Position numbers and translations under genes: made by a program. The notes beneath the pieces were generated by a model. The model was not told the origin of the DNA, did no database searches, and worked only from the letters and a program-made list of their open reading frames with translations. A DNA stretch of 64,000 nt from Salinivibrio kushneri (lineage in GTDB: Bacteria; Pseudomonadota; Gammaproteobacteria; Enterobacterales; Vibrionaceae), in assembly GCF_027286325.1 (NCBI RefSeq), contig NZ_CP114588.1:1761317-1825316 (forward strand), read 5' to 3'. Positions 1-64,000 of this stretch are shown piece after piece; the stretch's first letter is position 1; every line of letters begins with the position of its first letter.

Positions 1-91
1 ATCACCTTCTCACTCACGATGGACTTAATCAGCGCTCACTGTGCGCTGGCACGTTTTCTTATGATCAGCGTTTTCCCTAAGGAAAAACGCC

Positions 92-107
92 ATCGAAACG
101 TTTCGAT
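92..107. promoter_or_regulatory. Perfect palindrome resembling a LacI-family operator
   Basis: Positions 92-107 read ATCGAAACGTTTCGAT, a perfect 16-base palindrome with the central AACGTT seen in many LacI/GalR-family operators (PurR, RbsR and Cra-like sites share this centre). No gene inside the window begins next to it, so the likely target lies left of position 1. Assignment to a regulator family is inferred from the centre only. Confidence 0.4.
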
Positions 108-269
108 ATAGGCAAATAATGCAGATGAAAGAAAAATTTCACCATCTGTAAACATCACAGATGTGAGAAGGATCGACTATTGATATTGGAATCATTAGTA
201 AAGGGAGAGATGAATCACACGGAGGGCCTGGGTTAGATAGAGACTAGAAGCGAAGCGATCTCGAACCAG

Positions 270-399
270 GCGTAGGTCGGACAAGCGCCGGGGTAATGTT
301 AATCTTATAACTCGATGTAGCCGCGCGCCTCCGACATCGATGTTAAATTTGACTCCGAACGTGACAGGCGCCCGTTAACATGGCGCATGATTTTTGACA
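270..399. repeat. GC-rich repeat block, copy A
   Basis: The block begins GCGTAGGTCGG and includes AAGCGCC, GCCGCGCGCC and, near its end, GCGCCCGTTAACATGGCGC, which can fold as a short hairpin. The same landmarks in the same order occur at 840-923 (copy B). Spacing differs between copies, so this is a diverged or structure-conserving repeat rather than a recent duplication. It recalls REP/BIME-like extragenic elements, but I cannot assign a family. Confidence 0.35.
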
Positions 400-515
400 C
401 GGTGCCGGGGCTTGTGTCACCTACGCCAATGGCCCCTTCGGGCTTAAGTGTAGAAAAAGTCCCTAGGCACAGCTTTACGCTTTTCCTAACCTCTCGTTTC
501 TAGAAGCGCAGCGTC

Positions 516-710
516 TCAGTTCTCGTCCTTCTCCATCGGCTCACTCAAACCCGGCACCGCTTGGCAAAACGTGCATTCTTCATTATCCACCGAGGCACCG
601 CCCGACTCGACATAGCGAATACGATGACTCGCTTTGCCTCGGTTAGCCGACACCGCAAACCGCCGCTGGTCACGCTCGGGAATGGTCTTTTCTGTGTCAC
701 GCTCAGCCAT
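516..710 (-). CDS. Small CxxC protein of unknown function (64 aa)
   Basis: A 64-residue protein starts at ATG 710 with a strong ribosome-binding site (AAGGAG, 7 nt upstream). A longer reading to 923 exists, but it lacks such a site and runs through the GC-rich repeat, so the short start is preferred. The protein is hydrophilic and charged, with no signal peptide or membrane segment. A single CTFC (CxxC) pair at residues 46-49 could bind metal or form a redox pair only if the protein dimerises. The acidic tail ends in KDEN. It lies downstream of galU on the same strand, beyond the galU terminator, so it is probably transcribed separately. I do not recognise the family. Confidence 0.55.
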   Translation of the reverse strand: MAERDTEKTIPERDQRRFAVSANRGKASHRIRYVESGGASVDNEECTFCQAVPGLSEPMEKDEN

Positions 711-992
711 GGGTTGTCTCCTTAAAATACCGGGAACTACTCTGCTGTATGTTAACTTTACCACCCCTAAGTCGCCTAACCAAAAGTGCCTGTCCCGATA
801 ACTACCTCCGATAACTAGAATCATCAATGTTAAAACCAAGCGTAGTTCGGTATAAGCGCCAGAACAGTGCCAATAATTATCGTAGTATCGGCCGCGCGCC
901 CGTTGCACGGCGCCATCAGACATTAGGGCTAAAGATTAACCTCGATCGTAATAAAAGTGTCTGTCCTCTTAAAATGCTCATAAAAGGAGTGT
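711..992. other. Intergenic region with repeat copy B
   Basis: This stretch lies between the small CxxC gene and the galU terminator. Apart from the ribosome-binding site of the small gene and the second GC-rich repeat block (840-923) I see no gene. Reading frames across it lack ribosome-binding sites. Confidence 0.5.
840..923. repeat. GC-rich repeat block, copy B
   Basis: This block shares ordered landmarks with 270-399: GCGTAGTTCGG, AAGCGCC, GGCCGCGCGCC and a final GCGCCCGTTGCACGGCGCC hairpin-like segment. It lies upstream of the small gene at 516-710. The two copies bracket that gene. Confidence 0.35.
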
Positions 993-1015
993 AAAAAAGG
1001 CGCCATTAAGGCGCC
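993..1015 (-). terminator. Intrinsic terminator of galU
   Basis: Read on the minus strand, a GGCGCC stem (1015-1010), a 5-nt loop and a second GGCGCC (1004-999) are followed by six T residues (998-993). It lies about 30 nt after the galU stop codon. Confidence 0.8.
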
Positions 1016-1043
1016 ATAATCGGTCAATAAGAAGAATCTTCCG

Positions 1044-1919
1044 TTACGCGGGGACAGGCGCCTCTTGCTTTTGCTCAGCGCTTTCGGTCGGTTTGCCGAG
1101 ATATACATGCTGATACGCGTAGTTTGTGGCTTCAATGTAGCCTTCAACCGATCCACAATCGAATCGCTCACCCTCAAATTCATATGCAAGCACACAGCCG
1201 CGTTTCGCTTGTTCAAGCAAGGCATCAGTAATTTGAATCTCGCCACCTTTACCTGGCTGCGTGTTTTCTAGGATCTCAAAAATATCTGGGGTAAGAATAT
1301 AGCGACCTATGATTGCCATATTACTCGGAGCATCTTCCGGTGCGGGTTTTTCAACCATACTGTCTACGCGAAATAAGCCGGACTCTAGCTTGCTGCCGCT
1401 AATCACACCATATTTGTGTGTTTCTTCTTTTGGTACACGTTGCACCGCAACAATCGAGCAGCGATAGTGGTTGTAAAGCTCCACCATTTGCTTAAGCACT
1501 GTGTCGCCACCAAGGTTCAAGCAAAGATCGTCCGCTAGCACGACGGCGAATGGGTTATCTCCCACCAGCTGTTTACCCGTCAGAATCGCATGGCCTAACC
1601 CTTTCATTTCATTTTGGCGAATGTAGGTGTATGAGGCAGATTGGATCAGCGCACGAACATCCGTCAGTAAGGCTTCTTTTTTGGTGCCACTGATTTGATG
1701 CTCAAGTTCGTAGTTTTTATCGAAATGATCCATCAAGGCATGTTTGCCACGGCCAGTCACAATGCCCATATGTTTCACACCAGCTTGAATGGCTTCATCA
1801 ACGCCATATTCAATCAAAGGCTTATTAACAATCGGCATCATTTCTTTGGGCATGGATTTGGTGGCTGGTAAAAATCGCGTGCCATATCCTGCTGCTGGGA
1901 ATAAGCAGTGCTTGATCAT
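1044..1919 (-). CDS. galU: UTP--glucose-1-phosphate uridylyltransferase GalU
   Basis: GalU makes UDP-glucose from UTP and glucose-1-phosphate in the cytoplasm. UDP-glucose is the substrate for the two UDP-glucose dehydrogenases in this window. The protein is 291 aa, normal for bacterial GalU. Its N-terminal nucleotide-binding signature AAGYGTRFLPATK sits at about residues 9-21 and is followed by the PKEMMPI segment. The start ATG at 1919 has an AGGAG sequence 6 nt upstream. Terminators on both sides (after wzc at 1975-2009 and after galU at 993-1015) indicate an independent transcript, although the gene is co-oriented with wza-wzb-wzc. A TATAAT on the minus strand at 1949-1944 could be its -10 box. 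Confidence 0.95.
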   Translation of the reverse strand: MIKHCLFPAAGYGTRFLPATKSMPKEMMPIVNKPLIEYGVDEAIQAGVKHMGIVTGRGKHALMDHFDKNYELEHQISGTKKEALLTDVRALIQSASYTYIRQNEMKGLGHAILTGKQLVGDNPFAVVLADDLCLNLGGDTVLKQMVELYNHYRCSIVAVQRVPKEETHKYGVISGSKLESGLFRVDSMVEKPAPEDAPSNMAIIGRYILTPDIFEILENTQPGKGGEIQITDALLEQAKRGCVLAYEFEGERFDCGSVEGYIEATNYAYQHVYLGKPTESAEQKQEAPVPA

Positions 1920-1974
1920 GTTCGCTCCTAGCTATCTGACGTTATTATATTCGAAATTTCTTAAACTCACGGCT

Positions 1975-2009
1975 AAAAAAAGCAGGCAATGCTGTAAAAC
2001 ATTGCCTGC
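1975..2009 (-). terminator. Intrinsic terminator after wzc
   Basis: On the minus strand GCAGGCAATG (2009-2000), an 8-nt loop and CATTGCCTGC (1991-1982) form a perfect 10-base stem followed by seven T residues (1981-1975). It separates wzc from galU. Confidence 0.9.
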
Positions 2010-2026
2010 TCAATAGAAATTGCCAC

Positions 2027-4177
2027 CTACTGGTAGCTGTAATTATAGTAACCGTAATTACCACCATAGGTACTGGCAGCCTTACGCACCACCCCATTGA
2101 GGACAAAACCTTTTACGTTCACACCGGCTTGCTCAAAGCGCTGTTTAGTAACTTCAATCTCTTTGATCGGATTCACACTAAAGCGCCCCACCAGCAAGGT
2201 CGTTCCCGCGTGCGCACCGACAATCGCGGCATCTGTCACCGCCAATACCGGTGGTGTATCGATAATTACAATATCGTAGTGCGCGCTTGCCCAATCTAAC
2301 AGCTCATTAAAACGTGGGTGCATCAATAATTCAGATGGATTGGGAGGTACTTGGCCACGCGTCATCACATCCAAGTTTTCCAGAACATTCTTTTGCACCA
2401 CAGCGTCCGTATCGCGTTTACCCGCTAGGTAGTCAGACAGTCCATTGTCTGCGTTCATGCTAAACTGCTGATGCAAAAAACCTTTACGCATATCCGCATC
2501 GATGACCAGCACGCGTTGCCCGCTTTTCGCCAACACTCCCGCCATATTGGCAGAAACAAATGACTTACCGATACCAGGGCTCGGGCCAGAGAACATCAGG
2601 ACATTGTTGGACGCTTCCATCATCGCAAAATGCAAACTAGTACGTAAACCACGTAATGCCTCAACCGATAGATCGGCTGGATTCGCAGAGGCAAGTAAGC
2701 TGTCACTGGCTGAACTCAACGCCTTTTTCTGGCGCTTTTTCTCAATATCCTGCTGCGTTTCTGACAGTGGTACACTGGCATAAACAGGTAAACCAATGGC
2801 TTCAACATCATCTGGATTTTCAACACCACGATGGAATGCCGCTTTTAGTAACACCACACCGACACCAATCATGCCACCAAGCAAGGTTGCAATCACAGCA
2901 ATGAGCGGCTTTTTCGGTTTAACCGGCAGCTCAAAGGTTTGCGCATCGTCAATAATACGTACGTTACCAACGGTACTCGCCTTCATGATGTTAAGCTCTT
3001 GCACCTTATTCAAAAGCTGAACGTAAATGGCTTGGTTTACCTCAACATCACGTCTCAAACGCAATACCTCACGCTGCGTTTTCGGCAATTTTTGCGTTTG
3101 CTGCTCTACTCGCTTTTTCTCGCCAAGTAAGGTTTGTCGTTTATCGAGCAATGCCAAATAAGCAGGATGCTCTTTGGTAAATTTCTGCGCCAACTCACTT
3201 TCTTTGAAGGTTAACTCGTTGAGCTGTTTTTCAACCGATAACATGGTATCGAGTGAGGCCTTCGCTTCCATCGATAAGTCGACCGAATCATTCTCTTGAC
3301 GAAACTTATTGAGTTTATTCTCCGCCGCGGTCAATTCAGCTTTTACGCCGGGCAAATGACCTTTCAAGAACTCAAGGCTCTTTTCGGCTTCAGCCGCGTC
3401 ACGCTTGACGTTTTGCATAAAATAGTTCTCTGCGATATCACTGAGAACGTTCTCAATCAGTACTTTATCTTCACCCTGATATGAAAGTGAGAGAATACCT
3501 GTTTGTTTACCACGCTCGCTCACCGAAAGTTCATTTTGGATGGCCTTAATCGCGCGTAAGCGGCTTATTTTCGAGATGGTGAAGGAATCACCCTCATCAG
3601 CCTTCAGCTCGGTCACAAATAGATGAAATGCGTCATTGATCGCGGCTTCGCCCACCTTACCTTCAAGCACAAGATCATCCTCGCTGTCATACAGAGAGTA
3701 CTGCTCAGGTGCATCGACGGTTAAACGAAAAGGTTGTCGTTCATAATCTTGCGGAATATCGAAACGACTAATCGCAATATGGCGTTGGTTTCCTGTCAAT
3801 CGCGCTAAACCTTTACCCACAACCGGGAAGTAGTCTGGCGAGGCAACCGTGGTAAGGTTGTACTTATCGACAGTTTGCCCTAACACCATACGTGAACGGA
3901 TTAGCTCTATTTCGGTACTGGCGGAGCTCTCACTCGCGAAAAGTTCACTCGCTCCCTCACCGAGTAGCGAGGACATGCCGCCTTCTTTTTGCTCTACTTG
4001 TATAAGCGCATCCGCTTTATAAACCGGTGTGGCAAGAATCGCGAACGCTACCCCTACTACCGCGAGTAAAAACGTGCAGGCAATAATTATCCATTTGCCA
4101 TCAATTAAATGGCCAAGCAGTTTGCTAAGGTCAATTTCATCGTCTGATGATGCTGTATTTTTTATATTTTGGTTCAT
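2027..4177 (-). CDS. wzc: Polysaccharide co-polymerase and tyrosine autokinase Wzc
   Basis: Wzc is the inner-membrane chain-length/export regulator that autophosphorylates on tyrosines and works with Wza and Wzb. The 716-aa protein has the usual order: a cytoplasmic N-terminus, a first membrane segment (about 33-53), a long periplasmic Wzz/GNVR domain with coiled-coil character, a second membrane segment (about 425-445), and a cytoplasmic BY-kinase domain. The Walker A motif GPSPGIGKS is at 531-539, Walker A' VLVIDADMR at 556-564 and Walker B IVIID at 636-640. The C-terminus has a cluster of six tyrosines (704-715), the expected autophosphorylation tail. It is the last gene of the wza-wzb-wzc operon and is followed by a strong terminator. 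Confidence 0.95.
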   Translation of the reverse strand: MNQNIKNTASSDDEIDLSKLLGHLIDGKWIIIACTFLLAVVGVAFAILATPVYKADALIQVEQKEGGMSSLLGEGASELFASESSASTEIELIRSRMVLGQTVDKYNLTTVASPDYFPVVGKGLARLTGNQRHIAISRFDIPQDYERQPFRLTVDAPEQYSLYDSEDDLVLEGKVGEAAINDAFHLFVTELKADEGDSFTISKISRLRAIKAIQNELSVSERGKQTGILSLSYQGEDKVLIENVLSDIAENYFMQNVKRDAAEAEKSLEFLKGHLPGVKAELTAAENKLNKFRQENDSVDLSMEAKASLDTMLSVEKQLNELTFKESELAQKFTKEHPAYLALLDKRQTLLGEKKRVEQQTQKLPKTQREVLRLRRDVEVNQAIYVQLLNKVQELNIMKASTVGNVRIIDDAQTFELPVKPKKPLIAVIATLLGGMIGVGVVLLKAAFHRGVENPDDVEAIGLPVYASVPLSETQQDIEKKRQKKALSSASDSLLASANPADLSVEALRGLRTSLHFAMMEASNNVLMFSGPSPGIGKSFVSANMAGVLAKSGQRVLVIDADMRKGFLHQQFSMNADNGLSDYLAGKRDTDAVVQKNVLENLDVMTRGQVPPNPSELLMHPRFNELLDWASAHYDIVIIDTPPVLAVTDAAIVGAHAGTTLLVGRFSVNPIKEIEVTKQRFEQAGVNVKGFVLNGVVRKAASTYGGNYGYYNYSYQ

Positions 4178-4247
4178 TTTATGCTCTTGGGTCCTCTAAG
4201 GCACTCACTTTCCCGTCATGACCACTGCATCAATGCAGAGGGCCCGG

Positions 4248-4682
4248 TTAACGAAGTACATCACACCATTTGTGCGCAGCTTGGGCGATTAAGTCGTACG
4301 CATAATCAAACGCCTCATCACTCTGACGATAAGGATCTGGAATGTCTTTACTTTGCGCAAGGTAGTGTCCAAACAGCATGGTCTTCCCGCGTGCTTCGGG
4401 AGCAATACGACACACATCTTCTTTGTGCTTGGATTCCATCACCAAAATCAAATCATATTCGTGACACATTGATGCGGTGAGTTGTCGCGCTTCGTGCCCC
4501 CCAAGGTCTACACCATGCTTGGCGGCAATTCGAGATGCCTGTTCGTTGGCTGGCTTACCAACCAAGGCACCCACGCCCGCAGAATCAATGGTTTTCGTCG
4601 GTAAGTTTTCACGCAACAGCCGCTCCCCGGTTGGAGAGCGACAGATGTTACCCACACACACAACAAGAATTTTATTAAACAT
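4248..4682 (-). CDS. wzb: Low-molecular-weight protein tyrosine phosphatase Wzb
   Basis: Wzb dephosphorylates the tyrosine tail of Wzc, which is needed for cycles of polymer export. The 144-aa protein carries the catalytic P-loop CVGNICRS (C9 to S16; Cys9 nucleophile, Arg15) and the general-acid DPYR motif near residue 115. Length and motif order match the family exactly. It lies 11 nt after wza and about 70 nt before wzc, all on one strand, as in other group 1/4 capsule loci. Confidence 0.95.
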   Translation of the reverse strand: MFNKILVVCVGNICRSPTGERLLRENLPTKTIDSAGVGALVGKPANEQASRIAAKHGVDLGGHEARQLTASMCHEYDLILVMESKHKEDVCRIAPEARGKTMLFGHYLAQSKDIPDPYRQSDEAFDYAYDLIAQAAHKWCDVLR

Positions 4683-4693
4683 GACGGACTCGC

Positions 4694-5845
4694 TTATCGT
4701 GGCCAGTTTTCAACACGAAGCGCACCTTCTGTCAATTCATTAAAGCCAGAGATCGTTGGCAACAATGAGCGTATAACTCGGTTCCAGCGCGCAATAGGAG
4801 CGGCTGTCACATAGACCACATCATACGGTTGCAAATCAAACTCTGTACCAACAGCCAAAGCTGTCGCGTCTTTCACATTCAATTGGAACACGTCGGCAAC
4901 AGGTTCAGACTTTTCATAGCGCGGACTATTTGGCGTATTACGTGCGGTGCTGCGAATCACAAAAATACCCGTTGCGTCTGCTTCTAGCTCATCAATCCCT
5001 CCAACGGAGGTTAGCGCTTCAGTTAAGCTCATACCGATACGATCAATCTTCAACATTTTCGGATCGTTCACTTCACCGAGTACAAAGACTTTTTGACCAT
5101 CATTGCGCGGAACATGCAGAATATCGCCATCTTTCAACAAGCGGTTTTCGGTAAGGTCGCCTTTTTGCATCAGTGCATACAAAGACACGCTTTCTTCTTC
5201 ACCACGCTTGGTGAGCGTCACGTTGCGCCAATCAGCAAACTCCGTGATACCACCTGCGCGGTTAACCGCATCTAAAATCGTCGTTGGGATATTAGTAATA
5301 GGCTGGTAACCTGGCTTTTTCACTTCGCCAGTAATGTAAGATTTTTGCGAGCGAAATGCTGCTACGTTGACATCAACTTGTGGTTTCTCAATATACGTCT
5401 TGAGACGTTGAGCAATGTCATCGCGCACTTCCTGTACTGTTTTTCCCGCAACGTTTACTTGCCCGATGTACGGATAAAAAATGGTTCCGTCAGCGTGAAC
5501 CCAATTCCCTGCCTCGGCAGAGCTACGATAAGAGCCTGCAGGGATGGTGAGCTCTGGGTGATCCCAAATGGTGACATTCAACACATCCCCAGGCCCGATA
5601 CGATATTCGTAGTTCTGGACCTGTGAATCCAGTTCAGGATTGACCTGTGCAAGCGCCCGCGCACGTCGGTTATTCAACTGCTTGATGTAAGAGGGGGTTA
5701 ACGGATGGATATTTACCTGAGTAGATAAATCCTCAGCGGGCTGACCCACGATATTTTTATCGCTCGGATCAAAATGAGAACCCGGCATCGTACATCCTGC
5801 CAGAGCCAGCGAGCTCATAGCGACAAAACAAATAGGTTTTAGCAC
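4694..5845 (-). CDS. wza: Outer-membrane polysaccharide export lipoprotein Wza
   Basis: Wza forms the octameric outer-membrane channel for capsule or exopolysaccharide. The 383-aa protein has a lipoprotein signal peptide ending in the lipobox LAGC (Cys18). It is followed by a poly-export domain (about 75-170, with the typical [16 protein letters not shown] segment) and SLBB-type domains. The C-terminal tail is rich in Trp and Arg ([14 protein letters not shown]), consistent with the amphipathic helix that forms the outer-membrane barrel in E. coli Wza. It is the first gene of the wza-wzb-wzc operon. The 399-nt gap upstream to gfcA contains the divergent promoters. Confidence 0.95.
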
Positions 5846-6244
5846 AACGTCATCCTAATTCTTGTTGTTTATTCCGCTGAAATGTATTTAATTCAGAAGC
5901 TTATCTATATTCCAGTCTCGGACGGGAAGCGATTCAGCCCTATTCTCCACACTCAAACCCGAGCAAATCTTAGCCAGAATTTTTGACAATAGAGCGCACC
6001 GAGCCCACACCCAGCAAACTTCAGATTGCGGATAATACAGACATTAGTGAATGAAATAAACCCCACTTGATGCCACTCGCCATTGGCACTGTCCTATATA
6101 ATATTGCTGTAACTTAGCGATATTTATGGCAGAATACGCCACAAGACATAGACTTTGCATTTACAAGCAGCAGCTAAATCGTTAGGTTAGTGTCCTGTCT
6201 GCTTTAGTAGACGTTGTTTAAGCAAATCACCCATGGAGAGATTT
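5846..6244. other. Divergent promoter region between wza and gfcA-like gene
   Basis: No gene is visible. The stretch must carry the promoters of the leftward wza operon and the rightward gfc operon. On the plus strand a TATAAT at 6097-6102 is a good -10 candidate for gfcA, but I find no convincing -35 at 16-18 nt spacing, which would fit an activator-dependent promoter. The leader from there to the gfcA start is about 140 nt. Confidence 0.45.
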
Positions 6245-6592
6245 ATGAAAAAAGTAGCAACAGGCATTATTGCCATGCTGTTCGCTGCAAGCGCCATGGC
6301 TGCCGGTGAAGCGTCAAGCTCAGCCGCAGCGGGTAGCAGCAGTGCAAGCGCAAGTGGCGCAGCCACGTCAGCAAGCGCGGGTGCAGCAGGTACAAGTGCT
6401 GGTGCCGCAGGCGCTGCAGGAGCAGGCGCAGCGGGTGCTGCAGGTGCAGGTTCAGCTGCATTTGGCGGTTTAGGTATTGGTGCAGTCGCAGCCGGTACGG
6501 CGGCAGTTGCCGCTGTTGGCTCAGTAGTTGCAGCGGCTGGCGACAGCGGTACCACTGGCACTACTGGCACCACAACGACTGTTTCTCAGTAA
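6245..6592 (+). CDS. gfcA: GfcA/YjbE-like small Ala/Gly/Ser-rich exported protein
   Basis: The 115-aa protein has a clear signal peptide (KK followed by an alanine-rich hydrophobic core ending AMA, cleavage near residue 20). The mature part is almost entirely Ala, Gly and Ser repeats, then a hydrophobic AAVAAVGSVVAAAG stretch and a Thr/Gly tail. This is the composition of GfcA/YjbE, the first protein of group 4 capsule and yjbEFGH operons; its molecular role is unknown. The start at 6245 is preferred over an in-frame ATG at 6233 because GGAGAG lies 4 nt before it. An intrinsic terminator directly follows, so it may be made in excess over the downstream genes. Confidence 0.75.
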   Translation: MKKVATGIIAMLFAASAMAAGEASSSAAAGSSSASASGAATSASAGAAGTSAGAAGAAGAGAAGAAGAGSAAFGGLGIGAVAAGTAAVAAVGSVVAAAGDSGTTGTTGTTTTVSQ

Positions 6593-6607
6593 GCGTGATG
6601 TATAATC

Positions 6608-6636
6608 AAACAGCCGCTTTCGGGCGGCTGTTTTTT
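6608..6636 (+). terminator. Intrinsic terminator/attenuator between gfcA and gfcB
   Basis: CAGCCGC, a 6-nt loop and GCGGCTG (6611-6630) form a perfect 7-base stem followed by TTTTTTG. It is placed 16 nt after the gfcA stop and before the other gfc genes on the same strand, so partial read-through is expected. Confidence 0.85.
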
Positions 6637-6662
6637 GCTTAAATTTCGATGTATCGGCCTAC

Positions 6663-7343
6663 ATGACATACTTCAAGCCTCTATTTCCCATCATATTTTT
6701 TTTTATGCTCAGTGGCTGCACACAGCAAGCGAGCAACTTAGCTGACACTTATAGTCTGCTTTACAAAGGTTTTCCTGACGCCAGCTATAGCAACGAAGAG
6801 ATTCAAGCGCTCCCTTATGCCAGTATTTACGCTCGGCTTGGTGACGGTCCTCGCGGCTTCTTAGTACTTGCTTATGCTGAGCCCTACGCGCACAATCAAA
6901 CATCGTTAAAGTGGATGTCTGCCGATAACGAAGTCATTGAGACTGCGTCAGGGCGGGTCATCAAGACCCTAAAACTACCCGGCACCAATTTAGCGAAACT
7001 TGACAGCGACACGCCCGATCCACTTTCGCTTGGGCTTCTCAATCCAAGCACCCCCAAAACCTGGCAGTTTCGCATCGATTTTATGCCTGGTTACCACTTT
7101 GGCTACTCTGCGACTAGCGTTTTTGAAAATAAAGGCAACGCAAAAGTGACCATAAACGGTGTGGCTCGTTCCGCTGTATATACTGAAGAAACCGTGTCCA
7201 TCAGTAGCCTTCACAAAAGCTATACCAACCAATACTGGCTCGACCCCTCTTCTGGCAAGGTACTCAAAACCGTTCAATACCCAGCTCCCAATATGGACGC
7301 AGTAAGCGTAACTTTCCTAAAAACGTATCAGGGGGCGCAATAA
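6663..7343 (+). CDS. gfcB: GfcB/YjbF-like lipoprotein
   Basis: This is a 226-aa lipoprotein of the YjbF/GfcB family, needed for group 4 capsule or exopolysaccharide secretion; the exact role is unresolved. The signal peptide is rich in Phe and ends in the lipobox LSGC (Cys19). The mature part is a predicted beta-rich periplasmic domain anchored to the outer membrane, ending in the family-typical tail with YWLDPSSGKVLKT. It begins 70 nt after gfcA across a terminator hairpin and is followed after 1 nt by gfcC, so gfcB-C-D are translationally close. Confidence 0.85.
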   Translation: MTYFKPLFPIIFFFMLSGCTQQASNLADTYSLLYKGFPDASYSNEEIQALPYASIYARLGDGPRGFLVLAYAEPYAHNQTSLKWMSADNEVIETASGRVIKTLKLPGTNLAKLDSDTPDPLSLGLLNPSTPKTWQFRIDFMPGYHFGYSATSVFENKGNAKVTINGVARSAVYTEETVSISSLHKSYTNQYWLDPSSGKVLKTVQYPAPNMDAVSVTFLKTYQGAQ

Positions 7344-7344
7344 T

Positions 7345-8166
7345 ATGACGAATCAGTCAATGGCATTAGACTTTTTTAAAACCTCGTCTCTCCCCATAAT
7401 GCGTCGTCTTTTTAATCTACTGATCTCAAGCAGCATGGTCGTCGGGTTAATTTTGTCACCGCAGGCAACCGCACAGCCCGCTCCACTACAACATCAAATG
7501 ACCATAGAGGGCGAGACCATCGATTATGACGCCCCGCCACGCTTGAGTGACGCGGTGATGGATGGGCTAAAGCTCACAGAGAAAAATATCGTAGATATTT
7601 ACTGGCCAGGGGCTGGCTTATATGACATTACCCTACCCAGCCGCCTCGCACTAACAGCGATGGCAGCCGCTGAAAACCAGATCACCATACAAACGGGCAA
7701 GCCTCAACAACGCTGGCGCCGACTGGTTCATACACTTAAAACCTTTACTGTCGAGCGTCGAGCAAAAGTCTCTCTAGACCCAGATCTTACCCGGATTGAT
7801 ATCAGCAAAAACCCGCGTTTAGATGGCGAGTGGCGACTCGTGTTTCCTCAGCGTCCCGATCATGTATGGGTGTTGGGTAACGTCGCGGCTCCCGGTCAAT
7901 ATTCATGGCAAGTGAGGCAAGGGGCGGCTGATTACCTTGACCAAGCGAAGGCCAATACACTGGGCAAATCTTACGCTTGGGTCGTACAGCCTGATGGCGC
8001 GATTGAAAAACATGCTATCGCGTATTGGAACGCATCACACCAAGATATTGCGCCAGGTGCGGTTGTCTACCTGCCCCTGCCGGTAAAAGGACTGCCGTCC
8101 TATCCTGACACGATTGATGCCAATCAACTTGTTCTCGACTATCTCAGTAACAGGCTTCCAGAATGA
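7345..8166 (+). CDS. gfcC: GfcC/YjbG-like periplasmic capsule protein
   Basis: GfcC is a periplasmic protein with domains resembling those of Wza and is thought to assist polymer passage to the outer membrane. The 273-aa protein has an N-terminal signal peptide (hydrophobic core about residues 22-42, ending ATAQPA). The C-terminal half includes VWVLGNVAAPGQYSW, similar to the SLBB-like repeats of Wza, and a final segment ending in the family-typical LSNRLPE. A shorter start at an internal Met (residue 19, just before RRLFNLL) is possible, because the first 18 residues precede the signal peptide. It overlaps gfcD by 4 nt. Confidence 0.8.
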   Translation: MTNQSMALDFFKTSSLPIMRRLFNLLISSSMVVGLILSPQATAQPAPLQHQMTIEGETIDYDAPPRLSDAVMDGLKLTEKNIVDIYWPGAGLYDITLPSRLALTAMAAAENQITIQTGKPQQRWRRLVHTLKTFTVERRAKVSLDPDLTRIDISKNPRLDGEWRLVFPQRPDHVWVLGNVAAPGQYSWQVRQGAADYLDQAKANTLGKSYAWVVQPDGAIEKHAIAYWNASHQDIAPGAVVYLPLPVKGLPSYPDTIDANQLVLDYLSNRLPE

Positions 8167-10331
8167 AAACCGCTGTATTTACCCATTCTGCTCTTGCAGC
8201 CGCATTGTTCTGTGCGTATTCCGCGCATGCAGACAGTTTTTCGTACCCAAGTCTTGTGTATTCGCAAACAGATTTTGGCGGTGTCGGCTTGATGCAAATG
8301 CCATCGGCACGTACAGCGCCTGAAGGCGGGTTTAGCTTGGGCTCAACCTATAACGAAGATTACTTGCATTATCATGCCTCACTGCAACTATTCCCCTGGC
8401 TAGAAACGACGATTCGTTATACCCAAGTACACGATGTACTATATAGTCAAAACCCTGACTTTAGTGATGATAACAGTTACACCGATAAGAGCATTGACGC
8501 CAAACTGACACTCCTCAATGAGAGCTACTGGCTCCCTGAACTCGCGGTCGGCGTACGTGATTTAGGCGGGACAGGGTTATTTGATGGTGAATACGTAGTG
8601 GGCTCTAAACGTGCCGGCCCCTTCGATTTCACTCTTGGGGTGGGTTGGGGCTATTTAGGTAACCGTGCTAACTTGCGCGGAAATAAGACGCTAGGTAGCG
8701 ATTGCGACCGAAATACCGGATACAAAGGTAATGGCGGCAATGTCGATCTGGATCGTATGTTCACAGGCTGTGTGGCACTGTTTGGCGGCGTAGAATATCA
8801 AACCCCGCTCTCCCCTTTGTCGCTAAAGCTCGAGTATGATGGAAACGACTACCGCTCTGATTTCCCAACATCGAGACAAGGTGTGCCCCTACCTGCAGAT
8901 TCTCCCTGGAATCTCGGTTTAGTTTACCAACTTGCCCCTTGGGCGGATGTGCATCTGAGCTATGAGCGTGGCAACACGTTTACTGCTGGTCTTACGCTTG
9001 TAAACAACTTTAGTGACGCGGATCCATTTTGGCTTGATGATCCTATCGCAGCCTACCGTCCACAAGCATCCACCGACAGCTTAACCAAAGCGGAATGGCA
9101 ACAGCTGAGTCAACAGCTTGCGCAAAATGCGGGGTATAGCGACAATCGCGTTTATTATGATGGCGACCAACTTACCGTCACCGGTGAACAAAACAAATAC
9201 CGTGATCGAAGCCAAGCGCACGAACGCGCAGCTCGCTTAATCGCCAATACCGGTATAGAGGCCAAGCGCTACAAGCTGATTGAAACCAAAAACCGGCAAC
9301 TGATGACTGAAACTATCATCGACGCCAACCGTTATACCCAAATAGCCAACAATGATTACGTCGGTGCTGATATTAGCGATGCGACGGGTACGATTGCCTC
9401 GCGCTCTCCACGAGGAACATTGATGGGCAATAACGATGACGATTTCCGCGCCGGGATCGCACCCAAGTTGCGTCAATCGATTGGTGGTGCCGAAGATTTC
9501 TATCTCTATGCCATCGGTGTCCTAGGAACCGCTGAATGGTTCATGAATGATCACCTCGTCGCCTCCGGTGAGGTGTATGCCAACTTATTTGATAACTACG
9601 ACAAATTTAATTACACCGTACCACCTGACGGCACTGATCTTAAGCGAGTGCGCACACTCACGCGCCAGTATATTGATGAGCGCTACCGCGTGACCAACTT
9701 GCAGCTCACTTACTTTGATAAGTTTGGCTCAAATTGGTATACCCAAACCTACGGTGGGTACCTTGAAGACATGTTTGCTGGCGTTGGCGGTGAAGTGCTG
9801 TACCGCCCTTATAATAGTGACTTCGCATTAGGTGTCGACATTAACTACGTGAAACAGCGTGATCCAAGCTCCGTGTTTGGCTTATTCAGCCAAGAGCGTC
9901 AGTACAGTGACGAAGACCAACGCTATTATCGCGTTCAAACCGGCACCACGACTGGCCATGCGACCTTGTATTGGCGCGAGCCGCTGGGCCTTTTCGAAGG
10001 AACAATGGCGAAGATCAGTGCTGGACGCTACCTTACTGATGATGTGGGTGTCACCATTGATGCCTCCAAACAGTTCGATAGCGGCATCACGGCTGGCGTG
10101 TTCGCCACTAAAACCGATCTCTCCGCAGAAGAATTTGGCGAAGGAAGCTTTACCAAAGGCTTTTATATCTCGATTCCCTTTGACTTGCTGTCGGTCAAAC
10201 CAAACACTAGCCGTGCCACCATTTCCTGGTTACCGCTGCAACGTGATGGTGGACAAAAGCTAGGCAAGAAATACTCTCTCTATGGCATGACAGATGCACG
10301 ATCCCCCTGGAGTACTCGCCCCATTCAATAA
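8163..10331 (+). CDS. gfcD: GfcD/YjbH-like outer-membrane beta-barrel protein
   Basis: GfcD/YjbH proteins are large outer-membrane proteins predicted to contain beta-barrels and to take part in export of group 4 capsule-like polymers. This 722-aa protein has a signal peptide ending AHADS (cleavage near residue 23). Alternating aromatic/polar strands follow through most of the length, with a short helical periplasmic segment at about 335-420. The early segment GGVGLMQMPSARTAPEGGF is typical of the family. It ends the operon: an intrinsic terminator follows immediately. Confidence 0.88.
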   Translation: MKTAVFTHSALAAALFCAYSAHADSFSYPSLVYSQTDFGGVGLMQMPSARTAPEGGFSLGSTYNEDYLHYHASLQLFPWLETTIRYTQVHDVLYSQNPDFSDDNSYTDKSIDAKLTLLNESYWLPELAVGVRDLGGTGLFDGEYVVGSKRAGPFDFTLGVGWGYLGNRANLRGNKTLGSDCDRNTGYKGNGGNVDLDRMFTGCVALFGGVEYQTPLSPLSLKLEYDGNDYRSDFPTSRQGVPLPADSPWNLGLVYQLAPWADVHLSYERGNTFTAGLTLVNNFSDADPFWLDDPIAAYRPQASTDSLTKAEWQQLSQQLAQNAGYSDNRVYYDGDQLTVTGEQNKYRDRSQAHERAARLIANTGIEAKRYKLIETKNRQLMTETIIDANRYTQIANNDYVGADISDATGTIASRSPRGTLMGNNDDDFRAGIAPKLRQSIGGAEDFYLYAIGVLGTAEWFMNDHLVASGEVYANLFDNYDKFNYTVPPDGTDLKRVRTLTRQYIDERYRVTNLQLTYFDKFGSNWYTQTYGGYLEDMFAGVGGEVLYRPYNSDFALGVDINYVKQRDPSSVFGLFSQERQYSDEDQRYYRVQTGTTTGHATLYWREPLGLFEGTMAKISAGRYLTDDVGVTIDASKQFDSGITAGVFATKTDLSAEEFGEGSFTKGFYISIPFDLLSVKPNTSRATISWLPLQRDGGQKLGKKYSLYGMTDARSPWSTRPIQ

Positions 10332-10333
10332 TA

Positions 10334-10362
10334 AAAAGGCCCACTTTATATGTGGGCCTTTT
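10334..10362 (+). terminator. Intrinsic terminator after gfcD
   Basis: AAAAGGCCCAC (10334-10344), a 7-nt loop and GTGGGCCTTTT (10352-10362) form an 11-base perfect stem with a T-rich end, 3 nt after the gfcD stop codon. Confidence 0.92.
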
Positions 10363-10557
10363 ATTATCAAACTACTCATTAGTGTTTTATTTATGAGACA
10401 TTTTCACTCTTTTCATATTAATTAGCGAACATGCTGCAATCGACTGCCTACTTTACTATCAACCTCCGCTCAAAAAGAACACTATACACCCTGCCCAGCT
10501 TTATTTATATCGCTGAGTGATGTAACATCTCGCTATAAATTATAAAGGAGAAACGCT

Positions 10558-11643
10558 GTGTTTTTTTCTGCAACGGACTTGGTAGCGCTCTTGGTGCTAT
10601 CAACGTGTGTGCTGTTTTTAATGCGTAGGTTTGCTAGGGTTGTAGGGTTAGTCGATAAACCGAATGCACGTAAGCTGCATTCAGGCTCGGTTCCACTAGT
10701 AGGTGGCATTTCGATTTGTCTTTCGTTGTTGTTCTTTCTCTGGAATAACGCAGATCTTATTCCACACACTGAATTATATAGCGTTAGCATTCTTGTTCTA
10801 GTCATCATTGGTGCCCTTGATGATAGATTTGATATTAGTTACAAGATCCGCTTTCTAATTCAGGCACTACTATCAATTGCAATGATCGAGGTCGGCAATA
10901 TTGAGCTCAGCACGATAGGCAATATATTAGACACAGGTGATATAGATTTAGGAATTACAGGATATATTATCACTATTCTTGCCGTAGTTGGTGCCATTAA
11001 TGCGTTTAATATGGTAGATGGTATTGACGGCTTGTTGGGCGGCCTATCCGTCGTGACATTTGCCGGTGTCGCCTTTATGATGACCACAGTTAATCACTAT
11101 GACCTGGCCTACTTATCGACGGCGATGATTGTCATTATGGCTCCCTATATTTTGTTTAACCTCGGATTACTAGGTCGTAAGCGGAAAGTCTTTATGGGTG
11201 ATGCTGGTAGCATGGTGATTGGCTTTACCATCGTCTGGTTTTTGCTACTCTCCAGCCAAACCGGTCAACAGGCCTCTATTCGCCCTGTCACATGCTTGTG
11301 GCTGATCGCGATTCCGCTTATGGATATGGCAGCGATTATGATCCGTCGTATACGTCGCGGCCACTCCCCATTTAGGCCAGACCGTGAACATCTACACCAT
11401 ATTTTCCAACGCCTTGGTCTGAGTTCGACTCAGACACTGTTACTAATTTGTACTGTTGCTACATTGTTTGCAGGGTTTGGTATTTATGGTGAGCTAACTG
11501 GGATTAGTGAAAGCATTATGTTTGTCAGTTTTATATTTTGTTTTGCTGTCTACGCCGTTTTGCTCAGTTATGTTTGGCGCATTACTCGCTTTGTCCGCTC
11601 ATTGCGAAAACAAGATAAGCCAGAACACGCGCTCAACGGTTAA
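10558..11643 (+). CDS. wecA: WecA-like undecaprenyl-phosphate GlcNAc-1-phosphate transferase
   Basis: This polytopic membrane enzyme transfers GlcNAc-1-P (or a related HexNAc-1-P) from UDP-sugar to undecaprenyl phosphate, starting O-antigen or capsule repeat units. The 361-aa protein shows the family motifs in order: DKPNARKLH and GGISICL (about 38-57), the metal-binding DDRFDI near residue 86, NMVDGIDGLLGG near 150, MGDAGSMVIGF near 219, and RPDREHLHHIFQR near 280. The start is a GTG at 10558 with AAAGGAG 7 nt upstream. It is monocistronic, with a terminator shared with the converging glycan operon 1. It is the probable initiating enzyme for that operon, which has none of its own. Confidence 0.9.
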   Translation: MFFSATDLVALLVLSTCVLFLMRRFARVVGLVDKPNARKLHSGSVPLVGGISICLSLLFFLWNNADLIPHTELYSVSILVLVIIGALDDRFDISYKIRFLIQALLSIAMIEVGNIELSTIGNILDTGDIDLGITGYIITILAVVGAINAFNMVDGIDGLLGGLSVVTFAGVAFMMTTVNHYDLAYLSTAMIVIMAPYILFNLGLLGRKRKVFMGDAGSMVIGFTIVWFLLLSSQTGQQASIRPVTCLWLIAIPLMDMAAIMIRRIRRGHSPFRPDREHLHHIFQRLGLSSTQTLLLICTVATLFAGFGIYGELTGISESIMFVSFIFCFAVYAVLLSYVWRITRFVRSLRKQDKPEHALNG

Positions 11644-11674
11644 TCGGCACTGAACAACGCAAAGATCAGACAAT

Positions 11675-11702
11675 AAAAAAGCCCGCATTTGCGGGCTTTT
11701 TT
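11675..11702. terminator. Bidirectional terminator between wecA and glycan operon 1
   Basis: AAAAAAGCCCGC (11675-11686), loop ATTT and GCGGGCTTTTTT (11691-11702) form a perfect symmetric stem. Runs of A and T on both sides let it act on wecA (plus strand) and on the end of operon 1 (minus strand). Confidence 0.93.
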
Positions 11703-11724
11703 ATTGGAAAATTTAACAACCTAA

Positions 11725-12732
11725 TCAATTTGATTGATAAAACATCTTGTACCACTCTACCAATTCAGTCACCCCCTGCTCGAGCGAGACTTGCGGTTTA
11801 TACCCTGTCGCTTTAAATAAGTCTTGTGTATCCGCGTAAGTTTGATAAACATCACCAGGCTGCATTTCACGGAAGTTCTTTTTCGCCTCAATGCCTATAG
11901 TACGCTCAATACATTGAACAAACTCCATTAAATTCACCGGCGAGCCATGTCCGATATTATAGACGGAATAAGGCGCAGAGCTAGAAGCTGGCGTGCCTGC
12001 TTCAACGATCCAATCATTATTGCGTGATGGAATAACATCCGCAATACGCACCACGCCCTCAACAATATCGTCTACGTGGGTGAAGTCGCGCCACATATCA
12101 CCATTGTTATTAATATCAATGGTTTCACCTTTTAAAATCTTATCGGTAAAAATAAACGGCGCCATATCTGGTCGACCCCATGCGCCGTATACTGTAAAGA
12201 AGCGAAGTCCTGTCGTCGGGATATCGTACAAGTGCGAGTAACTATGGGACATAAGCTCATTCGACTTTTTCGTGGCCGCATACAAAGAGACGGGGTGGTC
12301 TACCGAGTCTGAGGTTTCAAATGGTACCTTTGCATTTAGACCATAGACTGAGCTCGAAGAGGCATAAATGAGATGTTTGACCTTCGTTTGACGACAGCCT
12401 TCTAACACGTTCAAATGTCCCACTAAGTTGGCATCCGCATACGCATGTGGATTTTCAATCGAGTAACGCACCCCTGCTTGCGCAGCCAAGTGAATCACTC
12501 GATCAAATTGATGCGTCTCGAACAAGGCTGCCATTTTCTCGCGGTCGGCAATATCAAGTTGTTCAAAAGTAAAATTCGGGTGCTCAATACGGGCTAGGCG
12601 CGCATGCTTTAACGATACATCGTAGTAGTCATTCAAGCTATCTACACCAATAACATGATGACCAGCGGCCAAAAGCTTTTCTGCTGTCGCGCTACCGATA
12701 AATCCGGCCGCACCAGTGACAAGATATTTCAT
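11725..12732 (-). CDS. NAD-dependent UDP-glucuronate 4-epimerase-type SDR
   Basis: This 335-aa extended short-chain dehydrogenase most resembles UDP-glucuronate 4-epimerases, which give UDP-galacturonate for the repeat unit. It has the NAD-binding GAAGFIGSA motif at residues 7-15, the segment DSLNDYYDV that characterises this subgroup at about 31-39, SSSSVYG, and the catalytic Tyr-x-x-x-Lys in YAATKKS at about 153-157. The ATG at 12732 is preferred over a TTG 6 nt upstream because AAGGA lies 7 nt before it. It is the last gene of operon 1. UDP-glucuronate would come from the ugd that opens the same operon, so the two enzymes form a short pathway at its ends. Confidence 0.85.
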   Translation of the reverse strand: MKYLVTGAAGFIGSATAEKLLAAGHHVIGVDSLNDYYDVSLKHARLARIEHPNFTFEQLDIADREKMAALFETHQFDRVIHLAAQAGVRYSIENPHAYADANLVGHLNVLEGCRQTKVKHLIYASSSSVYGLNAKVPFETSDSVDHPVSLYAATKKSNELMSHSYSHLYDIPTTGLRFFTVYGAWGRPDMAPFIFTDKILKGETIDINNNGDMWRDFTHVDDIVEGVVRIADVIPSRNNDWIVEAGTPASSSAPYSVYNIGHGSPVNLMEFVQCIERTIGIEAKKNFREMQPGDVYQTYADTQDLFKATGYKPQVSLEQGVTELVEWYKMFYQSN

Positions 12733-12773
12733 GGTCAATTCCTTATGTGTGTCTAACCAATTAACTGACGCTA

Positions 12774-13907
12774 TTAGGCTTTTAGTGCGCTTTCTACTGC
12801 GTCCATATATTTGTTTATAATGATCTTTTCATCGAATGTGCTTTGCATTTTTTCGCGACTTGCCTGTCCCATTATCAATCGTTTCGAGTGGCCTACTTCA
12901 ATCATTTCTTTCATCGCAGCATAGAGGCTTTCTGTACTTTTCGGTTCACAAAGATATCCATTGACCGAATGGTCAACGGTTTCGCGGCAGCCCACATTAT
13001 CCGTTGTGATAATCGGCTTACCCATCGCGCCCGCTTCTAGTAGGGATTTCGGAACTCCCTCACGGTAAAAAGAAGGCAGTACCACACAATCAACCTCTGC
13101 CATCTCATCCTCGACGTTGTCGGAGACACCTAAATAAGTAACGACACCTTCGTCGACCCATTGTTGCATCTCTTCTTTACTTACCGCTGTTGGGTTATTA
13201 ACCCCTACAAATCCAAGCAAACGGCACTCTACACTATCACCGTATTCTGCTTTTAACTTTCGGGCCGCTTCAACATAATGACCAATCCCCTTGTCATACA
13301 GCATTCTTGCTACGACTAAAAACCGCACCTTGCCGTCTTCATCGCTGGGGCGAGCAGAAAAACGTGATAAATCCACACCTGATCCCGGCAACCGATCAGT
13401 GATCGATGGGTTTGCTAGGTGATTATCTAAAAACAACGCTTTGTCATCTTCGTTTTGGAAAAAAATTGTATTCGCAAAGCGTTGGCTAAATTTATATAGC
13501 CATTTTGCAATTGTTGCTGACACACCTTGATTGATAAAGATAGCCCCAAGACCAGCAATGTTATTTACCGACTTCCCACCGAAAATCTTTGCAGCTACTG
13601 TGCTATAAATATTATTTTTTGGCGTAAAGTTCAATACAACGTCGGGGCGTACATTTCTGTAAATCGATAAGAACCCAATAAAGGCCTTAAAATCCTTGAG
13701 CGGATTCGTCCCTCCCTGATCGATATCAATCGGTACATACTGTGCACCTAGTGCTTCGAGCCTTACTGAGTACTCATCTTTGGGTGCAATTGCGTAGACT
13801 TGATAACCTTTTTTAATCAATGCTTGAATGGTGTTTTTTCGAAAGTTGTAGAGGTACCAACTGGTGTTAGACGTAATTACAATAGTGTCTATTTTTACTT
13901 TACTCAC
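12774..13907 (-). CDS. Family 4 glycosyltransferase
   Basis: A GT-B fold glycosyltransferase of about 377 aa. Its N-terminal domain opens with ITSNTSWYLYNFR. The C-terminal nucleotide-sugar domain contains RFLVVARMLYDKGIGHYVEA and the family 4 signature around REGVPKSLLEAGAMGKPIITT (ExxxxxxxE). It resembles capsule and PglA-type transferases that act early on lipid-linked sugars, but donor and acceptor cannot be read from sequence. The GTG at 13907 is preferred to an ATG at 13934: GGGAG lies upstream, and the start then overlaps the stop of the preceding gene by 8 nt, as elsewhere in this operon. Confidence 0.82.
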   Translation of the reverse strand: MSKVKIDTIVITSNTSWYLYNFRKNTIQALIKKGYQVYAIAPKDEYSVRLEALGAQYVPIDIDQGGTNPLKDFKAFIGFLSIYRNVRPDVVLNFTPKNNIYSTVAAKIFGGKSVNNIAGLGAIFINQGVSATIAKWLYKFSQRFANTIFFQNEDDKALFLDNHLANPSITDRLPGSGVDLSRFSARPSDEDGKVRFLVVARMLYDKGIGHYVEAARKLKAEYGDSVECRLLGFVGVNNPTAVSKEEMQQWVDEGVVTYLGVSDNVEDEMAEVDCVVLPSFYREGVPKSLLEAGAMGKPIITTDNVGCRETVDHSVNGYLCEPKSTESLYAAMKEMIEVGHSKRLIMGQASREKMQSTFDEKIIINKYMDAVESALKA

Positions 13908-14790
13908 CCCACCAACTCCCAAGTAAAAAATCATTCTCTTTGGTATTTATTTTATCCCACCCACTGGCAGGACAAAATGTCATCTCTCCAAAATATATCT
14001 TTTCGTCCACATTAAAGAGGTCAATCCTAACATATGGAAAACCCTCGGCTAAACCGTCAACTATTTCAATCATTTCTCCAATATTTCTTGGAATTTCAAT
14101 AGTGTTGGGGCCATGGCTATATCCAGAAAATTGAATCTCAGACTTGCACCCATTTAAGTCATATAGTGTTTTAGTACAGTTCTTTGTATTGTATTCGGAG
14201 TTAATTTGTAACAAATATCTAGTTTCACCCTTACTATGAAATCTATGAAACTTATAGTCTAGAAGAGGGGTTCTATCATTGTTTTTTATTCTATTTTCAA
14301 TAATAATCTTAGGCTCTTCAATATCATAAAAATGTTCATCAACAATCTTTCCCATTTTAACTTTTAGATATCGATTGAAATCAGAGCATAATCTTTCAAG
14401 ATCCAATTTTTCCTTATCTTCAACTACGAGAACATTTTTACCACCGCCACCATTAGATGCTTTGATAACAAACTCATTGGGCAAGCTATCAAAGTCATTC
14501 AAATTCAAAAAATCTTTTACTTTAACAACTGGAATCAAATACTCTTTTCCTATTTTTCTTTCGACATACTCCCTAACAGTATACTTATCAACAAATAGAG
14601 AGTATTTTTTAGGGTTATCGTCAAACTTTCTTGATATGATTTTTTCAGAAAATGTTCTAGGAAAAGAGCGACAACAAAAATAGTGATGCGTTAAAAAGAA
14701 CCTAGCTTTGGAATATAATTCAGCCCCTAATAAAATGCGTAGAAAATCTCGTAGAATGTCCAAACCATCCACCTCTAATATAAAAGCCAC
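13900..14790 (-). CDS. TupA-like ATP-grasp protein (first copy)
   Basis: A 296-aa protein of the TupA-like ATP-grasp family, found in many teichuronic acid, capsule and O-antigen clusters. Visible family features are the early TFSEKII segment, the VDKYTVREYVERKIG segment, FVIKASNGGGGKNVLVV (ATP-binding glycine-rich loop, about 113-129), DYKFHRF, and the C-terminal RIDLFNV-IYFGEMTFCPASGW metal-binding block (about 254-280). ATP-grasp enzymes join carboxylates to nucleophiles, so it may amidate or acylate a sugar acid. With galacturonate/glucuronate likely in the glycan, amide formation on the uronic acid is plausible. A second member is at 18837-19730. The coding sequence is strongly AT-rich. 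Confidence 0.8.
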   Translation of the reverse strand: MAFILEVDGLDILRDFLRILLGAELYSKARFFLTHHYFCCRSFPRTFSEKIISRKFDDNPKKYSLFVDKYTVREYVERKIGKEYLIPVVKVKDFLNLNDFDSLPNEFVIKASNGGGGKNVLVVEDKEKLDLERLCSDFNRYLKVKMGKIVDEHFYDIEEPKIIIENRIKNNDRTPLLDYKFHRFHSKGETRYLLQINSEYNTKNCTKTLYDLNGCKSEIQFSGYSHGPNTIEIPRNIGEMIEIVDGLAEGFPYVRIDLFNVDEKIYFGEMTFCPASGWDKINTKENDFLLGSWWGE

Positions 14791-14898
14791 TTTTTTTCAT
14801 AAGACCCTGAGCACCTCAAGGTTCATAAAACCTAACACGACCATAAAAAGGTCGACTAAAAACAAAAAAAAGAGTAAGCATTTTTAAAGCGATAATAT

Positions 14899-16038
14899 TT
14901 ATTTTAAAAAACTATAAAAGCCATCCAAGAAAGCATTATATGAAAAACTTTCTTTTACAAAACATCTAGAGTCGGACTTTTCTTCATGCACTAATGCTTT
15001 CTTTATTAGTTCATCAAATTCATTTTTAAAGTTGGGCTCTATCGCTCTACTATTTGTATACAAGCCTAAATTGTCATTTTTTATTATATCAGTAACACCA
15101 TCTACCCTCGAACTGATAACATAACAGTTATTCAACAATGCTTCAATAAGCACTCGAGGTAAACCCTCTTTATGACTAGCAAAGAGAAAATAATCGGAGA
15201 ATGCCAAATATTGGTCAACAAACGGTGTCGATGATATAAAACAAACCTGAGATGTGATACATGCTTTCTCTACAAAAGCCTCTACTTCTTCAAGATATTT
15301 TTCATCCTCCTGAGAAGTAGGGCTTCCTAAAACATAAAGAAATTTATCTTTTAGCTCTATGCGATTGAAGGCTTCTATAACAGCAAGTGTGTTTTTACGT
15401 CTGCATATACTCCCTACAGTAATGAAGACTGTATCATTATTTGAATGAGTTTTTGAAATTTCATTCTGTGTCGTATGAAACTCGAAACCGGTGTGTAATA
15501 CTTCAAATTTACCTCGGTACTTTGAAAGCTCTTGCTCCGTAAAAGAACCTTTACAATCGCTAGATATAAGTAATATTTTATAAGATAGACGCGCGGCTAG
15601 TCCAGTTATAAATTTAATTCTATCATTAATCCTCACATACCAAATTACTTTTTTCTTATTTATATATAGAAATGGCAGGTAATAGAGGAAACTTCTTATA
15701 TCATTAACACATATCGAATCAGACTCTCTCATACTTTGCAAAAGAGAAACATTCTTAAACCATGCAAAAAAGACAAGGATGGGAAGATAAAATTTTTCTA
15801 TTATAGATAAGTCTTTTCTTGACCTCATTGCTTTACTAGGAATTGGATATATATGACACTCTAGATCCAGTTCCTTACATCTTTTAGATAGCTTTCCCTC
15901 TCTACTCGTTGATATGACAACGTCCATATTCATTTTATGCTGCAGTCCATGAGCTAGGCTCAACATACTTTTTTGTGCACCGTAAACTGCTGCACTATAG
16001 CTTTCTAAAAAAAGTACTTTTTTACTTGATAAAGTCAT
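14899..16038 (-). CDS. Family 4 glycosyltransferase
   Basis: A 379-aa GT-B glycosyltransferase. The N-terminus LFLESYSAAVYGAQKSML is typical of family 4 proteins that bind a membrane acceptor. The second domain begins with TVFITVGSICRRKNTLAVIEAFNRI and contains FASHKEGLPRVLIEALLN, the ExGxPxxxxEAL signature around residues 305-315. The gene overlaps the preceding glycosyltransferase by 17 nt, implying coupled translation. A 108-nt AT-rich gap follows before the ATP-grasp gene. Donor and acceptor are unknown. Confidence 0.85.
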   Translation of the reverse strand: MTLSSKKVLFLESYSAAVYGAQKSMLSLAHGLQHKMNMDVVISTSREGKLSKRCKELDLECHIYPIPSKAMRSRKDLSIIEKFYLPILVFFAWFKNVSLLQSMRESDSICVNDIRSFLYYLPFLYINKKKVIWYVRINDRIKFITGLAARLSYKILLISSDCKGSFTEQELSKYRGKFEVLHTGFEFHTTQNEISKTHSNNDTVFITVGSICRRKNTLAVIEAFNRIELKDKFLYVLGSPTSQEDEKYLEEVEAFVEKACITSQVCFISSTPFVDQYLAFSDYFLFASHKEGLPRVLIEALLNNCYVISSRVDGVTDIIKNDNLGLYTNSRAIEPNFKNEFDELIKKALVHEEKSDSRCFVKESFSYNAFLDGFYSFLK

Positions 16039-17083
16039 AATATTCTTTAGTTATATGTTCAATGCTGTATTTATTCAACGTGTTCGCTAGTTTTTCCGAA
16101 TCCCACTCTTTACTTGTAGCTTGAGATATCCCGGTAGCTAAGTCTCGGATATTTAAATGCTCGACTAGTATGCCATTATCCTTTTCAATTATATCTCTTG
16201 GTCCACTAGGACAATCGTATGAAACAATCGGCGTACCTACAGCCAAAGACTCAAGAAGTACATTTGGGAACCCCTCATTATAAGAGGATAATACGGTGAC
16301 TGCTGCGTTATAGAACAATGGTAGCGTGTCCCTCTGATATCCTAAAAACTCTACCGAGTCACCAACTCCAAGCTGTTTGCATAGATTCATTAGTCGTTCT
16401 TTTTCTGGCCCATCGCCAACTATTTTTAGTTTATAGCCAGAAACCTGCCGACTAAATTCTTTAAAAGCTTTTATTGTATCATCAACATTTTTTTGCTCAA
16501 CTAATCTACCTACAAATAGTATGTAGTCGTTCTTCGGAGAGTTTTTATACTCGGTTAGAACAACTTTATGTACAGGATTATTGATTACTTTGAAATTCTG
16601 TTTGACACCATAATTATTTATCATATCTTCTTTTATACCCTGTGACTGAAAAATAAACCCATCGATATATCGATAGAAAACTTTCATCAAAGGATAGAGA
16701 ACCATACGATACTTTAAACTCTTGTATTTAATAGTTGCGCTGAAAGTATTATTTATTCTACTAACAATTCGAACATTAAGTCGAAACAGTCTTTTCACTA
16801 AAAGAGACACTAAAGCCAGCTCATGATTAAAAACCAAAAGACGTCCACCTTCATCTTTTATATTTTTAATCAATCTATATATTTTACCAAAACTCCGCGA
16901 GGTTGTAGCTTTCCCCAGATAGATGACGTTTACATTCTTGCTAATATGATAGAAAGCCCCATTATCATCTAGCACATAGACATTAACCTTACGACCTCTA
17001 TCTGCTAAGTCTGACGCAATTTGGCAACAAACTTTTTCTGTTCCACCACCTTGCAGCGAGTTAATCAAAAAATTTATTTTCAT
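16022..17083 (-). CDS. Family 4 glycosyltransferase
   Basis: A 353-aa GT-B glycosyltransferase. It has the N-terminal INSLQGGGTEKVCCQIASDL motif typical of family 4 (residues 7-26). The C-terminal donor domain contains YILFVGRLVEQKNVDDTIKA (about 185-205), VVGDGPEKERL, and SSYNEGFPNVLLESLAVG (about 275-292) with the conserved Glu pair. It follows the EpsG-like gene with no gap and overlaps the next glycosyltransferase. Strongly AT-rich, as is the rest of this operon core. Substrates are unknown. Confidence 0.88.
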   Translation of the reverse strand: MKINFLINSLQGGGTEKVCCQIASDLADRGRKVNVYVLDDNGAFYHISKNVNVIYLGKATTSRSFGKIYRLIKNIKDEGGRLLVFNHELALVSLLVKRLFRLNVRIVSRINNTFSATIKYKSLKYRMVLYPLMKVFYRYIDGFIFQSQGIKEDMINNYGVKQNFKVINNPVHKVVLTEYKNSPKNDYILFVGRLVEQKNVDDTIKAFKEFSRQVSGYKLKIVGDGPEKERLMNLCKQLGVGDSVEFLGYQRDTLPLFYNAAVTVLSSYNEGFPNVLLESLAVGTPIVSYDCPSGPRDIIEKDNGILVEHLNIRDLATGISQATSKEWDSEKLANTLNKYSIEHITKEYYDFIK

Positions 17084-18193
17084 TTAAAAAAGATACCACG
17101 CGGTTGCTAAATCCCATGACAAAGCTGAATTAACATTTACTTCGAAGTATTTTGACACTTTCATTCCAAAGTAAAGTAGAGGAATCAAAAAAATCGATAT
17201 TGCATATACATCTAACTGAATAAGTCTCTTATAACCGTAATTACAGTAAAGTGGTATAAGTAAGCCAAAAATCAACAAATAGAACAAATTAAATCTATAC
17301 GCAATTGGCAACGCAGCATACAGCGGTAAGACGTAGTACATAGTCGGCAATACTTTCAATGCCGTTTCTGATATAGTACCGGTAAACTTATTTTGGAGAT
17401 CGAAAATCTGCGATAGTAAAATCAATACCGTAAGAAAGATATAGTTTAGGTATGATGTTTCACTCGTATCATTCAAATAGTGTCCGTACCCTATATTAAC
17501 CAATAAGGCTTTAAACACTGAAACCATTACAAAAGATATTGCAAGCCCTGAAAAGAAAAATATCAGCCTAGTTTCTTTTCTCTCAGTTAACTCATACAAT
17601 ACAAAATAATAGCTAATAATAACAAACCCCCAAAGGGCAGTCATCTGTATTGAAGCTGCTAACAAAGTTATCCCGACAGAATACAGATACTTTCGTCTAT
17701 TTAAACACGGTATAATAAAAAATAAAATAAAAACACTTAATATCATTCTACTTATATTGAAACCATCAATAACAAACAAAGAAATATAAAAAGCGCCTAG
17801 CGCTGAAAAAACTCCTGCCGTTATATATTTGCATATGTGTAGATACAAAGTAAGCATTAGCAGAGATATTAAAAATAAAAAAAACTCAAAATCATCAGTT
17901 ATTTTTTTTACAGCCCAAGAAAAAGATGAGTATCCAATTTCAAGACGTTGGTCTAAGACTGAAGAGTAATTAGAGTGAATAAGATACTCATATATATATT
18001 TATAAACAGATGTATCAATACCTCCTTGTGTAGGACTGATAACACGCCAACCCATCAATGTAGCTAAAAAAACAACACTAAAAACAATAAAGAGATTTAA
18101 AACTAATTTTACTTCATCAGAGTTTGAACTGTTCTTTTTATATATTACACCTAGCGATGTTAATATTATGGAAAAAAAAATATAATCTATCAT
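17084..18193 (-). CDS. wzy: EpsG/Wzy-like polysaccharide polymerase
   Basis: A 369-aa integral membrane protein with roughly ten hydrophobic segments. It has the EpsG-family hallmark near residues 48-66, where GWRVISPTQGGIDTSVYKYIY gives the conserved Arg and Asp/Tyr block in a periplasmic loop. EpsG-type proteins take the role of Wzy, polymerising undecaprenyl-linked repeat units in the periplasm. Its place between the flippase and the glycosyltransferases of operon 1, and the absence of another polymerase there, support this. The first transmembrane segment coincides with a run of eight A/T bases at the gene start. Confidence 0.75.
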   Translation of the reverse strand: MIDYIFFSIILTSLGVIYKKNSSNSDEVKLVLNLFIVFSVVFLATLMGWRVISPTQGGIDTSVYKYIYEYLIHSNYSSVLDQRLEIGYSSFSWAVKKITDDFEFFLFLISLLMLTLYLHICKYITAGVFSALGAFYISLFVIDGFNISRMILSVFILFFIIPCLNRRKYLYSVGITLLAASIQMTALWGFVIISYYFVLYELTERKETRLIFFFSGLAISFVMVSVFKALLVNIGYGHYLNDTSETSYLNYIFLTVLILLSQIFDLQNKFTGTISETALKVLPTMYYVLPLYAALPIAYRFNLFYLLIFGLLIPLYCNYGYKRLIQLDVYAISIFLIPLLYFGMKVSKYFEVNVNSALSWDLATAWYLF

Positions 18194-18280
18194 AAATATT
18201 GCGCAACTCTCTTGTAATTATAACACTAACCTGCATGAACTGTTATTTCTATAAAACATACTATTAGGTTTCAAGTGCTT

Positions 18281-18793
18281 CTATTTTATAACCCTCGCTG
18301 GTACCCCAACGATAGTTACATTACTATCAAAGCTTTTGTTTACTACGGAGTTAGCACCTATACTCACATTATCACCAATTTCTATGGCGCCATATAGTTT
18401 TGCTCCAGGGCCTATATAGCAATTATCTCCTATTTTAGGGACATTATTACTATTCTCTCGGCTTGCACCTATATTTACACACACGTGAATGCGACAATTA
18501 TCCCCTATCCTTGCCTTTCCATTCACACATATGGTGCCATAGTGAGCAATGGATAAACCTTTACCAAAACAGTTTATTGGAATAGTGAAACCAAGTTTCT
18601 CACCAAGTTTATTATGTTTATATTTATAATAATATCTTAACAAGCTTTTTCGATTGTGATGATACTCATGCTTTCTTAAAGCTCTTTGGAATCTCCATAT
18701 ATTATTAAAAAAATAACTTTTCAAACCTTTTGCGCCAAGGGCTTCTTTGTCTCTCTTAAGATAAACAACTAAGTCATTTTTGTTTTTTATCAT
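18281..18793 (-). CDS. Serine-acetyltransferase-like hexapeptide acetyltransferase
   Basis: A left-handed beta-helix acyltransferase of about 170 aa. The C-terminal half has hexapeptide repeats (for example IGDNCRIHVCVNIGA, IGDNCYIGPGAKLYG, IGDNVSIGANSVV) and ends IVGVPARVIK, as in CysE-like and sugar O-acetyltransferases. It also has the catalytic His in LSIAHYGTI. In this context it probably O-acetylates a sugar of the repeat unit. The ATG at 18793 is preferred over a GTG at 18832. It is separated by 43 nt from the ATP-grasp gene upstream. Confidence 0.8.
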   Translation of the reverse strand: MIKNKNDLVVYLKRDKEALGAKGLKSYFFNNIWRFQRALRKHEYHHNRKSLLRYYYKYKHNKLGEKLGFTIPINCFGKGLSIAHYGTICVNGKARIGDNCRIHVCVNIGASRENSNNVPKIGDNCYIGPGAKLYGAIEIGDNVSIGANSVVNKSFDSNVTIVGVPARVIK

Positions 18794-18836
18794 GAACTTT
18801 TCATCGCTACGTTTATATTGTGTTAAAAACACGTCT

Positions 18837-19730
18837 TTAAGTTAAAAACTCTTCACCAAAATCATTTAATTGCCAAAGGCTACCCATCCAAAAATCATAA
18901 TCCTTATTAGTGAACTTGTTTGATATCCCCGAACCAGGTGCAAAAGTAAACTCTCCGAAATATATAGCTCCATCTATATTATAAAAATCAATTCGGACGT
19001 ATGAAAACGGTTCTGCTAGCTTTTTTGCACTCTTAAGCATAAGATCAAAGTTTTTTGGCTTTTCTATTTGAGTGTTTACAGTAGGTACGAATGTAGAAAA
19101 AGGAAGCCAATTCATGTCCTCATCATAAAATGAACGATTATGATTTCTCCCCCTTTCGAAATCTATGTGTAACAAAACTTTTTGACTACCATCTTTTTGC
19201 TTGAAAACATGAAATTTGTAGTCCCTTAAATCAGATTGACCCTGTTCTGGACTTAGTTGCTCCTCTATAATGATCTTTCTATCAATTAAGCTGTACCAAG
19301 TTTCATTTTGTTTCTTTCCATAGTCGTCCTTTAGTTGTCTCTTCATGTCGGACACTATTTCTTTTTTCTTTATCTCGCTCGTCTCAGAGCTAACGATATA
19401 TACGGGTCCGGAGTTATGATTTGCTTTTACAACGATATTTTGATGCTCATCAATAAGATGATTTATCTCTTCTATACTCAAGCTATCGCTAACAAATAAT
19501 GTTGGTATAACCACCTCTTTATCAAGAGTTTCTTCCACATGTTTCTTTGCTGCGATTTTATCTGCAAACATTGAAAATTCTCTTGGATTTGAAAAAGCCT
19601 TTCGATTTAATATTTTCTCATTGAAAGACTTAGGCTCTTTGATTTTTGGTATATATCCATTAATCGTGTAGAACCTTTTCAAATCGGATATATTTCTTAA
19701 TAGTTCATTTCTTTTTAGAATTTTTTTCAT
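18837..19730 (-). CDS. TupA-like ATP-grasp protein (second copy)
   Basis: A second TupA-like ATP-grasp protein, about 297 aa from ATG 19730. In-frame starts at 19745 and 19763 are also possible and would overlap wzx further. It shares with the copy at 13900-14790 the landmarks PKSFNEKI, FADKIAAKKHVEETL, IVVKANHNSGPVYIV (ATP loop), DYKFHVFKQ and the C-terminal YVRIDFYNIDG-IYFGEFTFAPGSG block. The ATP loop here reads NHNSG instead of NGGGG, so the two copies probably act on different substrates. The role is presumably ATP-dependent ligation to a sugar carboxylate or amino group of the repeat unit. Confidence 0.78.
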   Translation of the reverse strand: MKKILKRNELLRNISDLKRFYTINGYIPKIKEPKSFNEKILNRKAFSNPREFSMFADKIAAKKHVEETLDKEVVIPTLFVSDSLSIEEINHLIDEHQNIVVKANHNSGPVYIVSSETSEIKKKEIVSDMKRQLKDDYGKKQNETWYSLIDRKIIIEEQLSPEQGQSDLRDYKFHVFKQKDGSQKVLLHIDFERGRNHNRSFYDEDMNWLPFSTFVPTVNTQIEKPKNFDLMLKSAKKLAEPFSYVRIDFYNIDGAIYFGEFTFAPGSGISNKFTNKDYDFWMGSLWQLNDFGEEFLT

Positions 19731-20934
19731 CTTTTTTAACTTCATTTCTATAAAAGTAAACATAATGGATGAGAATTATAAGCCTTGCATTTAGAAGACC
19801 TAAGACCCCACCAGTCACTGAGTATTGATATATCAAAAATGACATGATCGGGAATGATATAAGAGAAGCCCTCAATGATATATTTCTATATTCCACATCC
19901 AAGTTATTGGGAAGAAAGTAACCAACAGAAAAGGCTTGCGAGCAAGCAACAAAAATCATGCTTGCTGAAATCACTTTAACATAAAAACCACTTAACATCT
20001 CGATACCAAGCAACATGCTTATCATCCCTTTCCCCCAGAAGAACAGTATTAAAGCATTAGGGATCGTTATAATTAGATTAAGTAGAAGCGTACTTTTTAG
20101 GTTAGTACCCTTCTGTCTCGATAGAATAGGATAAACAGACTTTGACAAAACATTTTGTAGTAGGAATATTACACCGCATACTTTAAGAGATATCGCAAAC
20201 TCAGCAAACTCTAACTTATCTGATATATTACCTAGCACCATTATGGGTATAGCGTTATATAGGTTTGGCGCTAAGATTCCTATAAAAATATCCTTCCCTT
20301 GTATTATAAGTTTTTTTGCATTCCTAAAGGAGAATAGCTGTGCCTTAAACCTTTTCTTTACTATACTTAACAAAAAGAGCGATGTAATGAGAACAGGTAA
20401 AGTTGTCGAGATTGTCAATAACAAAAAGTCAGACTCTTCTTTGACATAAAATATTAGGATTAATATCAGCACTAACTTATTGGAAAGAGCGGCAAATGAT
20501 AAAAACTTTGAAAGACCTGTAGCCTGGAAAAACCAAGTTGATGTAAATACATATCCAAGAATATATAACCCGAGTGGTATCACTAGCTGGAAGGACTCAA
20601 AGGAATGGATGACATAGACGCTAGCCGCAATATAATAAAGCACAGCGAGTATAAGTCGTAGACCTTGGTAATCTGCATAGGTGCTGGCTAGTTTTTCCCT
20701 ATTACCAATTAGTTTTGATGCGGCCCGAACTCCCGTATACTGAACGCCATAGTCAATCATCGTATGACCAAACGAGATCGTCGTCATAAACAATAGGTAC
20801 TGACCATAGAGCTCAATACCCAAGGCACGGGATATAATTGGCATAGAGATGATAGGGATTAGCATCCCTACAACATCGATGAGCCCTAGACTCATAAAGT
20901 TCGAGATCAGTTCTTTTTTGTTTTTTCTTAGCAT
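19705..20934 (-). CDS. wzx: Wzx-like polysaccharide flippase
   Basis: A 409-aa polytopic protein of the MATE/MVF polysaccharide transporter group with about twelve hydrophobic segments. The N-terminal IDVVGMLIPIISMPIISRALG followed by YGQYLLFMTTISFG is characteristic of Wzx proteins, which move undecaprenyl-linked repeat units across the inner membrane. It lies second in operon 1, 35 nt after ugd, and overlaps the ATP-grasp gene. With the EpsG-like polymerase it makes operon 1 a complete Wzx/Wzy-type locus. Confidence 0.88.
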   Translation of the reverse strand: MLRKNKKELISNFMSLGLIDVVGMLIPIISMPIISRALGIELYGQYLLFMTTISFGHTMIDYGVQYTGVRAASKLIGNREKLASTYADYQGLRLILAVLYYIAASVYVIHSFESFQLVIPLGLYILGYVFTSTWFFQATGLSKFLSFAALSNKLVLILILIFYVKEESDFLLLTISTTLPVLITSLFLLSIVKKRFKAQLFSFRNAKKLIIQGKDIFIGILAPNLYNAIPIMVLGNISDKLEFAEFAISLKVCGVIFLLQNVLSKSVYPILSRQKGTNLKSTLLLNLIITIPNALILFFWGKGMISMLLGIEMLSGFYVKVISASMIFVACSQAFSVGYFLPNNLDVEYRNISLRASLISFPIMSFLIYQYSVTGGVLGLLNARLIILIHYVYFYRNEVKKDEKNSKKK

Positions 20935-20969
20935 TAGAAAAAGGACCAGAGTAGCTGGCCCACTCTTAA

Positions 20970-22136
20970 TTAATCCGTCCCAAACAAATCACGCGTATAG
21001 ACTTTTTCGGCACTATCGCGGATTTCATCAACCATGCGATTGGCTACAATCACATCAGCGCATTGTTTAAACGCTTCAAGGTCGTTAGTGACTTCTGAGT
21101 GAAAGAAGGTGTCTTCTTTTAATACTGGCTCGTACACAATCACTTCAACGCCTTTAGCCTTTAGGCGCTTCATAATCCCTTGAATGGATGAGGCACGGAA
21201 GTTGTCTGAGCCCGCTTTCATGATCAAACGGTAGATACCCACCGTTTTTGGTTCACGGCGCAAAATGGCGTTGGCGACAAAATCTTTGCGGGTAGTGTTG
21301 GCATCGACAATCGCCTGAATCAAGTTGTTCGGCACGTCGTTGTAGTTGGCAAGGAGTTGGCGGGTATCTTTTGGCAGGCAGTAACCACCATAACCAAACG
21401 ACGGGTTGTTGTAATGGTCGCCAATACGTGGGTCTAGCCCTACCCCTTCGATGATTTGGCGAGTATTCAAACCGTGGGTTTCGGCGTAGCTATCAAGCTC
21501 GTTAAAGTAGGCAACCCGCATGGCAAGATAGGTATTAGAGAACAGCTTAACTGCTTCCGCTTCGGTCGAGTCGGTAAACAGTACTGGCACGTCTTTTTTC
21601 AACGCGCCTTCGAGCAAGAGACTAGCAAAGATTTTTGCGCGCTCACTTTGCTCACCCACAATAATGCGTGAGGGATGCAGATTATCGTAAAGGGCTTTGC
21701 CTTCGCGCAAGAACTCGGGCGAGAAGAGGATATTATCGCTTCCCATCTCTTCTTTAATTTGTTTGGTGTAACCCACAGGCACTGTCGATTTAATCACCAT
21801 AGTCGCTTGCGGGTTAATTGCCATCACATCACGGATCACCGCCTCAACAGAGCGGGTATTAAAGTAGTTGGTTTCCGGATCGTAGTCAGTAGGCGTGGCG
21901 ATGATAATAAAATCAGCGTCTTGGTAGGCTTGGTGTTTATCTAATGTGGCAGTAAATCGCAGTGATTTGTTGGCCAGAAAGTCTTCGATTTCCGTATCAA
22001 CAATAGGGGATTGCTTTTGGTTGAGCTGCGTTATTTTTTGTTCATTAATATCGAGCGCGACCACATCGAAATGTTGGGCCAATAGCATCGCGTTTGAAAG
22101 GCCCACATAGCCTGTGCCCGCAACAGCAATTTTCAT
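20970..22136 (-). CDS. ugd: UDP-glucose 6-dehydrogenase (copy 1)
   Basis: This enzyme oxidises UDP-glucose to UDP-glucuronate with NAD. The 388-aa protein has the NAD-binding GTGYVGLS at residues 7-14, the catalytic cysteine in [11 protein letters not shown] (Cys253), and the conserved [14 protein letters not shown] block at 140-153. It is the first gene of operon 1. The ATG at 22136 has AAGGA upstream and follows an ops element by about 65 nt. A very similar copy, same length, lies at 62116-63282 in the same orientation. UDP-glucuronate made here can feed the epimerase that ends the operon. Confidence 0.95.
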
Positions 22137-22201
22137 CGTTTTTTCCTTGGGTTACCTAGCTTTACAAGAGTGTTAGTAGATTTGTTCTCTGACGAATAGA
22201 T

Positions 22202-22212
22202 ACGCTACCGCC
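22202..22212 (-). promoter_or_regulatory. ops element (RfaH recruitment site) of operon 1
   Basis: The minus strand reads GGCGGTAGCGT followed by A, matching 11 of 12 positions of the E. coli ops element GGCGGTAGCGTG. It is preceded on the same strand by a small hairpin (GGAG-CGAAAC-CTCC, 22227-22214). It lies about 65 nt upstream of ugd. ops elements pause RNA polymerase and recruit RfaH, which suppresses termination in long polysaccharide operons. The 10-gene, 10-kb operon downstream fits this. Confidence 0.9.
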
Positions 22213-22425
22213 CGGAGGTTTCGCTCCCCACGGCACGCTGATCACAGATTTTGTATGGTTTTTGATTATTTTCGCTCTCTATCTCACAGTGCGAACAGGA
22301 TTATGCCTAGCACAGTGGAAAAAATGCCTGCCGTATTCTACACATTTTCGTCTACGTTAAAAGAATGACTCGCCGTTTTATCGCACCTGCTCGCGTTTAT
22401 GTTTATTTATTAAACAAACATTTAT

Positions 22426-22439
22426 CCTGGCTTAACAGC
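22426..22439 (-). promoter_or_regulatory. JUMPstart-like core, separated from ops
   Basis: On the minus strand this reads GCTGTTAAGCCAGG. From memory this equals the central part of the enteric JUMPstart consensus, which normally lies immediately before GGCGGTAGCG. Here it lies about 213 nt upstream of the ops element of the same operon. It may be a displaced or degenerate JUMPstart; function is uncertain. Confidence 0.5.
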
Positions 22440-22727
22440 CGCTCTCGGAATTAGACAATGCCCTAGTCGATACTTTTTTCATCCTTCAAGTTTGGTTCCG
22501 CCTCAGATCCGCCTATTTTTTTGTGCACCTCCTCACTCTCCTATCATGTCTGTTACATTTATTTCTTTATAATAAATTGTTTTTTATTAGTCACTTACGT
22601 TCAAGACTCTTGTTTTTTCTTATTTTTGAGGCGTTATTAAGTTTTTTATCTATTATTAATGTTAACAAGCCGTTAGATGCGCATCGGGGCTTGACCTTTA
22701 AGCAGTGGTTAAGTGAAAGGAGGGCCT

Positions 22728-23480
22728 ATGTCCCTTACCCGCCCCGTATTATGGAAAAACTTAGGTATGGCGTTCGGTATCGTGATTCTCGTGTTTCAGT
22801 TAGGGGGTTGCACGGTGTCGAATGGTGGACATCGCGTCGTGAAAGAGCATCCTCCCGTTGAAATGATCGAGCCGAATTCTTTGTTACAGAGAGGCAAGTT
22901 TGGCACCAGTGTGCCCATAACCCCTGCGTTAAGCCTGACAGCTGCGCATGTTGCTGAGTTTTCCGCCAGCGATGTAGTGGCTATTCACCCCCGCTGTGAT
23001 GTAGCACTCATCAAAGCAGACAACCGTGGGCTGCAACTTCCCGACCTGGGGCTGATTTATCAAGGTGATACCGTCGAGGTGTTTGGTAAGTCAAGTGCTG
23101 GTGATGTACTGAACGCTAGTGGCCTCTATTATATGGATTTAATGATTGCGGGCTTTAAAGAGGTCGAGAACTGCCCATCCAGCATTACTGATGCGCCTAT
23201 TCGAGGTGGTATGAGCGGTGGCGGTGCCTTTAATGGCAATGGCGAATTGGTGGGAATTTTAGTTGGGTTTGCACATCCAGAAAAAACGACCTTGGATAAT
23301 GGTCAGCGCTTAGGATTAGAGCGGATGACAATCTTTGTTTCAATCAACTATATTCACGCTTGGCTTGAAACCAAAGCTGCTCGCTATGGCGGACTGCAAC
23401 CTTTATCCTTACCGATAGAACAAGACATCGTCCATAACAATCATGTGACAGACATGACACTTTTGAATTCTCAGCCCTAG
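22728..23480 (+). CDS. Trypsin-like serine protease lipoprotein
   Basis: A 250-aa protein with a lipoprotein signal peptide (hydrophobic core 12-24, lipobox LGGC with Cys28) and a chymotrypsin-fold serine protease domain. The likely catalytic triad is His74 in LTAAHVAE, Asp91 in RCDVALIK and Ser163 in GGMSGGGAF; the GxSGG context is classical. The start at ATG 22728 follows AAAGGAGG by 4 nt. It lies between the divergent operon 1 and rmlC and has no partner gene. It could process or degrade envelope proteins; a link to glycan export is only suggested by position. The relation to DegP/HtrA is distant, with no PDZ domain visible. Confidence 0.75.
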   Translation: MSLTRPVLWKNLGMAFGIVILVFQLGGCTVSNGGHRVVKEHPPVEMIEPNSLLQRGKFGTSVPITPALSLTAAHVAEFSASDVVAIHPRCDVALIKADNRGLQLPDLGLIYQGDTVEVFGKSSAGDVLNASGLYYMDLMIAGFKEVENCPSSITDAPIRGGMSGGGAFNGNGELVGILVGFAHPEKTTLDNGQRLGLERMTIFVSINYIHAWLETKAARYGGLQPLSLPIEQDIVHNNHVTDMTLLNSQP

Positions 23481-23841
23481 TCATAGTGCTCGCTAAATAT
23501 ACAGGCAGACACCACCGAATGCTGGGCTTCAACTGTCTATCCGGAGTCTAGTCTGGGTTGGCGAGCACAACGATCTTTGCAAACCATGGTAGAGGATACC
23601 TGGCATTGGCAATCAATGAATCCAAATGGGCATAAAAACTAGAAAGACTCTAGGGCATCGAATTGCAGGATGCAGCGGAGCGGTATCCTGCTCACAGATT
23701 TGGCAAGTTATTTAACGGACTCAGGCGTTGGGGGCACCGATGGATCATAAACGCGTCCATCGGGTGTATTGTTTTCTCAAGTTAAATCTACTCGCACCAC
23801 AATAACCCATCTATGCCCCTGATGGCACTCACAGGATCACG
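23481..23841. other. Intergenic stretch with two inverted repeats
   Basis: No gene is visible between the protease and rmlC. There is an 8-base inverted repeat with arms 67 bp apart (GTGCTCGC at 23486-23493 and GCGAGCAC at 23561-23568) and a 7-base hairpin (GCAGGAT at 23665-23671, ATCCTGC at 23685-23691). Neither is followed by a T run, so I do not call a terminator. Confidence 0.4.
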
Positions 23842-24408
23842 TTAGGTCGGTGAATACAATAAGCCTTGCGCAACGATTTTCGCCAAGCTCTTTCCTACCT
23901 TGTCTTTCTCTGATAAGCGAGGATCGGCTGTCACGGGCCAGTGAATACCTAGCTCAGGATCGTCCCATTTCAAGGTCACTTCACTAGCTGGATTATAAAA
24001 ATCAGTACATTTGTAGACAAATTCAGCTTCTTCGCTGGTCACATAAAACCCATGCGCAAAGCCTTCCGGGATCCACAGCTGGCGTTTGTTTTCAGCGGAT
24101 AAGTAAACACCTTCCCACTGCCCGAAGGTTGGGGAACCTTGGCGTAGGTCAACCGCCACGTCAAACACCTCACCGCTCACAACCCGTACGAGCTTACCTT
24201 GCGTATTTTGGGTTTGATAATGCAACCCACGCAAAATCCCCTTCGCCGACTTAGAATGGTTATCTTGTACAAATGATGTGGGCTTACCAGCGACTTGTTC
24301 ATCGAATCGTTGCTGGTGCCAAGTCTCCATAAAGAATCCCCGCTCGTCACCAAAAACTGACGGCTCAATGATTTTTACATCGGGGATAGTCGTTTCAATT
24401 ACTTGCAT
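23842..24408 (-). CDS. rmlC: dTDP-4-dehydrorhamnose 3,5-epimerase RmlC
   Basis: RmlC catalyses the third step of dTDP-L-rhamnose synthesis. The 188-aa protein has the cupin-type signature FGDERGFFMETW near the N-terminus, the catalytic-region segments VQDNHSKSAKGILRGLHYQ (active-site His) and VFDVAVDLRQGSPTFG, and WIPEGFAHGF. The ATG at 24408 is chosen over an upstream in-frame start because MQVIETTIPDVKIIEP matches the family N-terminus and AGGA lies 8 nt before it. It is the last gene of the rmlBADC operon. Confidence 0.93.
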   Translation of the reverse strand: MQVIETTIPDVKIIEPSVFGDERGFFMETWHQQRFDEQVAGKPTSFVQDNHSKSAKGILRGLHYQTQNTQGKLVRVVSGEVFDVAVDLRQGSPTFGQWEGVYLSAENKRQLWIPEGFAHGFYVTSEEAEFVYKCTDFYNPASEVTLKWDDPELGIHWPVTADPRLSEKDKVGKSLAKIVAQGLLYSPT

Positions 24409-24412
24409 TCGG

Positions 24413-25294
24413 TTAATCCTGATCACGAATAAGGTTGCCAAGCGCGTGTTGCCAATCACTCGCTGGAATCGAAAAATGGGCCATGATTTTGCTGGTCTTT
24501 AACCGTGAATTCGCGGGGCGTTTAGCGGGAGTTGGGTACTCCGCCGTTGAAATAGGTGTCACCTTGGGTGTTACTTCTAACACACCTTGCTCGTGTGCAC
24601 GGGTAAAAATCGTCGACGCAAATTCACACCAACTCACATGCGGCTCGCCAGCAAAGTGGTAGACGCCATAGGCTACATCATTTCCTGCTTCAATACACTG
24701 GGCGATATGAACCAACGCCTTAGCGATATCGCCCGCATACGTCGGACCGCCTACCTGATCATCAACAATGCTTAAGGCGTCGCGCTGCGAGGCCAATCGC
24801 AGCATGGTTTTAACAAAGTTACCACCATGCTCACCAAATACCCATGCAGTGCGAATAATAATGTGCTTTGAACACGCGGCTTGTATCGCCTGCTCACCAG
24901 CCAGTTTACTCGCTCCATAAACACTTTGTGGCCCGGGGCAGTCTTGCTCGTGATAAGCGTCTTCTTTATCGCCTGCAAAGACATAATCAGTTGAAATATG
25001 TAACAGCGCCGCCCCTTGCTGTTCCGCCGCTTCTGCTAAGTATTGTGCGCCTTTTTGGTTGACGGCATGGGCTCGGTCACGATCGCTTTCTGCTTTATCA
25101 ACGGCTGTGTACGCCGCGGCATTTATAATCACCGTCGGCTTAAATTCACTGACCTTGCTTAACACTGCCGAACGATCGGTAATATCTAATTGATGCCTGT
25201 CGCAAGCCAACATAGTGACTTGTTTCATGCCAATCAATTGCTCAACCAAGCAGTGACCGACTTGCCCTTGACTACCGGTTATTAGAACACGCAT
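24413..25294 (-). CDS. rmlD: dTDP-4-dehydrorhamnose reductase RmlD
   Basis: RmlD reduces the keto group in the final step to dTDP-L-rhamnose. The 293-aa SDR protein has the N-terminal nucleotide-binding [10 protein letters not shown], the STDYVFAG segment at about 103-110 and the catalytic YGASKLAGE (Tyr-x-x-x-Lys). The ATG at 25294 gives the usual MRVLITG start and overlaps the end of rmlA, an arrangement that suggests translational coupling. It ends 4 nt before the rmlC start. Confidence 0.93.
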
Positions 25295-26180
25295 CAGACT
25301 GCCCTTTTGCTGTTGACTCACTGACCAATTTTGCCAAATACTGGCCGTAATCGTTTTTCATCATCGGCTCGGCCAACGCCAGTAATTGCTCGTTACTTAG
25401 CCAGCCCTGTCGCCACGCGATCTCTTCTAAACAGGCAACTTTTAACCCCTGAACATTTTCAATGGTTTGCACAAAAGACGACGCCTCGTGCAAACTCTCA
25501 TGGGTACCGGTATCGAGCCACGCAAAACCGCGGCCCAGTAACTCGACATTAAGCACGCCATCATTTAAATACATTTCATTAATCGCCGTGATCTCTAACT
25601 CACCACGGGCCGAAGGTGTCACACGTTTCGCCATGTCGACCACACGGTTATCATAAAAATACAACCCTGTGACCGCGTATTGCGATTTTGGCGATGACGG
25701 CTTTTCTTCAATCGATATGGCCTTCATTGTCTCGTCAATCTCAACCACACCAAAACGCTCGGGATCTTTGACTTGATAACCAAATATCGTCGCACCCGAT
25801 TCTCGCGCTGCAGCGCGTTTAAGTGTATTTGAAAAAGACTGACCGTAAAAAATGTTATCGCCCAGCACTAAGCAGACACTATCATTGCCGATAAAGCCTT
25901 CACCAATGATAAACGCCTGCGCCAAGCCATCTGGACTAGGCTGCACCGCATACTCTAAGCAAATACCAAAGTCAGACCCATCCCCCAAAAGACGCTTAAA
26001 CGCGGCATTGTCTTCTGGCGTCGTAATAATCAAAATGTCGCGAATGCCAGCCAACATCAAGGTGGATAGTGGATAAAACACCATCGGCTTGTCATAAATA
26101 GGCAAAAGCTGTTTCGAGACGCCGCGTGTGAGCGGATACAAGCGCGACCCCGAGCCACCCGCAAGGATAATTCCTTTCAT
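25272..26180 (-). CDS. rmlA: Glucose-1-phosphate thymidylyltransferase RmlA
   Basis: RmlA makes dTDP-glucose from dTTP and glucose-1-phosphate. The 302-aa protein has the signature [20 protein letters not shown] at residues 4-23, the [16 protein letters not shown] block, EKPSSPKS near 162, and the usual C-terminal helices that form the allosteric site. The start at ATG 26180 has AGGA upstream. It is the second gene of the rml operon and overlaps rmlD by 23 nt. Confidence 0.95.
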
Positions 26181-26260
26181 AAAAATACGTCCTAGCTGCT
26201 AATTCCTAGGCCCAAGACAACCCTGGAACATAGGCGCAAAGATTTAAAAAAGTGTGAATG

Positions 26261-27331
26261 CTAGTGTGTTCCTAGCCGCTCGCGCGTGTAAGAGCCATCA
26301 AGCACGCGCTGCCACCATTCACGGTTGGCCAAGTACCATTCCACCGTTTTGCGGATACCGGACTCAAAGGTTTCCTGTGGCGTCCAACCAAGATCGCGTT
26401 CAATTTTGGTAGCATCGATCGCATAACGAACATCGTGGCCAGGGCGATCGGAAACATACGTAATTAATGAAGCATGTCGCGTATTGCGTGGATAGCCCCG
26501 TTCATGCATGGGTACAAGCTCGTCCATAATGGCACAAATCGTTTTCACTACCTCGATATTCTGCTTCTCGTTATGGCCACCAATGTTATAGGTTTCACCC
26601 ACTGAGCCTTTCGTCACGACCTGATACAGCGCACGAGCATGATCATCAACAAATAGCCAATCACGCACCTGTAAGCCATTGCCGTATACAGGTAAAGGTT
26701 TCCCTTCCAAGGCATTGAGAATCATGAGCGGGATCAGTTTTTCCGGGAAATGATAAGGGCCATAATTGTTAGAGCAGTTCGTCACTATCGTTGGCATGCC
26801 GTATGTTCTTTGCCACGCGCGCACTAAGTGGTCACTCGACGCTTTGGATGCAGAGTAAGGGCTCGATGGCGCATAGGGAGTGGCTTCAGTGAACAAATCA
26901 TCGGTGCCGTGCAAATCACCATACACTTCATCGGTGGAGATATGATGAAAGCGGAATGCGGCTTGCCCCTCAACGTCCAGGCTATTCCAGTAGCATCGAG
27001 CAGCTTCTAACAAGGTATAAGTACCCACAATGTTGGTCTCAACAAATGCCGCTGGCCCATCTATAGAGCGATCCACATGTGACTCTGCCGCCAAATGCAT
27101 CACCGCATCCGGTTGATGGGTTGCAAAGATTCGGTCAAGCGCCTCACGATCAACAATATCAACCTGCTCAAACGCATACCTAGGGTTATCTTCCCATCCA
27201 GCGAGGGATTCCAAATTCCCCGCATAGGTCAGCTTATCAACATTCACGACCGAGTCTGTCGTATGCCCGATAATATATCGAACCACCGCAGAGCCAATAA
27301 ACCCAGCCCCGCCCGTTACCAAAATCTTCAT
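26261..27331 (-). CDS. rmlB: dTDP-glucose 4,6-dehydratase RmlB
   Basis: RmlB converts dTDP-glucose to dTDP-4-keto-6-deoxyglucose, the second step in dTDP-rhamnose synthesis. The 356-aa SDR has GGAGFIGSA at residues 7-15, the dehydratase signature STDEVYGD at about 132-139 and the catalytic [15 protein letters not shown]. The ATG at 27331 is preceded by AAAGGA. It is the first gene of the operon, so the operon promoter lies between here and 27456. Confidence 0.95.
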
Positions 27332-27455
27332 GATTGTCCTTTGTTTTTTGCAGTCGTGCTAAAACACCGCCCCACCCAAATCGTATCGGGATTATCGTAC
27401 AATGTATTGGGTTAGAGCAAGAACCAAGGCAAAACCCTAGAGGCTTGAAAACACC

Positions 27456-28442
27456 TCAACTTAGCACCTCCTCAATGCCCGACTCTTTATAAAAAATCCT
27501 TATTCTCTCTTGACGCGGGCTCAAGCTTTCACCAGGGGGGATTAAATTATAAATCGGCATATTAGGATAAAACAGGCTAGCGGTATATTGCGCTGTTGAG
27601 TTCATGCCATACAGACAGGATAATTGTATTTTTTTATCTATTAACTCAAGCTCTAGAGGTAAAGTGCTTCTGTGATACGTTACATTTTCTATAGTCGCAA
27701 TTGCTTCTGCAACGTCGTTCGACTCGGTGCGATGAGGAAAGTATACAATGCCGTTCTTCGTGCTTTTCGCAAATTGTGATACACGCTCTATGTACGAAGA
27801 CACCGACTGTCCACCTTTGTGCCCTACAGCGCCTTGTCCGATAAAGCCTATTGGCGCATGCTCAGAGAAAAGATCGATGTGGTTGTAATGTGCCTTTAAG
27901 TGGCTAAACGTATTCTTTTCGATATTAACTATGTTGCTATTTAGATCGAAAATCGTGAATAGCTCCAAGTTCTCTCTCGGTAAAGATCTCGTCGTGGGCT
28001 TGCAACCGTATAGTCTTAATAGGATATCTTGAAACAAGCGGTTTCGAGAGTAAGTCATTTTAGTTTCAATGAACTCAGGTAGCTCACAAACTGTTAGCGT
28101 CCCATCATCAAAGTAAACATCTTTTTTTATGCGAAAATTCTCAACAACTAATTTGGTACGCCATGCATTGTACTCCCCATAAAAAAAAGTGTCTATTTTA
28201 TCGCCTTTAATGATTTTTTTTATCTTTTTTATCGCCTTGGGGATGTTTATCGTTCTATTTTTTCTTGTTGTTGTGATGACATGGTCCCACTCACACGGAT
28301 TAAAAATTTTTCCCTGCTGCTCGATGCCACGTGTGCTATTTTGGTCAACTAAAAATAATATATTTTTTTTAGTTTTGTAGTGCTTTTTGGCCTCTAAAGC
28401 ACAAAGGTATTGAAAGGGTGATGTCACTAAGAATAAATTCAT
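27456..28442 (-). CDS. Polysialyltransferase-like glycosyltransferase
   Basis: A 328-aa protein with features of the bacterial polysialyltransferase/sialyltransferase-like group: the N-terminal FLVTSPFQYLCALEA, a central YFDDGTLTV segment with an acidic pair, a YFPHRTES motif (HP-type region, about 235-242), and a C-terminal SLYG-type segment LSCLYGMNSTAQYTASLF. It follows neuA-neuB-neuC on the same strand, so a CMP-sialic-acid donor is the best inference. A strong hairpin (28468-28495) lies between neuC and this gene. The gene contains three 8-base A/T homopolymers (28181-28188, 28214-28221, 28363-28370). The start at 28442 is chosen because the longer frame begins with TTG. Confidence 0.65.
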   Translation of the reverse strand: MNLFLVTSPFQYLCALEAKKHYKTKKNILFLVDQNSTRGIEQQGKIFNPCEWDHVITTTRKNRTINIPKAIKKIKKIIKGDKIDTFFYGEYNAWRTKLVVENFRIKKDVYFDDGTLTVCELPEFIETKMTYSRNRLFQDILLRLYGCKPTTRSLPRENLELFTIFDLNSNIVNIEKNTFSHLKAHYNHIDLFSEHAPIGFIGQGAVGHKGGQSVSSYIERVSQFAKSTKNGIVYFPHRTESNDVAEAIATIENVTYHRSTLPLELELIDKKIQLSCLYGMNSTAQYTASLFYPNMPIYNLIPPGESLSPRQERIRIFYKESGIEEVLS

Positions 28443-28467
28443 AAACAACTCATCATAACTATTTTTA

Positions 28468-28495
28468 AAGCGCCATATTGGTTGATATGGCGCTT
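28468..28495. other. Strong hairpin between neuC and the glycosyltransferase
   Basis: AAGCGCCATAT (28468-28478), a 6-nt loop and ATATGGCGCTT (28485-28495) form a perfect 11-base stem. On the minus strand it is followed by TTTAAAAAT rather than a clean T run, so it may be a weak terminator, an attenuator or an mRNA-stabilising structure within the neu operon. Confidence 0.6.
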
Positions 28496-28613
28496 AGCTC
28501 TTTACCACAGGTTATTGCATAAACACACGTCAACATCTGGGCTTTCAACTAACTAAGCGATGCGCCAAAGGCGATTTAAAAAATCTTTCATAACAGATTT
28601 AATCCAATACTTT

Positions 28614-29753
28614 CTAGACCGATTTTGTATCTCGGCATAGATCTACAAACACTTTTTGTTTGCTAATACACCATATCGCATCTGATTCGAGCGCCTGCAA
28701 AAAAAACCTATCACTGTTACCCAAACCAAATTCTTTTACCGGTGTGAATTGTGCTTTCTTAGCCTTATCGATCGCTTTTAAAATCGAGTTTTTTTCTTCA
28801 GCAACATTAAAAATAGAGCAGGCATTTGCACGCTTGTCTTGTCTTGTTCCAAGGTTGATACTCGGTTTCCCATAAAAAGGCACTTCTCGCACACCTGCAC
28901 TAGAATTACCTATCATAAAATCAGCGTTTTTAAGCAGGGTTAAGAAGTGCTCAAACCTGATGCTGGGGTAGATTTTAAAACGACTATGACCTTTCAATCG
29001 TTCTAATTCTTCAATAATTATCTCTGATCCTGAATCATTATTGGGGAAAATGATGACATAGTTTTCATCACTGTCGAGTAGCGCATCAACAGTACTCGAT
29101 ATATGTGTTCTCAGCTTGTCTAGCTCTGTTGTCACTGGGTGGTACATAAACACCGCATAAGCGTCAAACCCAATCTCGTATCTCTCTTTTACTGCAGATA
29201 GCGAAGGCAAGTCAGGAGAAGTCATAATATCAAGATCAGGTGAGCCGATGGTGTATATACTCGATTCTGTCTCACCCAACTGAATGAGGCGACTTTTCGC
29301 CGTTTGGTTAGAGACAAAATGGATATGCGACATTTTTGAAACAGAGTGACGGATCAATTCGTCAATAGTGCCCGACACCTCACCACCCTCAACATGTGCG
29401 ACAAGAATGTTATTAAGCGCTCCCACAATCGCGCCAGCCATGGCCTCAACACGGTCACCGTGCACCACAATCATGTCAGGTGAAGTTTCGGCAACGTAGT
29501 CGGAAAGCCCTTGTATCGTCTTCGCCAAGGTTATATCCATCGAATCGTAGCTGTTTTGATTAATGTATGTGTAAAGATTAGTGAATCCCGCTTTTTCTAC
29601 TTCACGTGCTGTCATGCCATATTTAGCCATCATATGCATGCCCGTGATAAACACATACGCCTCAAAGTGAGGGTGACTCTCTACTTTACTGATCAAGCTT
29701 TTCAACTTACCGAAATCAGCGCGAGTACCTGTCAAAAATAGGATTTTTTTCAT
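28614..29753 (-). CDS. neuC: UDP-GlcNAc 2-epimerase (hydrolysing) NeuC
   Basis: NeuC converts UDP-GlcNAc to ManNAc and UDP, the first committed step to sialic acid. The 379-aa protein has the N-terminal FLTGTRADFGKLKSL, the VVHGDRVEAMAGAIV block, VAHVEGGEVSGTIDE (about 120-134) and FMIGNSSAGVREV (about 288-300), all conserved in NeuC. From memory it is close to the C. jejuni enzyme that works in Neu5Ac synthesis. A legionaminic-acid NeuC homologue is the alternative; no dedicated legionaminic genes lie beside it. It starts directly after the neuB stop codon. Confidence 0.9.
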   Translation of the reverse strand: MKKILFLTGTRADFGKLKSLISKVESHPHFEAYVFITGMHMMAKYGMTAREVEKAGFTNLYTYINQNSYDSMDITLAKTIQGLSDYVAETSPDMIVVHGDRVEAMAGAIVGALNNILVAHVEGGEVSGTIDELIRHSVSKMSHIHFVSNQTAKSRLIQLGETESSIYTIGSPDLDIMTSPDLPSLSAVKERYEIGFDAYAVFMYHPVTTELDKLRTHISSTVDALLDSDENYVIIFPNNDSGSEIIIEELERLKGHSRFKIYPSIRFEHFLTLLKNADFMIGNSSAGVREVPFYGKPSINLGTRQDKRANACSIFNVAEEKNSILKAIDKAKKAQFTPVKEFGLGNSDRFFLQALESDAIWCISKQKVFVDLCRDTKSV

Positions 29754-29754
29754 A

Positions 29755-30798
29755 CTAGCTGATATATTTTTTCTTTACTTGAACATTCGCTGGAATCACA
29801 CACGCTGCTTTTTTCCCTAACAAGCGCTCGTAGTCTTCGGCAAGAAAGTCGCCCGTGCCGGGGCGTTTCACCCAAATATTATCACGAGTGAGTGCTTCGC
29901 CCTCTTTAATCTCGGCAATCGTCACAACACTGGCGTAAGCAAAGTCGATGGTCACTTGTTCTTCAGCAGCCGCTTTCTTTTCCCCCCCTCGCATCTGTGC
30001 CATGCGACAAGACTGGTGAATAAGTGCCTTACACTCCTCGATATCCATCGAGCAAATAATATCAGGCCCTTGCCGATCTTTACTATCTGTAAAGTGGCGC
30101 TCAAGTACTGACGCGCCAGCAGCGACCGCCCCTAAGCAGGCGAGATTATCAATACTATGATCAGACAAACCGACAACGGCATCAGGAAACGCAGCTTGTA
30201 ACTGCTCCATCGCACCAATACGTATTAAACGATCAGGGGTGGGATAAAGGTTGGTGGTATGAAGCAAGCAAAATGGCGTTTGATGCTTTCTAAAAATTGC
30301 CACTGCCTTAGCCACTGATTCAATATCATTCATCCCAGTGCTCAAGATGATTGGCTTGCCAAACCCCGCGATTAGATCAAGCAACGGATAGTTATTACAT
30401 TCCCCTGAGCCTATTTTGTATGCAGGAACGTTCATTCTTTCCAAGCGCAGCGCAGCGGCGCGAGAGAAAGGCGTGCTGATAAAAATTGCGCCCTTGGACT
30501 CGACATAGTCCTTTAGCTTTGTTTCATCTTCCTCACTGAGGGCACATCGCTCCATTATCTCGTAAATAGACACATCGGCATTGCCAGGAACGACACTTTT
30601 AGCTTCCCCGCTCATTTCATCTTCGACAACATGCGTTTGGTGTTTTATCACTTCGGCACCACCTTCGATCGCCGCATCAACCATTTGATACGCAACATCC
30701 AAAGAGCCTTCGTGATTTATGCCAATCTCTGCAATGACAAGCGGGTCATAATCAAGGCCAATTTTTCTGCCTGAGATTTCAAACACAGGGTGAGTCAT
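29755..30798 (-). CDS. neuB: N-acetylneuraminate synthase NeuB
   Basis: NeuB condenses ManNAc with phosphoenolpyruvate to Neu5Ac. The 347-aa protein has the N-terminal [32 protein letters not shown] (about 50-62), the [14 protein letters not shown] block, [10 protein letters not shown], the [12 protein letters not shown] block, and a C-terminal SAF (antifreeze-like) domain with [16 protein letters not shown]. The IKHQTH/STPFSRA pattern matches Neu5Ac synthases of the C. jejuni NeuB1 type rather than PseI. The start has a near-perfect GGAGGA ribosome-binding site and overlaps the end of neuA. The pseudaminate synthase at 53323-54375 is a distant paralogue. Confidence 0.92.
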
Positions 30799-31489
30799 TT
30801 CTCAATTCCTCCATTCTTTTTTCTACAACATCTAAATCCTGCTGAGTATCGATATCCGCAGACAAATACTCTGACATCACATACGGGAAGGTGTTAGACC
30901 TAGGAAAGTGGTTGTTGCGTTTAAACCCTGCTACCGAAAAAATATAGATAGCACCGTTTGGTTGAAAAGCACGTGGTAAGTCTTGCCGCCGTTGATACGG
31001 GGCATCATCGCTGAACAGCCCAGAGATCGACCCATCATATTGAGCAATGTAGGCTTTTACCGGTGTGTGTCGCGGCTCAAAGACGCTGATCACAAAGTCC
31101 GCATCTTTATCACGGTAAAGCGTAAACGCGTTATCTATACATTGTGCTGTTCTCAACGGTGACGTTGGCTGCAATAGCGTCATGACGTCACAATCTATCG
31201 CATGCTGCTCGAGCCATGTGATCGCATGGGCAATCACATCGATACTGCTCGCCTCATCCGATGCAAGCTCAGTGGGTCGCGATATAACTTGTGCGCCGAA
31301 TGCTTCGCTTACCCGGGCAATTTCTTCATCTTCGGTTGAGACAAACACCTGATCGATATACCAGCTACTTAACGCTGCCTCAATTGTCCATGCAATCAGT
31401 GGCTTACCATTAACGGGAAGTACGTTTTTTCTTGCCAACCCCTTGGACCCCCCACGGGCAGGAATAAGCGCAGCTGCTTTGTTTGGCAT
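30779..31489 (-). CDS. neuA: CMP-N-acetylneuraminate cytidylyltransferase NeuA
   Basis: NeuA activates sialic acid with CTP to CMP-sialic acid. The protein is about 236 aa from ATG 31489. A longer frame to 31588 adds a Gln/Ser-rich stretch without family similarity and is rejected. The family signature [15 protein letters not shown] is at residues 9-23, followed by [29 protein letters not shown] and a C-terminal DIDTQQDLD. It is the first gene of the neuA-neuB-neuC-glycosyltransferase operon, divergent from the ligase-like gene at 31656. Confidence 0.9.
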
Positions 31490-31655
31490 ATCAGGACTGT
31501 CTCTCGGGTCGTCTCTTATCCTTTTACTATAACTAATTCCAGCATCGCTCTCCACCTGACTCTGGCTCCAGGACTGACAAAAAAGCATATCGTGCTTGGC
31601 TTAGCTCTGTTCGTATTCCACCACAAAAAGTGCAACCAACAACCACATATGTATA

Positions 31656-33050
31656 ATGCAACCGCATTTCTACTCCACACTAGTCATGAAAACCAGACAT
31701 AAGATAGAGGAAAAGACCTTGCTGCTCACTTCTCGCCAACAGCTCACTAGCTTGTTGTGTTTGGCCTACTTCGCCACCTTGCTTATCACGCCAGAATCTT
31801 ACAAATATGTGGGGATCTTGCTGGCGATCACCGCTTTATTTATGTTACCGAATACGTGGCAGGCACTAAAAACACGCCCCGCCATGCTGATTAGTGGCTC
31901 ATTGGTGCTCTACTTTTTGGTCACACTCGCCTTTGCCCTGCCGGGCGGGCATTATACGCAACTGGATATGCCTAGCCGTGTGCTGTTAGCCATTTTGATT
32001 TTTGCGTTGCTCTTGACGTATCCCCCATCGCTGAAAGCCGTTTTTTATGGTTGTGGTATAGGGGCGTCTGTAGCGGGAAGCATCGCACTGTATCAGCATT
32101 ACATGCTCGATATTCGCGCGCTTTCAACCGGCGGGTTTATGCCGATCCAAGTGGCAGGCATGGCGGCCAGCTTAAGCGTTTTTAGCATCTTTGCCTATAT
32201 CTATAGTTGTCAACGAAGGTTACCGGCTTTAAAGGCCATCGCCTTTCTAGGCATCACCCTAGGCTTTATCGCCATACTACTTAGTGGCGGCCGTGGCTCA
32301 TGGGTGATTACGCCCTTTGTCGCCTTGTGGGCGCTAGTTTATTATCGCAAGGTTTTCTCGCGCCGCGATTATGTAGCCATGGGAGCCAGTATTGCTCTCA
32401 TTATAGCCACCGCCCTTGTGCCTGCGTTAAACCGCGCAGGCTTGGTCTTATCGGATTTGGCTAGATACGAGCAAGTGACCGAAACGCCAATGCGCCCGGA
32501 ACCTGTTAGTCAACCAAAAGAATCGTCACCTCAAGACAAAAGTCAATCAACAGAGGCGGATATAGAATCTGTCACGCTGCCAACGCCGCGTGTCAGTAGC
32601 TCTTCAGGAGTTAGGCTCGAGTTATGGAAAGCAGCGCTCTTGATAGCGGCCGAAAACCCTATCACAGGGGCAGGCTATACGAACATCATTGCGGCAAAAC
32701 AGAGATTGGTTGAACAAGGTTATTCGGACGCCGTTATAGTAGGCTCCAGCCGCGCGCATAATCAGTATTTAGAAGAGTTACAAGTAAAAGGCTTAATCGG
32801 TTTTGGCACGCTGATTTTAATGCTCTCAGCCCCCTGGATAGTAACGAGAAAAGGCAAAAGAAGCAGTAGCCCAGAGAATCAATTCGCTGTCGTATTACTA
32901 CGTTGTCACCTGATACTTATCGCGGGTTGTATGTTGACGCAACACTACATCAATCACCACTCCGGGATCTTGTTTTTTTCACTCGGAGTGGTGATTTTTG
33001 CAAGTATGGTGATCTCACCCAATAGTGAACGAAATAACGCTAATACTTAG
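31656..33050 (+). CDS. O-antigen ligase/polymerase-family membrane protein (WaaL-like)
   Basis: A 464-aa polytopic protein with about ten to eleven hydrophobic segments and a large periplasmic loop (about residues 270-360). That loop holds the O-antigen ligase family landmarks: GGRGSW at about 210-215, SGVRLELWKAALLIAAENPITGAG and a RAHNQYLEELQVKG segment with the conserved His. WaaL-type enzymes join lipid-linked polymer to lipid A core; Wzy_C-domain polymerases look alike, so the role is not settled. Start may be the Met at 31656 or that at 31686; neither has a strong ribosome-binding site. The stop codon overlaps that of the convergent sugar-transferase gene. Confidence 0.78.
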   Translation: MQPHFYSTLVMKTRHKIEEKTLLLTSRQQLTSLLCLAYFATLLITPESYKYVGILLAITALFMLPNTWQALKTRPAMLISGSLVLYFLVTLAFALPGGHYTQLDMPSRVLLAILIFALLLTYPPSLKAVFYGCGIGASVAGSIALYQHYMLDIRALSTGGFMPIQVAGMAASLSVFSIFAYIYSCQRRLPALKAIAFLGITLGFIAILLSGGRGSWVITPFVALWALVYYRKVFSRRDYVAMGASIALIIATALVPALNRAGLVLSDLARYEQVTETPMRPEPVSQPKESSPQDKSQSTEADIESVTLPTPRVSSSSGVRLELWKAALLIAAENPITGAGYTNIIAAKQRLVEQGYSDAVIVGSSRAHNQYLEELQVKGLIGFGTLILMLSAPWIVTRKGKRSSSPENQFAVVLLRCHLILIAGCMLTQHYINHHSGILFFSLGVVIFASMVISPNSERNNANT

Positions 33051-33595
33051 CTGGTACGGTCTCCCGCACCTTTGCCCAGCACCGTTGCGATGATGTAGAG
33101 AAAATACTGCTTTAATGACAAGGTTGCGAGCATGTCGTGATCCCATTGGGCGAGTTTGGTAGGATCTGACATATCAATACCATTAATCTGAGCCAGGCCG
33201 GTGATCCCCGGCCTGACATCAAAAATCCCCCGTTGCTCTCGTGCTTCAATCAACTCGGTTTGATTAAACAAACATGGACGCGGGCCAACCAAGCTCATCT
33301 CGCCACGCAGCACATTGATAAGCTGCGGCAATTCATCCAGCTTCGTTCTGCGTAGAAAACGCCCTAGACGGGTCACATCGCTTGCACTGACCAAGTGAGT
33401 TGCCATAGACTGCGTGTGTATCGGCATGGTACGAAATTTAACTAATGTGAACGGCTGCTGATTTCTCCCAACGCGGGTTTGCCTAAAAATAGGCGCCCCG
33501 GTATCGAAGTATCCAAAAACAGCGATCACGATAATGATAGGCCACAGTAGCAGTAGGCCGGCGAATGCAAAAATAAAATCGAGTAAACGTATCAC
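33047..33595 (-). CDS. Small initiating sugar-phosphate transferase (PglC/WcaJ-C-terminal type)
   Basis: A monotopic phosphoglycosyltransferase of about 182 aa that moves a sugar-1-phosphate onto undecaprenyl phosphate. It has one N-terminal hydrophobic re-entrant helix (about 5-28) with conserved Pro, then [37 protein letters not shown] (about 78-110, catalytic Asp-Glu pair and GPRP) and [13 protein letters not shown]. The GTG at 33595 is preferred because AAGG lies 8 nt upstream; the frame also opens with TTG two codons earlier. It is paired with the epimerase just upstream, the usual wbp/wbf arrangement. With WecA it gives the locus two possible initiating enzymes. Confidence 0.88.
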
Positions 33596-33635
33596 GAACA
33601 ATGCCTTGTCTTAGGTGTGGTGGATGTTGGCTTGG

Positions 33636-34643
33636 TTAAGGTTTTTTTGTGAGATAAGGTTTTTTTGCAAGATGGGATTTCTTTGCAAGATAGTCACTCA
33701 CGGTTTTTGCGATCCCTTGCTCTACGCTATAACGCGGTTGCCAGTTAAGTTGGCCCATGGTTTTATGAATATCCACTTGCAAGTCACCACATAAACGCTG
33801 CGACAACTGCGGTTTATTGACTAATTGAGCCATGCGAGTCAGTAACCACGCGGGAATCGGCAGTAAATAGGCACGTCGGCGCATTGCTTGCGCGACGGTT
33901 TTTAGTAACCGAGTTGTCGAGACATCGTCATTATCGGAGGCTAAGAATACGTGCCCGGCTGCATTAGGGTGGATACAACACGTTAGGATCAGATCGGCAA
34001 GATTATCAACATAGACCATACTTCGTCGATTATAAATGGCTCCCAATGGTAAGGGTATACGGCGTTTTGTCCATTTCATCATGGTGAGAAAGTTCGCTTT
34101 TACGCCGGGCCCATATACCAATGGCGGACGGATCACTACCACCTCTAATCCGGTTTGCTGAGCAATATCAAACAGTACCTGCTCGGCCTCATATTTGCTG
34201 ACGCCATATGGGTCTTGTGGGTTGGGCTTATCATCGGCATAAAACGGCTGGTTAGGGGGGGTCGCTTCGCCATTCACTTTTATCGAGCTAATAAACACAA
34301 ACCGTTTAACTCCGGCAGCCGCGGCTTGCTGTGCCAAGTGCCGGCTCCCTTCGGTGTTAATGGAACGGTACGCTGCCAGTGCGTCAGCCTCGGTTTCATG
34401 CATGTGATGCACCCGCGCGGCGCAATGAACCACACAATCGATTCCCTCGAAGGCCCCTTCCCAATCCGTAGCGCCATTGATGGCATCCACCCAAAATCGA
34501 GACGTTTGCGTCTCACGCTGATTTGCTCGCTGGGCGCCTGCTTTGGTGCGTACCACTTCTCGCACGTTGAGACGACGTTCTGTCGCTAAACTAACCACCG
34601 CTTGACCCACAAACCCCGAACTTCCGGTAAGTAACAAACTCAT
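33636..34643 (-). CDS. NAD-dependent NDP-sugar epimerase (UDP-GlcNAc 4-epimerase-like)
   Basis: A 335-aa extended SDR. It has GSSGFVGQAVV at residues 7-17, HCAARVHHMHE, FISSIKVNGE, catalytic YGVSKYEAEQVL (Tyr-x-x-x-Lys near 150), and RPPLVYGPGVKANFL. This subgroup, found beside small initiating sugar transferases, often supplies the HexNAc that the transferase uses, by 4-epimerisation or 4-keto reduction. Unusually, the C-terminus ends in three imperfect repeats (AKKS-HLAKKP-YLTKKP), encoded by a short tandem DNA repeat with two 7-base A tracts. A CRP-like site lies 2 nt upstream of the start codon. Confidence 0.82.
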   Translation of the reverse strand: MSLLLTGSSGFVGQAVVSLATERRLNVREVVRTKAGAQRANQRETQTSRFWVDAINGATDWEGAFEGIDCVVHCAARVHHMHETEADALAAYRSINTEGSRHLAQQAAAAGVKRFVFISSIKVNGEATPPNQPFYADDKPNPQDPYGVSKYEAEQVLFDIAQQTGLEVVVIRPPLVYGPGVKANFLTMMKWTKRRIPLPLGAIYNRRSMVYVDNLADLILTCCIHPNAAGHVFLASDNDDVSTTRLLKTVAQAMRRRAYLLPIPAWLLTRMAQLVNKPQLSQRLCGDLQVDIHKTMGQLNWQPRYSVEQGIAKTVSDYLAKKSHLAKKPYLTKKP

Positions 34644-34644
34644 C

Positions 34645-34660
34645 TGTGAAACGTCTCACA
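34645..34660. promoter_or_regulatory. Candidate CRP binding site
   Basis: The sequence TGTGAAACGTCTCACA has perfect half-sites TGTGA and TCACA with the canonical 6-nt spacer. It lies between the divergent epimerase (start 34643) and the WbpM-like gene (start 34803). It would overlap the epimerase ribosome-binding region, fitting repression, and lies about 143 nt before the WbpM-like start, fitting activation. No footprint evidence is available. Confidence 0.55.
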
Positions 34661-34802
34661 TACAACATTGCAAATTTAGTACCATTGTTGTCGGCTCTTC
34701 GGGTAAAATCAATCGTCAATTTCTCGTAATTGCCTGTGAAGTCAACTAAATTGGTGACAAGTAACATCCTTTCATCAAATCAATTAAATCGAATGGTCGC
34801 TA

Positions 34803-36683
34803 ATGTTCACGCCTATTAAGCCACTTCTCAATGCCAGCCGCGGCAAAAAACGCCTAATTACGGCATCTTATGACATGGTTGCGGTGGTGCTTTCTATTTA
34901 TCTTGCAATTGTGTTTCGCCTCGGCACCACCACGTTTGAGTTTGGTATCGAAGAGGCCGCCTCTTTTTTCGCCACGAACCTCGCCACTGTGTTTTGCTTT
35001 ATCAGGCTCGGCATGTACCGGGCTGTATTAAGGTACATGACCTTACCAGCCATTGGTCATATTTTTCTTGCCGTTACCTTGTCGGCGATTACGTTAGCGC
35101 TAAGCGGCTTCTTTTTTCAGTCTTTTATCCCGCGCAGCGTGCCTTTTATCTATGCCGGTATTGCCATTCTCACTCTCGGTGGGCCAAGGATTTTGTTCCG
35201 CATACTTTATGAGCAATATTATAAACGCAGTAAGCCAAATGTTTTTATTTATGGTGCAGGTGCAACAGGCAGGGATTTAGCCTACGCGCTGATCCAGGGT
35301 AATGAGTATCATCCTGCAGCAATCCTCGATGATGATAGCGCGAAAGTAGGCCAGATCATGTACGGTATTCGAGTATATCATCCATCAGAATTTGATGGAC
35401 TGCGGTCGCTCTATCAGCCCGTAAAGCTTCTACTTGCGATTAATAATGTGACCCAAGGTGAGCGGCTACGATTACTTGAAAAACTTGCCCATTGGCCAAT
35501 TGAGATCCAGTCCGTCCCTTCCGTGGAAGACATTGCCGCCGGAAAAAATAGTGTTGCCGATATAAAAGATCTCGACATTGCTGATTTATTAGGCCGCGCA
35601 CCGGTTGAACCCGACCCTACCCTGTTAGCTAAACAAATCACCAATAAAAATGTATTGGTTACGGGAGCCGGTGGCTCAATTGGTCTAGAAATATGCCAGC
35701 AAGCGCTAAAGCTAAAGCCTGCCAAGCTAATCCTTTTTGAACTAAACGAATATAACCTTTACCGCGCCCATCAGACGCTGTCAAAAATGCGTATCAATTT
35801 AGCGCTTAATGTACAGCTTGTCGCTGCACTAGGATCGGTGCAAAAGGAGCATAGGCTCAGTAAGCTAATGGCTACTCACGAGATCAATACGGTGTACCAT
35901 ACCGCGGCTTATAAACATGTGCCTTTAGTTGAATATAATATTGTAGAAGGCATACGTAACAACGTATTTGGTACCCTCGCATGTGCTAACGCTGCAATTG
36001 CGAATCAGGTCGAGAGTTTTACCCTTATTTCAACCGATAAAGCGGTACGGCCCACAAATATTATGGGCGCCAGTAAACGCCTGGCTGAGCTAGTCTTACA
36101 AGCCCTGGCGGACAAACAAAGTCAAACAACGTTCACCATGGTGCGTTTCGGCAATGTGCTAGGATCGTCAGGTTCTGTGGTACCGCTATTTAAATCACAA
36201 ATTCGTGCCGGCGGCCCAGTAACAGTGACACATCCAGATATCACCCGTTACTTTATGTTGATCCCCGAGGCGGCACAGCTTGTGATCCAAGCCAGTGCCA
36301 TTGGTCACAATGGTCAGGTATTTGTCCTCGACATGGGCGAGCCGGTCAAAATTCTCGATTTGGCCAAGCGTATGATCAAACTCATGGGCCTTCGAGAAAA
36401 GAGCACCAATAACGTAGATGGGGATATAGAAATCAAATTCACGGGACTAAGACCCGGCGAAAAGCTCTATGAAGAGTTATTGATTGGCGATAACGTTGAG
36501 GGTACTGGCCACGAAAAAATTATGACCGCATGTGAAGATAAGCTGCAATGGGATGATATGACTATATTGCTCAGCGAATTAGACAGCTGTTGTCATTATT
36601 TTGATGTTGAATGTATTAAACGTATACTGCTCGAAGCGCCTACTGGATATATGCAACCAACCAACACTAAAAAGCCTGCATAA
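34803..36683 (+). CDS. WbpM/FlaA1-like membrane-bound UDP-HexNAc 4,6-dehydratase
   Basis: A 626-aa protein of the large membrane-anchored dehydratase type (WbpM, PglF, CapD). Four N-terminal hydrophobic segments (to about residue 130) precede a first Rossmann domain (VFIYGAGATGRDLAYAL). The catalytic domain follows, with VTGAGGSIGLEICQQ at about 286-300, ISTDKAVRPTNIMGASKR (about 411-428) and GLRPGEKLYEELL. As in WbpM, the usual catalytic Tyr is replaced by Met in NIMGASK. It likely makes UDP-2-acetamido-2,6-dideoxy-4-keto-hexose for a QuiNAc, FucNAc or bacillosamine-type residue. Monocistronic, on the opposite strand to its neighbours. Confidence 0.9.
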   Translation: MFTPIKPLLNASRGKKRLITASYDMVAVVLSIYLAIVFRLGTTTFEFGIEEAASFFATNLATVFCFIRLGMYRAVLRYMTLPAIGHIFLAVTLSAITLALSGFFFQSFIPRSVPFIYAGIAILTLGGPRILFRILYEQYYKRSKPNVFIYGAGATGRDLAYALIQGNEYHPAAILDDDSAKVGQIMYGIRVYHPSEFDGLRSLYQPVKLLLAINNVTQGERLRLLEKLAHWPIEIQSVPSVEDIAAGKNSVADIKDLDIADLLGRAPVEPDPTLLAKQITNKNVLVTGAGGSIGLEICQQALKLKPAKLILFELNEYNLYRAHQTLSKMRINLALNVQLVAALGSVQKEHRLSKLMATHEINTVYHTAAYKHVPLVEYNIVEGIRNNVFGTLACANAAIANQVESFTLISTDKAVRPTNIMGASKRLAELVLQALADKQSQTTFTMVRFGNVLGSSGSVVPLFKSQIRAGGPVTVTHPDITRYFMLIPEAAQLVIQASAIGHNGQVFVLDMGEPVKILDLAKRMIKLMGLREKSTNNVDGDIEIKFTGLRPGEKLYEELLIGDNVEGTGHEKIMTACEDKLQWDDMTILLSELDSCCHYFDVECIKRILLEAPTGYMQPTNTKKPA

Positions 36684-36829
36684 CGCAATTGGACATATGC
36701 ATTATATTCAGCATATGCATTATGAAGAATCATGACATCCATGATTCATCGTACTTAAGTTAAACCATATTCAAACGCTAGGCGAATGCTTACGGCCTAG
36801 CGCTTTATATCGATTACTCGCAAGCTCGT
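36684..36829. terminator. Convergent intergenic region with hairpins
   Basis: Between the convergent WbpM-like and glycerophosphotransferase genes are a direct repeat of CATATGCATTAT and a hairpin GAATCATG/CATGATTC (36727-36747). There is also a stronger hairpin CGCTAGGC/GCCTAGCG (36776-36802) flanked by AAA and CTTTAT. The last probably terminates operon 2 on the minus strand (TTTGAATAT follows) and may also act on the WbpM-like transcript. Confidence 0.6.
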
Positions 36830-38002
36830 TTAACGCTTAGCCAACGTCTTAACTACGTTAAGTGTATGTTTTGCATGATCACGCATAATAGGATTAAGTA
36901 CTTTATTCGCGTTTTTTCGACAACTAAGATAGTAATCGGAATCGGTAAGTAAAGTTTCTAATTCAGATAAGAACGCCACTAAGGAGTTAGGTTTGGGTCC
37001 AGGAGTGAGCTTTTCGTAATCGATTGAAAAACCGATAGTACTTTCGTACTCGTTATAATCGTAGGGTAAAAACATCACCGGTTTTTCGGTAAGCAAGAAG
37101 TCTATATATATACTTGAATAATCAGTAATTACAAGATCAAACCCTCCTAACACTGGATTTATATCACTAATATCTTGACTAGACAGCAGTTTAATTCGCT
37201 CACATTTTAGTAACTTTTCATCAAGCTCAAATTCAAAATTTGGATGAAGTCTTAAGAAGAGGGTCACCCCTTTCTTTTCTAAGCCATCACAAAGTGTGTC
37301 CAGATTAAAATCATCGAAAGGAAATATCTGCGTATCTGAAAAAGGTCGCCAAGTGGGCGCATATAGGACATTATGTGAGCTCTTATCAAGGATCAGACTC
37401 ACTAAATGACGGTCAGGAGATACAACTTGATCACAACGTGCCTGTGGGCACCGAACAATATGAGAAGATGGTAAGTGTAAACACTTTGCCCACGCACTAT
37501 CAAACGCTGCCGAACTTGACATTAAATAGCTAAAGTTTGTCCGAATTAAGCGGTAGTAAATAGACTTTACCAAGCTTACATATTTCTCGCCCAACCCTAC
37601 CGATTTTATTGGAGCCCCGTGCCCTAAATGAATAACGGTTCGTCTGAAACTTAGTCCAAATCCACTTAATGGTGTCTCTAAAGAGGAGCACACCCACAAG
37701 CCTGATCGCATTATCATAATTATATCTTTAAAGCGATCATTAGTGATAAAGTGGTCACCGTATTTCTCACGAAGCGCTCTTCTTTTTTCAGAATCATTAA
37801 TAACGAATTTAGCAATACCATTACTTTCACTTGCTAAAAAATGTAAAAAAAGCGCACGAGAGTTGTGTTCAAATGTAGTGTTAAACTGGGAATTAAAGAT
37901 GATCGTTTTTTTATCTCTTGGAAAGAAAAGAGATAAAAAAGAAGGTACTAAACCAGAGACAAAATGTACTGCTCTAAGAAAAAGATATCGATTCTTATTC
38001 AC
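36830..38002 (-). CDS. TagB/TagF-like CDP-glycerol glycerophosphotransferase (1 of 3)
   Basis: A 390-aa protein of the CDP-glycerol:poly(glycerophosphate) transferase family, which transfers glycerol phosphate (sometimes ribitol phosphate) from CDP-alditol. Landmarks are HLGHGAPIKSVGLG (about 125-138), LYAPTWRPFSD, LFLRLHPNFEFE (basic HP motif) and LVITDYSSIYIDFLLTEKPVMFLPYDYNEYE (about 290-320, catalytic-region DYSS). A GTG start at 38002 has AGGA 7 nt upstream. It is the last gene of operon 2. The donor is presumably made by TagD, the first gene of the same operon. The N-terminal hydrophobic helix suggests membrane association. Confidence 0.82.
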   Translation of the reverse strand: MNKNRYLFLRAVHFVSGLVPSFLSLFFPRDKKTIIFNSQFNTTFEHNSRALFLHFLASESNGIAKFVINDSEKRRALREKYGDHFITNDRFKDIIMIMRSGLWVCSSLETPLSGFGLSFRRTVIHLGHGAPIKSVGLGEKYVSLVKSIYYRLIRTNFSYLMSSSAAFDSAWAKCLHLPSSHIVRCPQARCDQVVSPDRHLVSLILDKSSHNVLYAPTWRPFSDTQIFPFDDFNLDTLCDGLEKKGVTLFLRLHPNFEFELDEKLLKCERIKLLSSQDISDINPVLGGFDLVITDYSSIYIDFLLTEKPVMFLPYDYNEYESTIGFSIDYEKLTPGPKPNSLVAFLSELETLLTDSDYYLSCRKNANKVLNPIMRDHAKHTLNVVKTLAKR

Positions 38003-38134
38003 TCTGTGTTCCTAAGGAGAGACGTAGAAGCATATTAAGAAAAAGGCAGATGACCGAACCACTCGTTTATGAAAGACTTCACAGCGCGGTCTAAATACAA
38101 ATATGGACAACAACATACAATCCATACGCTAATC

Positions 38135-38938
38135 TCATAACCTTTTTAATTTTTTCTTAATTGCATATATTTTATTGAGAATAGATTTCATAGCGTTGTT
38201 AGCAATACGTGACAATAGTAAAACCAAAATCGCCCCTCCTGCCGACATTGACGAGATGTTATATGACACCAATAACGACGAAAAAATCACCAAAAAAAAA
38301 GTTCCACTTAACAGTGTATTTGCTTGATTAACATCTAAATGTAATCGACCAAGAAAATCATATTTGTTATCGGTAAAGATAAAATACTTTGCGATAATCA
38401 AATATGTAATCTGTGACAATATAAAAAATAAGGAAAATATAGGTGATATAAAAACAAAAAGCACTATCGACATACAGACCAGCATTATATCGCCAATTAA
38501 ACCTGAGTAGGTTTTAAACGCATACTTTACAAACTCTTTACCATATTTACCATATTTAGTACGGTACCAATCAGAATCCAGACTATTTTTGTTGAGCTTT
38601 TCTGTTCTACTTATATACAACTGAAGAAAAATATTGAACAGGTAAACCAATAACGTGAAAGAAATTAAAAAAGAAAAATACGCAGCATTACCATAATCTT
38701 CTTGGAACTTGGTAAGAATTTTAAGATGACTAGCGCCTGACAACAGCAAAAAAACTTTAATAGGCAAGAACATGACAAGCATACTACTGAAAGATGACAT
38801 GAAGTTCATAGCTCCGAGCTTAATCGACTGCATATCAGCAGATTTATAAACTAACTGGTGCATTTCATTTATCAGGTCAAAATCCTTCAACAATCTACTT
38901 GATAGTATTTTTATACTTTTTAAATAATTAAATCTCAT
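38135..38938 (-). CDS. Polytopic membrane protein of unknown function
   Basis: A protein of about 267 aa with roughly six hydrophobic segments in pairs, separated by a basic cytoplasmic-looking loop (KSLDSDWYRTKYGKYGKEF region, about 118-135), and a very basic C-terminus ending KKKLKRL. I do not recognise a family; the paired helices do not show Wzx, Wzy or ABC-transporter motifs. It lies between two TagF-like genes in operon 2, which lacks an obvious exporter, so a role in moving or anchoring the product is possible but unproven. The start may be ATG 38938 or a GTG at 38959 overlapping the preceding gene; neither has a strong ribosome-binding site. Confidence 0.6.
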   Translation of the reverse strand: MRFNYLKSIKILSSRLLKDFDLINEMHQLVYKSADMQSIKLGAMNFMSSFSSMLVMFLPIKVFLLLSGASHLKILTKFQEDYGNAAYFSFLISFTLLVYLFNIFLQLYISRTEKLNKNSLDSDWYRTKYGKYGKEFVKYAFKTYSGLIGDIMLVCMSIVLFVFISPIFSLFFILSQITYLIIAKYFIFTDNKYDFLGRLHLDVNQANTLLSGTFFLVIFSSLLVSYNISSMSAGGAILVLLLSRIANNAMKSILNKIYAIKKKLKRL

Positions 38939-38951
38939 GCAACCATACCAC

Positions 38952-40154
38952 TCAATCACAATGAGACAACATTAGCCTAATAATGCGTTCTGATGTTTTG
39001 GAGTTATTAAAAGACATGAACCTTTCCTTCCAACATAAATAGTTTTCATCAACAACCTCGTTATTAATAAGATATAATAGCTCGTCAATAGATTCGGATT
39101 GAATCCTTGAGCACTCTTCTCTTAAATCAAAATACATACCTCGAGTTTCATTCTCGTACTCTTCGTAATCATAATGATAAAAATACATCTTTCTTTTGAG
39201 TATAGAATAATCAAACATGACACTAGAATAATCAGTAACAAGTATATCTGTTACCAGTAGCAATTCGTTCACGTCATTGACATTAGATACATCTATAAAA
39301 TGCTTTGCCTCATCATTTTTCTCAGAAAAATAATGCCCTCGAAATAGAAAAACATACTCCTCTGAGAGTCTAGAGCAAAACAAATCGCAGTCAAGCGGGT
39401 TTCTCGCAGAAAATGTACCATGCTCGTAGATAGTATCCCTATACGTTGGAGCATAAAGAAGCACCTTCTTACCTGGAGGGATATTTAGTAACTTTCTAAT
39501 ATCAATGCGACTTTTAGAGTTAACCAAAGCGTCATTCCTAGGTAAACCAAATGAAACCACCTTATGTTCCTCAATACCAAATGCAGAGCAAAGCTTATCT
39601 GTTAGGTAATCAGAAGAGGACAAAAAGTAGTCCGCACGCCACCCTTCTAACAAATAAGCTAATCGTATTGACTCTTTCGACGCAGTAGGGTGGTTATCAA
39701 CGTCAATATCCATCCCTATTTTTTTCAATGGGACACCATGCCATGTCTGAATCAATATTTGTGAACTTTTTTTATAGATAAAATAAGGTAGTCGGCAGTT
39801 TACTACATTAAACTTAGACGTAAAATAAGAAATGTAGTACTGGAGACTCTTAAATCTTACGTAAATAATTTTATTATTTCCAGTTAGATTTGTAACCTGC
39901 TCCTCTTTATTATTGGTAACTAATACGAACATCCACCCTGATAAGACCCTATCCATTTCAATTAATAAAGCAAGAGGAGAGTCGCATATATTTTTACCAT
40001 TAAAACTCTCGAAGATAGCCTTTTTTGGTCTTACGAGAAAAATATGGCTAACAAAAAACCCTATACATTGACAAAGTAAAAGATAAGAAAGCCTAATAAG
40101 ATAGTCTAGTTTACCATGTCGTAGTCTATTCAGTATTACCCTAACAGTTTTCAT
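38952..40154 (-). CDS. TagB/TagF-like CDP-glycerol glycerophosphotransferase (2 of 3)
   Basis: A 400-aa family member with the complete motif set: IQTWHGVPLKKIGMD (about 133-147), SSSDYLTDKLCSAFGI, GLPRND (about 212-217), VLLYAPTYRDTIYEHGTF, FLFRGHYFSE, and ILVTDYSSVMFDYSILKRK (about 310-328) followed by YHYDYEEYENETRG. This set is closer to teichoic-acid TagB/TagF enzymes than copy 1 is. An N-terminal membrane-associated helix (LSYLLLCQCIGFFVSHIFLV) is present. It overlaps the 582-frame TPR/GT9-like gene by 14 nt, so translation is coupled. Acceptor unknown. Confidence 0.88.
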   Translation of the reverse strand: MKTVRVILNRLRHGKLDYLIRLSYLLLCQCIGFFVSHIFLVRPKKAIFESFNGKNICDSPLALLIEMDRVLSGWMFVLVTNNKEEQVTNLTGNNKIIYVRFKSLQYYISYFTSKFNVVNCRLPYFIYKKSSQILIQTWHGVPLKKIGMDIDVDNHPTASKESIRLAYLLEGWRADYFLSSSDYLTDKLCSAFGIEEHKVVSFGLPRNDALVNSKSRIDIRKLLNIPPGKKVLLYAPTYRDTIYEHGTFSARNPLDCDLFCSRLSEEYVFLFRGHYFSEKNDEAKHFIDVSNVNDVNELLLVTDILVTDYSSVMFDYSILKRKMYFYHYDYEEYENETRGMYFDLREECSRIQSESIDELLYLINNEVVDENYLCWKERFMSFNNSKTSERIIRLMLSHCD

Positions 40155-41859
40155 TTTTATCTATAAGTCTTTTCAGTCTATTCCTAATCAATTTTTTTGT
40201 ACTAGTTAACGTGGCATGCTTCGGGTCTTCAAGAATAGATATATTATCAAACCAAATATCTTTTCCTTTATCAAACCGGTAAGTTTGCACTGGATCTAAT
40301 AAAACCGCTAATGTCTCAGTGGCAGAACAGCCGGCGAACTCTAGCACTGAGTTCCCGGTGCAAATTATAAGGTTTAATTGGTTCATCAAAGTTACCACTG
40401 AGGAGAAGTCGTTCATTTGATCAATTGGAGGAATATACATTCTTACATTACTGGCTTGATTAAAATATCTTACTTCCTTTTCACAGTTGTCATATTGTAA
40501 ACTAATCAAAACGATATTATCAAATCCTTCAAATATATCTACGACATCAGTAATAGATAAGTAGTCTTTACCCCGAACGCCATGATCGTTCATACTCCGC
40601 CATGAGATACCAACAATAAGTTGGTTCGATTTGAAACCAGAAAAAAATTCGTTAATGGTATTAGAACAACTCTTATTTAAAACAGATAGCTTTCGTTTTT
40701 CAGAAAAAGTGACAGGTTTTAATAAGACGTCATGGAGTAGGTTTGTAATTAGTGTGAACTGCGATATTTCACCAATTTTCTCAAAAAAATCATTATCTAA
40801 GACATGATGAAGCTTTTGAGGAGAAACTTTGTCGAAATGGGAAAAATTATCATATGATAAAGTTTTACTTCTATATGTACCTTCAACAGATACTTCAGGA
40901 TATAACGAAGATAATAGTGGAACCAATCTAGGCTCGGTATGGAATATAATTAACTTATACCCCAAGGATATCATTACATCTATAACTATAGAAAACCTTA
41001 GATCATCGCCTGGCCCCCAGGAATTCAAAATATGAAGTCTCTCCGACTTATCTACATCAGACAAAGATTGCTTAAACTTCGTTGGATACAGCCGATCAAG
41101 AAGGGCGGACATGTCACGATTGGTCTTTTCCTTCATACCCTCTTTCAACATACAACGAGACAAAAAAAACTCTGTCTTCAATTTACTACTAGACTTTTCA
41201 AACCATAAGCTTTGAGTAACATGTAAATAATCATGCTCTTCTAGAATCATACTTTTAGTAACAAGGTCACAGTACTTTTTAGATATTGAACTAACATCCT
41301 TAATACTTAAAGCTAAATCAATGACTTTTTTGTAATTACCAGACAGATAGTAAAAATATATAAGATCTTCGACATCCAAAACTGCTAGGTCGATATTAAA
41401 ATTTTTTAAACAATACAACCTAAACAAATTTATATCTTTGTATGATAGACTTTTTTCTATTTCACCTGAAATTCTATATAGGCAAAAGCCGTTTCTATTA
41501 ACGCAGTGATTAAACCGTAGATAATCTCCTACCCGAGGATTAGCTAAAATGGTTAGTATCGTCAACTCTAAAGCTAGATCTTTATCTTTTATGAACGATA
41601 AAACTTTTAGAAAAAGCTTGTAATATCTTAGAGCAGACAATGTGTTTCTCGTTTTGGAAACTAGCACACACAGCTTATATATGTCATCACTTCTAGTTGC
41701 CTTAATAATATCTTTATAAAAATAGATAAACAATATGAACTGATTAAAACCAAAGCATCTTTTGACTTTAACCTTACTGTTAGATACAGATACTGACCGA
41801 CAGAAAAAAAGTCGTATAACCCTATTAACCTTTCTACTATTTAATTTTGTCAAGAACAT
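40141..41859 (-). CDS. Large protein with helical repeats and a GT9-like C-terminal domain
   Basis: A protein of about 572 aa from ATG 41859; an in-frame ATG ten codons earlier also exists without a ribosome-binding site. The N-terminal half (about 40-260) is helical and TPR-like in pattern. The C-terminal half has the look of a GT9-like/TPR-coupled glycosyltransferase: HILNSWGPGDDLRFSIVIDVM (about 278-298), IVGISWRSMNDHGVRG (about 415-430), VVTLMNQLNLIICTGNSVLEFAGC and AVLLDPVQTYRFDKGKDIWF near the C-terminus. These blocks resemble repeat-containing proteins that glycosylate envelope or flagellar targets. The assignment is by pattern only. It lies between two TagF-like genes and overlaps both. 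Confidence 0.55.
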   Translation of the reverse strand: MFLTKLNSRKVNRVIRLFFCRSVSVSNSKVKVKRCFGFNQFILFIYFYKDIIKATRSDDIYKLCVLVSKTRNTLSALRYYKLFLKVLSFIKDKDLALELTILTILANPRVGDYLRFNHCVNRNGFCLYRISGEIEKSLSYKDINLFRLYCLKNFNIDLAVLDVEDLIYFYYLSGNYKKVIDLALSIKDVSSISKKYCDLVTKSMILEEHDYLHVTQSLWFEKSSSKLKTEFFLSRCMLKEGMKEKTNRDMSALLDRLYPTKFKQSLSDVDKSERLHILNSWGPGDDLRFSIVIDVMISLGYKLIIFHTEPRLVPLLSSLYPEVSVEGTYRSKTLSYDNFSHFDKVSPQKLHHVLDNDFFEKIGEISQFTLITNLLHDVLLKPVTFSEKRKLSVLNKSCSNTINEFFSGFKSNQLIVGISWRSMNDHGVRGKDYLSITDVVDIFEGFDNIVLISLQYDNCEKEVRYFNQASNVRMYIPPIDQMNDFSSVVTLMNQLNLIICTGNSVLEFAGCSATETLAVLLDPVQTYRFDKGKDIWFDNISILEDPKHATLTSTKKLIRNRLKRLIDKNENC

Positions 41860-42949
41860 AGTCGACAAACCTTTTTGTATTATTTGCATCTATATATTTA
41901 AAAAACATATGACTGGCTTGGAAATCACTGATGCTAGATAACTGAAGGAGAGCGATAATTTCTTTTTTTAAACTGTTAAAATCAGTTGAAATCTTACCTT
42001 GAAAGACTAAGTCTAGGGGATATATAGTTCCCCTTTCATTTTGATATTCATCTTTGTCATACGTAAACAATATTATTTTTTTAGATATCAATGAAAAGTC
42101 TAACCACACGCTAGAATAGTCAGTAATTAAAATATCCGTGTATTTAAGTACTAAATTCGTATTTATATATTTATCGCCATTTATAATCAATCCCTCATCT
42201 CGCAAAAGATCAAGTTCTTGAATCTCACTAAACTTGTGAGACCTAACCAATAGAACACAATTATATTTTTTTAGTGTTTCAACTAGTTCCGATTCATTTT
42301 CACTATCGAAAGGTGAAATGACATTCCCTTCATTCCAGGTACCACGATAAGTTGGCATCCAAGAGATTACCCTTCTTCCTTGGATCTCTTTGCTAAGTAG
42401 CAACTCCTGTTCATCTTTAAACCAAACAAGGTCATCTCCTCCTAACAAAATATCATTTCTAGGGAGGCCACTTAAAATGCACTTATTTGGATGAATCTGG
42501 AAGCATGCGGACATAACAGCTCGATCTAATTCGGAAGAACATACTAACCCCGAAAGAAGTCTACCTTCTCTTTGAAGAAACTTTTCATTGAATCTATCGC
42601 TATCCAGGTAACGTATTGTCTTTAAGGGAATGCCATGCCAAGTATTAAAAATCTTCCTACCATACCCATTTAGGAACTTCGGAATTTTATGATCGATAAT
42701 AAGCACATAACTCGATAGTAAATAATATTTGCTTTTAAGTCTCTCTAGAAAGCTTCCCGAAGGTTTTTCAGTTAGCATTATCACTTCAAATTCGTTATGA
42801 AAATACTTTAGGTACTGTTCCACGCAGACTAAGTTAGCATCATGTTTTTCGGTAGATGTATAAATACAAATTCTGTGTGTTTTCTTGATAAAAATAACAT
42901 CTAGAATAGACATTACAACATACTTAAATACTTTAATTATTGTTTTCAT
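41837..42949 (-). CDS. TagB/TagF-like CDP-glycerol glycerophosphotransferase (3 of 3)
   Basis: A 370-aa protein with NTWHGIPLKTIRYLD (about 97-111), LVCSSELDRAVMSACF, LPRNDILL, ISWMPTYRGTWNEGN, LVRSHKFSE (HK/HP motif) and ILITDYSSVWLDFSLISKKII (about 274-294) followed by YDKDEYQNERG. It is more similar in motif detail to copy 2 than to copy 1. It overlaps the capsule-synthesis-like gene upstream by 17 nt and the helical-repeat gene downstream by 23 nt. Three paralogues suggest separate priming and extension steps, as TagB and TagF do in Gram-positive wall teichoic acid synthesis; this division is inference. Confidence 0.88.
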   Translation of the reverse strand: MKTIIKVFKYVVMSILDVIFIKKTHRICIYTSTEKHDANLVCVEQYLKYFHNEFEVIMLTEKPSGSFLERLKSKYYLLSSYVLIIDHKIPKFLNGYGRKIFNTWHGIPLKTIRYLDSDRFNEKFLQREGRLLSGLVCSSELDRAVMSACFQIHPNKCILSGLPRNDILLGGDDLVWFKDEQELLLSKEIQGRRVISWMPTYRGTWNEGNVISPFDSENESELVETLKKYNCVLLVRSHKFSEIQELDLLRDEGLIINGDKYINTNLVLKYTDILITDYSSVWLDFSLISKKIILFTYDKDEYQNERGTIYPLDLVFQGKISTDFNSLKKEIIALLQLSSISDFQASHMFFKYIDANNTKRFVDYVLDKIK

Positions 42950-44348
42950 ATAACTTTGTTAACTGATCAAAGAAATTTAGTAAAAGAACATTATTCTTAG
43001 TAGTTTCATAATTCTTATACAACTTTCTGTATGCCGATGCCACTATACCTTGGTTACAGGACTTAGAAAATTCATTAACTTGGCTTTGCAATTTAGTGTG
43101 ATCTACATTTTGATTAGAAATATCTTTTAAATTCAGATTGTGTGAAAAACAATGAACTCCTGAGAAATCTCGATACCAAGCCATACCGAATGTTATAATG
43201 GGCTTACCTCCACTCAAAGCCTCCCATCCAACTGTCCCAGATATCGTAGCAACAACCTGACTTTGTTTCAGTAACTCATATGTTGATACACTTTTGCTAA
43301 CTAGTATCGCAGATTCTATTTTTGATAGCCTTTCGTAAAAAGCTCTGCCACGCATATAGTGCCCTTGTTTAGGGTTCTCCTTTACATATATAAACCAGCC
43401 TTCAGGGAGAATACGCGCTAAGTTTTCAATGGCTAACAGTTGGTCTGTATATAGTCCGCCAAGGCATGATGTTGTTAGTTCCGGCTGATAATGCAGAGGA
43501 AAGTACACGAACTTCTCTTCTAAATTAATATTTAGCGATTCAAAACTTTCCCCTTTACTTCTATAAAACTTTGATTCATTAGTAAAGGCTTTTGCACCAT
43601 AAAATTTTTTCTTTCGATGAGCAATTAGCTTTTTCATATCCTCTTTTGAAGATAGCTTACGTAAGATTTTTTTTGTCTTTCTCAGTGATAGTGATGTCTT
43701 ATTAAATATTCTGGTCATGTGATTATGACCAACTCTCCCTTCCATATAGAACAACTCTTTTTCAAACCGTTTCTCAAATGAGAAACCCTCAGAAGGATTA
43801 AATGTAACAAATTTACTATAACGGCCAAAATCGTCTATATTCTTGTAATGAAAAAATCGATTTGGAAGAATCGTTTGATATAGAATATTTTTATCTAGGC
43901 CAAGCTTACTAGCCAAATAGTAAATAATGAGATCAATTCCTTGATGTGGCGGATTATTGAAAACGACTTGAGTAATTCCTTTTGAGATAATTAAATTATA
44001 GAAATAGCTTAAGTAGTAGTTTATTGCACATAAATAATCATAATTAGAGTCTCCTTCAAACGCACTGATGACATTTTTTTCAAAAGAAAGCGAGTAACGG
44101 TCATAATTAAACAAGAACTCTCGAAAGTGCTTTTCAATGAATTCTTCTTCCCAACCCAAAGGTAACATGTGGTTGTTTTCAAACTCAGCACTTCGGGCTA
44201 CTAATTCAAAAACATTTGGCTGCCCACGTTTAGACACATGTACTGCGTTTAACCTCAACTCCTCACAAATAAAATCAATGTATTTTTTCTCCATTGGTTG
44301 AAAAAAACCCCAAAAAAGAGGGGTGTGTCTTTTATAATGTTCAATCAT
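42933..44348 (-). CDS. Capsule-synthesis-domain protein, possible glycosyltransferase (paralogue 1)
   Basis: A protein of about 471 aa. Its C-terminal half has the pattern of capsule polysaccharide synthesis (KpsC/KpsS-like) GT-B domains: FVYFPLHYQPELTT (about 285-298), YVKENPKQGHYMRG, VATISGTVGWEALSGGKPIITFGMAWY. The same ordered blocks occur in the protein at 50366-51910, so the two are paralogues. KpsC/S-type enzymes use CMP-sugars (CMP-Kdo). With CMP-pseudaminate made in this operon, a nonulosonate transferase is a reasonable hypothesis. The ATG at 44348 overlaps the stop of the DUF4910 gene as ATGATTGA and is preferred over a TTG two codons earlier. Confidence 0.72.
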   Translation of the reverse strand: MIEHYKRHTPLFWGFFQPMEKKYIDFICEELRLNAVHVSKRGQPNVFELVARSAEFENNHMLPLGWEEEFIEKHFREFLFNYDRYSLSFEKNVISAFEGDSNYDYLCAINYYLSYFYNLIISKGITQVVFNNPPHQGIDLIIYYLASKLGLDKNILYQTILPNRFFHYKNIDDFGRYSKFVTFNPSEGFSFEKRFEKELFYMEGRVGHNHMTRIFNKTSLSLRKTKKILRKLSSKEDMKKLIAHRKKKFYGAKAFTNESKFYRSKGESFESLNINLEEKFVYFPLHYQPELTTSCLGGLYTDQLLAIENLARILPEGWFIYVKENPKQGHYMRGRAFYERLSKIESAILVSKSVSTYELLKQSQVVATISGTVGWEALSGGKPIITFGMAWYRDFSGVHCFSHNLNLKDISNQNVDHTKLQSQVNEFSKSCNQGIVASAYRKLYKNYETTKNNVLLLNFFDQLTKLYENNN

Positions 44349-45645
44349 TGTCAACTCTCGATATTAACTCATTTTCTCTTAATTTATTTGCGATGTCACG
44401 TATATCAAAATAGTTATGAGAAGTTATATCTGCTATGTCTAATAATGAATTACTCCCATCAGAATACATTAATACATCACGCAGCACTTTAACTTGGCTA
44501 ACTGTATTTTTAGTGCTTACAGTTGGATACAAGTTTCTCTTTCCGAGTTGAGGCTCGCACATTACATTACAGCGGTATTGATAATCCGTCTCTAAAATTT
44601 CGATACATTTCTTATATTTATCATAAGACCCATAAAGGCCATCAGGACTAATATAAGATAAATTATCTAATGATGTGTGGTACTCATCATATTCGGCGTA
44701 TTTAGAACGCATAATGGAGACAACAGGGAGTTCAATTCCTGGGCTGGAGTATTGTCTTTCATCACTTCCTCTTTCAACAAATGAGTATTTCGTATATTTT
44801 GTCGACGTAATTTTCATTACGTACTCAGCTACCCTATCTGCATATGTATTATTATACTTACTTGGCATAAATGAGTAGGAATTGTTGTCACCTACACATG
44901 TAAGCACGAAACCGGCTTTTGTTCTATCTCTCATAACCTTAAAGTTTTTACTAAGGTAAGCAATTGAACCTATAGTCTCGGGAAGAAATAGTATTCGATA
45001 CGTATACCTGAGGTCTTTCATATTTTGAATCAACTTAGCTAGCTCGACCGCAAGTACGGGACCTGAAAGTTCATTATTAGCCATTGATGGATGACATATA
45101 TAGGTAGATAACAAAACCTCTTCTTTACTGCTCCCCTGTATCAATAACTCTCCATAATTCATAACACCATCAAAAAGTTCTGACTCAATCTTTACCCTTA
45201 CTTTTCTCTTGCTATTTTTTAGAAGTTCTTTTCTCTGGTTATGAGTAATACAAAAACCCCAACGTTCTTTGTAATAAGATGTTACGTATGGAACTGCGTC
45301 AGGTTGGTTTGGTAGCGAGTAAAGGTTACTATCCAATTGTTCAATCGTCATAACCTGGTCGACAGGTACTGAATATCCCATGACGTGAAGATTTAGTCCA
45401 GAGAAATCGATAAATACTTCTCCAGTCTCTAAATCTTGCACATAAGCTTGTTTTATTGACCATTCTTTAGGGACAGACCAATCAAAGACTTGCTCTCCTG
45501 TCTTAAATTCACCTACATGTAGGTTAGGAAGTTCGCGTTTTATAACATCTAATGTTTTTCTAACTCCCTCACCCGTTAAGCTACGGTTGATGGGGAAGAG
45601 CTCACAAGCTAATGAGTACATATTATTTGCATGATCCATCGTCAC
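44341..45645 (-). CDS. DUF4910/DUF2172-type aminopeptidase-like protein
   Basis: A 434-aa protein with the M28-like zinc aminopeptidase fold pattern typical of DUF4910. The early INRSLTGEGVRKTLDVI (about 19-35) is the hallmark of the family. An inserted beta-domain follows (DUF2172-like, about 60-140), then STYICHPSMANNELSGPVL (about 177-195, His and Asn/Glu ligands), FLPETIGSIAYL, VLTCVGDNNSYS, ERGSDERQYSSPG and SIMRSKYAEYDEYHTSLDNL (late His). A C-terminal winged-helix-like tail is present. From memory, the related C. jejuni protein Cj1295 is needed to add an acyl-derived group to pseudaminic acid on flagellin. It starts right after the AAC(3)-like gene; a GTG at 45645 with AAGG is chosen, an ATG at 45639 is possible. 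Confidence 0.8.
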   Translation of the reverse strand: MTMDHANNMYSLACELFPINRSLTGEGVRKTLDVIKRELPNLHVGEFKTGEQVFDWSVPKEWSIKQAYVQDLETGEVFIDFSGLNLHVMGYSVPVDQVMTIEQLDSNLYSLPNQPDAVPYVTSYYKERWGFCITHNQRKELLKNSKRKVRVKIESELFDGVMNYGELLIQGSSKEEVLLSTYICHPSMANNELSGPVLAVELAKLIQNMKDLRYTYRILFLPETIGSIAYLSKNFKVMRDRTKAGFVLTCVGDNNSYSFMPSKYNNTYADRVAEYVMKITSTKYTKYSFVERGSDERQYSSPGIELPVVSIMRSKYAEYDEYHTSLDNLSYISPDGLYGSYDKYKKCIEILETDYQYRCNVMCEPQLGKRNLYPTVSTKNTVSQVKVLRDVLMYSDGSNSLLDIADITSHNYFDIRDIANKLRENELISRVDND

Positions 45646-46416
45646 TCAGACCTTATTAGTTAGGAACCAAACATTCTTCTTAATTTCCTTCTCCAACAAG
45701 GAGTATGCGTCCGACGATGTAATAGATCCAATAGTACCTCGACCTATCTTTTGTTTTTTATAGTATCCTTGGGAAACAGCAACTGAGTTAAATCGTTCAA
45801 AGTTTGCCTCACTCCCTTTAATATCCATATCTCTCACCCAAATAACTGATTTTGCTTCTACTATGTTGTCACCCGCATATTTTTTTCCCACAAACGTTTT
45901 GTCAAAGCGGTAAGGTACAGAGAGTTCTCTTTCAACAAAATGTAAAAATGTTGATCCTGCATCGAAGTTAATATTTAATATCTTGCCATTTTTATCAAAA
46001 AATCTGCCAAAAAAAGCAGATTCGTCATAAGCGTTTTCTGGCAAATCTTGTGTCAAGTCTAAAGCTAAACTGCCGATGCATGCGACAGATATTGAGGGAT
46101 CATTACTTCTAATTGAACTTTGTAAGCAACGCACGTATTCAGCAAACATTCCACAATTAGAAGGTGAACTAATTGGGTTGTATATTTCTCCTGAAGAAAA
46201 GCTATACGTAAATGTAGGAACTGCAAGAGTTCCTTGATCACCAATTACAGAAAGTATTGCATCTAATATAATCTGTAGAGCTTCATCTTTATTTTTAGCT
46301 CCTTCAGGCATACCTAGATAGCCAACATTGCTATGGCAGAATAGTACGTCACCATTTTTAATTCCTACAGACTTAATCGCTTCAATCAGTTCCTGCTTAG
46401 TATACGTTGCTTTCAA
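45646..46416 (-). CDS. AAC(3)-family N-acyltransferase
   Basis: A 256-aa protein of the aminoglycoside 3-N-acetyltransferase (YokD) fold. Family blocks seen are DVLFCHSNVGYLGMPEG (about 23-39), GTLAVPTFTYSFSSGEIYNP (about 61-80), CGMFAEYVR, RSNDPSISVACIG (about 102-114) and an AGSTFLHFVE segment (about 153-162). Members in glycan loci, as opposed to resistance genes, are thought to acylate amino sugars. The directly adjacent acyl carrier protein suggests it takes its acyl group from ACP rather than acetyl-CoA. A resistance role is unlikely in this setting. It lies 4 nt after the ACP gene. Confidence 0.85.
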   Translation of the reverse strand: MKATYTKQELIEAIKSVGIKNGDVLFCHSNVGYLGMPEGAKNKDEALQIILDAILSVIGDQGTLAVPTFTYSFSSGEIYNPISSPSNCGMFAEYVRCLQSSIRSNDPSISVACIGSLALDLTQDLPENAYDESAFFGRFFDKNGKILNINFDAGSTFLHFVERELSVPYRFDKTFVGKKYAGDNIVEAKSVIWVRDMDIKGSEANFERFNSVAVSQGYYKKQKIGRGTIGSITSSDAYSLLEKEIKKNVWFLTNKV

Positions 46417-46420
46417 TCTG

Positions 46421-46654
46421 TCACCCTTTCATTTCTATGATTATTTCAGATAAACCATCAATTGTTGAAAAACGACGATCTTCAAACTGAGTTTCAGAGA
46501 ACACAATTGAAAACTCAGACTCACAATATTCTATTAGCATTATTACATCAAAAGAATCAATCAACTCTTGTTCGAAATAATTTTGTTGTGTGTCAAAAAC
46601 GCTTTGGCCTGACTGCTCTTGAAACCAAAGGATAAGCTTGTCTCTTACTTTCAT
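46421..46654 (-). CDS. Acyl carrier protein
   Basis: A 77-aa acidic helical protein starting MKVRDKLILWF, with the phosphopantetheine attachment motif in LIDSFDVIMLIEYCE. The serine after DS-type Asp (residue about 33) is the modification site, giving DSFD in place of the common DSLD. The longer frame to 46723 is rejected because it lies inside the upstream gene. It starts within 5 nt of the end of the cyclase-family gene. The specialised ACP presumably carries the acyl group activated by the ligase at 47944-49287 and delivers it to the AAC(3)-like enzyme next door. Confidence 0.88.
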   Translation of the reverse strand: MKVRDKLILWFQEQSGQSVFDTQQNYFEQELIDSFDVIMLIEYCESEFSIVFSETQFEDRRFSTIDGLSEIIIEMKG

Positions 46655-46658
46655 TATC

Positions 46659-47318
46659 TTACTCCTCAATTGCAAAGCATCGAACAGGAGCACCATCTCC
46701 ATCTTTAATCTTAAGTGGTGCAACGATTAACATGATCGTATCACATTGTAAGCTTCTGATGTCGACTAAGTATTCAACAATCACTACGCCTGCACCTAAT
46801 AGAATCTTATGATTAGGAGCATCTTTTTCCGCTCCTCTGCCGTTTAATGGGTTATCTGGTTGAGGGGTATCCAATGCAATTAGCTTACATCCATTGTCAA
46901 CTAGCCACTGGCATGCATCCTCTGAAAAAAAAGCATGGTCAGTATAATATTCATTGGTATTAAGCTTAAGATCCCAATCAAACCTAGCTACCAAGCGATC
47001 TGGACATTTGTCGTTTAAGCAAGTTCTGAGTTCATCTTCTGTGATCTCATGTTTATCAGGTAGTGATGAAAAATCGACTACCTTCGCCTGACCGTTTAAT
47101 TGAGAAAGAGGAATGTTTTCGACGGTTTCGCCTCCCGAAATAAAATGGCGGGGCGCATCTATGTGTGTGCCTGTGTGAGTACCGAGTACAATTTTCCGGG
47201 TTTCACGGTTTTCAATACCATGCCTACCCAGCTGGGTTGATTCAAAAAATGGATGCCAATGGGTAGCAAAGGTTTGCATGCCCTCTTCTAACACCATAGA
47301 TAAATCTGTAATTTTCAT
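46659..47318 (-). CDS. Cyclase/kynurenine-formamidase-like metal hydrolase
   Basis: A 219-aa protein of the cyclase family (PF04199 type). The metal-binding signature is HTGTHIDAPRHF at about residues 48-59, with a preceding DLS at the N-terminus and a later ALDTPQPDNP block. Relatives hydrolyse amides or esters, such as N-formylkynurenine, or act on small carboxylic acids. Here it sits in a one-direction string of small-molecule enzymes and may process an intermediate of the acyl group made by the aldolase. It is 1 nt after the VOC gene and almost touches the ACP gene. Substrate unknown. Confidence 0.82.
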   Translation of the reverse strand: MKITDLSMVLEEGMQTFATHWHPFFESTQLGRHGIENRETRKIVLGTHTGTHIDAPRHFISGGETVENIPLSQLNGQAKVVDFSSLPDKHEITEDELRTCLNDKCPDRLVARFDWDLKLNTNEYYTDHAFFSEDACQWLVDNGCKLIALDTPQPDNPLNGRGAEKDAPNHKILLGAGVVIVEYLVDIRSLQCDTIMLIVAPLKIKDGDGAPVRCFAIEE

Positions 47319-47319
47319 T

Positions 47320-47937
47320 CTATACCTCTATTAATTCTACTATTATTCCGGTGGGTGATTTGAGTAAGATGATTGATAGAGATTTACCATTAACTTCTAG
47401 CTTGAAAGCGTCAGATGCCCAAGATAAACTATCTCTAACTCGATTACTACATTCTTCAATATTTTTCGTTATAAAAGCAATAGATGTTATACCATTTAAG
47501 TCTAGATACTGCTCAGCTAGAGTTCTAGAACTCTCGGTAACCTCTATATCAACTCGCCATGCAGGAACTGGTCTTTTTAGGCTAACGCTATCACCTGTCC
47601 TTGTTAAACCAAGGTCCTCCCAAAACTGATATTCCAGGCTTTTCTTTCCTTTAGGAACCACTATCTCGACCATATTACCTTGGTGAAGACGTATACGATC
47701 CTGAACTCTGTCATATCCACTAAAATGGTCAATAACCTCAATATCATAAAAATCAGGATGACGGAACATATGAATATCATGACTATGGTTATAGTGTCTT
47801 AACAAATCATTTTTACTGGGGTGATTTAAAATATTCACATCAGAAAAGTCTAACAAGTAACCTTTTTTGGTAAGTAGGCTAATGACTTCTTCAGTATTTG
47901 AAACATTCCAAATAAAGTGCGAAAAACCAATTATCAT
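47320..47937 (-). CDS. VOC (glyoxalase/dioxygenase-fold) protein
   Basis: A 205-aa protein with two beta-alpha-beta-beta-beta modules as in the vicinal-oxygen-chelate superfamily. The first begins MIIGFSHFIWNVSNTEEVISLLTKKG (His7 a likely metal ligand), and the second has ITSIAFITKNIEECSNRVRD and ends SPTGIIVELIEV with the conserved C-terminal Glu. VOC enzymes include isomerases, epimerases and lyases working on enolate intermediates. The specific reaction cannot be read. Position between ligase and cyclase suggests it acts on a free or thioester acid in the same pathway. Confidence 0.7.
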   Translation of the reverse strand: MIIGFSHFIWNVSNTEEVISLLTKKGYLLDFSDVNILNHPSKNDLLRHYNHSHDIHMFRHPDFYDIEVIDHFSGYDRVQDRIRLHQGNMVEIVVPKGKKSLEYQFWEDLGLTRTGDSVSLKRPVPAWRVDIEVTESSRTLAEQYLDLNGITSIAFITKNIEECSNRVRDSLSWASDAFKLEVNGKSLSIILLKSPTGIIVELIEV

Positions 47938-47943
47938 TCTTCT

Positions 47944-49287
47944 TTACTCACGAACTATCGCATTCTTAACAATCTTTCCTGTTGCAGTTTTAGGGAAAGA
48001 TTTCACTACATATATTTTTTCTGGATATTGTTCCTTAGACAACCTAGATGTTAGAAAATCTCTAAACTCTTTCTCAGCATAGCTTTGATTAGGTAAAATA
48101 TACAAAATAGGCACCTCTCCCCAAAACGAGTGAGGTTCAGCAACTACTGCAGCCTCTTCAATAGTATCAGAAGACAACGCAGACTCTTCGATATATCTTG
48201 GGCTAATATTTTGACCACCTTTGATCACTAAGTCTTTCTTTCGCCCAGTAATAATTAAGTGTCCATCATCCAATTTCCCAATGTCACCTGTATATCTTCC
48301 TGTACCATCTGCATTTATATATCCAAGCATAGTCCATGGAGAATCAACCAAAACTTCTTCATCGTCTGTAAAAGAAATATTTACTCCATCAATTGGCTTT
48401 CCCACACCCTCAGTGTGTCCTTCCCCTGCTTTAGCACAAGATATAAAAAGAAGCTCGCTGGTCCCATAACTCTCTAATACTTCACATGAAAATTTTTGTT
48501 GGAAAATCTCTTTACTTTTACTTGGTAAAGGAGCTGTGCCTACAAATACTTTAGAGTTACTATTAGAAAGCCACGCAATAGCTTCTTTATCTCTTGTCAT
48601 TTTTGAAGACAATAATAACATTGAAGGACTCAGCCAAATCGAATTAGCCTTAGAAGAACAGTACTTCTTAAAAAGAACAGAAGCGTTTTGAGCAGAAAAA
48701 GTATCACTGATCACGACAGTACCGCCCGCTAAAAGGGGGGATAAAAACGTGTTCAAGATACCCGCCATATAAAAACGTGGCATCACGTGCATCATTTTTG
48801 TTTTTGCGTTCAGATCATTATGCTCATTAAACGCTTCACAACATCTAATTAAACCGTCAAGACTATGGCATACCCCTTTTGGTATTCCTGTAGTGCCTGA
48901 AGTAAAAGTAACCAAAGCCGTTGAACCTAACTCTGGTGACAAGGTTTCTTCTTCCCAACTTTTCAGTATTAGGTTTTGTCCATTTTTCAATACTGCACTT
49001 GGCCTAAAAATACTCAGTATCCTATCGGAGTAGTTATCAGAGTATGTTTCTGACAAAGGACAAACCACTACGCCCTTAGCGAAACATGCTAGTAAATGCG
49101 TATAGTATTCAAGAGGATCATCAACCGCTAAGCATATCCGCTTTCCTTGTGTTAATCCATTTTCTTCGAAGAAAGCTTCCATAAGTGCAATTTTACTCTT
49201 CAGTTCGCCATACGAGACTTTTAGCTCATTAATCTCGATGGCGACGCTTTGAGCGTCGCCTTTCAATATTTTGTCAATATCAATCAT
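47944..49287 (-). CDS. AMP-forming acyl ligase (ANL superfamily)
   Basis: A 447-aa adenylating enzyme that activates a carboxylic acid with ATP and loads it on a thiol. Motifs in order: ALVTFTSGTTGIPKGVCHS (about 122-140, P-loop), ESYGTSELLF (about 266-275), YTGDIGKLDDGHLIITGRKKDLVIKGGQNISP (about 330-362) and the C-terminal PKTATGKIVKNAIV with the catalytic Lys. At 447 aa it is shorter than typical acyl-CoA synthetases (about 500-550), as in ligases serving carrier proteins. The ACP three genes downstream is the natural acceptor. It overlaps the aldolase gene by 4 nt. Confidence 0.88.
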   Translation of the reverse strand: MIDIDKILKGDAQSVAIEINELKVSYGELKSKIALMEAFFEENGLTQGKRICLAVDDPLEYYTHLLACFAKGVVVCPLSETYSDNYSDRILSIFRPSAVLKNGQNLILKSWEEETLSPELGSTALVTFTSGTTGIPKGVCHSLDGLIRCCEAFNEHNDLNAKTKMMHVMPRFYMAGILNTFLSPLLAGGTVVISDTFSAQNASVLFKKYCSSKANSIWLSPSMLLLSSKMTRDKEAIAWLSNSNSKVFVGTAPLPSKSKEIFQQKFSCEVLESYGTSELLFISCAKAGEGHTEGVGKPIDGVNISFTDDEEVLVDSPWTMLGYINADGTGRYTGDIGKLDDGHLIITGRKKDLVIKGGQNISPRYIEESALSSDTIEEAAVVAEPHSFWGEVPILYILPNQSYAEKEFRDFLTSRLSKEQYPEKIYVVKSFPKTATGKIVKNAIVRE

Positions 49288-50345
49288 AGTTCTGCTTGTT
49301 CATTAACAAAGTAATTCTTATAACTCGGTTTCCAAGCTCCTTTGCTGCTATGAGCATCAGCGATTAACTTAGCATGGCGTTCAACTAATTCAATGTCTGC
49401 ATTGATAATATCTTCTGAGCATACAGCGGATATTAGTTGACGTGGGTCCACTCGATATTTTGTAGACATATCATGAATTATCGGCATATAACTAGAATGA
49501 AACAGAGCCATCCCAGATACAGTATCTATTGAAGTCAGTCCACGTTTCTCAATCATAGGTTTGATAAGCTCTTCGCCAATATCCATCACTTTGATTGGAT
49601 CGATATTGCCTTCTAGCCCCATTCGAGCTAAACAACCTAACATTTGTTCAGTCGTAGTATTACCTGCGCTGCGACCAAACCCCTGTAGGGAAGTATCAAT
49701 TATCGTTGCACCTGCTTCAAGTGCAGCTAATGCGTTCCCGATACCTAGGCCTAAGTTATTGTGACCATGAAAACCAATAACTGCATCAGACTTTTCAGCC
49801 AGTATTGCTTCTACATAAAGCTTAACTTCATTTGGTAACATCCCACCCGCAGAGTCAACTACATAGACGGCATCGACCCCCATTTCAAAAGCGTGTTTAG
49901 AAGCTAATGCAAGATCTTCTGGCTTTGACGCGTATGATTTCATGAAGTTAGCACAAGTCATCATACCTTTTGACTTAGCAGAGGCGACAAATGCTTCACT
50001 TTTAGGAAAATCTTCGATGGTCGAGCCAAGTCGAATAAAGTCCATATCATAGGTTTTTGCCATTTCTAAATGATCAAGCGTAGCAATACCTGGAATGGCA
50101 AACATACCCCATTTACCATTTTTCACAGAGTTAGCAGCGGACTTCATATACGTTTCATCAGATTCTAACGCAACGCCAATCCCTTTTTCTGTCGCGCCCA
50201 ATCCGACTCCGTGGCCGACTTCGATAAGTTCGAGCCCTGCTTCGTCAAGTGCAATAGCTATATCATCGGAGTTTTTCTTTGAGAACTGAAAGTCTATTTC
50301 ATAGCTTCCATCTCTGAGAGTGCATTCTAATATTTTTACATCCAT
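49284..50345 (-). CDS. DRE-TIM metallolyase, 4-hydroxy-2-oxovalerate aldolase-like
   Basis: A 353-aa TIM-barrel protein of the HMGL-like family. It has ILECTLRDGSYEIDF at residues 4-18 (catalytic Arg-Asp), FIRLGSTI, YVVDSAGGMLP, and the metal ligands in VIGFHGHNNLGLGIGNALAA (about 190-209), followed by IIDTSLQGFGRSAGNTTTEQ. This pattern is closest to DmpG-type aldolases, which split or form 4-hydroxy-2-oxo acids from pyruvate and an aldehyde. No partner dehydrogenase (DmpF) is present, so it may run in the synthetic direction to build a hydroxy-oxo acid. ATG 50345 is chosen for the AAGGA 7 nt upstream. Confidence 0.85.
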   Translation of the reverse strand: MDVKILECTLRDGSYEIDFQFSKKNSDDIAIALDEAGLELIEVGHGVGLGATEKGIGVALESDETYMKSAANSVKNGKWGMFAIPGIATLDHLEMAKTYDMDFIRLGSTIEDFPKSEAFVASAKSKGMMTCANFMKSYASKPEDLALASKHAFEMGVDAVYVVDSAGGMLPNEVKLYVEAILAEKSDAVIGFHGHNNLGLGIGNALAALEAGATIIDTSLQGFGRSAGNTTTEQMLGCLARMGLEGNIDPIKVMDIGEELIKPMIEKRGLTSIDTVSGMALFHSSYMPIIHDMSTKYRVDPRQLISAVCSEDIINADIELVERHAKLIADAHSSKGAWKPSYKNYFVNEQAEL

Positions 50346-50365
50346 ATTTAATTCCTTCACGTAGT

Positions 50366-51910
50366 TTAATTTCGCATATAATTTATCAACTGATCTCCGA
50401 CGAGAGTTGCATTAACTTCCCAATCAAATGTATCATCTTTTATAATTTTCTCGTATGGTCTACCAAGTACACCAGTCCCCATTTTTGCAACTAACTTTCC
50501 AACTTCCACTTGAAGTTCACCATGATCTATTTGGTAGGACAATACTTTTTCTAAATTACCAATATCTTCAAATTTAAACACGCCAGGTAAATTATTATAC
50601 CATGCCCACCCAAAAGTTATAACATTCTTACCGCCTGTTATGGCTTCCCACCCAGCAGTACCACTAATAGTAGCAACCAACTCACATTCCCTCATCAACT
50701 TATAAGTACTGGTATCAATAGGCACTAAATGAACATTATTAATTCCTTTCAGCCTCTTATAGAATGTTTCGTCACGCATATAGTGCTCTTGTTTTGGGTT
50801 TTCTTTAACTAGTATTCTCCACTTCTTTGGTAAAACGTCGGAGAGTTGCTCAATCGCAAGTAATTGGTCACAATACAACTCTCCTCCTAATGAAGAAGTA
50901 GTCAACTCAGGTTGCAAATGCAACGGAAAATAAACAAAAGGTGAGTCCATTGAACATGGATGTTCATTTAGCATTGAACGTTCAAAAAATTTTAACTTCT
51001 CCGAACTAATATACTTAGATAGGGGCGGCGTATTGGGATGTATGATCAATTTCAACTGAGATATACGTTTCAATATATTAAAATAACTAGATAAGCTAAT
51101 ATCCTCTCCCTTAATTTTGTACCAGATCATTTTGAATAGTATATACATTTCTGTGGGATGATCTATCTTACTATGTTTCTCTCTACGAAGATTACCATTA
51201 TAAGCTGGATAATAAACTGATCTTTTTCTAGTTAAATTACGCCTTAATAAATCAGTAAACCGTTCAAAAAAGCCTAATCGTTTCACTTCAATATTATCAT
51301 ACATATAAAAAAGGTCTTTTTCGAACTTGTTATCTATGACATAGGGGGACCAATTACTTTCTATCAGTTCTGAGGTTCTCCACTCCCCAAAATCTTCTTG
51401 CTCTTTAATAATAAAAAACTTGTTTGGTAAAATAGACTGGTAAAGTATTATTGTTTCGACATTTAATAATTTTGCCAACTCATAAAGTATTAAATCTGCA
51501 CCTTGATGTGGCATGCTAGTAAACATTACCAAATCTATCCGTCCACTAAGTAATTTATTAGAAAAATAGTTAACAAAAATATTGAATGCATTAACATAAG
51601 CATGAAACGAGTCTAAATTGTGTGAAAAGTATGTAAAGCGAAATTCGTATCTAGAATATTGTTCAATAAATTTATGTATGGCTTTTTTGTATAAAAAATC
51701 ATACTGCTTAGGAGAAATAAGACTACTCTTATATTTATAGTCATCAGAAAGTAAACCAAACTTAACAACCTCGTTAAGGTGAACACTGCTTCGCCTTGAG
51801 GTACCAAACCATTCTACAGGGAAAAAACCGTATTTCTCTGACATTTCATTAATTATCGTTTCAGAAATACTAGAAAAGCCCCATAACATTACATTTTTAA
51901 ACAAGGGCAC
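50366..51910 (-). CDS. Capsule-synthesis-domain protein, possible glycosyltransferase (paralogue 2)
   Basis: A 514-aa paralogue of the 42933-44348 product. Shared blocks in the same order are MPHQGADLILYELAKLL, LYQSILPNKFF, FEKDLFYM, FVYFPLHLQPELTTSSLGG (about 330-348), LVKENPKQEHYMRD, LVATISGTAGWEAITGGKNVITFGWAWY. It has a longer central region (about 230-310) than paralogue 1. The GT-B-like C-terminal half suggests a sugar transferase; CMP-pseudaminate is the obvious donor candidate. It overlaps the TPR gene upstream by 14 nt and is followed 20 nt later by the acyl cassette. AT-rich. Confidence 0.72.
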   Translation of the reverse strand: MPLFKNVMLWGFSSISETIINEMSEKYGFFPVEWFGTSRRSSVHLNEVVKFGLLSDDYKYKSSLISPKQYDFLYKKAIHKFIEQYSRYEFRFTYFSHNLDSFHAYVNAFNIFVNYFSNKLLSGRIDLVMFTSMPHQGADLILYELAKLLNVETIILYQSILPNKFFIIKEQEDFGEWRTSELIESNWSPYVIDNKFEKDLFYMYDNIEVKRLGFFERFTDLLRRNLTRKRSVYYPAYNGNLRREKHSKIDHPTEMYILFKMIWYKIKGEDISLSSYFNILKRISQLKLIIHPNTPPLSKYISSEKLKFFERSMLNEHPCSMDSPFVYFPLHLQPELTTSSLGGELYCDQLLAIEQLSDVLPKKWRILVKENPKQEHYMRDETFYKRLKGINNVHLVPIDTSTYKLMRECELVATISGTAGWEAITGGKNVITFGWAWYNNLPGVFKFEDIGNLEKVLSYQIDHGELQVEVGKLVAKMGTGVLGRPYEKIIKDDTFDWEVNATLVGDQLINYMRN

Positions 51911-53321
51911 CTCTCTTAACTACACACTTCTCGAAATCATTAAGTAATTGTTCGATTGGTTGACTTAAACTATTAGTATCAATTAGATTTTCTTTTACTA
52001 GCTCTATATTGCCATTTACTCTGAATGAAAGTCTTAAAAAGCAAACAATTAGTTGCTTATCAGTAGGGTTATTTTTTACAAGAGTTTGACATGCACTCAA
52101 AGCTTCGTGGTGTCGATAAGTTAGCAAACAACTCGTAAGTAGATACTGCGTTGCGGGTAAGGAACTTTTATCTTTTTCCAGTAATTTCTTGGCTAATTCA
52201 TAAGCTTTCTCAATATCACCTATTTGAACTAGTGTTTTAAGAGTCAAGTTGTGTGTTAGGTGTTTATTTTTACTGATAAACGAAAGTAATCTTAAATAGA
52301 ATAAAGCCTCTCTATAATATTCGAATTTAATTAAGAACTTAACATAGGAAAATACAAGTCTTTCATTAAAAAAAGAGCGAATAATATACTTTTTCCATAG
52401 TAACAGTGCTTTTGCCTCTAAACCTTTGTGAGAGAGAGCCGAAGCACGGTAATCAATTAAGTCAACAAAATGCTTTCTTTTTCTTTGTTTGTGGAACCTT
52501 GACACCTTGTTGCTTGTAAAAAAATACAAGTGGTCTTTATTGTTAGTTTCGACATAAAGTCTGCATTTGATTAGTGCAGACTCAAGGTCGTCCGGTAAAC
52601 GCTCAGTTATAAAACCTGCCAATTTATATTTCTTTTCTTTAAGAGCACGATATGAGATGATTTTGAAGTTGATATTATTTGGCGCCATCGCGACACACTC
52701 AGGATGACTTACCACCTCATTATAAATAAATTCATACACTTCAGAGTCAGGTGATATATGGTTAGACTTTAGCGCTTCAAAAACAACATCTATTCTAGCA
52801 CTTTCCTTTTCTAGGTATTTTTTAATAAGAAAGTTAAGGTACTTATTTGAAAATCCTTCGTAACTAATTTCAAGGTTTATTTCAAGTAATGTAGAAGCAC
52901 TAAATAAAGCGATTTTTTCATTTTTTCCCTTTAGGCTAACCTTGATAAATTGACATTGATAATATAATAAAAAATCTGATATTATATCGCTGGAACAATC
53001 GCCAATAATTTTGACTTCTTTATAGAGAGACGAAACTTTGTCTTGATCATGTAGATCTAAACTCATTATTTCAGCCTCTTTTTCTAACAGCCATAAATAA
53101 TCACAGAGCAACTCTTTCCCATACACTTTTAAGTAGTACTTTACTCTGTCTATTTTTTTTTCAGAAACAAGAAAAAGCAAAGCATTTTCCATATACTCTA
53201 TATCTAATATTTTTTCAGCTAAATTTGTTGTGTGTTTTTTATTGAACTTAACCTTAAGAGCATTTATTTTTAATTTTACAGGTAGAACACTATATACTTT
53301 TTTCTTGACATTTGAAATCAT
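51897..53321 (-). CDS. Helical-repeat (TPR-like) protein of unknown function
   Basis: A 474-aa, almost entirely alpha-helical protein with no signal peptide. The C-terminal third has recognisable TPR-like helix pairs (for example DIEKAYELAKKLLEKDKSSLPATQYLL-type spacing at about 385-420 and the following repeat with HEALSACQTLVKNNPTDKQL). A basic N-terminus (many Lys in residues 1-30) could contact membrane or polymer. It lies between pseI and the capsule-synthesis-like gene and overlaps the latter, so it is part of operon 2. TPR proteins in such loci may scaffold transferases or bind protein acceptors. I do not recognise a closer family. Confidence 0.6.
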   Translation of the reverse strand: MISNVKKKVYSVLPVKLKINALKVKFNKKHTTNLAEKILDIEYMENALLFLVSEKKIDRVKYYLKVYGKELLCDYLWLLEKEAEIMSLDLHDQDKVSSLYKEVKIIGDCSSDIISDFLLYYQCQFIKVSLKGKNEKIALFSASTLLEINLEISYEGFSNKYLNFLIKKYLEKESARIDVVFEALKSNHISPDSEVYEFIYNEVVSHPECVAMAPNNINFKIISYRALKEKKYKLAGFITERLPDDLESALIKCRLYVETNNKDHLYFFTSNKVSRFHKQRKRKHFVDLIDYRASALSHKGLEAKALLLWKKYIIRSFFNERLVFSYVKFLIKFEYYREALFYLRLLSFISKNKHLTHNLTLKTLVQIGDIEKAYELAKKLLEKDKSSLPATQYLLTSCLLTYRHHEALSACQTLVKNNPTDKQLIVCFLRLSFRVNGNIELVKENLIDTNSLSQPIEQLLNDFEKCVVKRGALV

Positions 53322-53322
53322 A

Positions 53323-54375
53323 TTATTCCTTTAATAGTTCCCAAGAAATAGCAGTGCCCTTGGATATATACTTTGAAGCAGTTCTTTCTAACACTGAGTC
53401 ATAATATTTAGGCATAAGACCAAATCCAGGACGAACGCTCCTTACATTTTCAGGAGTAATCCGTTCACCTTCCTTGATATCTTTGACAGCGTAAAGTGAA
53501 CGGCGGAACTTCACATTGCCTTTTTCAGCTTCAGTCCGTTCATAATTAACGTTACCCAGGGCTTGCCACGCCGTTGTCGTGTCTCGGCATAAAGCAGCAA
53601 GCTCCGCTGGCTCCAACGAGAAGCTATCATCAGCACCACCGCCGTTACGATCTAACGTGACATGCTTTTCGATTAAACAAGCGCCTAATGCGACAGAAGT
53701 GACTGCTGTCGCATTGTCAATGGTATGGTCAGACAGGCCCGAAAGCACATCAAAGCGCTCAGCCATGTCCGCGATGGTTCGTAGATTATATTGCTCTGCC
53801 GGCGCGGGATAACCACTGACACAATGCAGTACTACTAATTCTTGGCACCCATTGTCTTTCGCCGTTTTAATTGCGTCAGCAATCTCTTGTTCATTCGCCA
53901 TCCCTGTAGAGATAATCATGGGTTTGCCCGTTTGCGCGACCCGCTTAATAAGCGGTAAATCAATCACTTCAAAAGACGCAATTTTATAGGCCGGCGCATC
54001 CAGCTCTTCCAGTAAATCTACGGCGGTAAAATCAAAGGGAGAGCTAAAAATGGTGATATCCAGCTCTTTGGCTTTCTCAAACAGTGGTTTGTGCCAGTCC
54101 CACGGCATGTGTGCGCCTTTGTAAAGTTCATACAAAGTTTGCCCATCCCAAAGACCGCCATGAATTTGAAAATCGTCACTGTCACAGTCCAGGGTAATGG
54201 TGTCATGCGTGTAAGTTTGTAGTTTTATCGCATCGGCCCCCGCTTTTTTCGCTTCTTCCATGATTTGAAAGGCGCGGTTAATATCGCCATTATGGTTCGC
54301 GGACAGCTCTGCAATAATATACGGTGGATGATCTGGGCCGATTTTCCGGCCGTCTATGGTCATAAATGGGTTCAC
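53323..54375 (-). CDS. pseI: Pseudaminic acid synthase PseI
   Basis: PseI condenses 6-deoxy-AltdiNAc with phosphoenolpyruvate to pseudaminic acid. The 350-aa protein has YIIAELSANHNGDINRAFQI (about 19-38), AIKLQTYTHDTITLD, FSSPFDFTAVDLLEEL, YKIASFEVIDLPLI, GLSDHTIDNATAV, and the PseI-typical GGGADDSFSLEPAEL (about 238-252), then a C-terminal SAF domain. The LQTYT/SSPFD pattern separates it from the NeuB at 29755-30798. A GTG at 54375 with GAGG upstream is chosen. The higher GC content of this and the other pse genes contrasts with the AT-rich genes that follow. Confidence 0.93.
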   Translation of the reverse strand: MNPFMTIDGRKIGPDHPPYIIAELSANHNGDINRAFQIMEEAKKAGADAIKLQTYTHDTITLDCDSDDFQIHGGLWDGQTLYELYKGAHMPWDWHKPLFEKAKELDITIFSSPFDFTAVDLLEELDAPAYKIASFEVIDLPLIKRVAQTGKPMIISTGMANEQEIADAIKTAKDNGCQELVVLHCVSGYPAPAEQYNLRTIADMAERFDVLSGLSDHTIDNATAVTSVALGACLIEKHVTLDRNGGGADDSFSLEPAELAALCRDTTTAWQALGNVNYERTEAEKGNVKFRRSLYAVKDIKEGERITPENVRSVRPGFGLMPKYYDSVLERTASKYISKGTAISWELLKE

Positions 54376-54382
54376 AATGGCC

Positions 54383-55888
54383 TCACTGAATGGGGTGTCG
54401 AATGTAAGTTTCTTCGTCGACTTGTTGATAACTGGCTTTTTGGAAAAGCCGTTGCGATGGGATATTTTCTTTTAAGACGGTGGCGTGCACGGTGACATCG
54501 GGATGTATTAGGTTAATAATTGCTAACGCTTGCGCACCAATTCCCTTCCCATAACGGGTTGGATCAACAAAAATTGACACAAGATAATGCTCGGCGCGCA
54601 GTCGGTCTAGGCGTATAGCGCCCATTTTTTTTCCGCTATACCGTTCAACAATCATATAAAAGTAATCGTTGATAGCGTGGAGTTTTGCCGACATCCATGC
54701 GTAATGCTGCTCCCATGTGGGCGTACTGGGATTAAGCGCATATTTTCTAGTGTTAGGATGACATTGCCACTGATAAACTAACTCAATATCTTGTTGGCTG
54801 GACGCACGCTCAAGGCGATAGCCATTCACGTCATCACAGCGCAGTTGTTCGAGTTCAAACACCACCCTTTTTACACCACGCCCATCACACAATGCTAGGT
54901 TAGCAGACTTCAGCGCCTCCCACCGATTCAAAGTGGTTTGGTACGCGTGCAGTAGGCGAGTTGGTATCTCATCGAGCATCACTTTTATCGCAGCATGATG
55001 CTTAACCAGTTGCTCACAAACCATCTTTTGGTTATCAGCCAAGGGAACAAGGATATTGGGGAGCCCTAAGCATGCTCGCTCCCAGCTTGTGGTGCCTGGT
55101 GCGCCGATAGCGATATCATGGCTCATCATTAGACTGGCCATATCAGCCACAAAATCTACATGGTTGACATTGTCATGATTTGAGCACCACTGTTTTACCT
55201 CATGATAATGCGGCGCTCTTGGCGAGAGTAAGACCGTAAACGTTGCATTGACGTAAGGGTATAGAGCCTCTAGCACGTTGAGCGTGGCGTTAGGGGCATC
55301 GACACCGCCCATTGAGACAAGTACGCGGGGGACATGACGCGTCAAGGTTCGAGATAGCGCATTTTCCCTTTGTTGGAGAAATGCGCGAGACAGTAACGCA
55401 TAATCACTGCCTGCGAGTACGGTAGTGCCTGCTGTCTGATAGTCTGATGCCTCACGACCCAGCGTTTGATCTATAACTATATCCGCACTGTGAGTTCGCA
55501 AAAGATCATCAATGGCGACAATTTTACAGTTAAGCCTCGCGCGAACGATTTCATGCCACTGTTTTTCAATCGCATAGTGGTCGGTCACAACCACATCTGC
55601 AGCATGCACGTGATGAATAAAATCGTGCGCATCGTCGGGGATGGGCTTTGGCAGCCATGCGGCGTAGTCAGCATCGTGCGCCGGTTTCACGACTTGTTCG
55701 GGCGCCGTCAACGTGATGACGTTAAAACCCCGCTCACCGATAAACGCACGCATATCGCTTTCTAACGGTAAACACGCGAAGGTTATATCATGGCCATGGT
55801 TCGCTAACTCATCGGCAAGCACCAAGCATCGCATCACGTGCCCACTACCAATCCAAACCGACGCATCAACGCGAAATACAACTTTCAT
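54383..55888 (-). CDS. pseG: PseG-PseH fusion: UDP-sugar hydrolase and N-acetyltransferase
   Basis: A 501-aa two-domain protein. Residues 1 to about 350 are PseG, which removes UDP from UDP-6-deoxy-AltdiNAc: FRVDASVWIGSGHVMRC (about 5-20) holds the catalytic His in GSGHVMR, and GAPGTTSWERACLGLP (about 262-277) is the donor-site block. Residues about 355-501 form a GNAT domain, presumably PseH, which acetylates the C4 amino group; FVDPTRYGKGIGAQAL has the acetyl-CoA loop. The two reactions are consecutive (PseH then PseG), so the fusion may channel the intermediate. The ATG at 55888 is chosen over a GTG four codons earlier. Separate genes are the more usual arrangement. Confidence 0.9.
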   Translation of the reverse strand: MKVVFRVDASVWIGSGHVMRCLVLADELANHGHDITFACLPLESDMRAFIGERGFNVITLTAPEQVVKPAHDADYAAWLPKPIPDDAHDFIHHVHAADVVVTDHYAIEKQWHEIVRARLNCKIVAIDDLLRTHSADIVIDQTLGREASDYQTAGTTVLAGSDYALLSRAFLQQRENALSRTLTRHVPRVLVSMGGVDAPNATLNVLEALYPYVNATFTVLLSPRAPHYHEVKQWCSNHDNVNHVDFVADMASLMMSHDIAIGAPGTTSWERACLGLPNILVPLADNQKMVCEQLVKHHAAIKVMLDEIPTRLLHAYQTTLNRWEALKSANLALCDGRGVKRVVFELEQLRCDDVNGYRLERASSQQDIELVYQWQCHPNTRKYALNPSTPTWEQHYAWMSAKLHAINDYFYMIVERYSGKKMGAIRLDRLRAEHYLVSIFVDPTRYGKGIGAQALAIINLIHPDVTVHATVLKENIPSQRLFQKASYQQVDEETYIRHPIQ

Positions 55889-55901
55889 GATTCTTGCCAC
55901 G

Positions 55902-56597
55902 CTACTTGTTCGTATGTTTTAAGGCTGAAAATAGCGACTCGGCAATGTCCCAGTCTTCGGAGGTGTCAATATCTTGGACACGATGACGCGGTAAAAGCAC
56001 AGCCTTAGAATGCGGTGAGAAAATTGACAACTTATTGAAAAACGCACTGGCTTTGCCCCAATAGAACTGGCCTGCGTCGTGATACGCCTCTTCCAGATCT
56101 TGTGATCTCATTTTCTCCTGCTCTGGCGAGAACATAGACACAGCACCGTTTGCATCTAATTTAATTGCACGCTGGATCGGAAACGGGAAGGACGTGGCAC
56201 TAAACGCAAACTGGACGTTTTCATTGGCTAGCAACTGATAGCCCGCCTTGAGATCGTCAGCCTGAACAAACGGCGCAGTCGCATATAAGCAGCACACGGC
56301 TTCAATATTAAAACCTGCATCTTGGCACCACTGAATCGCATGGGCCATCACATCCATCGTGGTGGCATAGTCATCGGCAATGTCTGCGGGGCGCAAAAAC
56401 GGCACCTCGGCACCGTATTGCTTCGCAACATCGGCAATTTCCTGATCCTCTGTTGACACAATCACCTTATCAAAGCAGCCCGAGGCGATCGCCGCTTCAA
56501 TCGAATAAGCAATCATTGGCTTACCATGAAAGGGCTTAATATTTTTACGTGGTATCCGCTTACTGCCGCCGCGCGCAGGAATAATCGCTATATTCAT
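55902..56597 (-). CDS. pseF: Pseudaminic acid cytidylyltransferase PseF
   Basis: PseF makes CMP-pseudaminic acid from CTP. The 231-aa protein has [19 protein letters not shown] at residues 5-23, KPMIAYSIEAAI, VSTEDQEIADVAKQYGAEVPFLRP and the PseF-typical FPIQRAIKL and YHDAGQFYWG segments, ending VQDIDTSEDW. The tyrosine/glycine pattern AGQFYWG and the KPFHGKPMI block distinguish it from the sialic-acid NeuA at 30779-31489. It lies 1 nt after pseC and before the pseG-pseH fusion in a tight array. Confidence 0.93.
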   Translation of the reverse strand: MNIAIIPARGGSKRIPRKNIKPFHGKPMIAYSIEAAIASGCFDKVIVSTEDQEIADVAKQYGAEVPFLRPADIADDYATTMDVMAHAIQWCQDAGFNIEAVCCLYATAPFVQADDLKAGYQLLANENVQFAFSATSFPFPIQRAIKLDANGAVSMFSPEQEKMRSQDLEEAYHDAGQFYWGKASAFFNKLSIFSPHSKAVLLPRHRVQDIDTSEDWDIAESLFSALKHTNK

Positions 56598-56598
56598 A

Positions 56599-57759
56599 TT
56601 ACTCCGTCAGTATCGCTGCTAAGACATCAATCACCGTGTCTTGCTGCTCATCGGTCATAGCATGAAACATCGGTAACGAGATGGCGTCTTGGTAGTATTG
56701 TTCAGCATGTGGGTAGTCGCCTGGACCAAAGCCGAGCTGCTGGTAATACGGTTGAGTGTGGACAGGAATATAATGCACGTTCACACCGATGCCTTGTTGC
56801 CGCAACGCATCAAATACCTGCTTGTGGGTCTTTGACAGCTTCGCCAATTGAAGGCGAACGACATAAAGGTGCAAGCCTGAATAGGTATCGTTTGATTGAT
56901 AAGGCAATACTAGGGGTAAATCTTGCAACTTTTCGTTATAACGAGCCGCAAGGCGGTGACGCGCACTGACAAACTGATCTACCCGCTGCATTTGGCTTAG
57001 CCCGAGTGCAGCTTGCAGCTCTGTCATCCGATAATTGTAGCCAAGCGCGACTTGTTGATAATACCAGTTTCCGTGGCTATCACCTTCCATCAGCAACGGA
57101 TCGCGTGTCACCCCATGACTGCGATACAGCGCCATCGACGTGGCCAAGGCGTCGTCATTGGTTACTGCAACGCCACCCTCTGCCGTCGTCACAATCTTAA
57201 CCGGGTGAAAGCTGAACACGGTAACATCTGAATACTGCCCACAACCGATTGGCTTATTCTGATATTTGCCCCCGATAGCATGGGAGGCATCTTCTATCAC
57301 TTTAAAGCCATACTCGTCGGCTAATTGCCCTATCGCTTGCATGTCACAGGACTGGCCACACAAGTGCACCGCAACCACCACTTTCGGTAGTGTGCCAGTC
57401 GCTTCCGCATGCTTGAGTTTTACTTCAAGTTGTTTGGGGCACAGGTTGTAGGTAGTCGGGTCGATATCGACAAAGTCCACCTCCGCGCCGCAATAACGCC
57501 CACAGTTGGCTGAAGCGACGAACGTAATCGGCGTGGTCCATAGTCGATCGCCCTCACCAAGCCCGAGCGCCAGACAGGCAATATGTAAGGCGGACGTAGC
57601 ACTATTGACGGCAAGCGCGTGCTTGGCGCCGGTGTACTCGGCAATAGCTTGCTCGAACGCAGGGACCTTTGGCCCCTGGGTGAGAAAATCCGAATGCAGC
57701 ACGTCAACCACTGCATCGATGTCATCTTGCGTGATGTCTTGCTTGCCGTAGGGGATCAT
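56599..57759 (-). CDS. pseC: UDP-4-amino-4,6-dideoxy-AltNAc aminotransferase PseC
   Basis: PseC is the PLP-dependent aminotransferase of the pseudaminic acid pathway. The 386-aa protein has the DegT/DnrJ/EryC1 layout: MIPYGKQDI start, HALAVNSATSALHIACLALG (about 47-66), VIEDASHAIGGKY and TVFSFHPVKIVTTAEGG with the PLP-binding Lys of FHPVK at about 185. The C-terminal VNVHYIPVHTQPYYQQLGF block is typical of PseC. It overlaps pseB by 4 nt (ATGA), so the two are translationally coupled, as in many pse operons. Confidence 0.95.
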   Translation of the reverse strand: MIPYGKQDITQDDIDAVVDVLHSDFLTQGPKVPAFEQAIAEYTGAKHALAVNSATSALHIACLALGLGEGDRLWTTPITFVASANCGRYCGAEVDFVDIDPTTYNLCPKQLEVKLKHAEATGTLPKVVVAVHLCGQSCDMQAIGQLADEYGFKVIEDASHAIGGKYQNKPIGCGQYSDVTVFSFHPVKIVTTAEGGVAVTNDDALATSMALYRSHGVTRDPLLMEGDSHGNWYYQQVALGYNYRMTELQAALGLSQMQRVDQFVSARHRLAARYNEKLQDLPLVLPYQSNDTYSGLHLYVVRLQLAKLSKTHKQVFDALRQQGIGVNVHYIPVHTQPYYQQLGFGPGDYPHAEQYYQDAISLPMFHAMTDEQQDTVIDVLAAILTE

Positions 57760-58781
57760 TGTTTCGTGGCCACCGTAAAATTAGGATCGATGTATTGCTT
57801 TATCTTTTCCCGTAAGCTGTCAACGCTTTCCCATTGCTCATTGGTACCCGAGTTATATTTAAACCCAAACGGCACTTTCTCCGCTTTATGGTGCGTCATG
57901 TACTCTTGCTCTGTGTGGGTATGAGACACAGACGGTAAGATTGCATAGTAATGACCAAGATCAATGGTATTGAGTGAATCGGTATCGGTGATCATTTCTT
58001 CGTGCAGCTTCTCGCCAGGGCGAACACCAATGACTTTTACCTCACAATCAGGCGCGACGGCTTTTGCCACATCCAAAATTTTATAACTTGGGATCTTAGG
58101 GACAAAGATTTCACCGCCCAGGTGATTTTCCAGTGCGTACATCACCATGTCCACCCCATCTTGTAGCGAGATATTAAAGCGGGTCATGTCTTCATGGGTG
58201 ATCGGCAGGACCCCCTCATGGCGCTTTTTCAAAAAGAACGGGATCACTGAGCCACGAGAGCCCATGACGTTGCCATAGCGCACCACACTGAACTTTAGGT
58301 CACGTGAACCTTTAATATTGTTTGCCGCCGTAAACAGCTTATCTGATGCAAGCTTGGTCGCTCCATAGAGGTTTATCGGTGCACAGGCTTTATCGGTAGA
58401 AAGTGCAACCACATTGTTCACCCCACATTTCAATGCTGCGTTAATCACGTTCTCCGCGCCATCAATGTTGGTGCGAATACATTCTGTTGGGTTGTACTCC
58501 GCCGTATCAACCTGCTTGATCGCGGCCGCGTGGATGATCACATCCACCTCTTCGCACGCTTGCACCATGCGCTCCCTGTCGCGCACATCACCGATGAAAA
58601 AGCGCAGCTGGGGATATTCGCTTTGCGGATACAGCTGTTTGAGCTCAAATTGCTTTAGCTCATCACGCGAATAGATAATGATTTTTTTTACGTCGGGGTA
58701 GCGCGTAAGAATGGTCTGGATGAACTGCTTACCGAACGAGCCGGTTCCGCCGGTGATAAGGACTGTTTTTTTATTTAACAT
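57756..58781 (-). CDS. pseB: UDP-GlcNAc 4,6-dehydratase (inverting) PseB
   Basis: PseB starts the pseudaminic acid pathway by 4,6-dehydration and C5 epimerisation of UDP-GlcNAc. The 341-aa SDR has LITGGTGSFGKQFI at residues 8-21, IIYSRDELKQFELKQ, IHAAAIKQVDTAEYNP, ALSTDKACAPINLYGATKLASDKLF (catalytic Tyr and Lys near 141-145), and VRPGEKLHEEM. The catalytic Tyr is kept, in contrast to the Met of the membrane-bound WbpM-like enzyme at 34803. It follows tagD by 25 nt in operon 2. Confidence 0.95.
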   Translation of the reverse strand: MLNKKTVLITGGTGSFGKQFIQTILTRYPDVKKIIIYSRDELKQFELKQLYPQSEYPQLRFFIGDVRDRERMVQACEEVDVIIHAAAIKQVDTAEYNPTECIRTNIDGAENVINAALKCGVNNVVALSTDKACAPINLYGATKLASDKLFTAANNIKGSRDLKFSVVRYGNVMGSRGSVIPFFLKKRHEGVLPITHEDMTRFNISLQDGVDMVMYALENHLGGEIFVPKIPSYKILDVAKAVAPDCEVKVIGVRPGEKLHEEMITDTDSLNTIDLGHYYAILPSVSHTHTEQEYMTHHKAEKVPFGFKYNSGTNEQWESVDSLREKIKQYIDPNFTVATKQ

Positions 58782-58805
58782 AGGTTTCTCTTAAATTTCA
58801 TTTTT

Positions 58806-59276
58806 CTAGTCATTTGACATCGTCTTAGCAATTTCTATCACAGAGTGCAAAGAGCTTTCCATTTTCTCGAGTTCAGACTTATTCAGCGACGCTAACATTT
58901 TCTTAATTTCTGTGGTTGATATATCTTCCGTGCGCGACAAATATACCACTTCACATTGTTCCTTAAGAAAGTCAAACTTTCCGATCCAGTCATCACCCAT
59001 TGCAAAAATGTCTGCGTCGTATTTTTTTACATCGCTTGATTTTTGCTCCCAATTATTTTCAGGAAAAACATCATCAACATATTCACAGGATTTTACTATT
59101 TCGGCTCTTTCTTCATATGAAAAGAAAGACTTCTTCCCTTTTAATTCATTAAATGAATCGGAAGAGATACCGACAATCAGTTTATCTCCTAGTTCGCTCA
59201 ATCTCTTCAACAATCTGACATGACCGACGTGAAAAAGATCAAATGTCCCATACGTAATAACTGTTTTTTTCGACAT
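58806..59276 (-). CDS. tagD: CTP:glycerol-3-phosphate cytidylyltransferase TagD
   Basis: TagD makes CDP-glycerol, the donor for glycerophosphotransferases. The 156-aa protein has VITYGTFDLFHVGHVRLLKR at residues 6-25 (HxGH nucleotidyl-transfer motif), a SSDSFNELKGKKSFFSYEER block, FAMGDDWIGKFDFLKEQCEVVYLSRTEDISTT (about 91-122; RTxxISTT signature). From memory this is very close to Bacillus TagD over residues 5-125, with about 25 extra residues at the C-terminus. It has an AAGGA site. It is the first gene of operon 2, AT-rich and inserted between the ops leader and the GC-richer pse genes. Its users are the three TagF-like proteins at the far end of the operon. Confidence 0.93.
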   Translation of the reverse strand: MSKKTVITYGTFDLFHVGHVRLLKRLSELGDKLIVGISSDSFNELKGKKSFFSYEERAEIVKSCEYVDDVFPENNWEQKSSDVKKYDADIFAMGDDWIGKFDFLKEQCEVVYLSRTEDISTTEIKKMLASLNKSELEKMESSLHSVIEIAKTMSND

Positions 59277-59639
59277 TTATCTTCCTTTCATCTAAAGCAA
59301 AAATTATTCTATACACTGATTTCTCAGCGGTTAATTCAAAGTTATGCTGTGCGTTTATTCAAGATTTTGAAGCATCACTTTTGGTAGCAGCCACTGATAT
59401 GTCTCTATCTTGGGAGTAGCATGCTATACGTGCACCTTTCTCGCATTCACCCACGCTACCGCCATGAGGTGTCGCTCCCCCCTGTGCGCATAGCTAGATT
59501 TTATGTGGCCGCGCGAGACGCATAGCCGTGTAGATTTTAACGGGCTTTGAGTTTACCTGCTAATTTTTGCAGGCAAAAGACCGAGCGCCAAAAAGTCGAC
59601 ATTGCGCAAGCGGTACGGCGGTTTTTTGGGCGAAAGGCC
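59277..59639. other. Leader and promoter region of operon 2
   Basis: No gene is visible. On the minus strand it contains the leader of operon 2 with an exact ops element (59452-59463). A small hairpin CCTGC/GCAGG lies at 59556-59573. The 3' end of the metallo-beta-lactamase gene (also minus strand) abuts it on the right, so the operon promoter must lie within this stretch; I could not assign -35/-10 boxes with confidence. Confidence 0.5.
59452..59463 (-). promoter_or_regulatory. ops element (RfaH recruitment site) of operon 2
   Basis: The minus strand reads GGCGGTAGCGTG, a full 12-of-12 match to the enteric ops element. As in operon 1 it is preceded by GGGGAGCGACACCTC, which parallels GGGGAGCGAAACCTC before the first ops. 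It lies about 177 nt upstream of tagD, at the head of a 22-kb run of same-strand genes without internal terminators that I could see. Confidence 0.93.
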
Positions 59640-60989
59640 CTAGGGGATGGGAAAAAGCAGCTTCGCGTCTAGTTCCCGCTGGCTATCCGGTTCGCCATGA
59701 ATCAAGTGGATCTGCTTGGGGGGCGGTTGGATGCCTTGCACAAACCTCACTAGATCATTTTGGTCGGCGTGGGCGGAGTAACCGGAAATTGTGTGGATTT
59801 GCGCGTTGACGGTAACTTGCGTGTTGTCTATCCACACTTGTTTGTTGCCTTGCTGAATATCGCGGCCGAGGGTGTGCTGGGCTTGGTAGCCAGCAAAAAT
59901 CACATCGGTGCGTGTGTCTTCAAGCAAGGCGGCAAGGTAATTCATAATGCGCCCACCTTGGCACATGCCTGACGCGGCGACCACGATGGCCGGCTCGCCG
60001 GTTTGTTTTAGTCGATTCACCATCGCCATGTGCTGGCTATGTTCATCAATGGTAATGCATTGCTCAAACGCTAACGGATGACGGTGTTGGTTCAGCTTGG
60101 TTTTGGCCTCTTTGCTCCACAGCTTTTTAAACTGGCGATAGTGACGCGTCACCTTTTGCGCCATGGGCGAGTCGAGAATAATAGGGAGCGTATCATCAAG
60201 CTGCTTTTGGTGAATCAGCTGCTCAATATCAAACAACAGCTCTTGGGTGCGACCGACACTGAATGCGGGGATCAATATCGCGCCACCGTCTTTGAGTGAG
60301 CGTTGAATAATCGCCTCTAGCCGCTGTGCGCGAGTGGCGACGGACTCATGGGTTTTATCGCCGTAAGTGGACTCTAAAAACAAGATATCGGCACGATTTG
60401 GCGGGGTTGGGTCGGGCAACAATGGCGTATTACTGGGCCCTAAATCGCCAGAGAACACTATTCGTTGTTGGTTCGGCAGTTTTAATTCGACATAGGCCGA
60501 GCCCAAAATGTGCCCGGCCGGTTGCAAGCGCAAGTAGGTCGCTGGCTGCCCTTTTTGCTTGGGCTTTAGCCGGTGCCAAGTATGGTAAGGCAGCGTCACC
60601 GTCAGCTGGCGGATACGTTCAAGCACCCGCTGACGATGGCCATAATCCATACTAAGTTGCAGCTTTAAGGTGTCGTCAATTAACAGTGGCACCAAGGCGG
60701 CGGTGGCTTCGGTGCAATAAATGGGGCCTTTAAGGCCCGCCGCCAATAGCCATGGCAGTAAGCCACAATGGTCGATATGAGCGTGCGTGAAGATCAGCGC
60801 GTCAATGCGTTTGCCATTGAGGTTCACCCTCGCCTCTCGCACTTCATCGCCTTGGTATTGCCCGCAATCAATCAGCAAGCGTAAGCCGCTTGGTTTTATA
60901 TCCACTTGGTGACAAGAGCCCGTCACGGTTTGATAGCCACCGTGGTGGGTGACGGTGAGAGTTTCAGTGTTTATTGAGGTGTTAGGCAT
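59640..60989 (-). CDS. Beta-CASP metallo-beta-lactamase-fold RNA-processing exonuclease-like protein
   Basis: A protein of about 449 aa with a metallo-beta-lactamase domain (FTHAHIDHCGLLPWL, the HxHxDH zinc motif, about 73-87) interrupted by a beta-CASP domain and followed by an RMMBL segment. Other landmarks are FSGDLGPSNTPLLPDP, FLESTYGDKTHE, LIPAFSVGRTQELLF, ASGMCQGGRIMNYL and ISGYSAHADQNDLVRF (late His motifs). Relatives are CPSF73-like nucleases acting on RNA; bacterial members of this size are poorly characterised. The ATG at 60989 is used; a GTG lies two codons earlier. It is not obviously part of the glycan loci. Confidence 0.85.
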   Translation of the reverse strand: MPNTSINTETLTVTHHGGYQTVTGSCHQVDIKPSGLRLLIDCGQYQGDEVREARVNLNGKRIDALIFTHAHIDHCGLLPWLLAAGLKGPIYCTEATAALVPLLIDDTLKLQLSMDYGHRQRVLERIRQLTVTLPYHTWHRLKPKQKGQPATYLRLQPAGHILGSAYVELKLPNQQRIVFSGDLGPSNTPLLPDPTPPNRADILFLESTYGDKTHESVATRAQRLEAIIQRSLKDGGAILIPAFSVGRTQELLFDIEQLIHQKQLDDTLPIILDSPMAQKVTRHYRQFKKLWSKEAKTKLNQHRHPLAFEQCITIDEHSQHMAMVNRLKQTGEPAIVVAASGMCQGGRIMNYLAALLEDTRTDVIFAGYQAQHTLGRDIQQGNKQVWIDNTQVTVNAQIHTISGYSAHADQNDLVRFVQGIQPPPKQIHLIHGEPDSQRELDAKLLFPIP

Positions 60990-61038
60990 GGCCACGTCCA
61001 GGTTGTTGGTTCAAATGTTATCATCGTCGCCCTAGTTT

Positions 61039-61983
61039 CTATGTACCTATCATCTTATTCATCATCTGCTCTATCAACGGGCTTGGGTGGCCGTTGTCGT
61101 CGGTGAGAAAATAGGTATGACCCCAGTGGGGATCGAAGTGGTCATTAAAGGCGTCGCAGTCGGTGACCGTCACTTTGTTGGCGGGAAGCGCATCAAGGTT
61201 TTCAGGGCCGGTCATGCCGAGGCGGCGGGTGACGGTGCGGTGGCGTACGTTCACCACTTTTGAGGCAGCCATGGCTAAATCATCCGCGGCATAGTAAATA
61301 TGCACTTGTTTGGCGGCATCGAGGACGGCTCTTCCTGGCTGGTGCGACTCTAGCGCTTGGTTATCAACATCAGCGGCCATCATAAAGATATGTCGAAACC
61401 ATTGTGGCATGGTGTCGAGCCCAGCGTGTTGGTGCCAATGGTGAAAGGTGCTAATGAGCGTGCGATTCCCCATGGAGTGCGCGAGTAGGTTCATGCGCCG
61501 TTTGCAGGGGTTAGTTTGTTGCTCGGGGGCGCGACGCCATTCATCAAACATCGCCAGTAAACGACTAAACGCCAAGCCTGACGCGGTGGCAGCAAGTTGG
61601 TCATCCCAGTAATCATCAATAACGCCGAGCTGGCCATCTTCATCACACGGCCAGATAATCGGCACTACCAGTATGGCGTTGGGTGACAGGCGATCACATT
61701 GATGTTGTAAGGTCTGCGCCATCGGGAAAATATGACTTTCCATTTGGTTGTTATAACCATGGAGCCAAAAAAGTATCTGGGTATGCGCGGGCAAGGCTTT
61801 CAGTTTGGCCATAAACGGCGCAGCGGTGATCTCTTGGTATTCACCCTGCCCGGCGCGTTGGCAAAAATATACCCACTTCGAGATATCGGTGTTTTGGTTA
61901 TCAAAGCTGAGCCAGCGGCCAGCCTCACTGTGCGAGCCTTGTTCGGGAATACGGCTGGTAATAAATAACATGGCATCATCCAT
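61039..61983 (-). CDS. Alpha/beta hydrolase of the DUF900 type
   Basis: A 314-aa protein with an alpha/beta-hydrolase pattern: ILFWLHGYNNQMESHIFPMAQTL (oxyanion-hole HGY, about 70-92), MNLLAHSMGNRTLI (about 164-177; GxSxG-like AHSMG, nucleophile Ser near 170), FMMAADVDNQAL (acid Asp) and DPHWGHTYFL (catalytic His). This is the usual layout of DUF900 proteins, whose substrates are unknown. It lies 49 nt before the beta-CASP gene on the same strand, so the two are probably co-transcribed, and just after the second ugd. No signal peptide is apparent. Confidence 0.8.
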   Translation of the reverse strand: MDDAMLFITSRIPEQGSHSEAGRWLSFDNQNTDISKWVYFCQRAGQGEYQEITAAPFMAKLKALPAHTQILFWLHGYNNQMESHIFPMAQTLQHQCDRLSPNAILVVPIIWPCDEDGQLGVIDDYWDDQLAATASGLAFSRLLAMFDEWRRAPEQQTNPCKRRMNLLAHSMGNRTLISTFHHWHQHAGLDTMPQWFRHIFMMAADVDNQALESHQPGRAVLDAAKQVHIYYAADDLAMAASKVVNVRHRTVTRRLGMTGPENLDALPANKVTVTDCDAFNDHFDPHWGHTYFLTDDNGHPSPLIEQMMNKMIGT

Positions 61984-62115
61984 CAGTTATGAATGTGCGA
62001 TGAGGTTACGCGAGATCGATGGTTGCGTTGTATGGTGTCAAGAGGATTTTGCGAGGGAGAAGACGAAAAGCGAGAAAGTTCTTAGGACCCAGGTTCCTAG
62101 GCCCTAACTTTTCTC

Positions 62116-63282
62116 TCAATCCGCGCCGAACAAGTCGCGGGTGTAGACTTTGCTTTCTACATCACGGATCTCGTCCACCATACGGTTGGCGACAATCACA
62201 TCGGCGCGTTGTTTGAAGGTATCCAAGTCTTTGATCACGTCTGAGTTAAAGAAGGTGTCTTCGTCAAGCACGGGCTCGTACACCACCACTTCAATGCCTT
62301 TGGCTTTAATTCGCTTCATAATCCCTTGGATGGCTGAGGCGCGGAAGTTATCGGAGCCGGCTTTCATCACCAAGCGGTAGATGCCCACCACTTTGGGATC
62401 GCGCTTGATGATTGCATTAGCGATAAAGTCTTTGCGGGTGGTGTTGGCATCAACAATGGCTTGAATAATGTTGTTAGGCACGTCTTGGTAGTTGGCCAAC
62501 AATTGACGGGTGTCTTTCGGTAAGCAATAGCCGCCGTAGCCAAACGAGGGATTATTGTAGTGGTCGCCAATCCGTGGATCTAACCCTACCCCCTCAATAA
62601 TCTGGCGCGAATCCAAGCCGTGGGATTCGGCGTAGCTATCCAGCTCGTTAAAATAAGCAACGCGCATCGCCAAGTAGGTGTTGGAGAAGAGCTTCACCGC
62701 TTCCGCTTCGGTGGAATGGGTAAACAAGACCGAGATGCCCGATTTCACTGCGCCTTGTTGCAACAACGTCGCAAATTGGCGCGCGCGCTCGGATTGTTCA
62801 CCAACAATGATTCGTGACGGATACAAGTTATCGTAAAGCGCTTTGCCTTCACGCAAAAATTCAGGGGAGAAGAGGATATTCTCACAACCCATTTGCTGCT
62901 TGATTTTTTCCGTGTAACCCACTGGTACAGTCGATTTGATCACCATCACCGCCGCTGGGTTAATCGCCATCACATCTTTAATTACCGCCTCGACTGAACT
63001 GGTATTAAAGTAGTTAGTTTCGGGATCATAATCGGTGGGGGTAGCAATCACCACAAAGTCCGCGCCTTGGTAGGCCTGCTCTTTATCTAAAGTGGCAGTA
63101 AAGTTCAGTGGCTTTTCTGCTAAAAACTGTTTTATTTCGGCATCGACAATCGGTGATTGCTGGTTGTTAAGCAAGTTGACTTTTTCTTCCACAATGTCGA
63201 GTGCAACCACTTCGTTATGTTGCGCCAGTAGCATGGCGTTCGACAGGCCGACGTAACCTGTTCCAGCAACGGCAATTTTCAT
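62116..63282 (-). CDS. ugd: UDP-glucose 6-dehydrogenase (copy 2)
   Basis: A second 388-aa UDP-glucose dehydrogenase, aligning without gaps with copy 1 at 20970-22136. It has the same GTGYVGLS motif at residues 7-14 and [11 protein letters not shown] with Cys253. Differences are scattered and mostly conservative (for example [16 protein letters not shown] against [16 protein letters not shown]), pointing to an older duplication or separate acquisition within one genus rather than a recent copy. The ATG at 63282 with AAGAGA upstream is used. It follows the tRNA-Ser terminator, so it has its own promoter. It may be the ancestral chromosomal copy, with copy 1 belonging to the RfaH-type operon. 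Confidence 0.95.
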
Positions 63283-63356
63283 CGTTTTATTCTCTTGGCT
63301 CAAACCTAAGAAAGGGTATCACGGGGATTGGAGAACGACTAGCGGCTGCACATAGC

Positions 63357-63383
63357 AAAAAACCGCCACGAGGGCGGTTTTTT
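63357..63383. terminator. Terminator between tRNA-Ser and ugd
   Basis: AAAAAACCGCC (63357-63367), a 5-nt loop and GGCGGTTTTTT (63373-63383) form a symmetric stem with A and T runs. On the minus strand it lies 7 nt after the tRNA 3' end and would terminate the tRNA transcript. Confidence 0.9.
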
Positions 63384-63389
63384 AAATGA

Positions 63390-63477
63390 TGGCGGTGAGA
63401 GAGGGATTCGAACCCTCGATACGTTGCCGTATACACGCTTTCCAGGCGTGCTCCTTCAGCCACTCGGACACCTCACC
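63390..63477 (-). tRNA. tRNA-Ser (anticodon GGA)
   Basis: On the minus strand the sequence begins GGTGAGGTGTCCGAGTGGCT. It has a GGA anticodon in the loop of GCCTGGAAAGC, the long variable arm (GTATACGGCAACGTAT region) of class II tRNAs, a T-loop GGTTCGAATCC, and encodes its 3' GCCA (ending at 63390). The 88-nt length and the close match to enteric tRNA-Ser(GGA), recalled from memory, make the call secure. Confidence 0.97.
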
Positions 63478-63545
63478 ATATTGTCTGCTACGCAAGCTAT
63501 TTATTAGGTGGACTTGACCTACCCGCTGTCGCGTTAACGGGGCGT

Positions 63546-63574
63546 ACTATAGAGAGTTGCTGCTTTGCGGTCAA
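63546..63574 (-). promoter_or_regulatory. Promoter of tRNA-Ser
   Basis: On the minus strand TTGACC (63574-63569), a 17-nt spacer and TATAGT (63551-63546) make a near-consensus sigma-70 promoter. It is followed by a GC-rich stretch CGCCCCG, the discriminator type seen at stringently controlled stable-RNA promoters. The predicted start near 63539 gives a leader of about 60 nt before the mature tRNA. Confidence 0.85.
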
Positions 63575-63761
63575 GCTGTTGGTGATGGCTTTAGGTTTAA
63601 ATGGCTATTCCATCACCAAAAGCATCATTATGTCTGGAAAAACTGAGTTACCCCCCGATTCAGTCGCCAACGTGTTGAGCAACAGTGTACGAGCGATGGA
63701 AGCACGCGAGTGCGAAAGCTGTTAAACTCATGGCATTGTTCAAAATACAAATAAGAGTGTT

Positions 63762-64000
63762 ATGACGTTATCAGACTTTCTCACCCAGCATGCCGATAGC
63801 GAGCAGCTACTTAACGAAATGCAAACTCGTGGTGTGGTCACCGCGATGGCGGCCGCGCCTCATGTTATTAGCCCTAGCGAGTGGCTTCCTGTGATGTGGG
63901 GGGGTGAAGAACAAGCGCCATTTGAGAACCATGAGCAGTTTGAGCAGTACGCCAATTTGATTGTGGATATTTGGAATGAACAGCGTCAGCAGTTGTTGGA
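63762..64000 (+). CDS. YecA/UPF0149-family protein (5' part, cut by window end)
   Basis: The first 79 or so codons of a gene that runs off the window, starting ATG 63762 with AAGAG upstream. The segment GVVTAMAAAPHVISPSEWLPVMWGG (about residues 25-49) matches the conserved GLLTAV-P-I-P-WL--VWGG block of YecA/YgfB-type proteins. These are small helical proteins, some with a C-terminal SEC-C zinc motif that cannot be checked here. Function of the family is poorly known. Only the start is visible, so length and completeness are not known. Confidence 0.75.
   Translation, partial: MTLSDFLTQHADSEQLLNEMQTRGVVTAMAAAPHVISPSEWLPVMWGGEEQAPFENHEQFEQYANLIVDIWNEQRQQLL

Follow-up and report, generated by a model that had tools for sequence, protein, structure and literature searches.

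The N-acyl groups of pseudaminic and legionaminic acids help to set serotype as well as phage and immune recognition, and to our knowledge the origin of most of the unusual N-acyl groups on these sugars is not known. Campylobacter jejuni transfers 2,3-di-O-methylglycerate, probably via a front end different from the one described below, and the flagellar glycan of Treponema denticola reportedly carries a trihydroxyhexanoyl-type acyl group. In C. jejuni, Cj1295 is required for an N5-acyl derivative of pseudaminic acid (Pse), as the 5-N-(2,3-di-O-methylglyceroyl) form is lost in a mutant of this gene, and N5-deacetylation was proposed as the function of the protein (PMC3068675). Our literature search found no description of an aldolase associated with pseudaminate, nor of a set of genes based on an acyl carrier protein (ACP).

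The window, a 64,000-nucleotide stretch of the Salinivibrio kushneri genome, carries seven co-directional cassette genes on the minus strand (44341–50360), with neighbors that overlap or are separated by at most 6 nt in our reading of the open reading frames. All seven were found 3 kb downstream of PseB–PseI, as the preliminary description had stated; from the PseI end at 53323 to the aldolase start is 2.96 kb, and the intervening genes run head-to-tail. The PseB-C-F-GH-I block was verified on the same strand, and consists of the PseB dehydratase (57756–58781; TIGR03589, 535 bits against a cut-off of 408), the PseC aminotransferase (56599–57759; TIGR03588, 574 against 424), a PseF-like CMP-sugar synthetase assigned by homology and position (55902–56597), a PseG-PseH fusion (54383–55900; TIGR03590, 275 against 154) and the pseudaminate synthase PseI (53323–54375; TIGR03586, 525 against 340). 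PseB, PseC, PseG and PseI thus exceed their NCBIfam equivalog cut-offs, while the PseH part of the fusion is weak (31 against 93 bits). PF05159 capsule-synthesis proteins, also on the minus strand, lie upstream of the cassette (50366–51910, a possible transferase) and downstream of it (42933–44354, with relatives close to the L007, L008, and L009 cassettes), and the capsule locus also carries other sugar genes. Cassette proteins were identified by Pfam and NCBIfam profile searches. We consider it probable that the seven genes form an accessory acyl-exchange module for Pse, in which an acyl-building front end (aldolase, VOC protein, cyclase-family enzyme, ligase, and ACP) would supply the new group and an exchange tail (DUF4910 amidase and AAC(3)-like transferase) would put it in place of the N5-acetyl.

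The same seven genes recur in the same order in four other genomes (L007, L008, L009 with one methyltransferase inserted, and L087), so the arrangement is not due to chance, and all seven are present in L167, split into two blocks. Vibrio coralliilyticus, Grimontia hollisae, and a distantly related gammaproteobacterium have the full cassette next to their pse genes, and a Myxococcales MAG has it too; in other phyla, one split cassette and some incomplete ones neighbor genes of the Pse or legionaminate type. Adjoining pse genes were seen in L007, L008, L010, and L087; the contig of L009 is short and carries none. Five further genomes with the cassette were tested, and each has a NeuB/PseI-family gene, weak in three of them. 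The tie to nonulosonic-acid genes claimed in the preliminary description is therefore seen in independent lineages, and the cassettes are not consistently found away from amino-sugar pathways. Within the genus the cassette is accessory: one of eight genomes has it, and two relatives share the pse block but lack it. It might instead acylate another amino sugar of the capsule, given that the locus has other sugar genes and that sequence does not fix the target, but its linkage tracks PseI/NeuB-type genes across lineages and the DUF4910 mutant data concern Pse (PMC3068675), which makes this alternative quite improbable.

The aldolase (49284–50360, minus strand; likely start ATG at 50345) belongs to PF00682, and scores above the cut-off of PRK08195 (276.5 against 229 bits) but under the equivalog cut-off of TIGR03217, 4-hydroxy-2-oxovalerate aldolase (244.8 against 286). 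It has an HMGL-like barrel with the metal ligands present. Like the DmpG/BphI 4-hydroxy-2-oxovalerate aldolases, it is a TIM barrel that retains Arg16, Asp17, His198, and His200; unlike them, the cassette clade shows His20 replaced by Tyr, Leu87 by Phe, and Tyr290 by His, along with Lys141 and Arg230, and the cassette aldolase has no adjoining dehydrogenase gene. In our alignment Tyr20, Phe87, and His288 occur in 40 of 40 clade aldolases, whereas catabolic DmpG/BphI-type enzymes have His (43/43), Leu (44/44), and Tyr (44/44) at these sites. Profile scores separate the groups (at least 449 bits for L007–L042 and at most 371 for L043–L086), as does a second profile search (505–618 bits against at most 267 for catabolic-like enzymes). 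Judged by sequence, the nonulosonate-locus aldolases are a clade apart from the catabolic DmpG/BphI enzymes, which is new in this analysis.

Changes at the Leu87 and Tyr290 sites of BphI alter or invert its stereochemistry, so Phe87 and His288 predict a different acceptor or C4 configuration in the clade, and the remodeled active site argues against taking the aldolase for an ordinary DmpG that acts on pyruvate and acetaldehyde. The DmpG communication domain PF07836 was not found in the window aldolase, nor was a DmpF-like or acetaldehyde dehydrogenase partner among the neighboring open reading frames read. No second DmpG-like gene was seen in the genome, whose two further members of PF00682 either score far better or, by size, encode longer proteins of other types. 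Relative to V. coralliilyticus, the aldolase protein is 92% identical while only 33% of four-fold sites match, indicating purifying selection. Fold and family names would allow the aldolase and cyclase to be stray catabolic genes of the meta-cleavage type without a role in sugar synthesis. The separation of profile scores, the active-site signature (40/40 against 43–44 of 44), the presence of PseI at none of the 44 catabolic-like loci and the lack of an acetaldehyde dehydrogenase among the neighboring genes read leave this explanation very little probability.

The AMP-forming acyl ligase (47944–49287, minus strand; PF00501 and PF13193) is proposed to load the acid onto the ACP. The VOC protein (47320–47937, minus strand) has no Pfam match and no credible PDB sequence match, and its AlphaFold2 model (pLDDT 92.5) adopts a two-module VOC/glyoxalase fold of paired β–α–β–β–β modules. 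The model shares this fold with human GLOD4 (Foldseek TM 0.68), at only 13% identity. His7, Glu67, and Glu201, putative metal ligands, are invariant in the alignment. An HPPD-like oxidative decarboxylase was set aside as an identity for this protein, as the second module has no His at the usual ligand position in our reading of the alignment. Searching with the VOC protein alone gave matches in three of 369 genomes, including the source genome (L006 is not a cassette by its neighbors), and none on plasmids. The cyclase-family metal hydrolase (46659–47318, minus strand; PF04199, 101 against a cut-off of 23 bits, with PDB relatives) resembles the kynurenine formamidase/isatin hydrolase family in its complete metal motif (HTGTHIDAPRH; HxGTHxDxPxH), and His170 and Glu182 are invariant in the alignment; it differs in scoring far under the arylformamidase equivalog cut-off (TIGR03035, 77.1 against 223 bits). 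A plasmid search with the cyclase returned general PF04199 proteins only, at under 60% identity. The ACP (46421–46654, minus strand), whose start was re-set to 46654 by comparison with homologs, has no Pfam match and a weak NCBIfam match, and keeps the DS serine of the phosphopantetheine site in eight of eight homologs.

In the tail, the AAC(3)-like N-acyltransferase (45646–46416, minus strand; PF02522, 94 bits) has YokD/AAC(3) relatives and lies well under the resistance equivalog cut-off (67.7 against 270 bits). The RSNHP motif of YokD-type proteins reads RSNDP here, with Asp at that position in 33 of 45 homologs. The aminopeptidase-like DUF4910/DUF2172/HTH_47 protein of the Cj1295 family (44341–45645, minus strand) contains PF16254 (334 bits), PF09940, and HTH_47, its family profile matches PDB 3k9t, and it falls just under the PF04389 cut-off (21.0 against 21.3 bits). 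His185, Glu223, and His323 are conserved, and Asn191, in this protein and in 45 of 52 homologs, replaces what we take, from the M28 motif, to be the bridging Asp of the dinuclear site, so hydrolase activity is not assured. Analogy with Cj1295 nevertheless suggests that the DUF4910 protein, whose role the preliminary description had left open, is a likely N5-deacylase as hypothesized previously, making N5 the predicted site of acylation (PMC3068675).

In the proposed sequence of reactions, the DUF4910 amidase would remove the N5-acetyl group that originates from UDP-GlcNAc. From a polar aldehyde and a donor of the pyruvate type, the aldolase would make a 4-hydroxy-2-oxo acid for tailoring by the VOC and cyclase-family enzymes; the ligase would adenylate the product and load it onto the dedicated ACP, and the AAC(3)-like enzyme would transfer the acyl group from the ACP to the free N5 amine. 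Against this scheme, the cassette has no reductase for the 2-oxo group. We infer the identity of the acid with the transferred group, the sequence of reactions and acylation at N5. What was observed is the gene content, conserved active-site residues of which most are intact, repeated nonulosonate linkage, the lack of the front end in the Campylobacterota loci read and the clade-specific aldolase site. The earlier proposal of an acyl group built, loaded on an ACP and moved to pseudaminate is partly supported, by the linkage and by the missing front end in those loci, its chemistry being predicted.

Many nonulosonate loci with a clade aldolase have neither ligase nor ACP, and in some the aldolase is fused to a Rossmann-like domain; hence the enzyme need not make an acyl donor in every locus. 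(The fused C-terminal domain gave no match in a PDB sequence search, and its predicted model is Rossmann-like at a TM of only ~0.4.) These loci, and a Campylobacterota tail that works without aldolase, VOC, and cyclase, favor a scheme in which ligase, ACP, AAC(3), and DUF4910 acylate Pse with an ordinary acid and the remaining three enzymes work toward something else, such as a small 3-deoxy-ulosonic acid serving as its own polysaccharide building block. We consider this unlikely, because the genes are interleaved (aldolase, ligase, VOC, cyclase, ACP) and because, across several phyla, loci keep aldolase, ligase, and cyclase together with the ACP. Among them are L013 and L028, legionaminate-type NeuB/NeuC loci that have only the front end and lack AAC(3) and DUF4910. 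A different acyltransferase could act in those two loci; L010 yielded no VOC protein, and that of L028 has diverged strongly. Beyond the acyl-exchange module itself, we tentatively suggest that one aldolase family, with its His/Tyr dyad exchanged, may be dedicated to nonulosonate loci in bacteria and archaea, converting polar aldehydes to 4-hydroxy-2-oxo acids whose stereochemistry differs from that of BphI products and which are precursors of N-acyl groups on sialic-acid-like sugars; the seven-gene cassette would be its portable, ACP-dependent form.

As unrelated bacteria carry the cassette next to sugar genes of this kind, it looks like a portable means of changing surface sugars. If so, acyl diversity could be predicted from sequence by way of a compact front end with a recognizable aldolase signature, and the clade would represent a natural C–C bond-forming family with an active site resembling laboratory-inverted BphI variants.

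Among described systems, the flagellin-modification genes sfmABCDE of Shewanella oneidensis likewise combine a NeuB-type gene with tailoring genes, but these encode a TPP enzyme, a reductase, a methyltransferase, and an ATP-grasp protein, and none of the cassette families (PMC3765264). Closer are the Cj1295-type N-acyl modification systems, as the cassette DUF4910 gene is likewise next to Pse genes with an AAC(3)-like transferase and an ACP. In the Campylobacterota loci read, as in the Cj1295–Cj1308 region of the C. jejuni flagellar Pse locus, DUF4910 and AAC(3)-like genes, often with a ligase and ACP, stand beside Pse genes, and AAC(3) is near DUF4910 in 19 of 20 Campylobacterota DUF4910 loci. 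Aldolase, VOC, and cyclase occur in none of the 20, in agreement with the earlier view that this front end is new relative to the Campylobacter set. The AAC(3) and DUF4910 tail is common to both, and to the arrangement of the Campylobacterota loci read the cassette adds an aldolase, a VOC protein, and a cyclase.

From 50360 down to 44341 on the minus strand, the window's open reading frames encode, in order, a DmpG-fold aldolase (ALD), an AMP-forming acyl ligase, a VOC protein, a cyclase-family (PF04199) metal hydrolase (CYC), an acyl carrier protein (ACP), an AAC(3)-like transferase and a DUF4910 protein, with neighbors overlapping or separated by at most 6 nt. The ACP probably starts at 46654, 4 nt past CYC as in its homologues, not at the listed 46723. 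Family scans back five of the seven families, while the ACP is assigned by its conserved serine and the VOC protein by its predicted structure, modeled with high confidence (pLDDT 92.5), which resembles two-module glyoxalase folds such as that of GLOD4 (TM 0.68); the seven tightly packed same-strand genes of the preliminary description are thus borne out. PseB, PseC, PseG and PseI each exceed the relevant equivalog cut-off and, because successive genes from PseB through the cassette overlap or almost touch, the whole stretch is likely a single transcript. PF05159 proteins flank the cassette on both sides (42933–44354 and 50366–51910) and may be the transferases that handle the modified sugar; the downstream one has relatives near the cassette in loci L007, L008 and L009 of other genomes.

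ALD was searched against one genome per species and the flanks of its matches annotated. All seven genes keep their order in Vibrio coralliilyticus (L007), where they follow PseI immediately, in Grimontia hollisae (L008), where 1.8 kb separates them from the preceding PseI, and, with a methyltransferase inserted between ACP and AAC(3), in a Myxococcales MAG (L009). A fifth copy, reached through a VOC search, lies in a distant gammaproteobacterium (L087) in divergent orientation beside PseGH-PseI and a methyltransferase, and in genome G536 (L167) the seven genes form two blocks, separated by PseC- and PseF-like genes. The co-occurrence near pse genes to which the preliminary description had looked is therefore found in L007, L008, L087 and L167. 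In L167, an AAC(3)-like protein extended at its C terminus by ~280 residues (11417–13063) adjoins a divergent DUF4910 gene. Six cassette genes without VOC adjoin Pse genes in L010, and the five front-end genes (ALD, ligase, VOC, CYC and ACP) occur without AAC(3) or DUF4910 in NeuB/NeuC/CMP-synthetase loci L013 and L028, the L028 VOC being highly divergent (33 bits). PseI family members were present in 5/5 cassette-bearing genomes searched (49–52% identity in two, weaker in three).

Cassette-clade ALD was detected in 4 of 349 Pseudomonadota (505–618 bits versus at most 267 for the remainder), 2 of 247 genomes of the V. coralliilyticus family and 1 of 8 of the window's genus, all eight of which carry PseI. 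The window's pse block recurs in two genus relatives (PseI 90 and 82%) with no cassette after it, and GC3 is 0.27–0.34 in the cassette versus 0.44–0.57 in the pse genes. Since window and L007 ALD proteins are 92% identical while four-fold sites match at 33%, the protein sequence is, by this comparison, under strong purifying selection. Elsewhere in the window (27456–31588), NeuA, NeuB (374 bits, slightly below its cut-off of 400) and NeuC (above its cut-off) belong, together with a possible sialyltransferase-like gene, to a second nonulosonate pathway. A genus relative carries a complete pse locus between hisIE and icd (L183:5367–10918); at that site the window's genome retains just a 3′ remnant (104 residues) of a second PseI (G000:C1 ~1868358–1868669; L184:7859–8170), so this other locus appears to have been deleted. 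Two closely similar UDP-sugar dehydrogenase genes of the window (20970–22136 and 62116–63303), one on each side of the capsule region, could serve as recombination sites.

ALD retains the DmpG fold and metal ligands, and we know of no assayed member of its nonulosonate clade. Alignment of 40 nonulosonate-locus with 44 catabolic-like members separated the groups without exception at Tyr20/His (43 readable), Phe87/Leu, Asn138/Phe, Lys141/Met, Tyr143/His, Arg230/Ala and His288/Tyr; catabolic L060, L075 and L086 have H20, L87 and Y290, matching BphI numbering. In BphI, Y290F/S abolishes stereocontrol and L87N/W with Y290F inverts stereochemistry to 4R (PMC3962088). The clade has natural substitutions at both of these positions and has gained charged residues, which predicts that its acceptor differs and is probably polar, and that C4 may have the opposite configuration. 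CYC has a complete metal motif and VOC keeps His7, Glu67 and Glu201, which makes enzymatic activity probable for both. Several related loci have ALD fused or next to a ~300-residue domain with a Rossmann-like model (L012, L014, L018, L020, L024, L027, L036, L039, L040), the two are separate genes in L037 and L038, and the set includes archaeal loci (Hadesarchaea, Prometheoarchaeum). One methyltransferase family accompanies ALD in L009, L013, L014, L024, L039, L087 and L167. These partners suggest that the aldol-derived acids form a family, with reduction or methylation in certain hosts. A literature search of limited subscription coverage turned up no published account of the front end.

Among 20 Campylobacterota loci centered on DUF4910, AAC(3)-like genes were nearby in 19, a ligase in 13 and PseB or PseC in many, and ALD, CYC and VOC in none, consistent with the earlier view that these three are new relative to the Campylobacter set. 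A profile of the cassette DUF4910 matched Campylobacterota homologues down to E ~1e-190. In the window protein His185, Glu223 and His323 are intact, but Asn stands, as in 45/52 homologues, where we place the M28 bridging Asp. In the Pse pathway the N5-acetyl derives from GlcNAc and N7 is acylated by PseH; a putative deacylase plus a second acyltransferase therefore predict acyl exchange at N5. Their absence from L013 and L028 would fit systems in which the other amino group is acylated. C. jejuni without Cj1295, a DUF4910 protein, lacks the 5-N-(2,3-di-O-methylglyceroyl) derivative of Pse, in agreement with the link to a glyceric-acid-derived Pse drawn previously, and cleavage of the N5-acetamido group by Cj1295 was proposed (PMC3068675). 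The cassette is best regarded as a variant of this known Campylobacter-type acyl modification of Pse.
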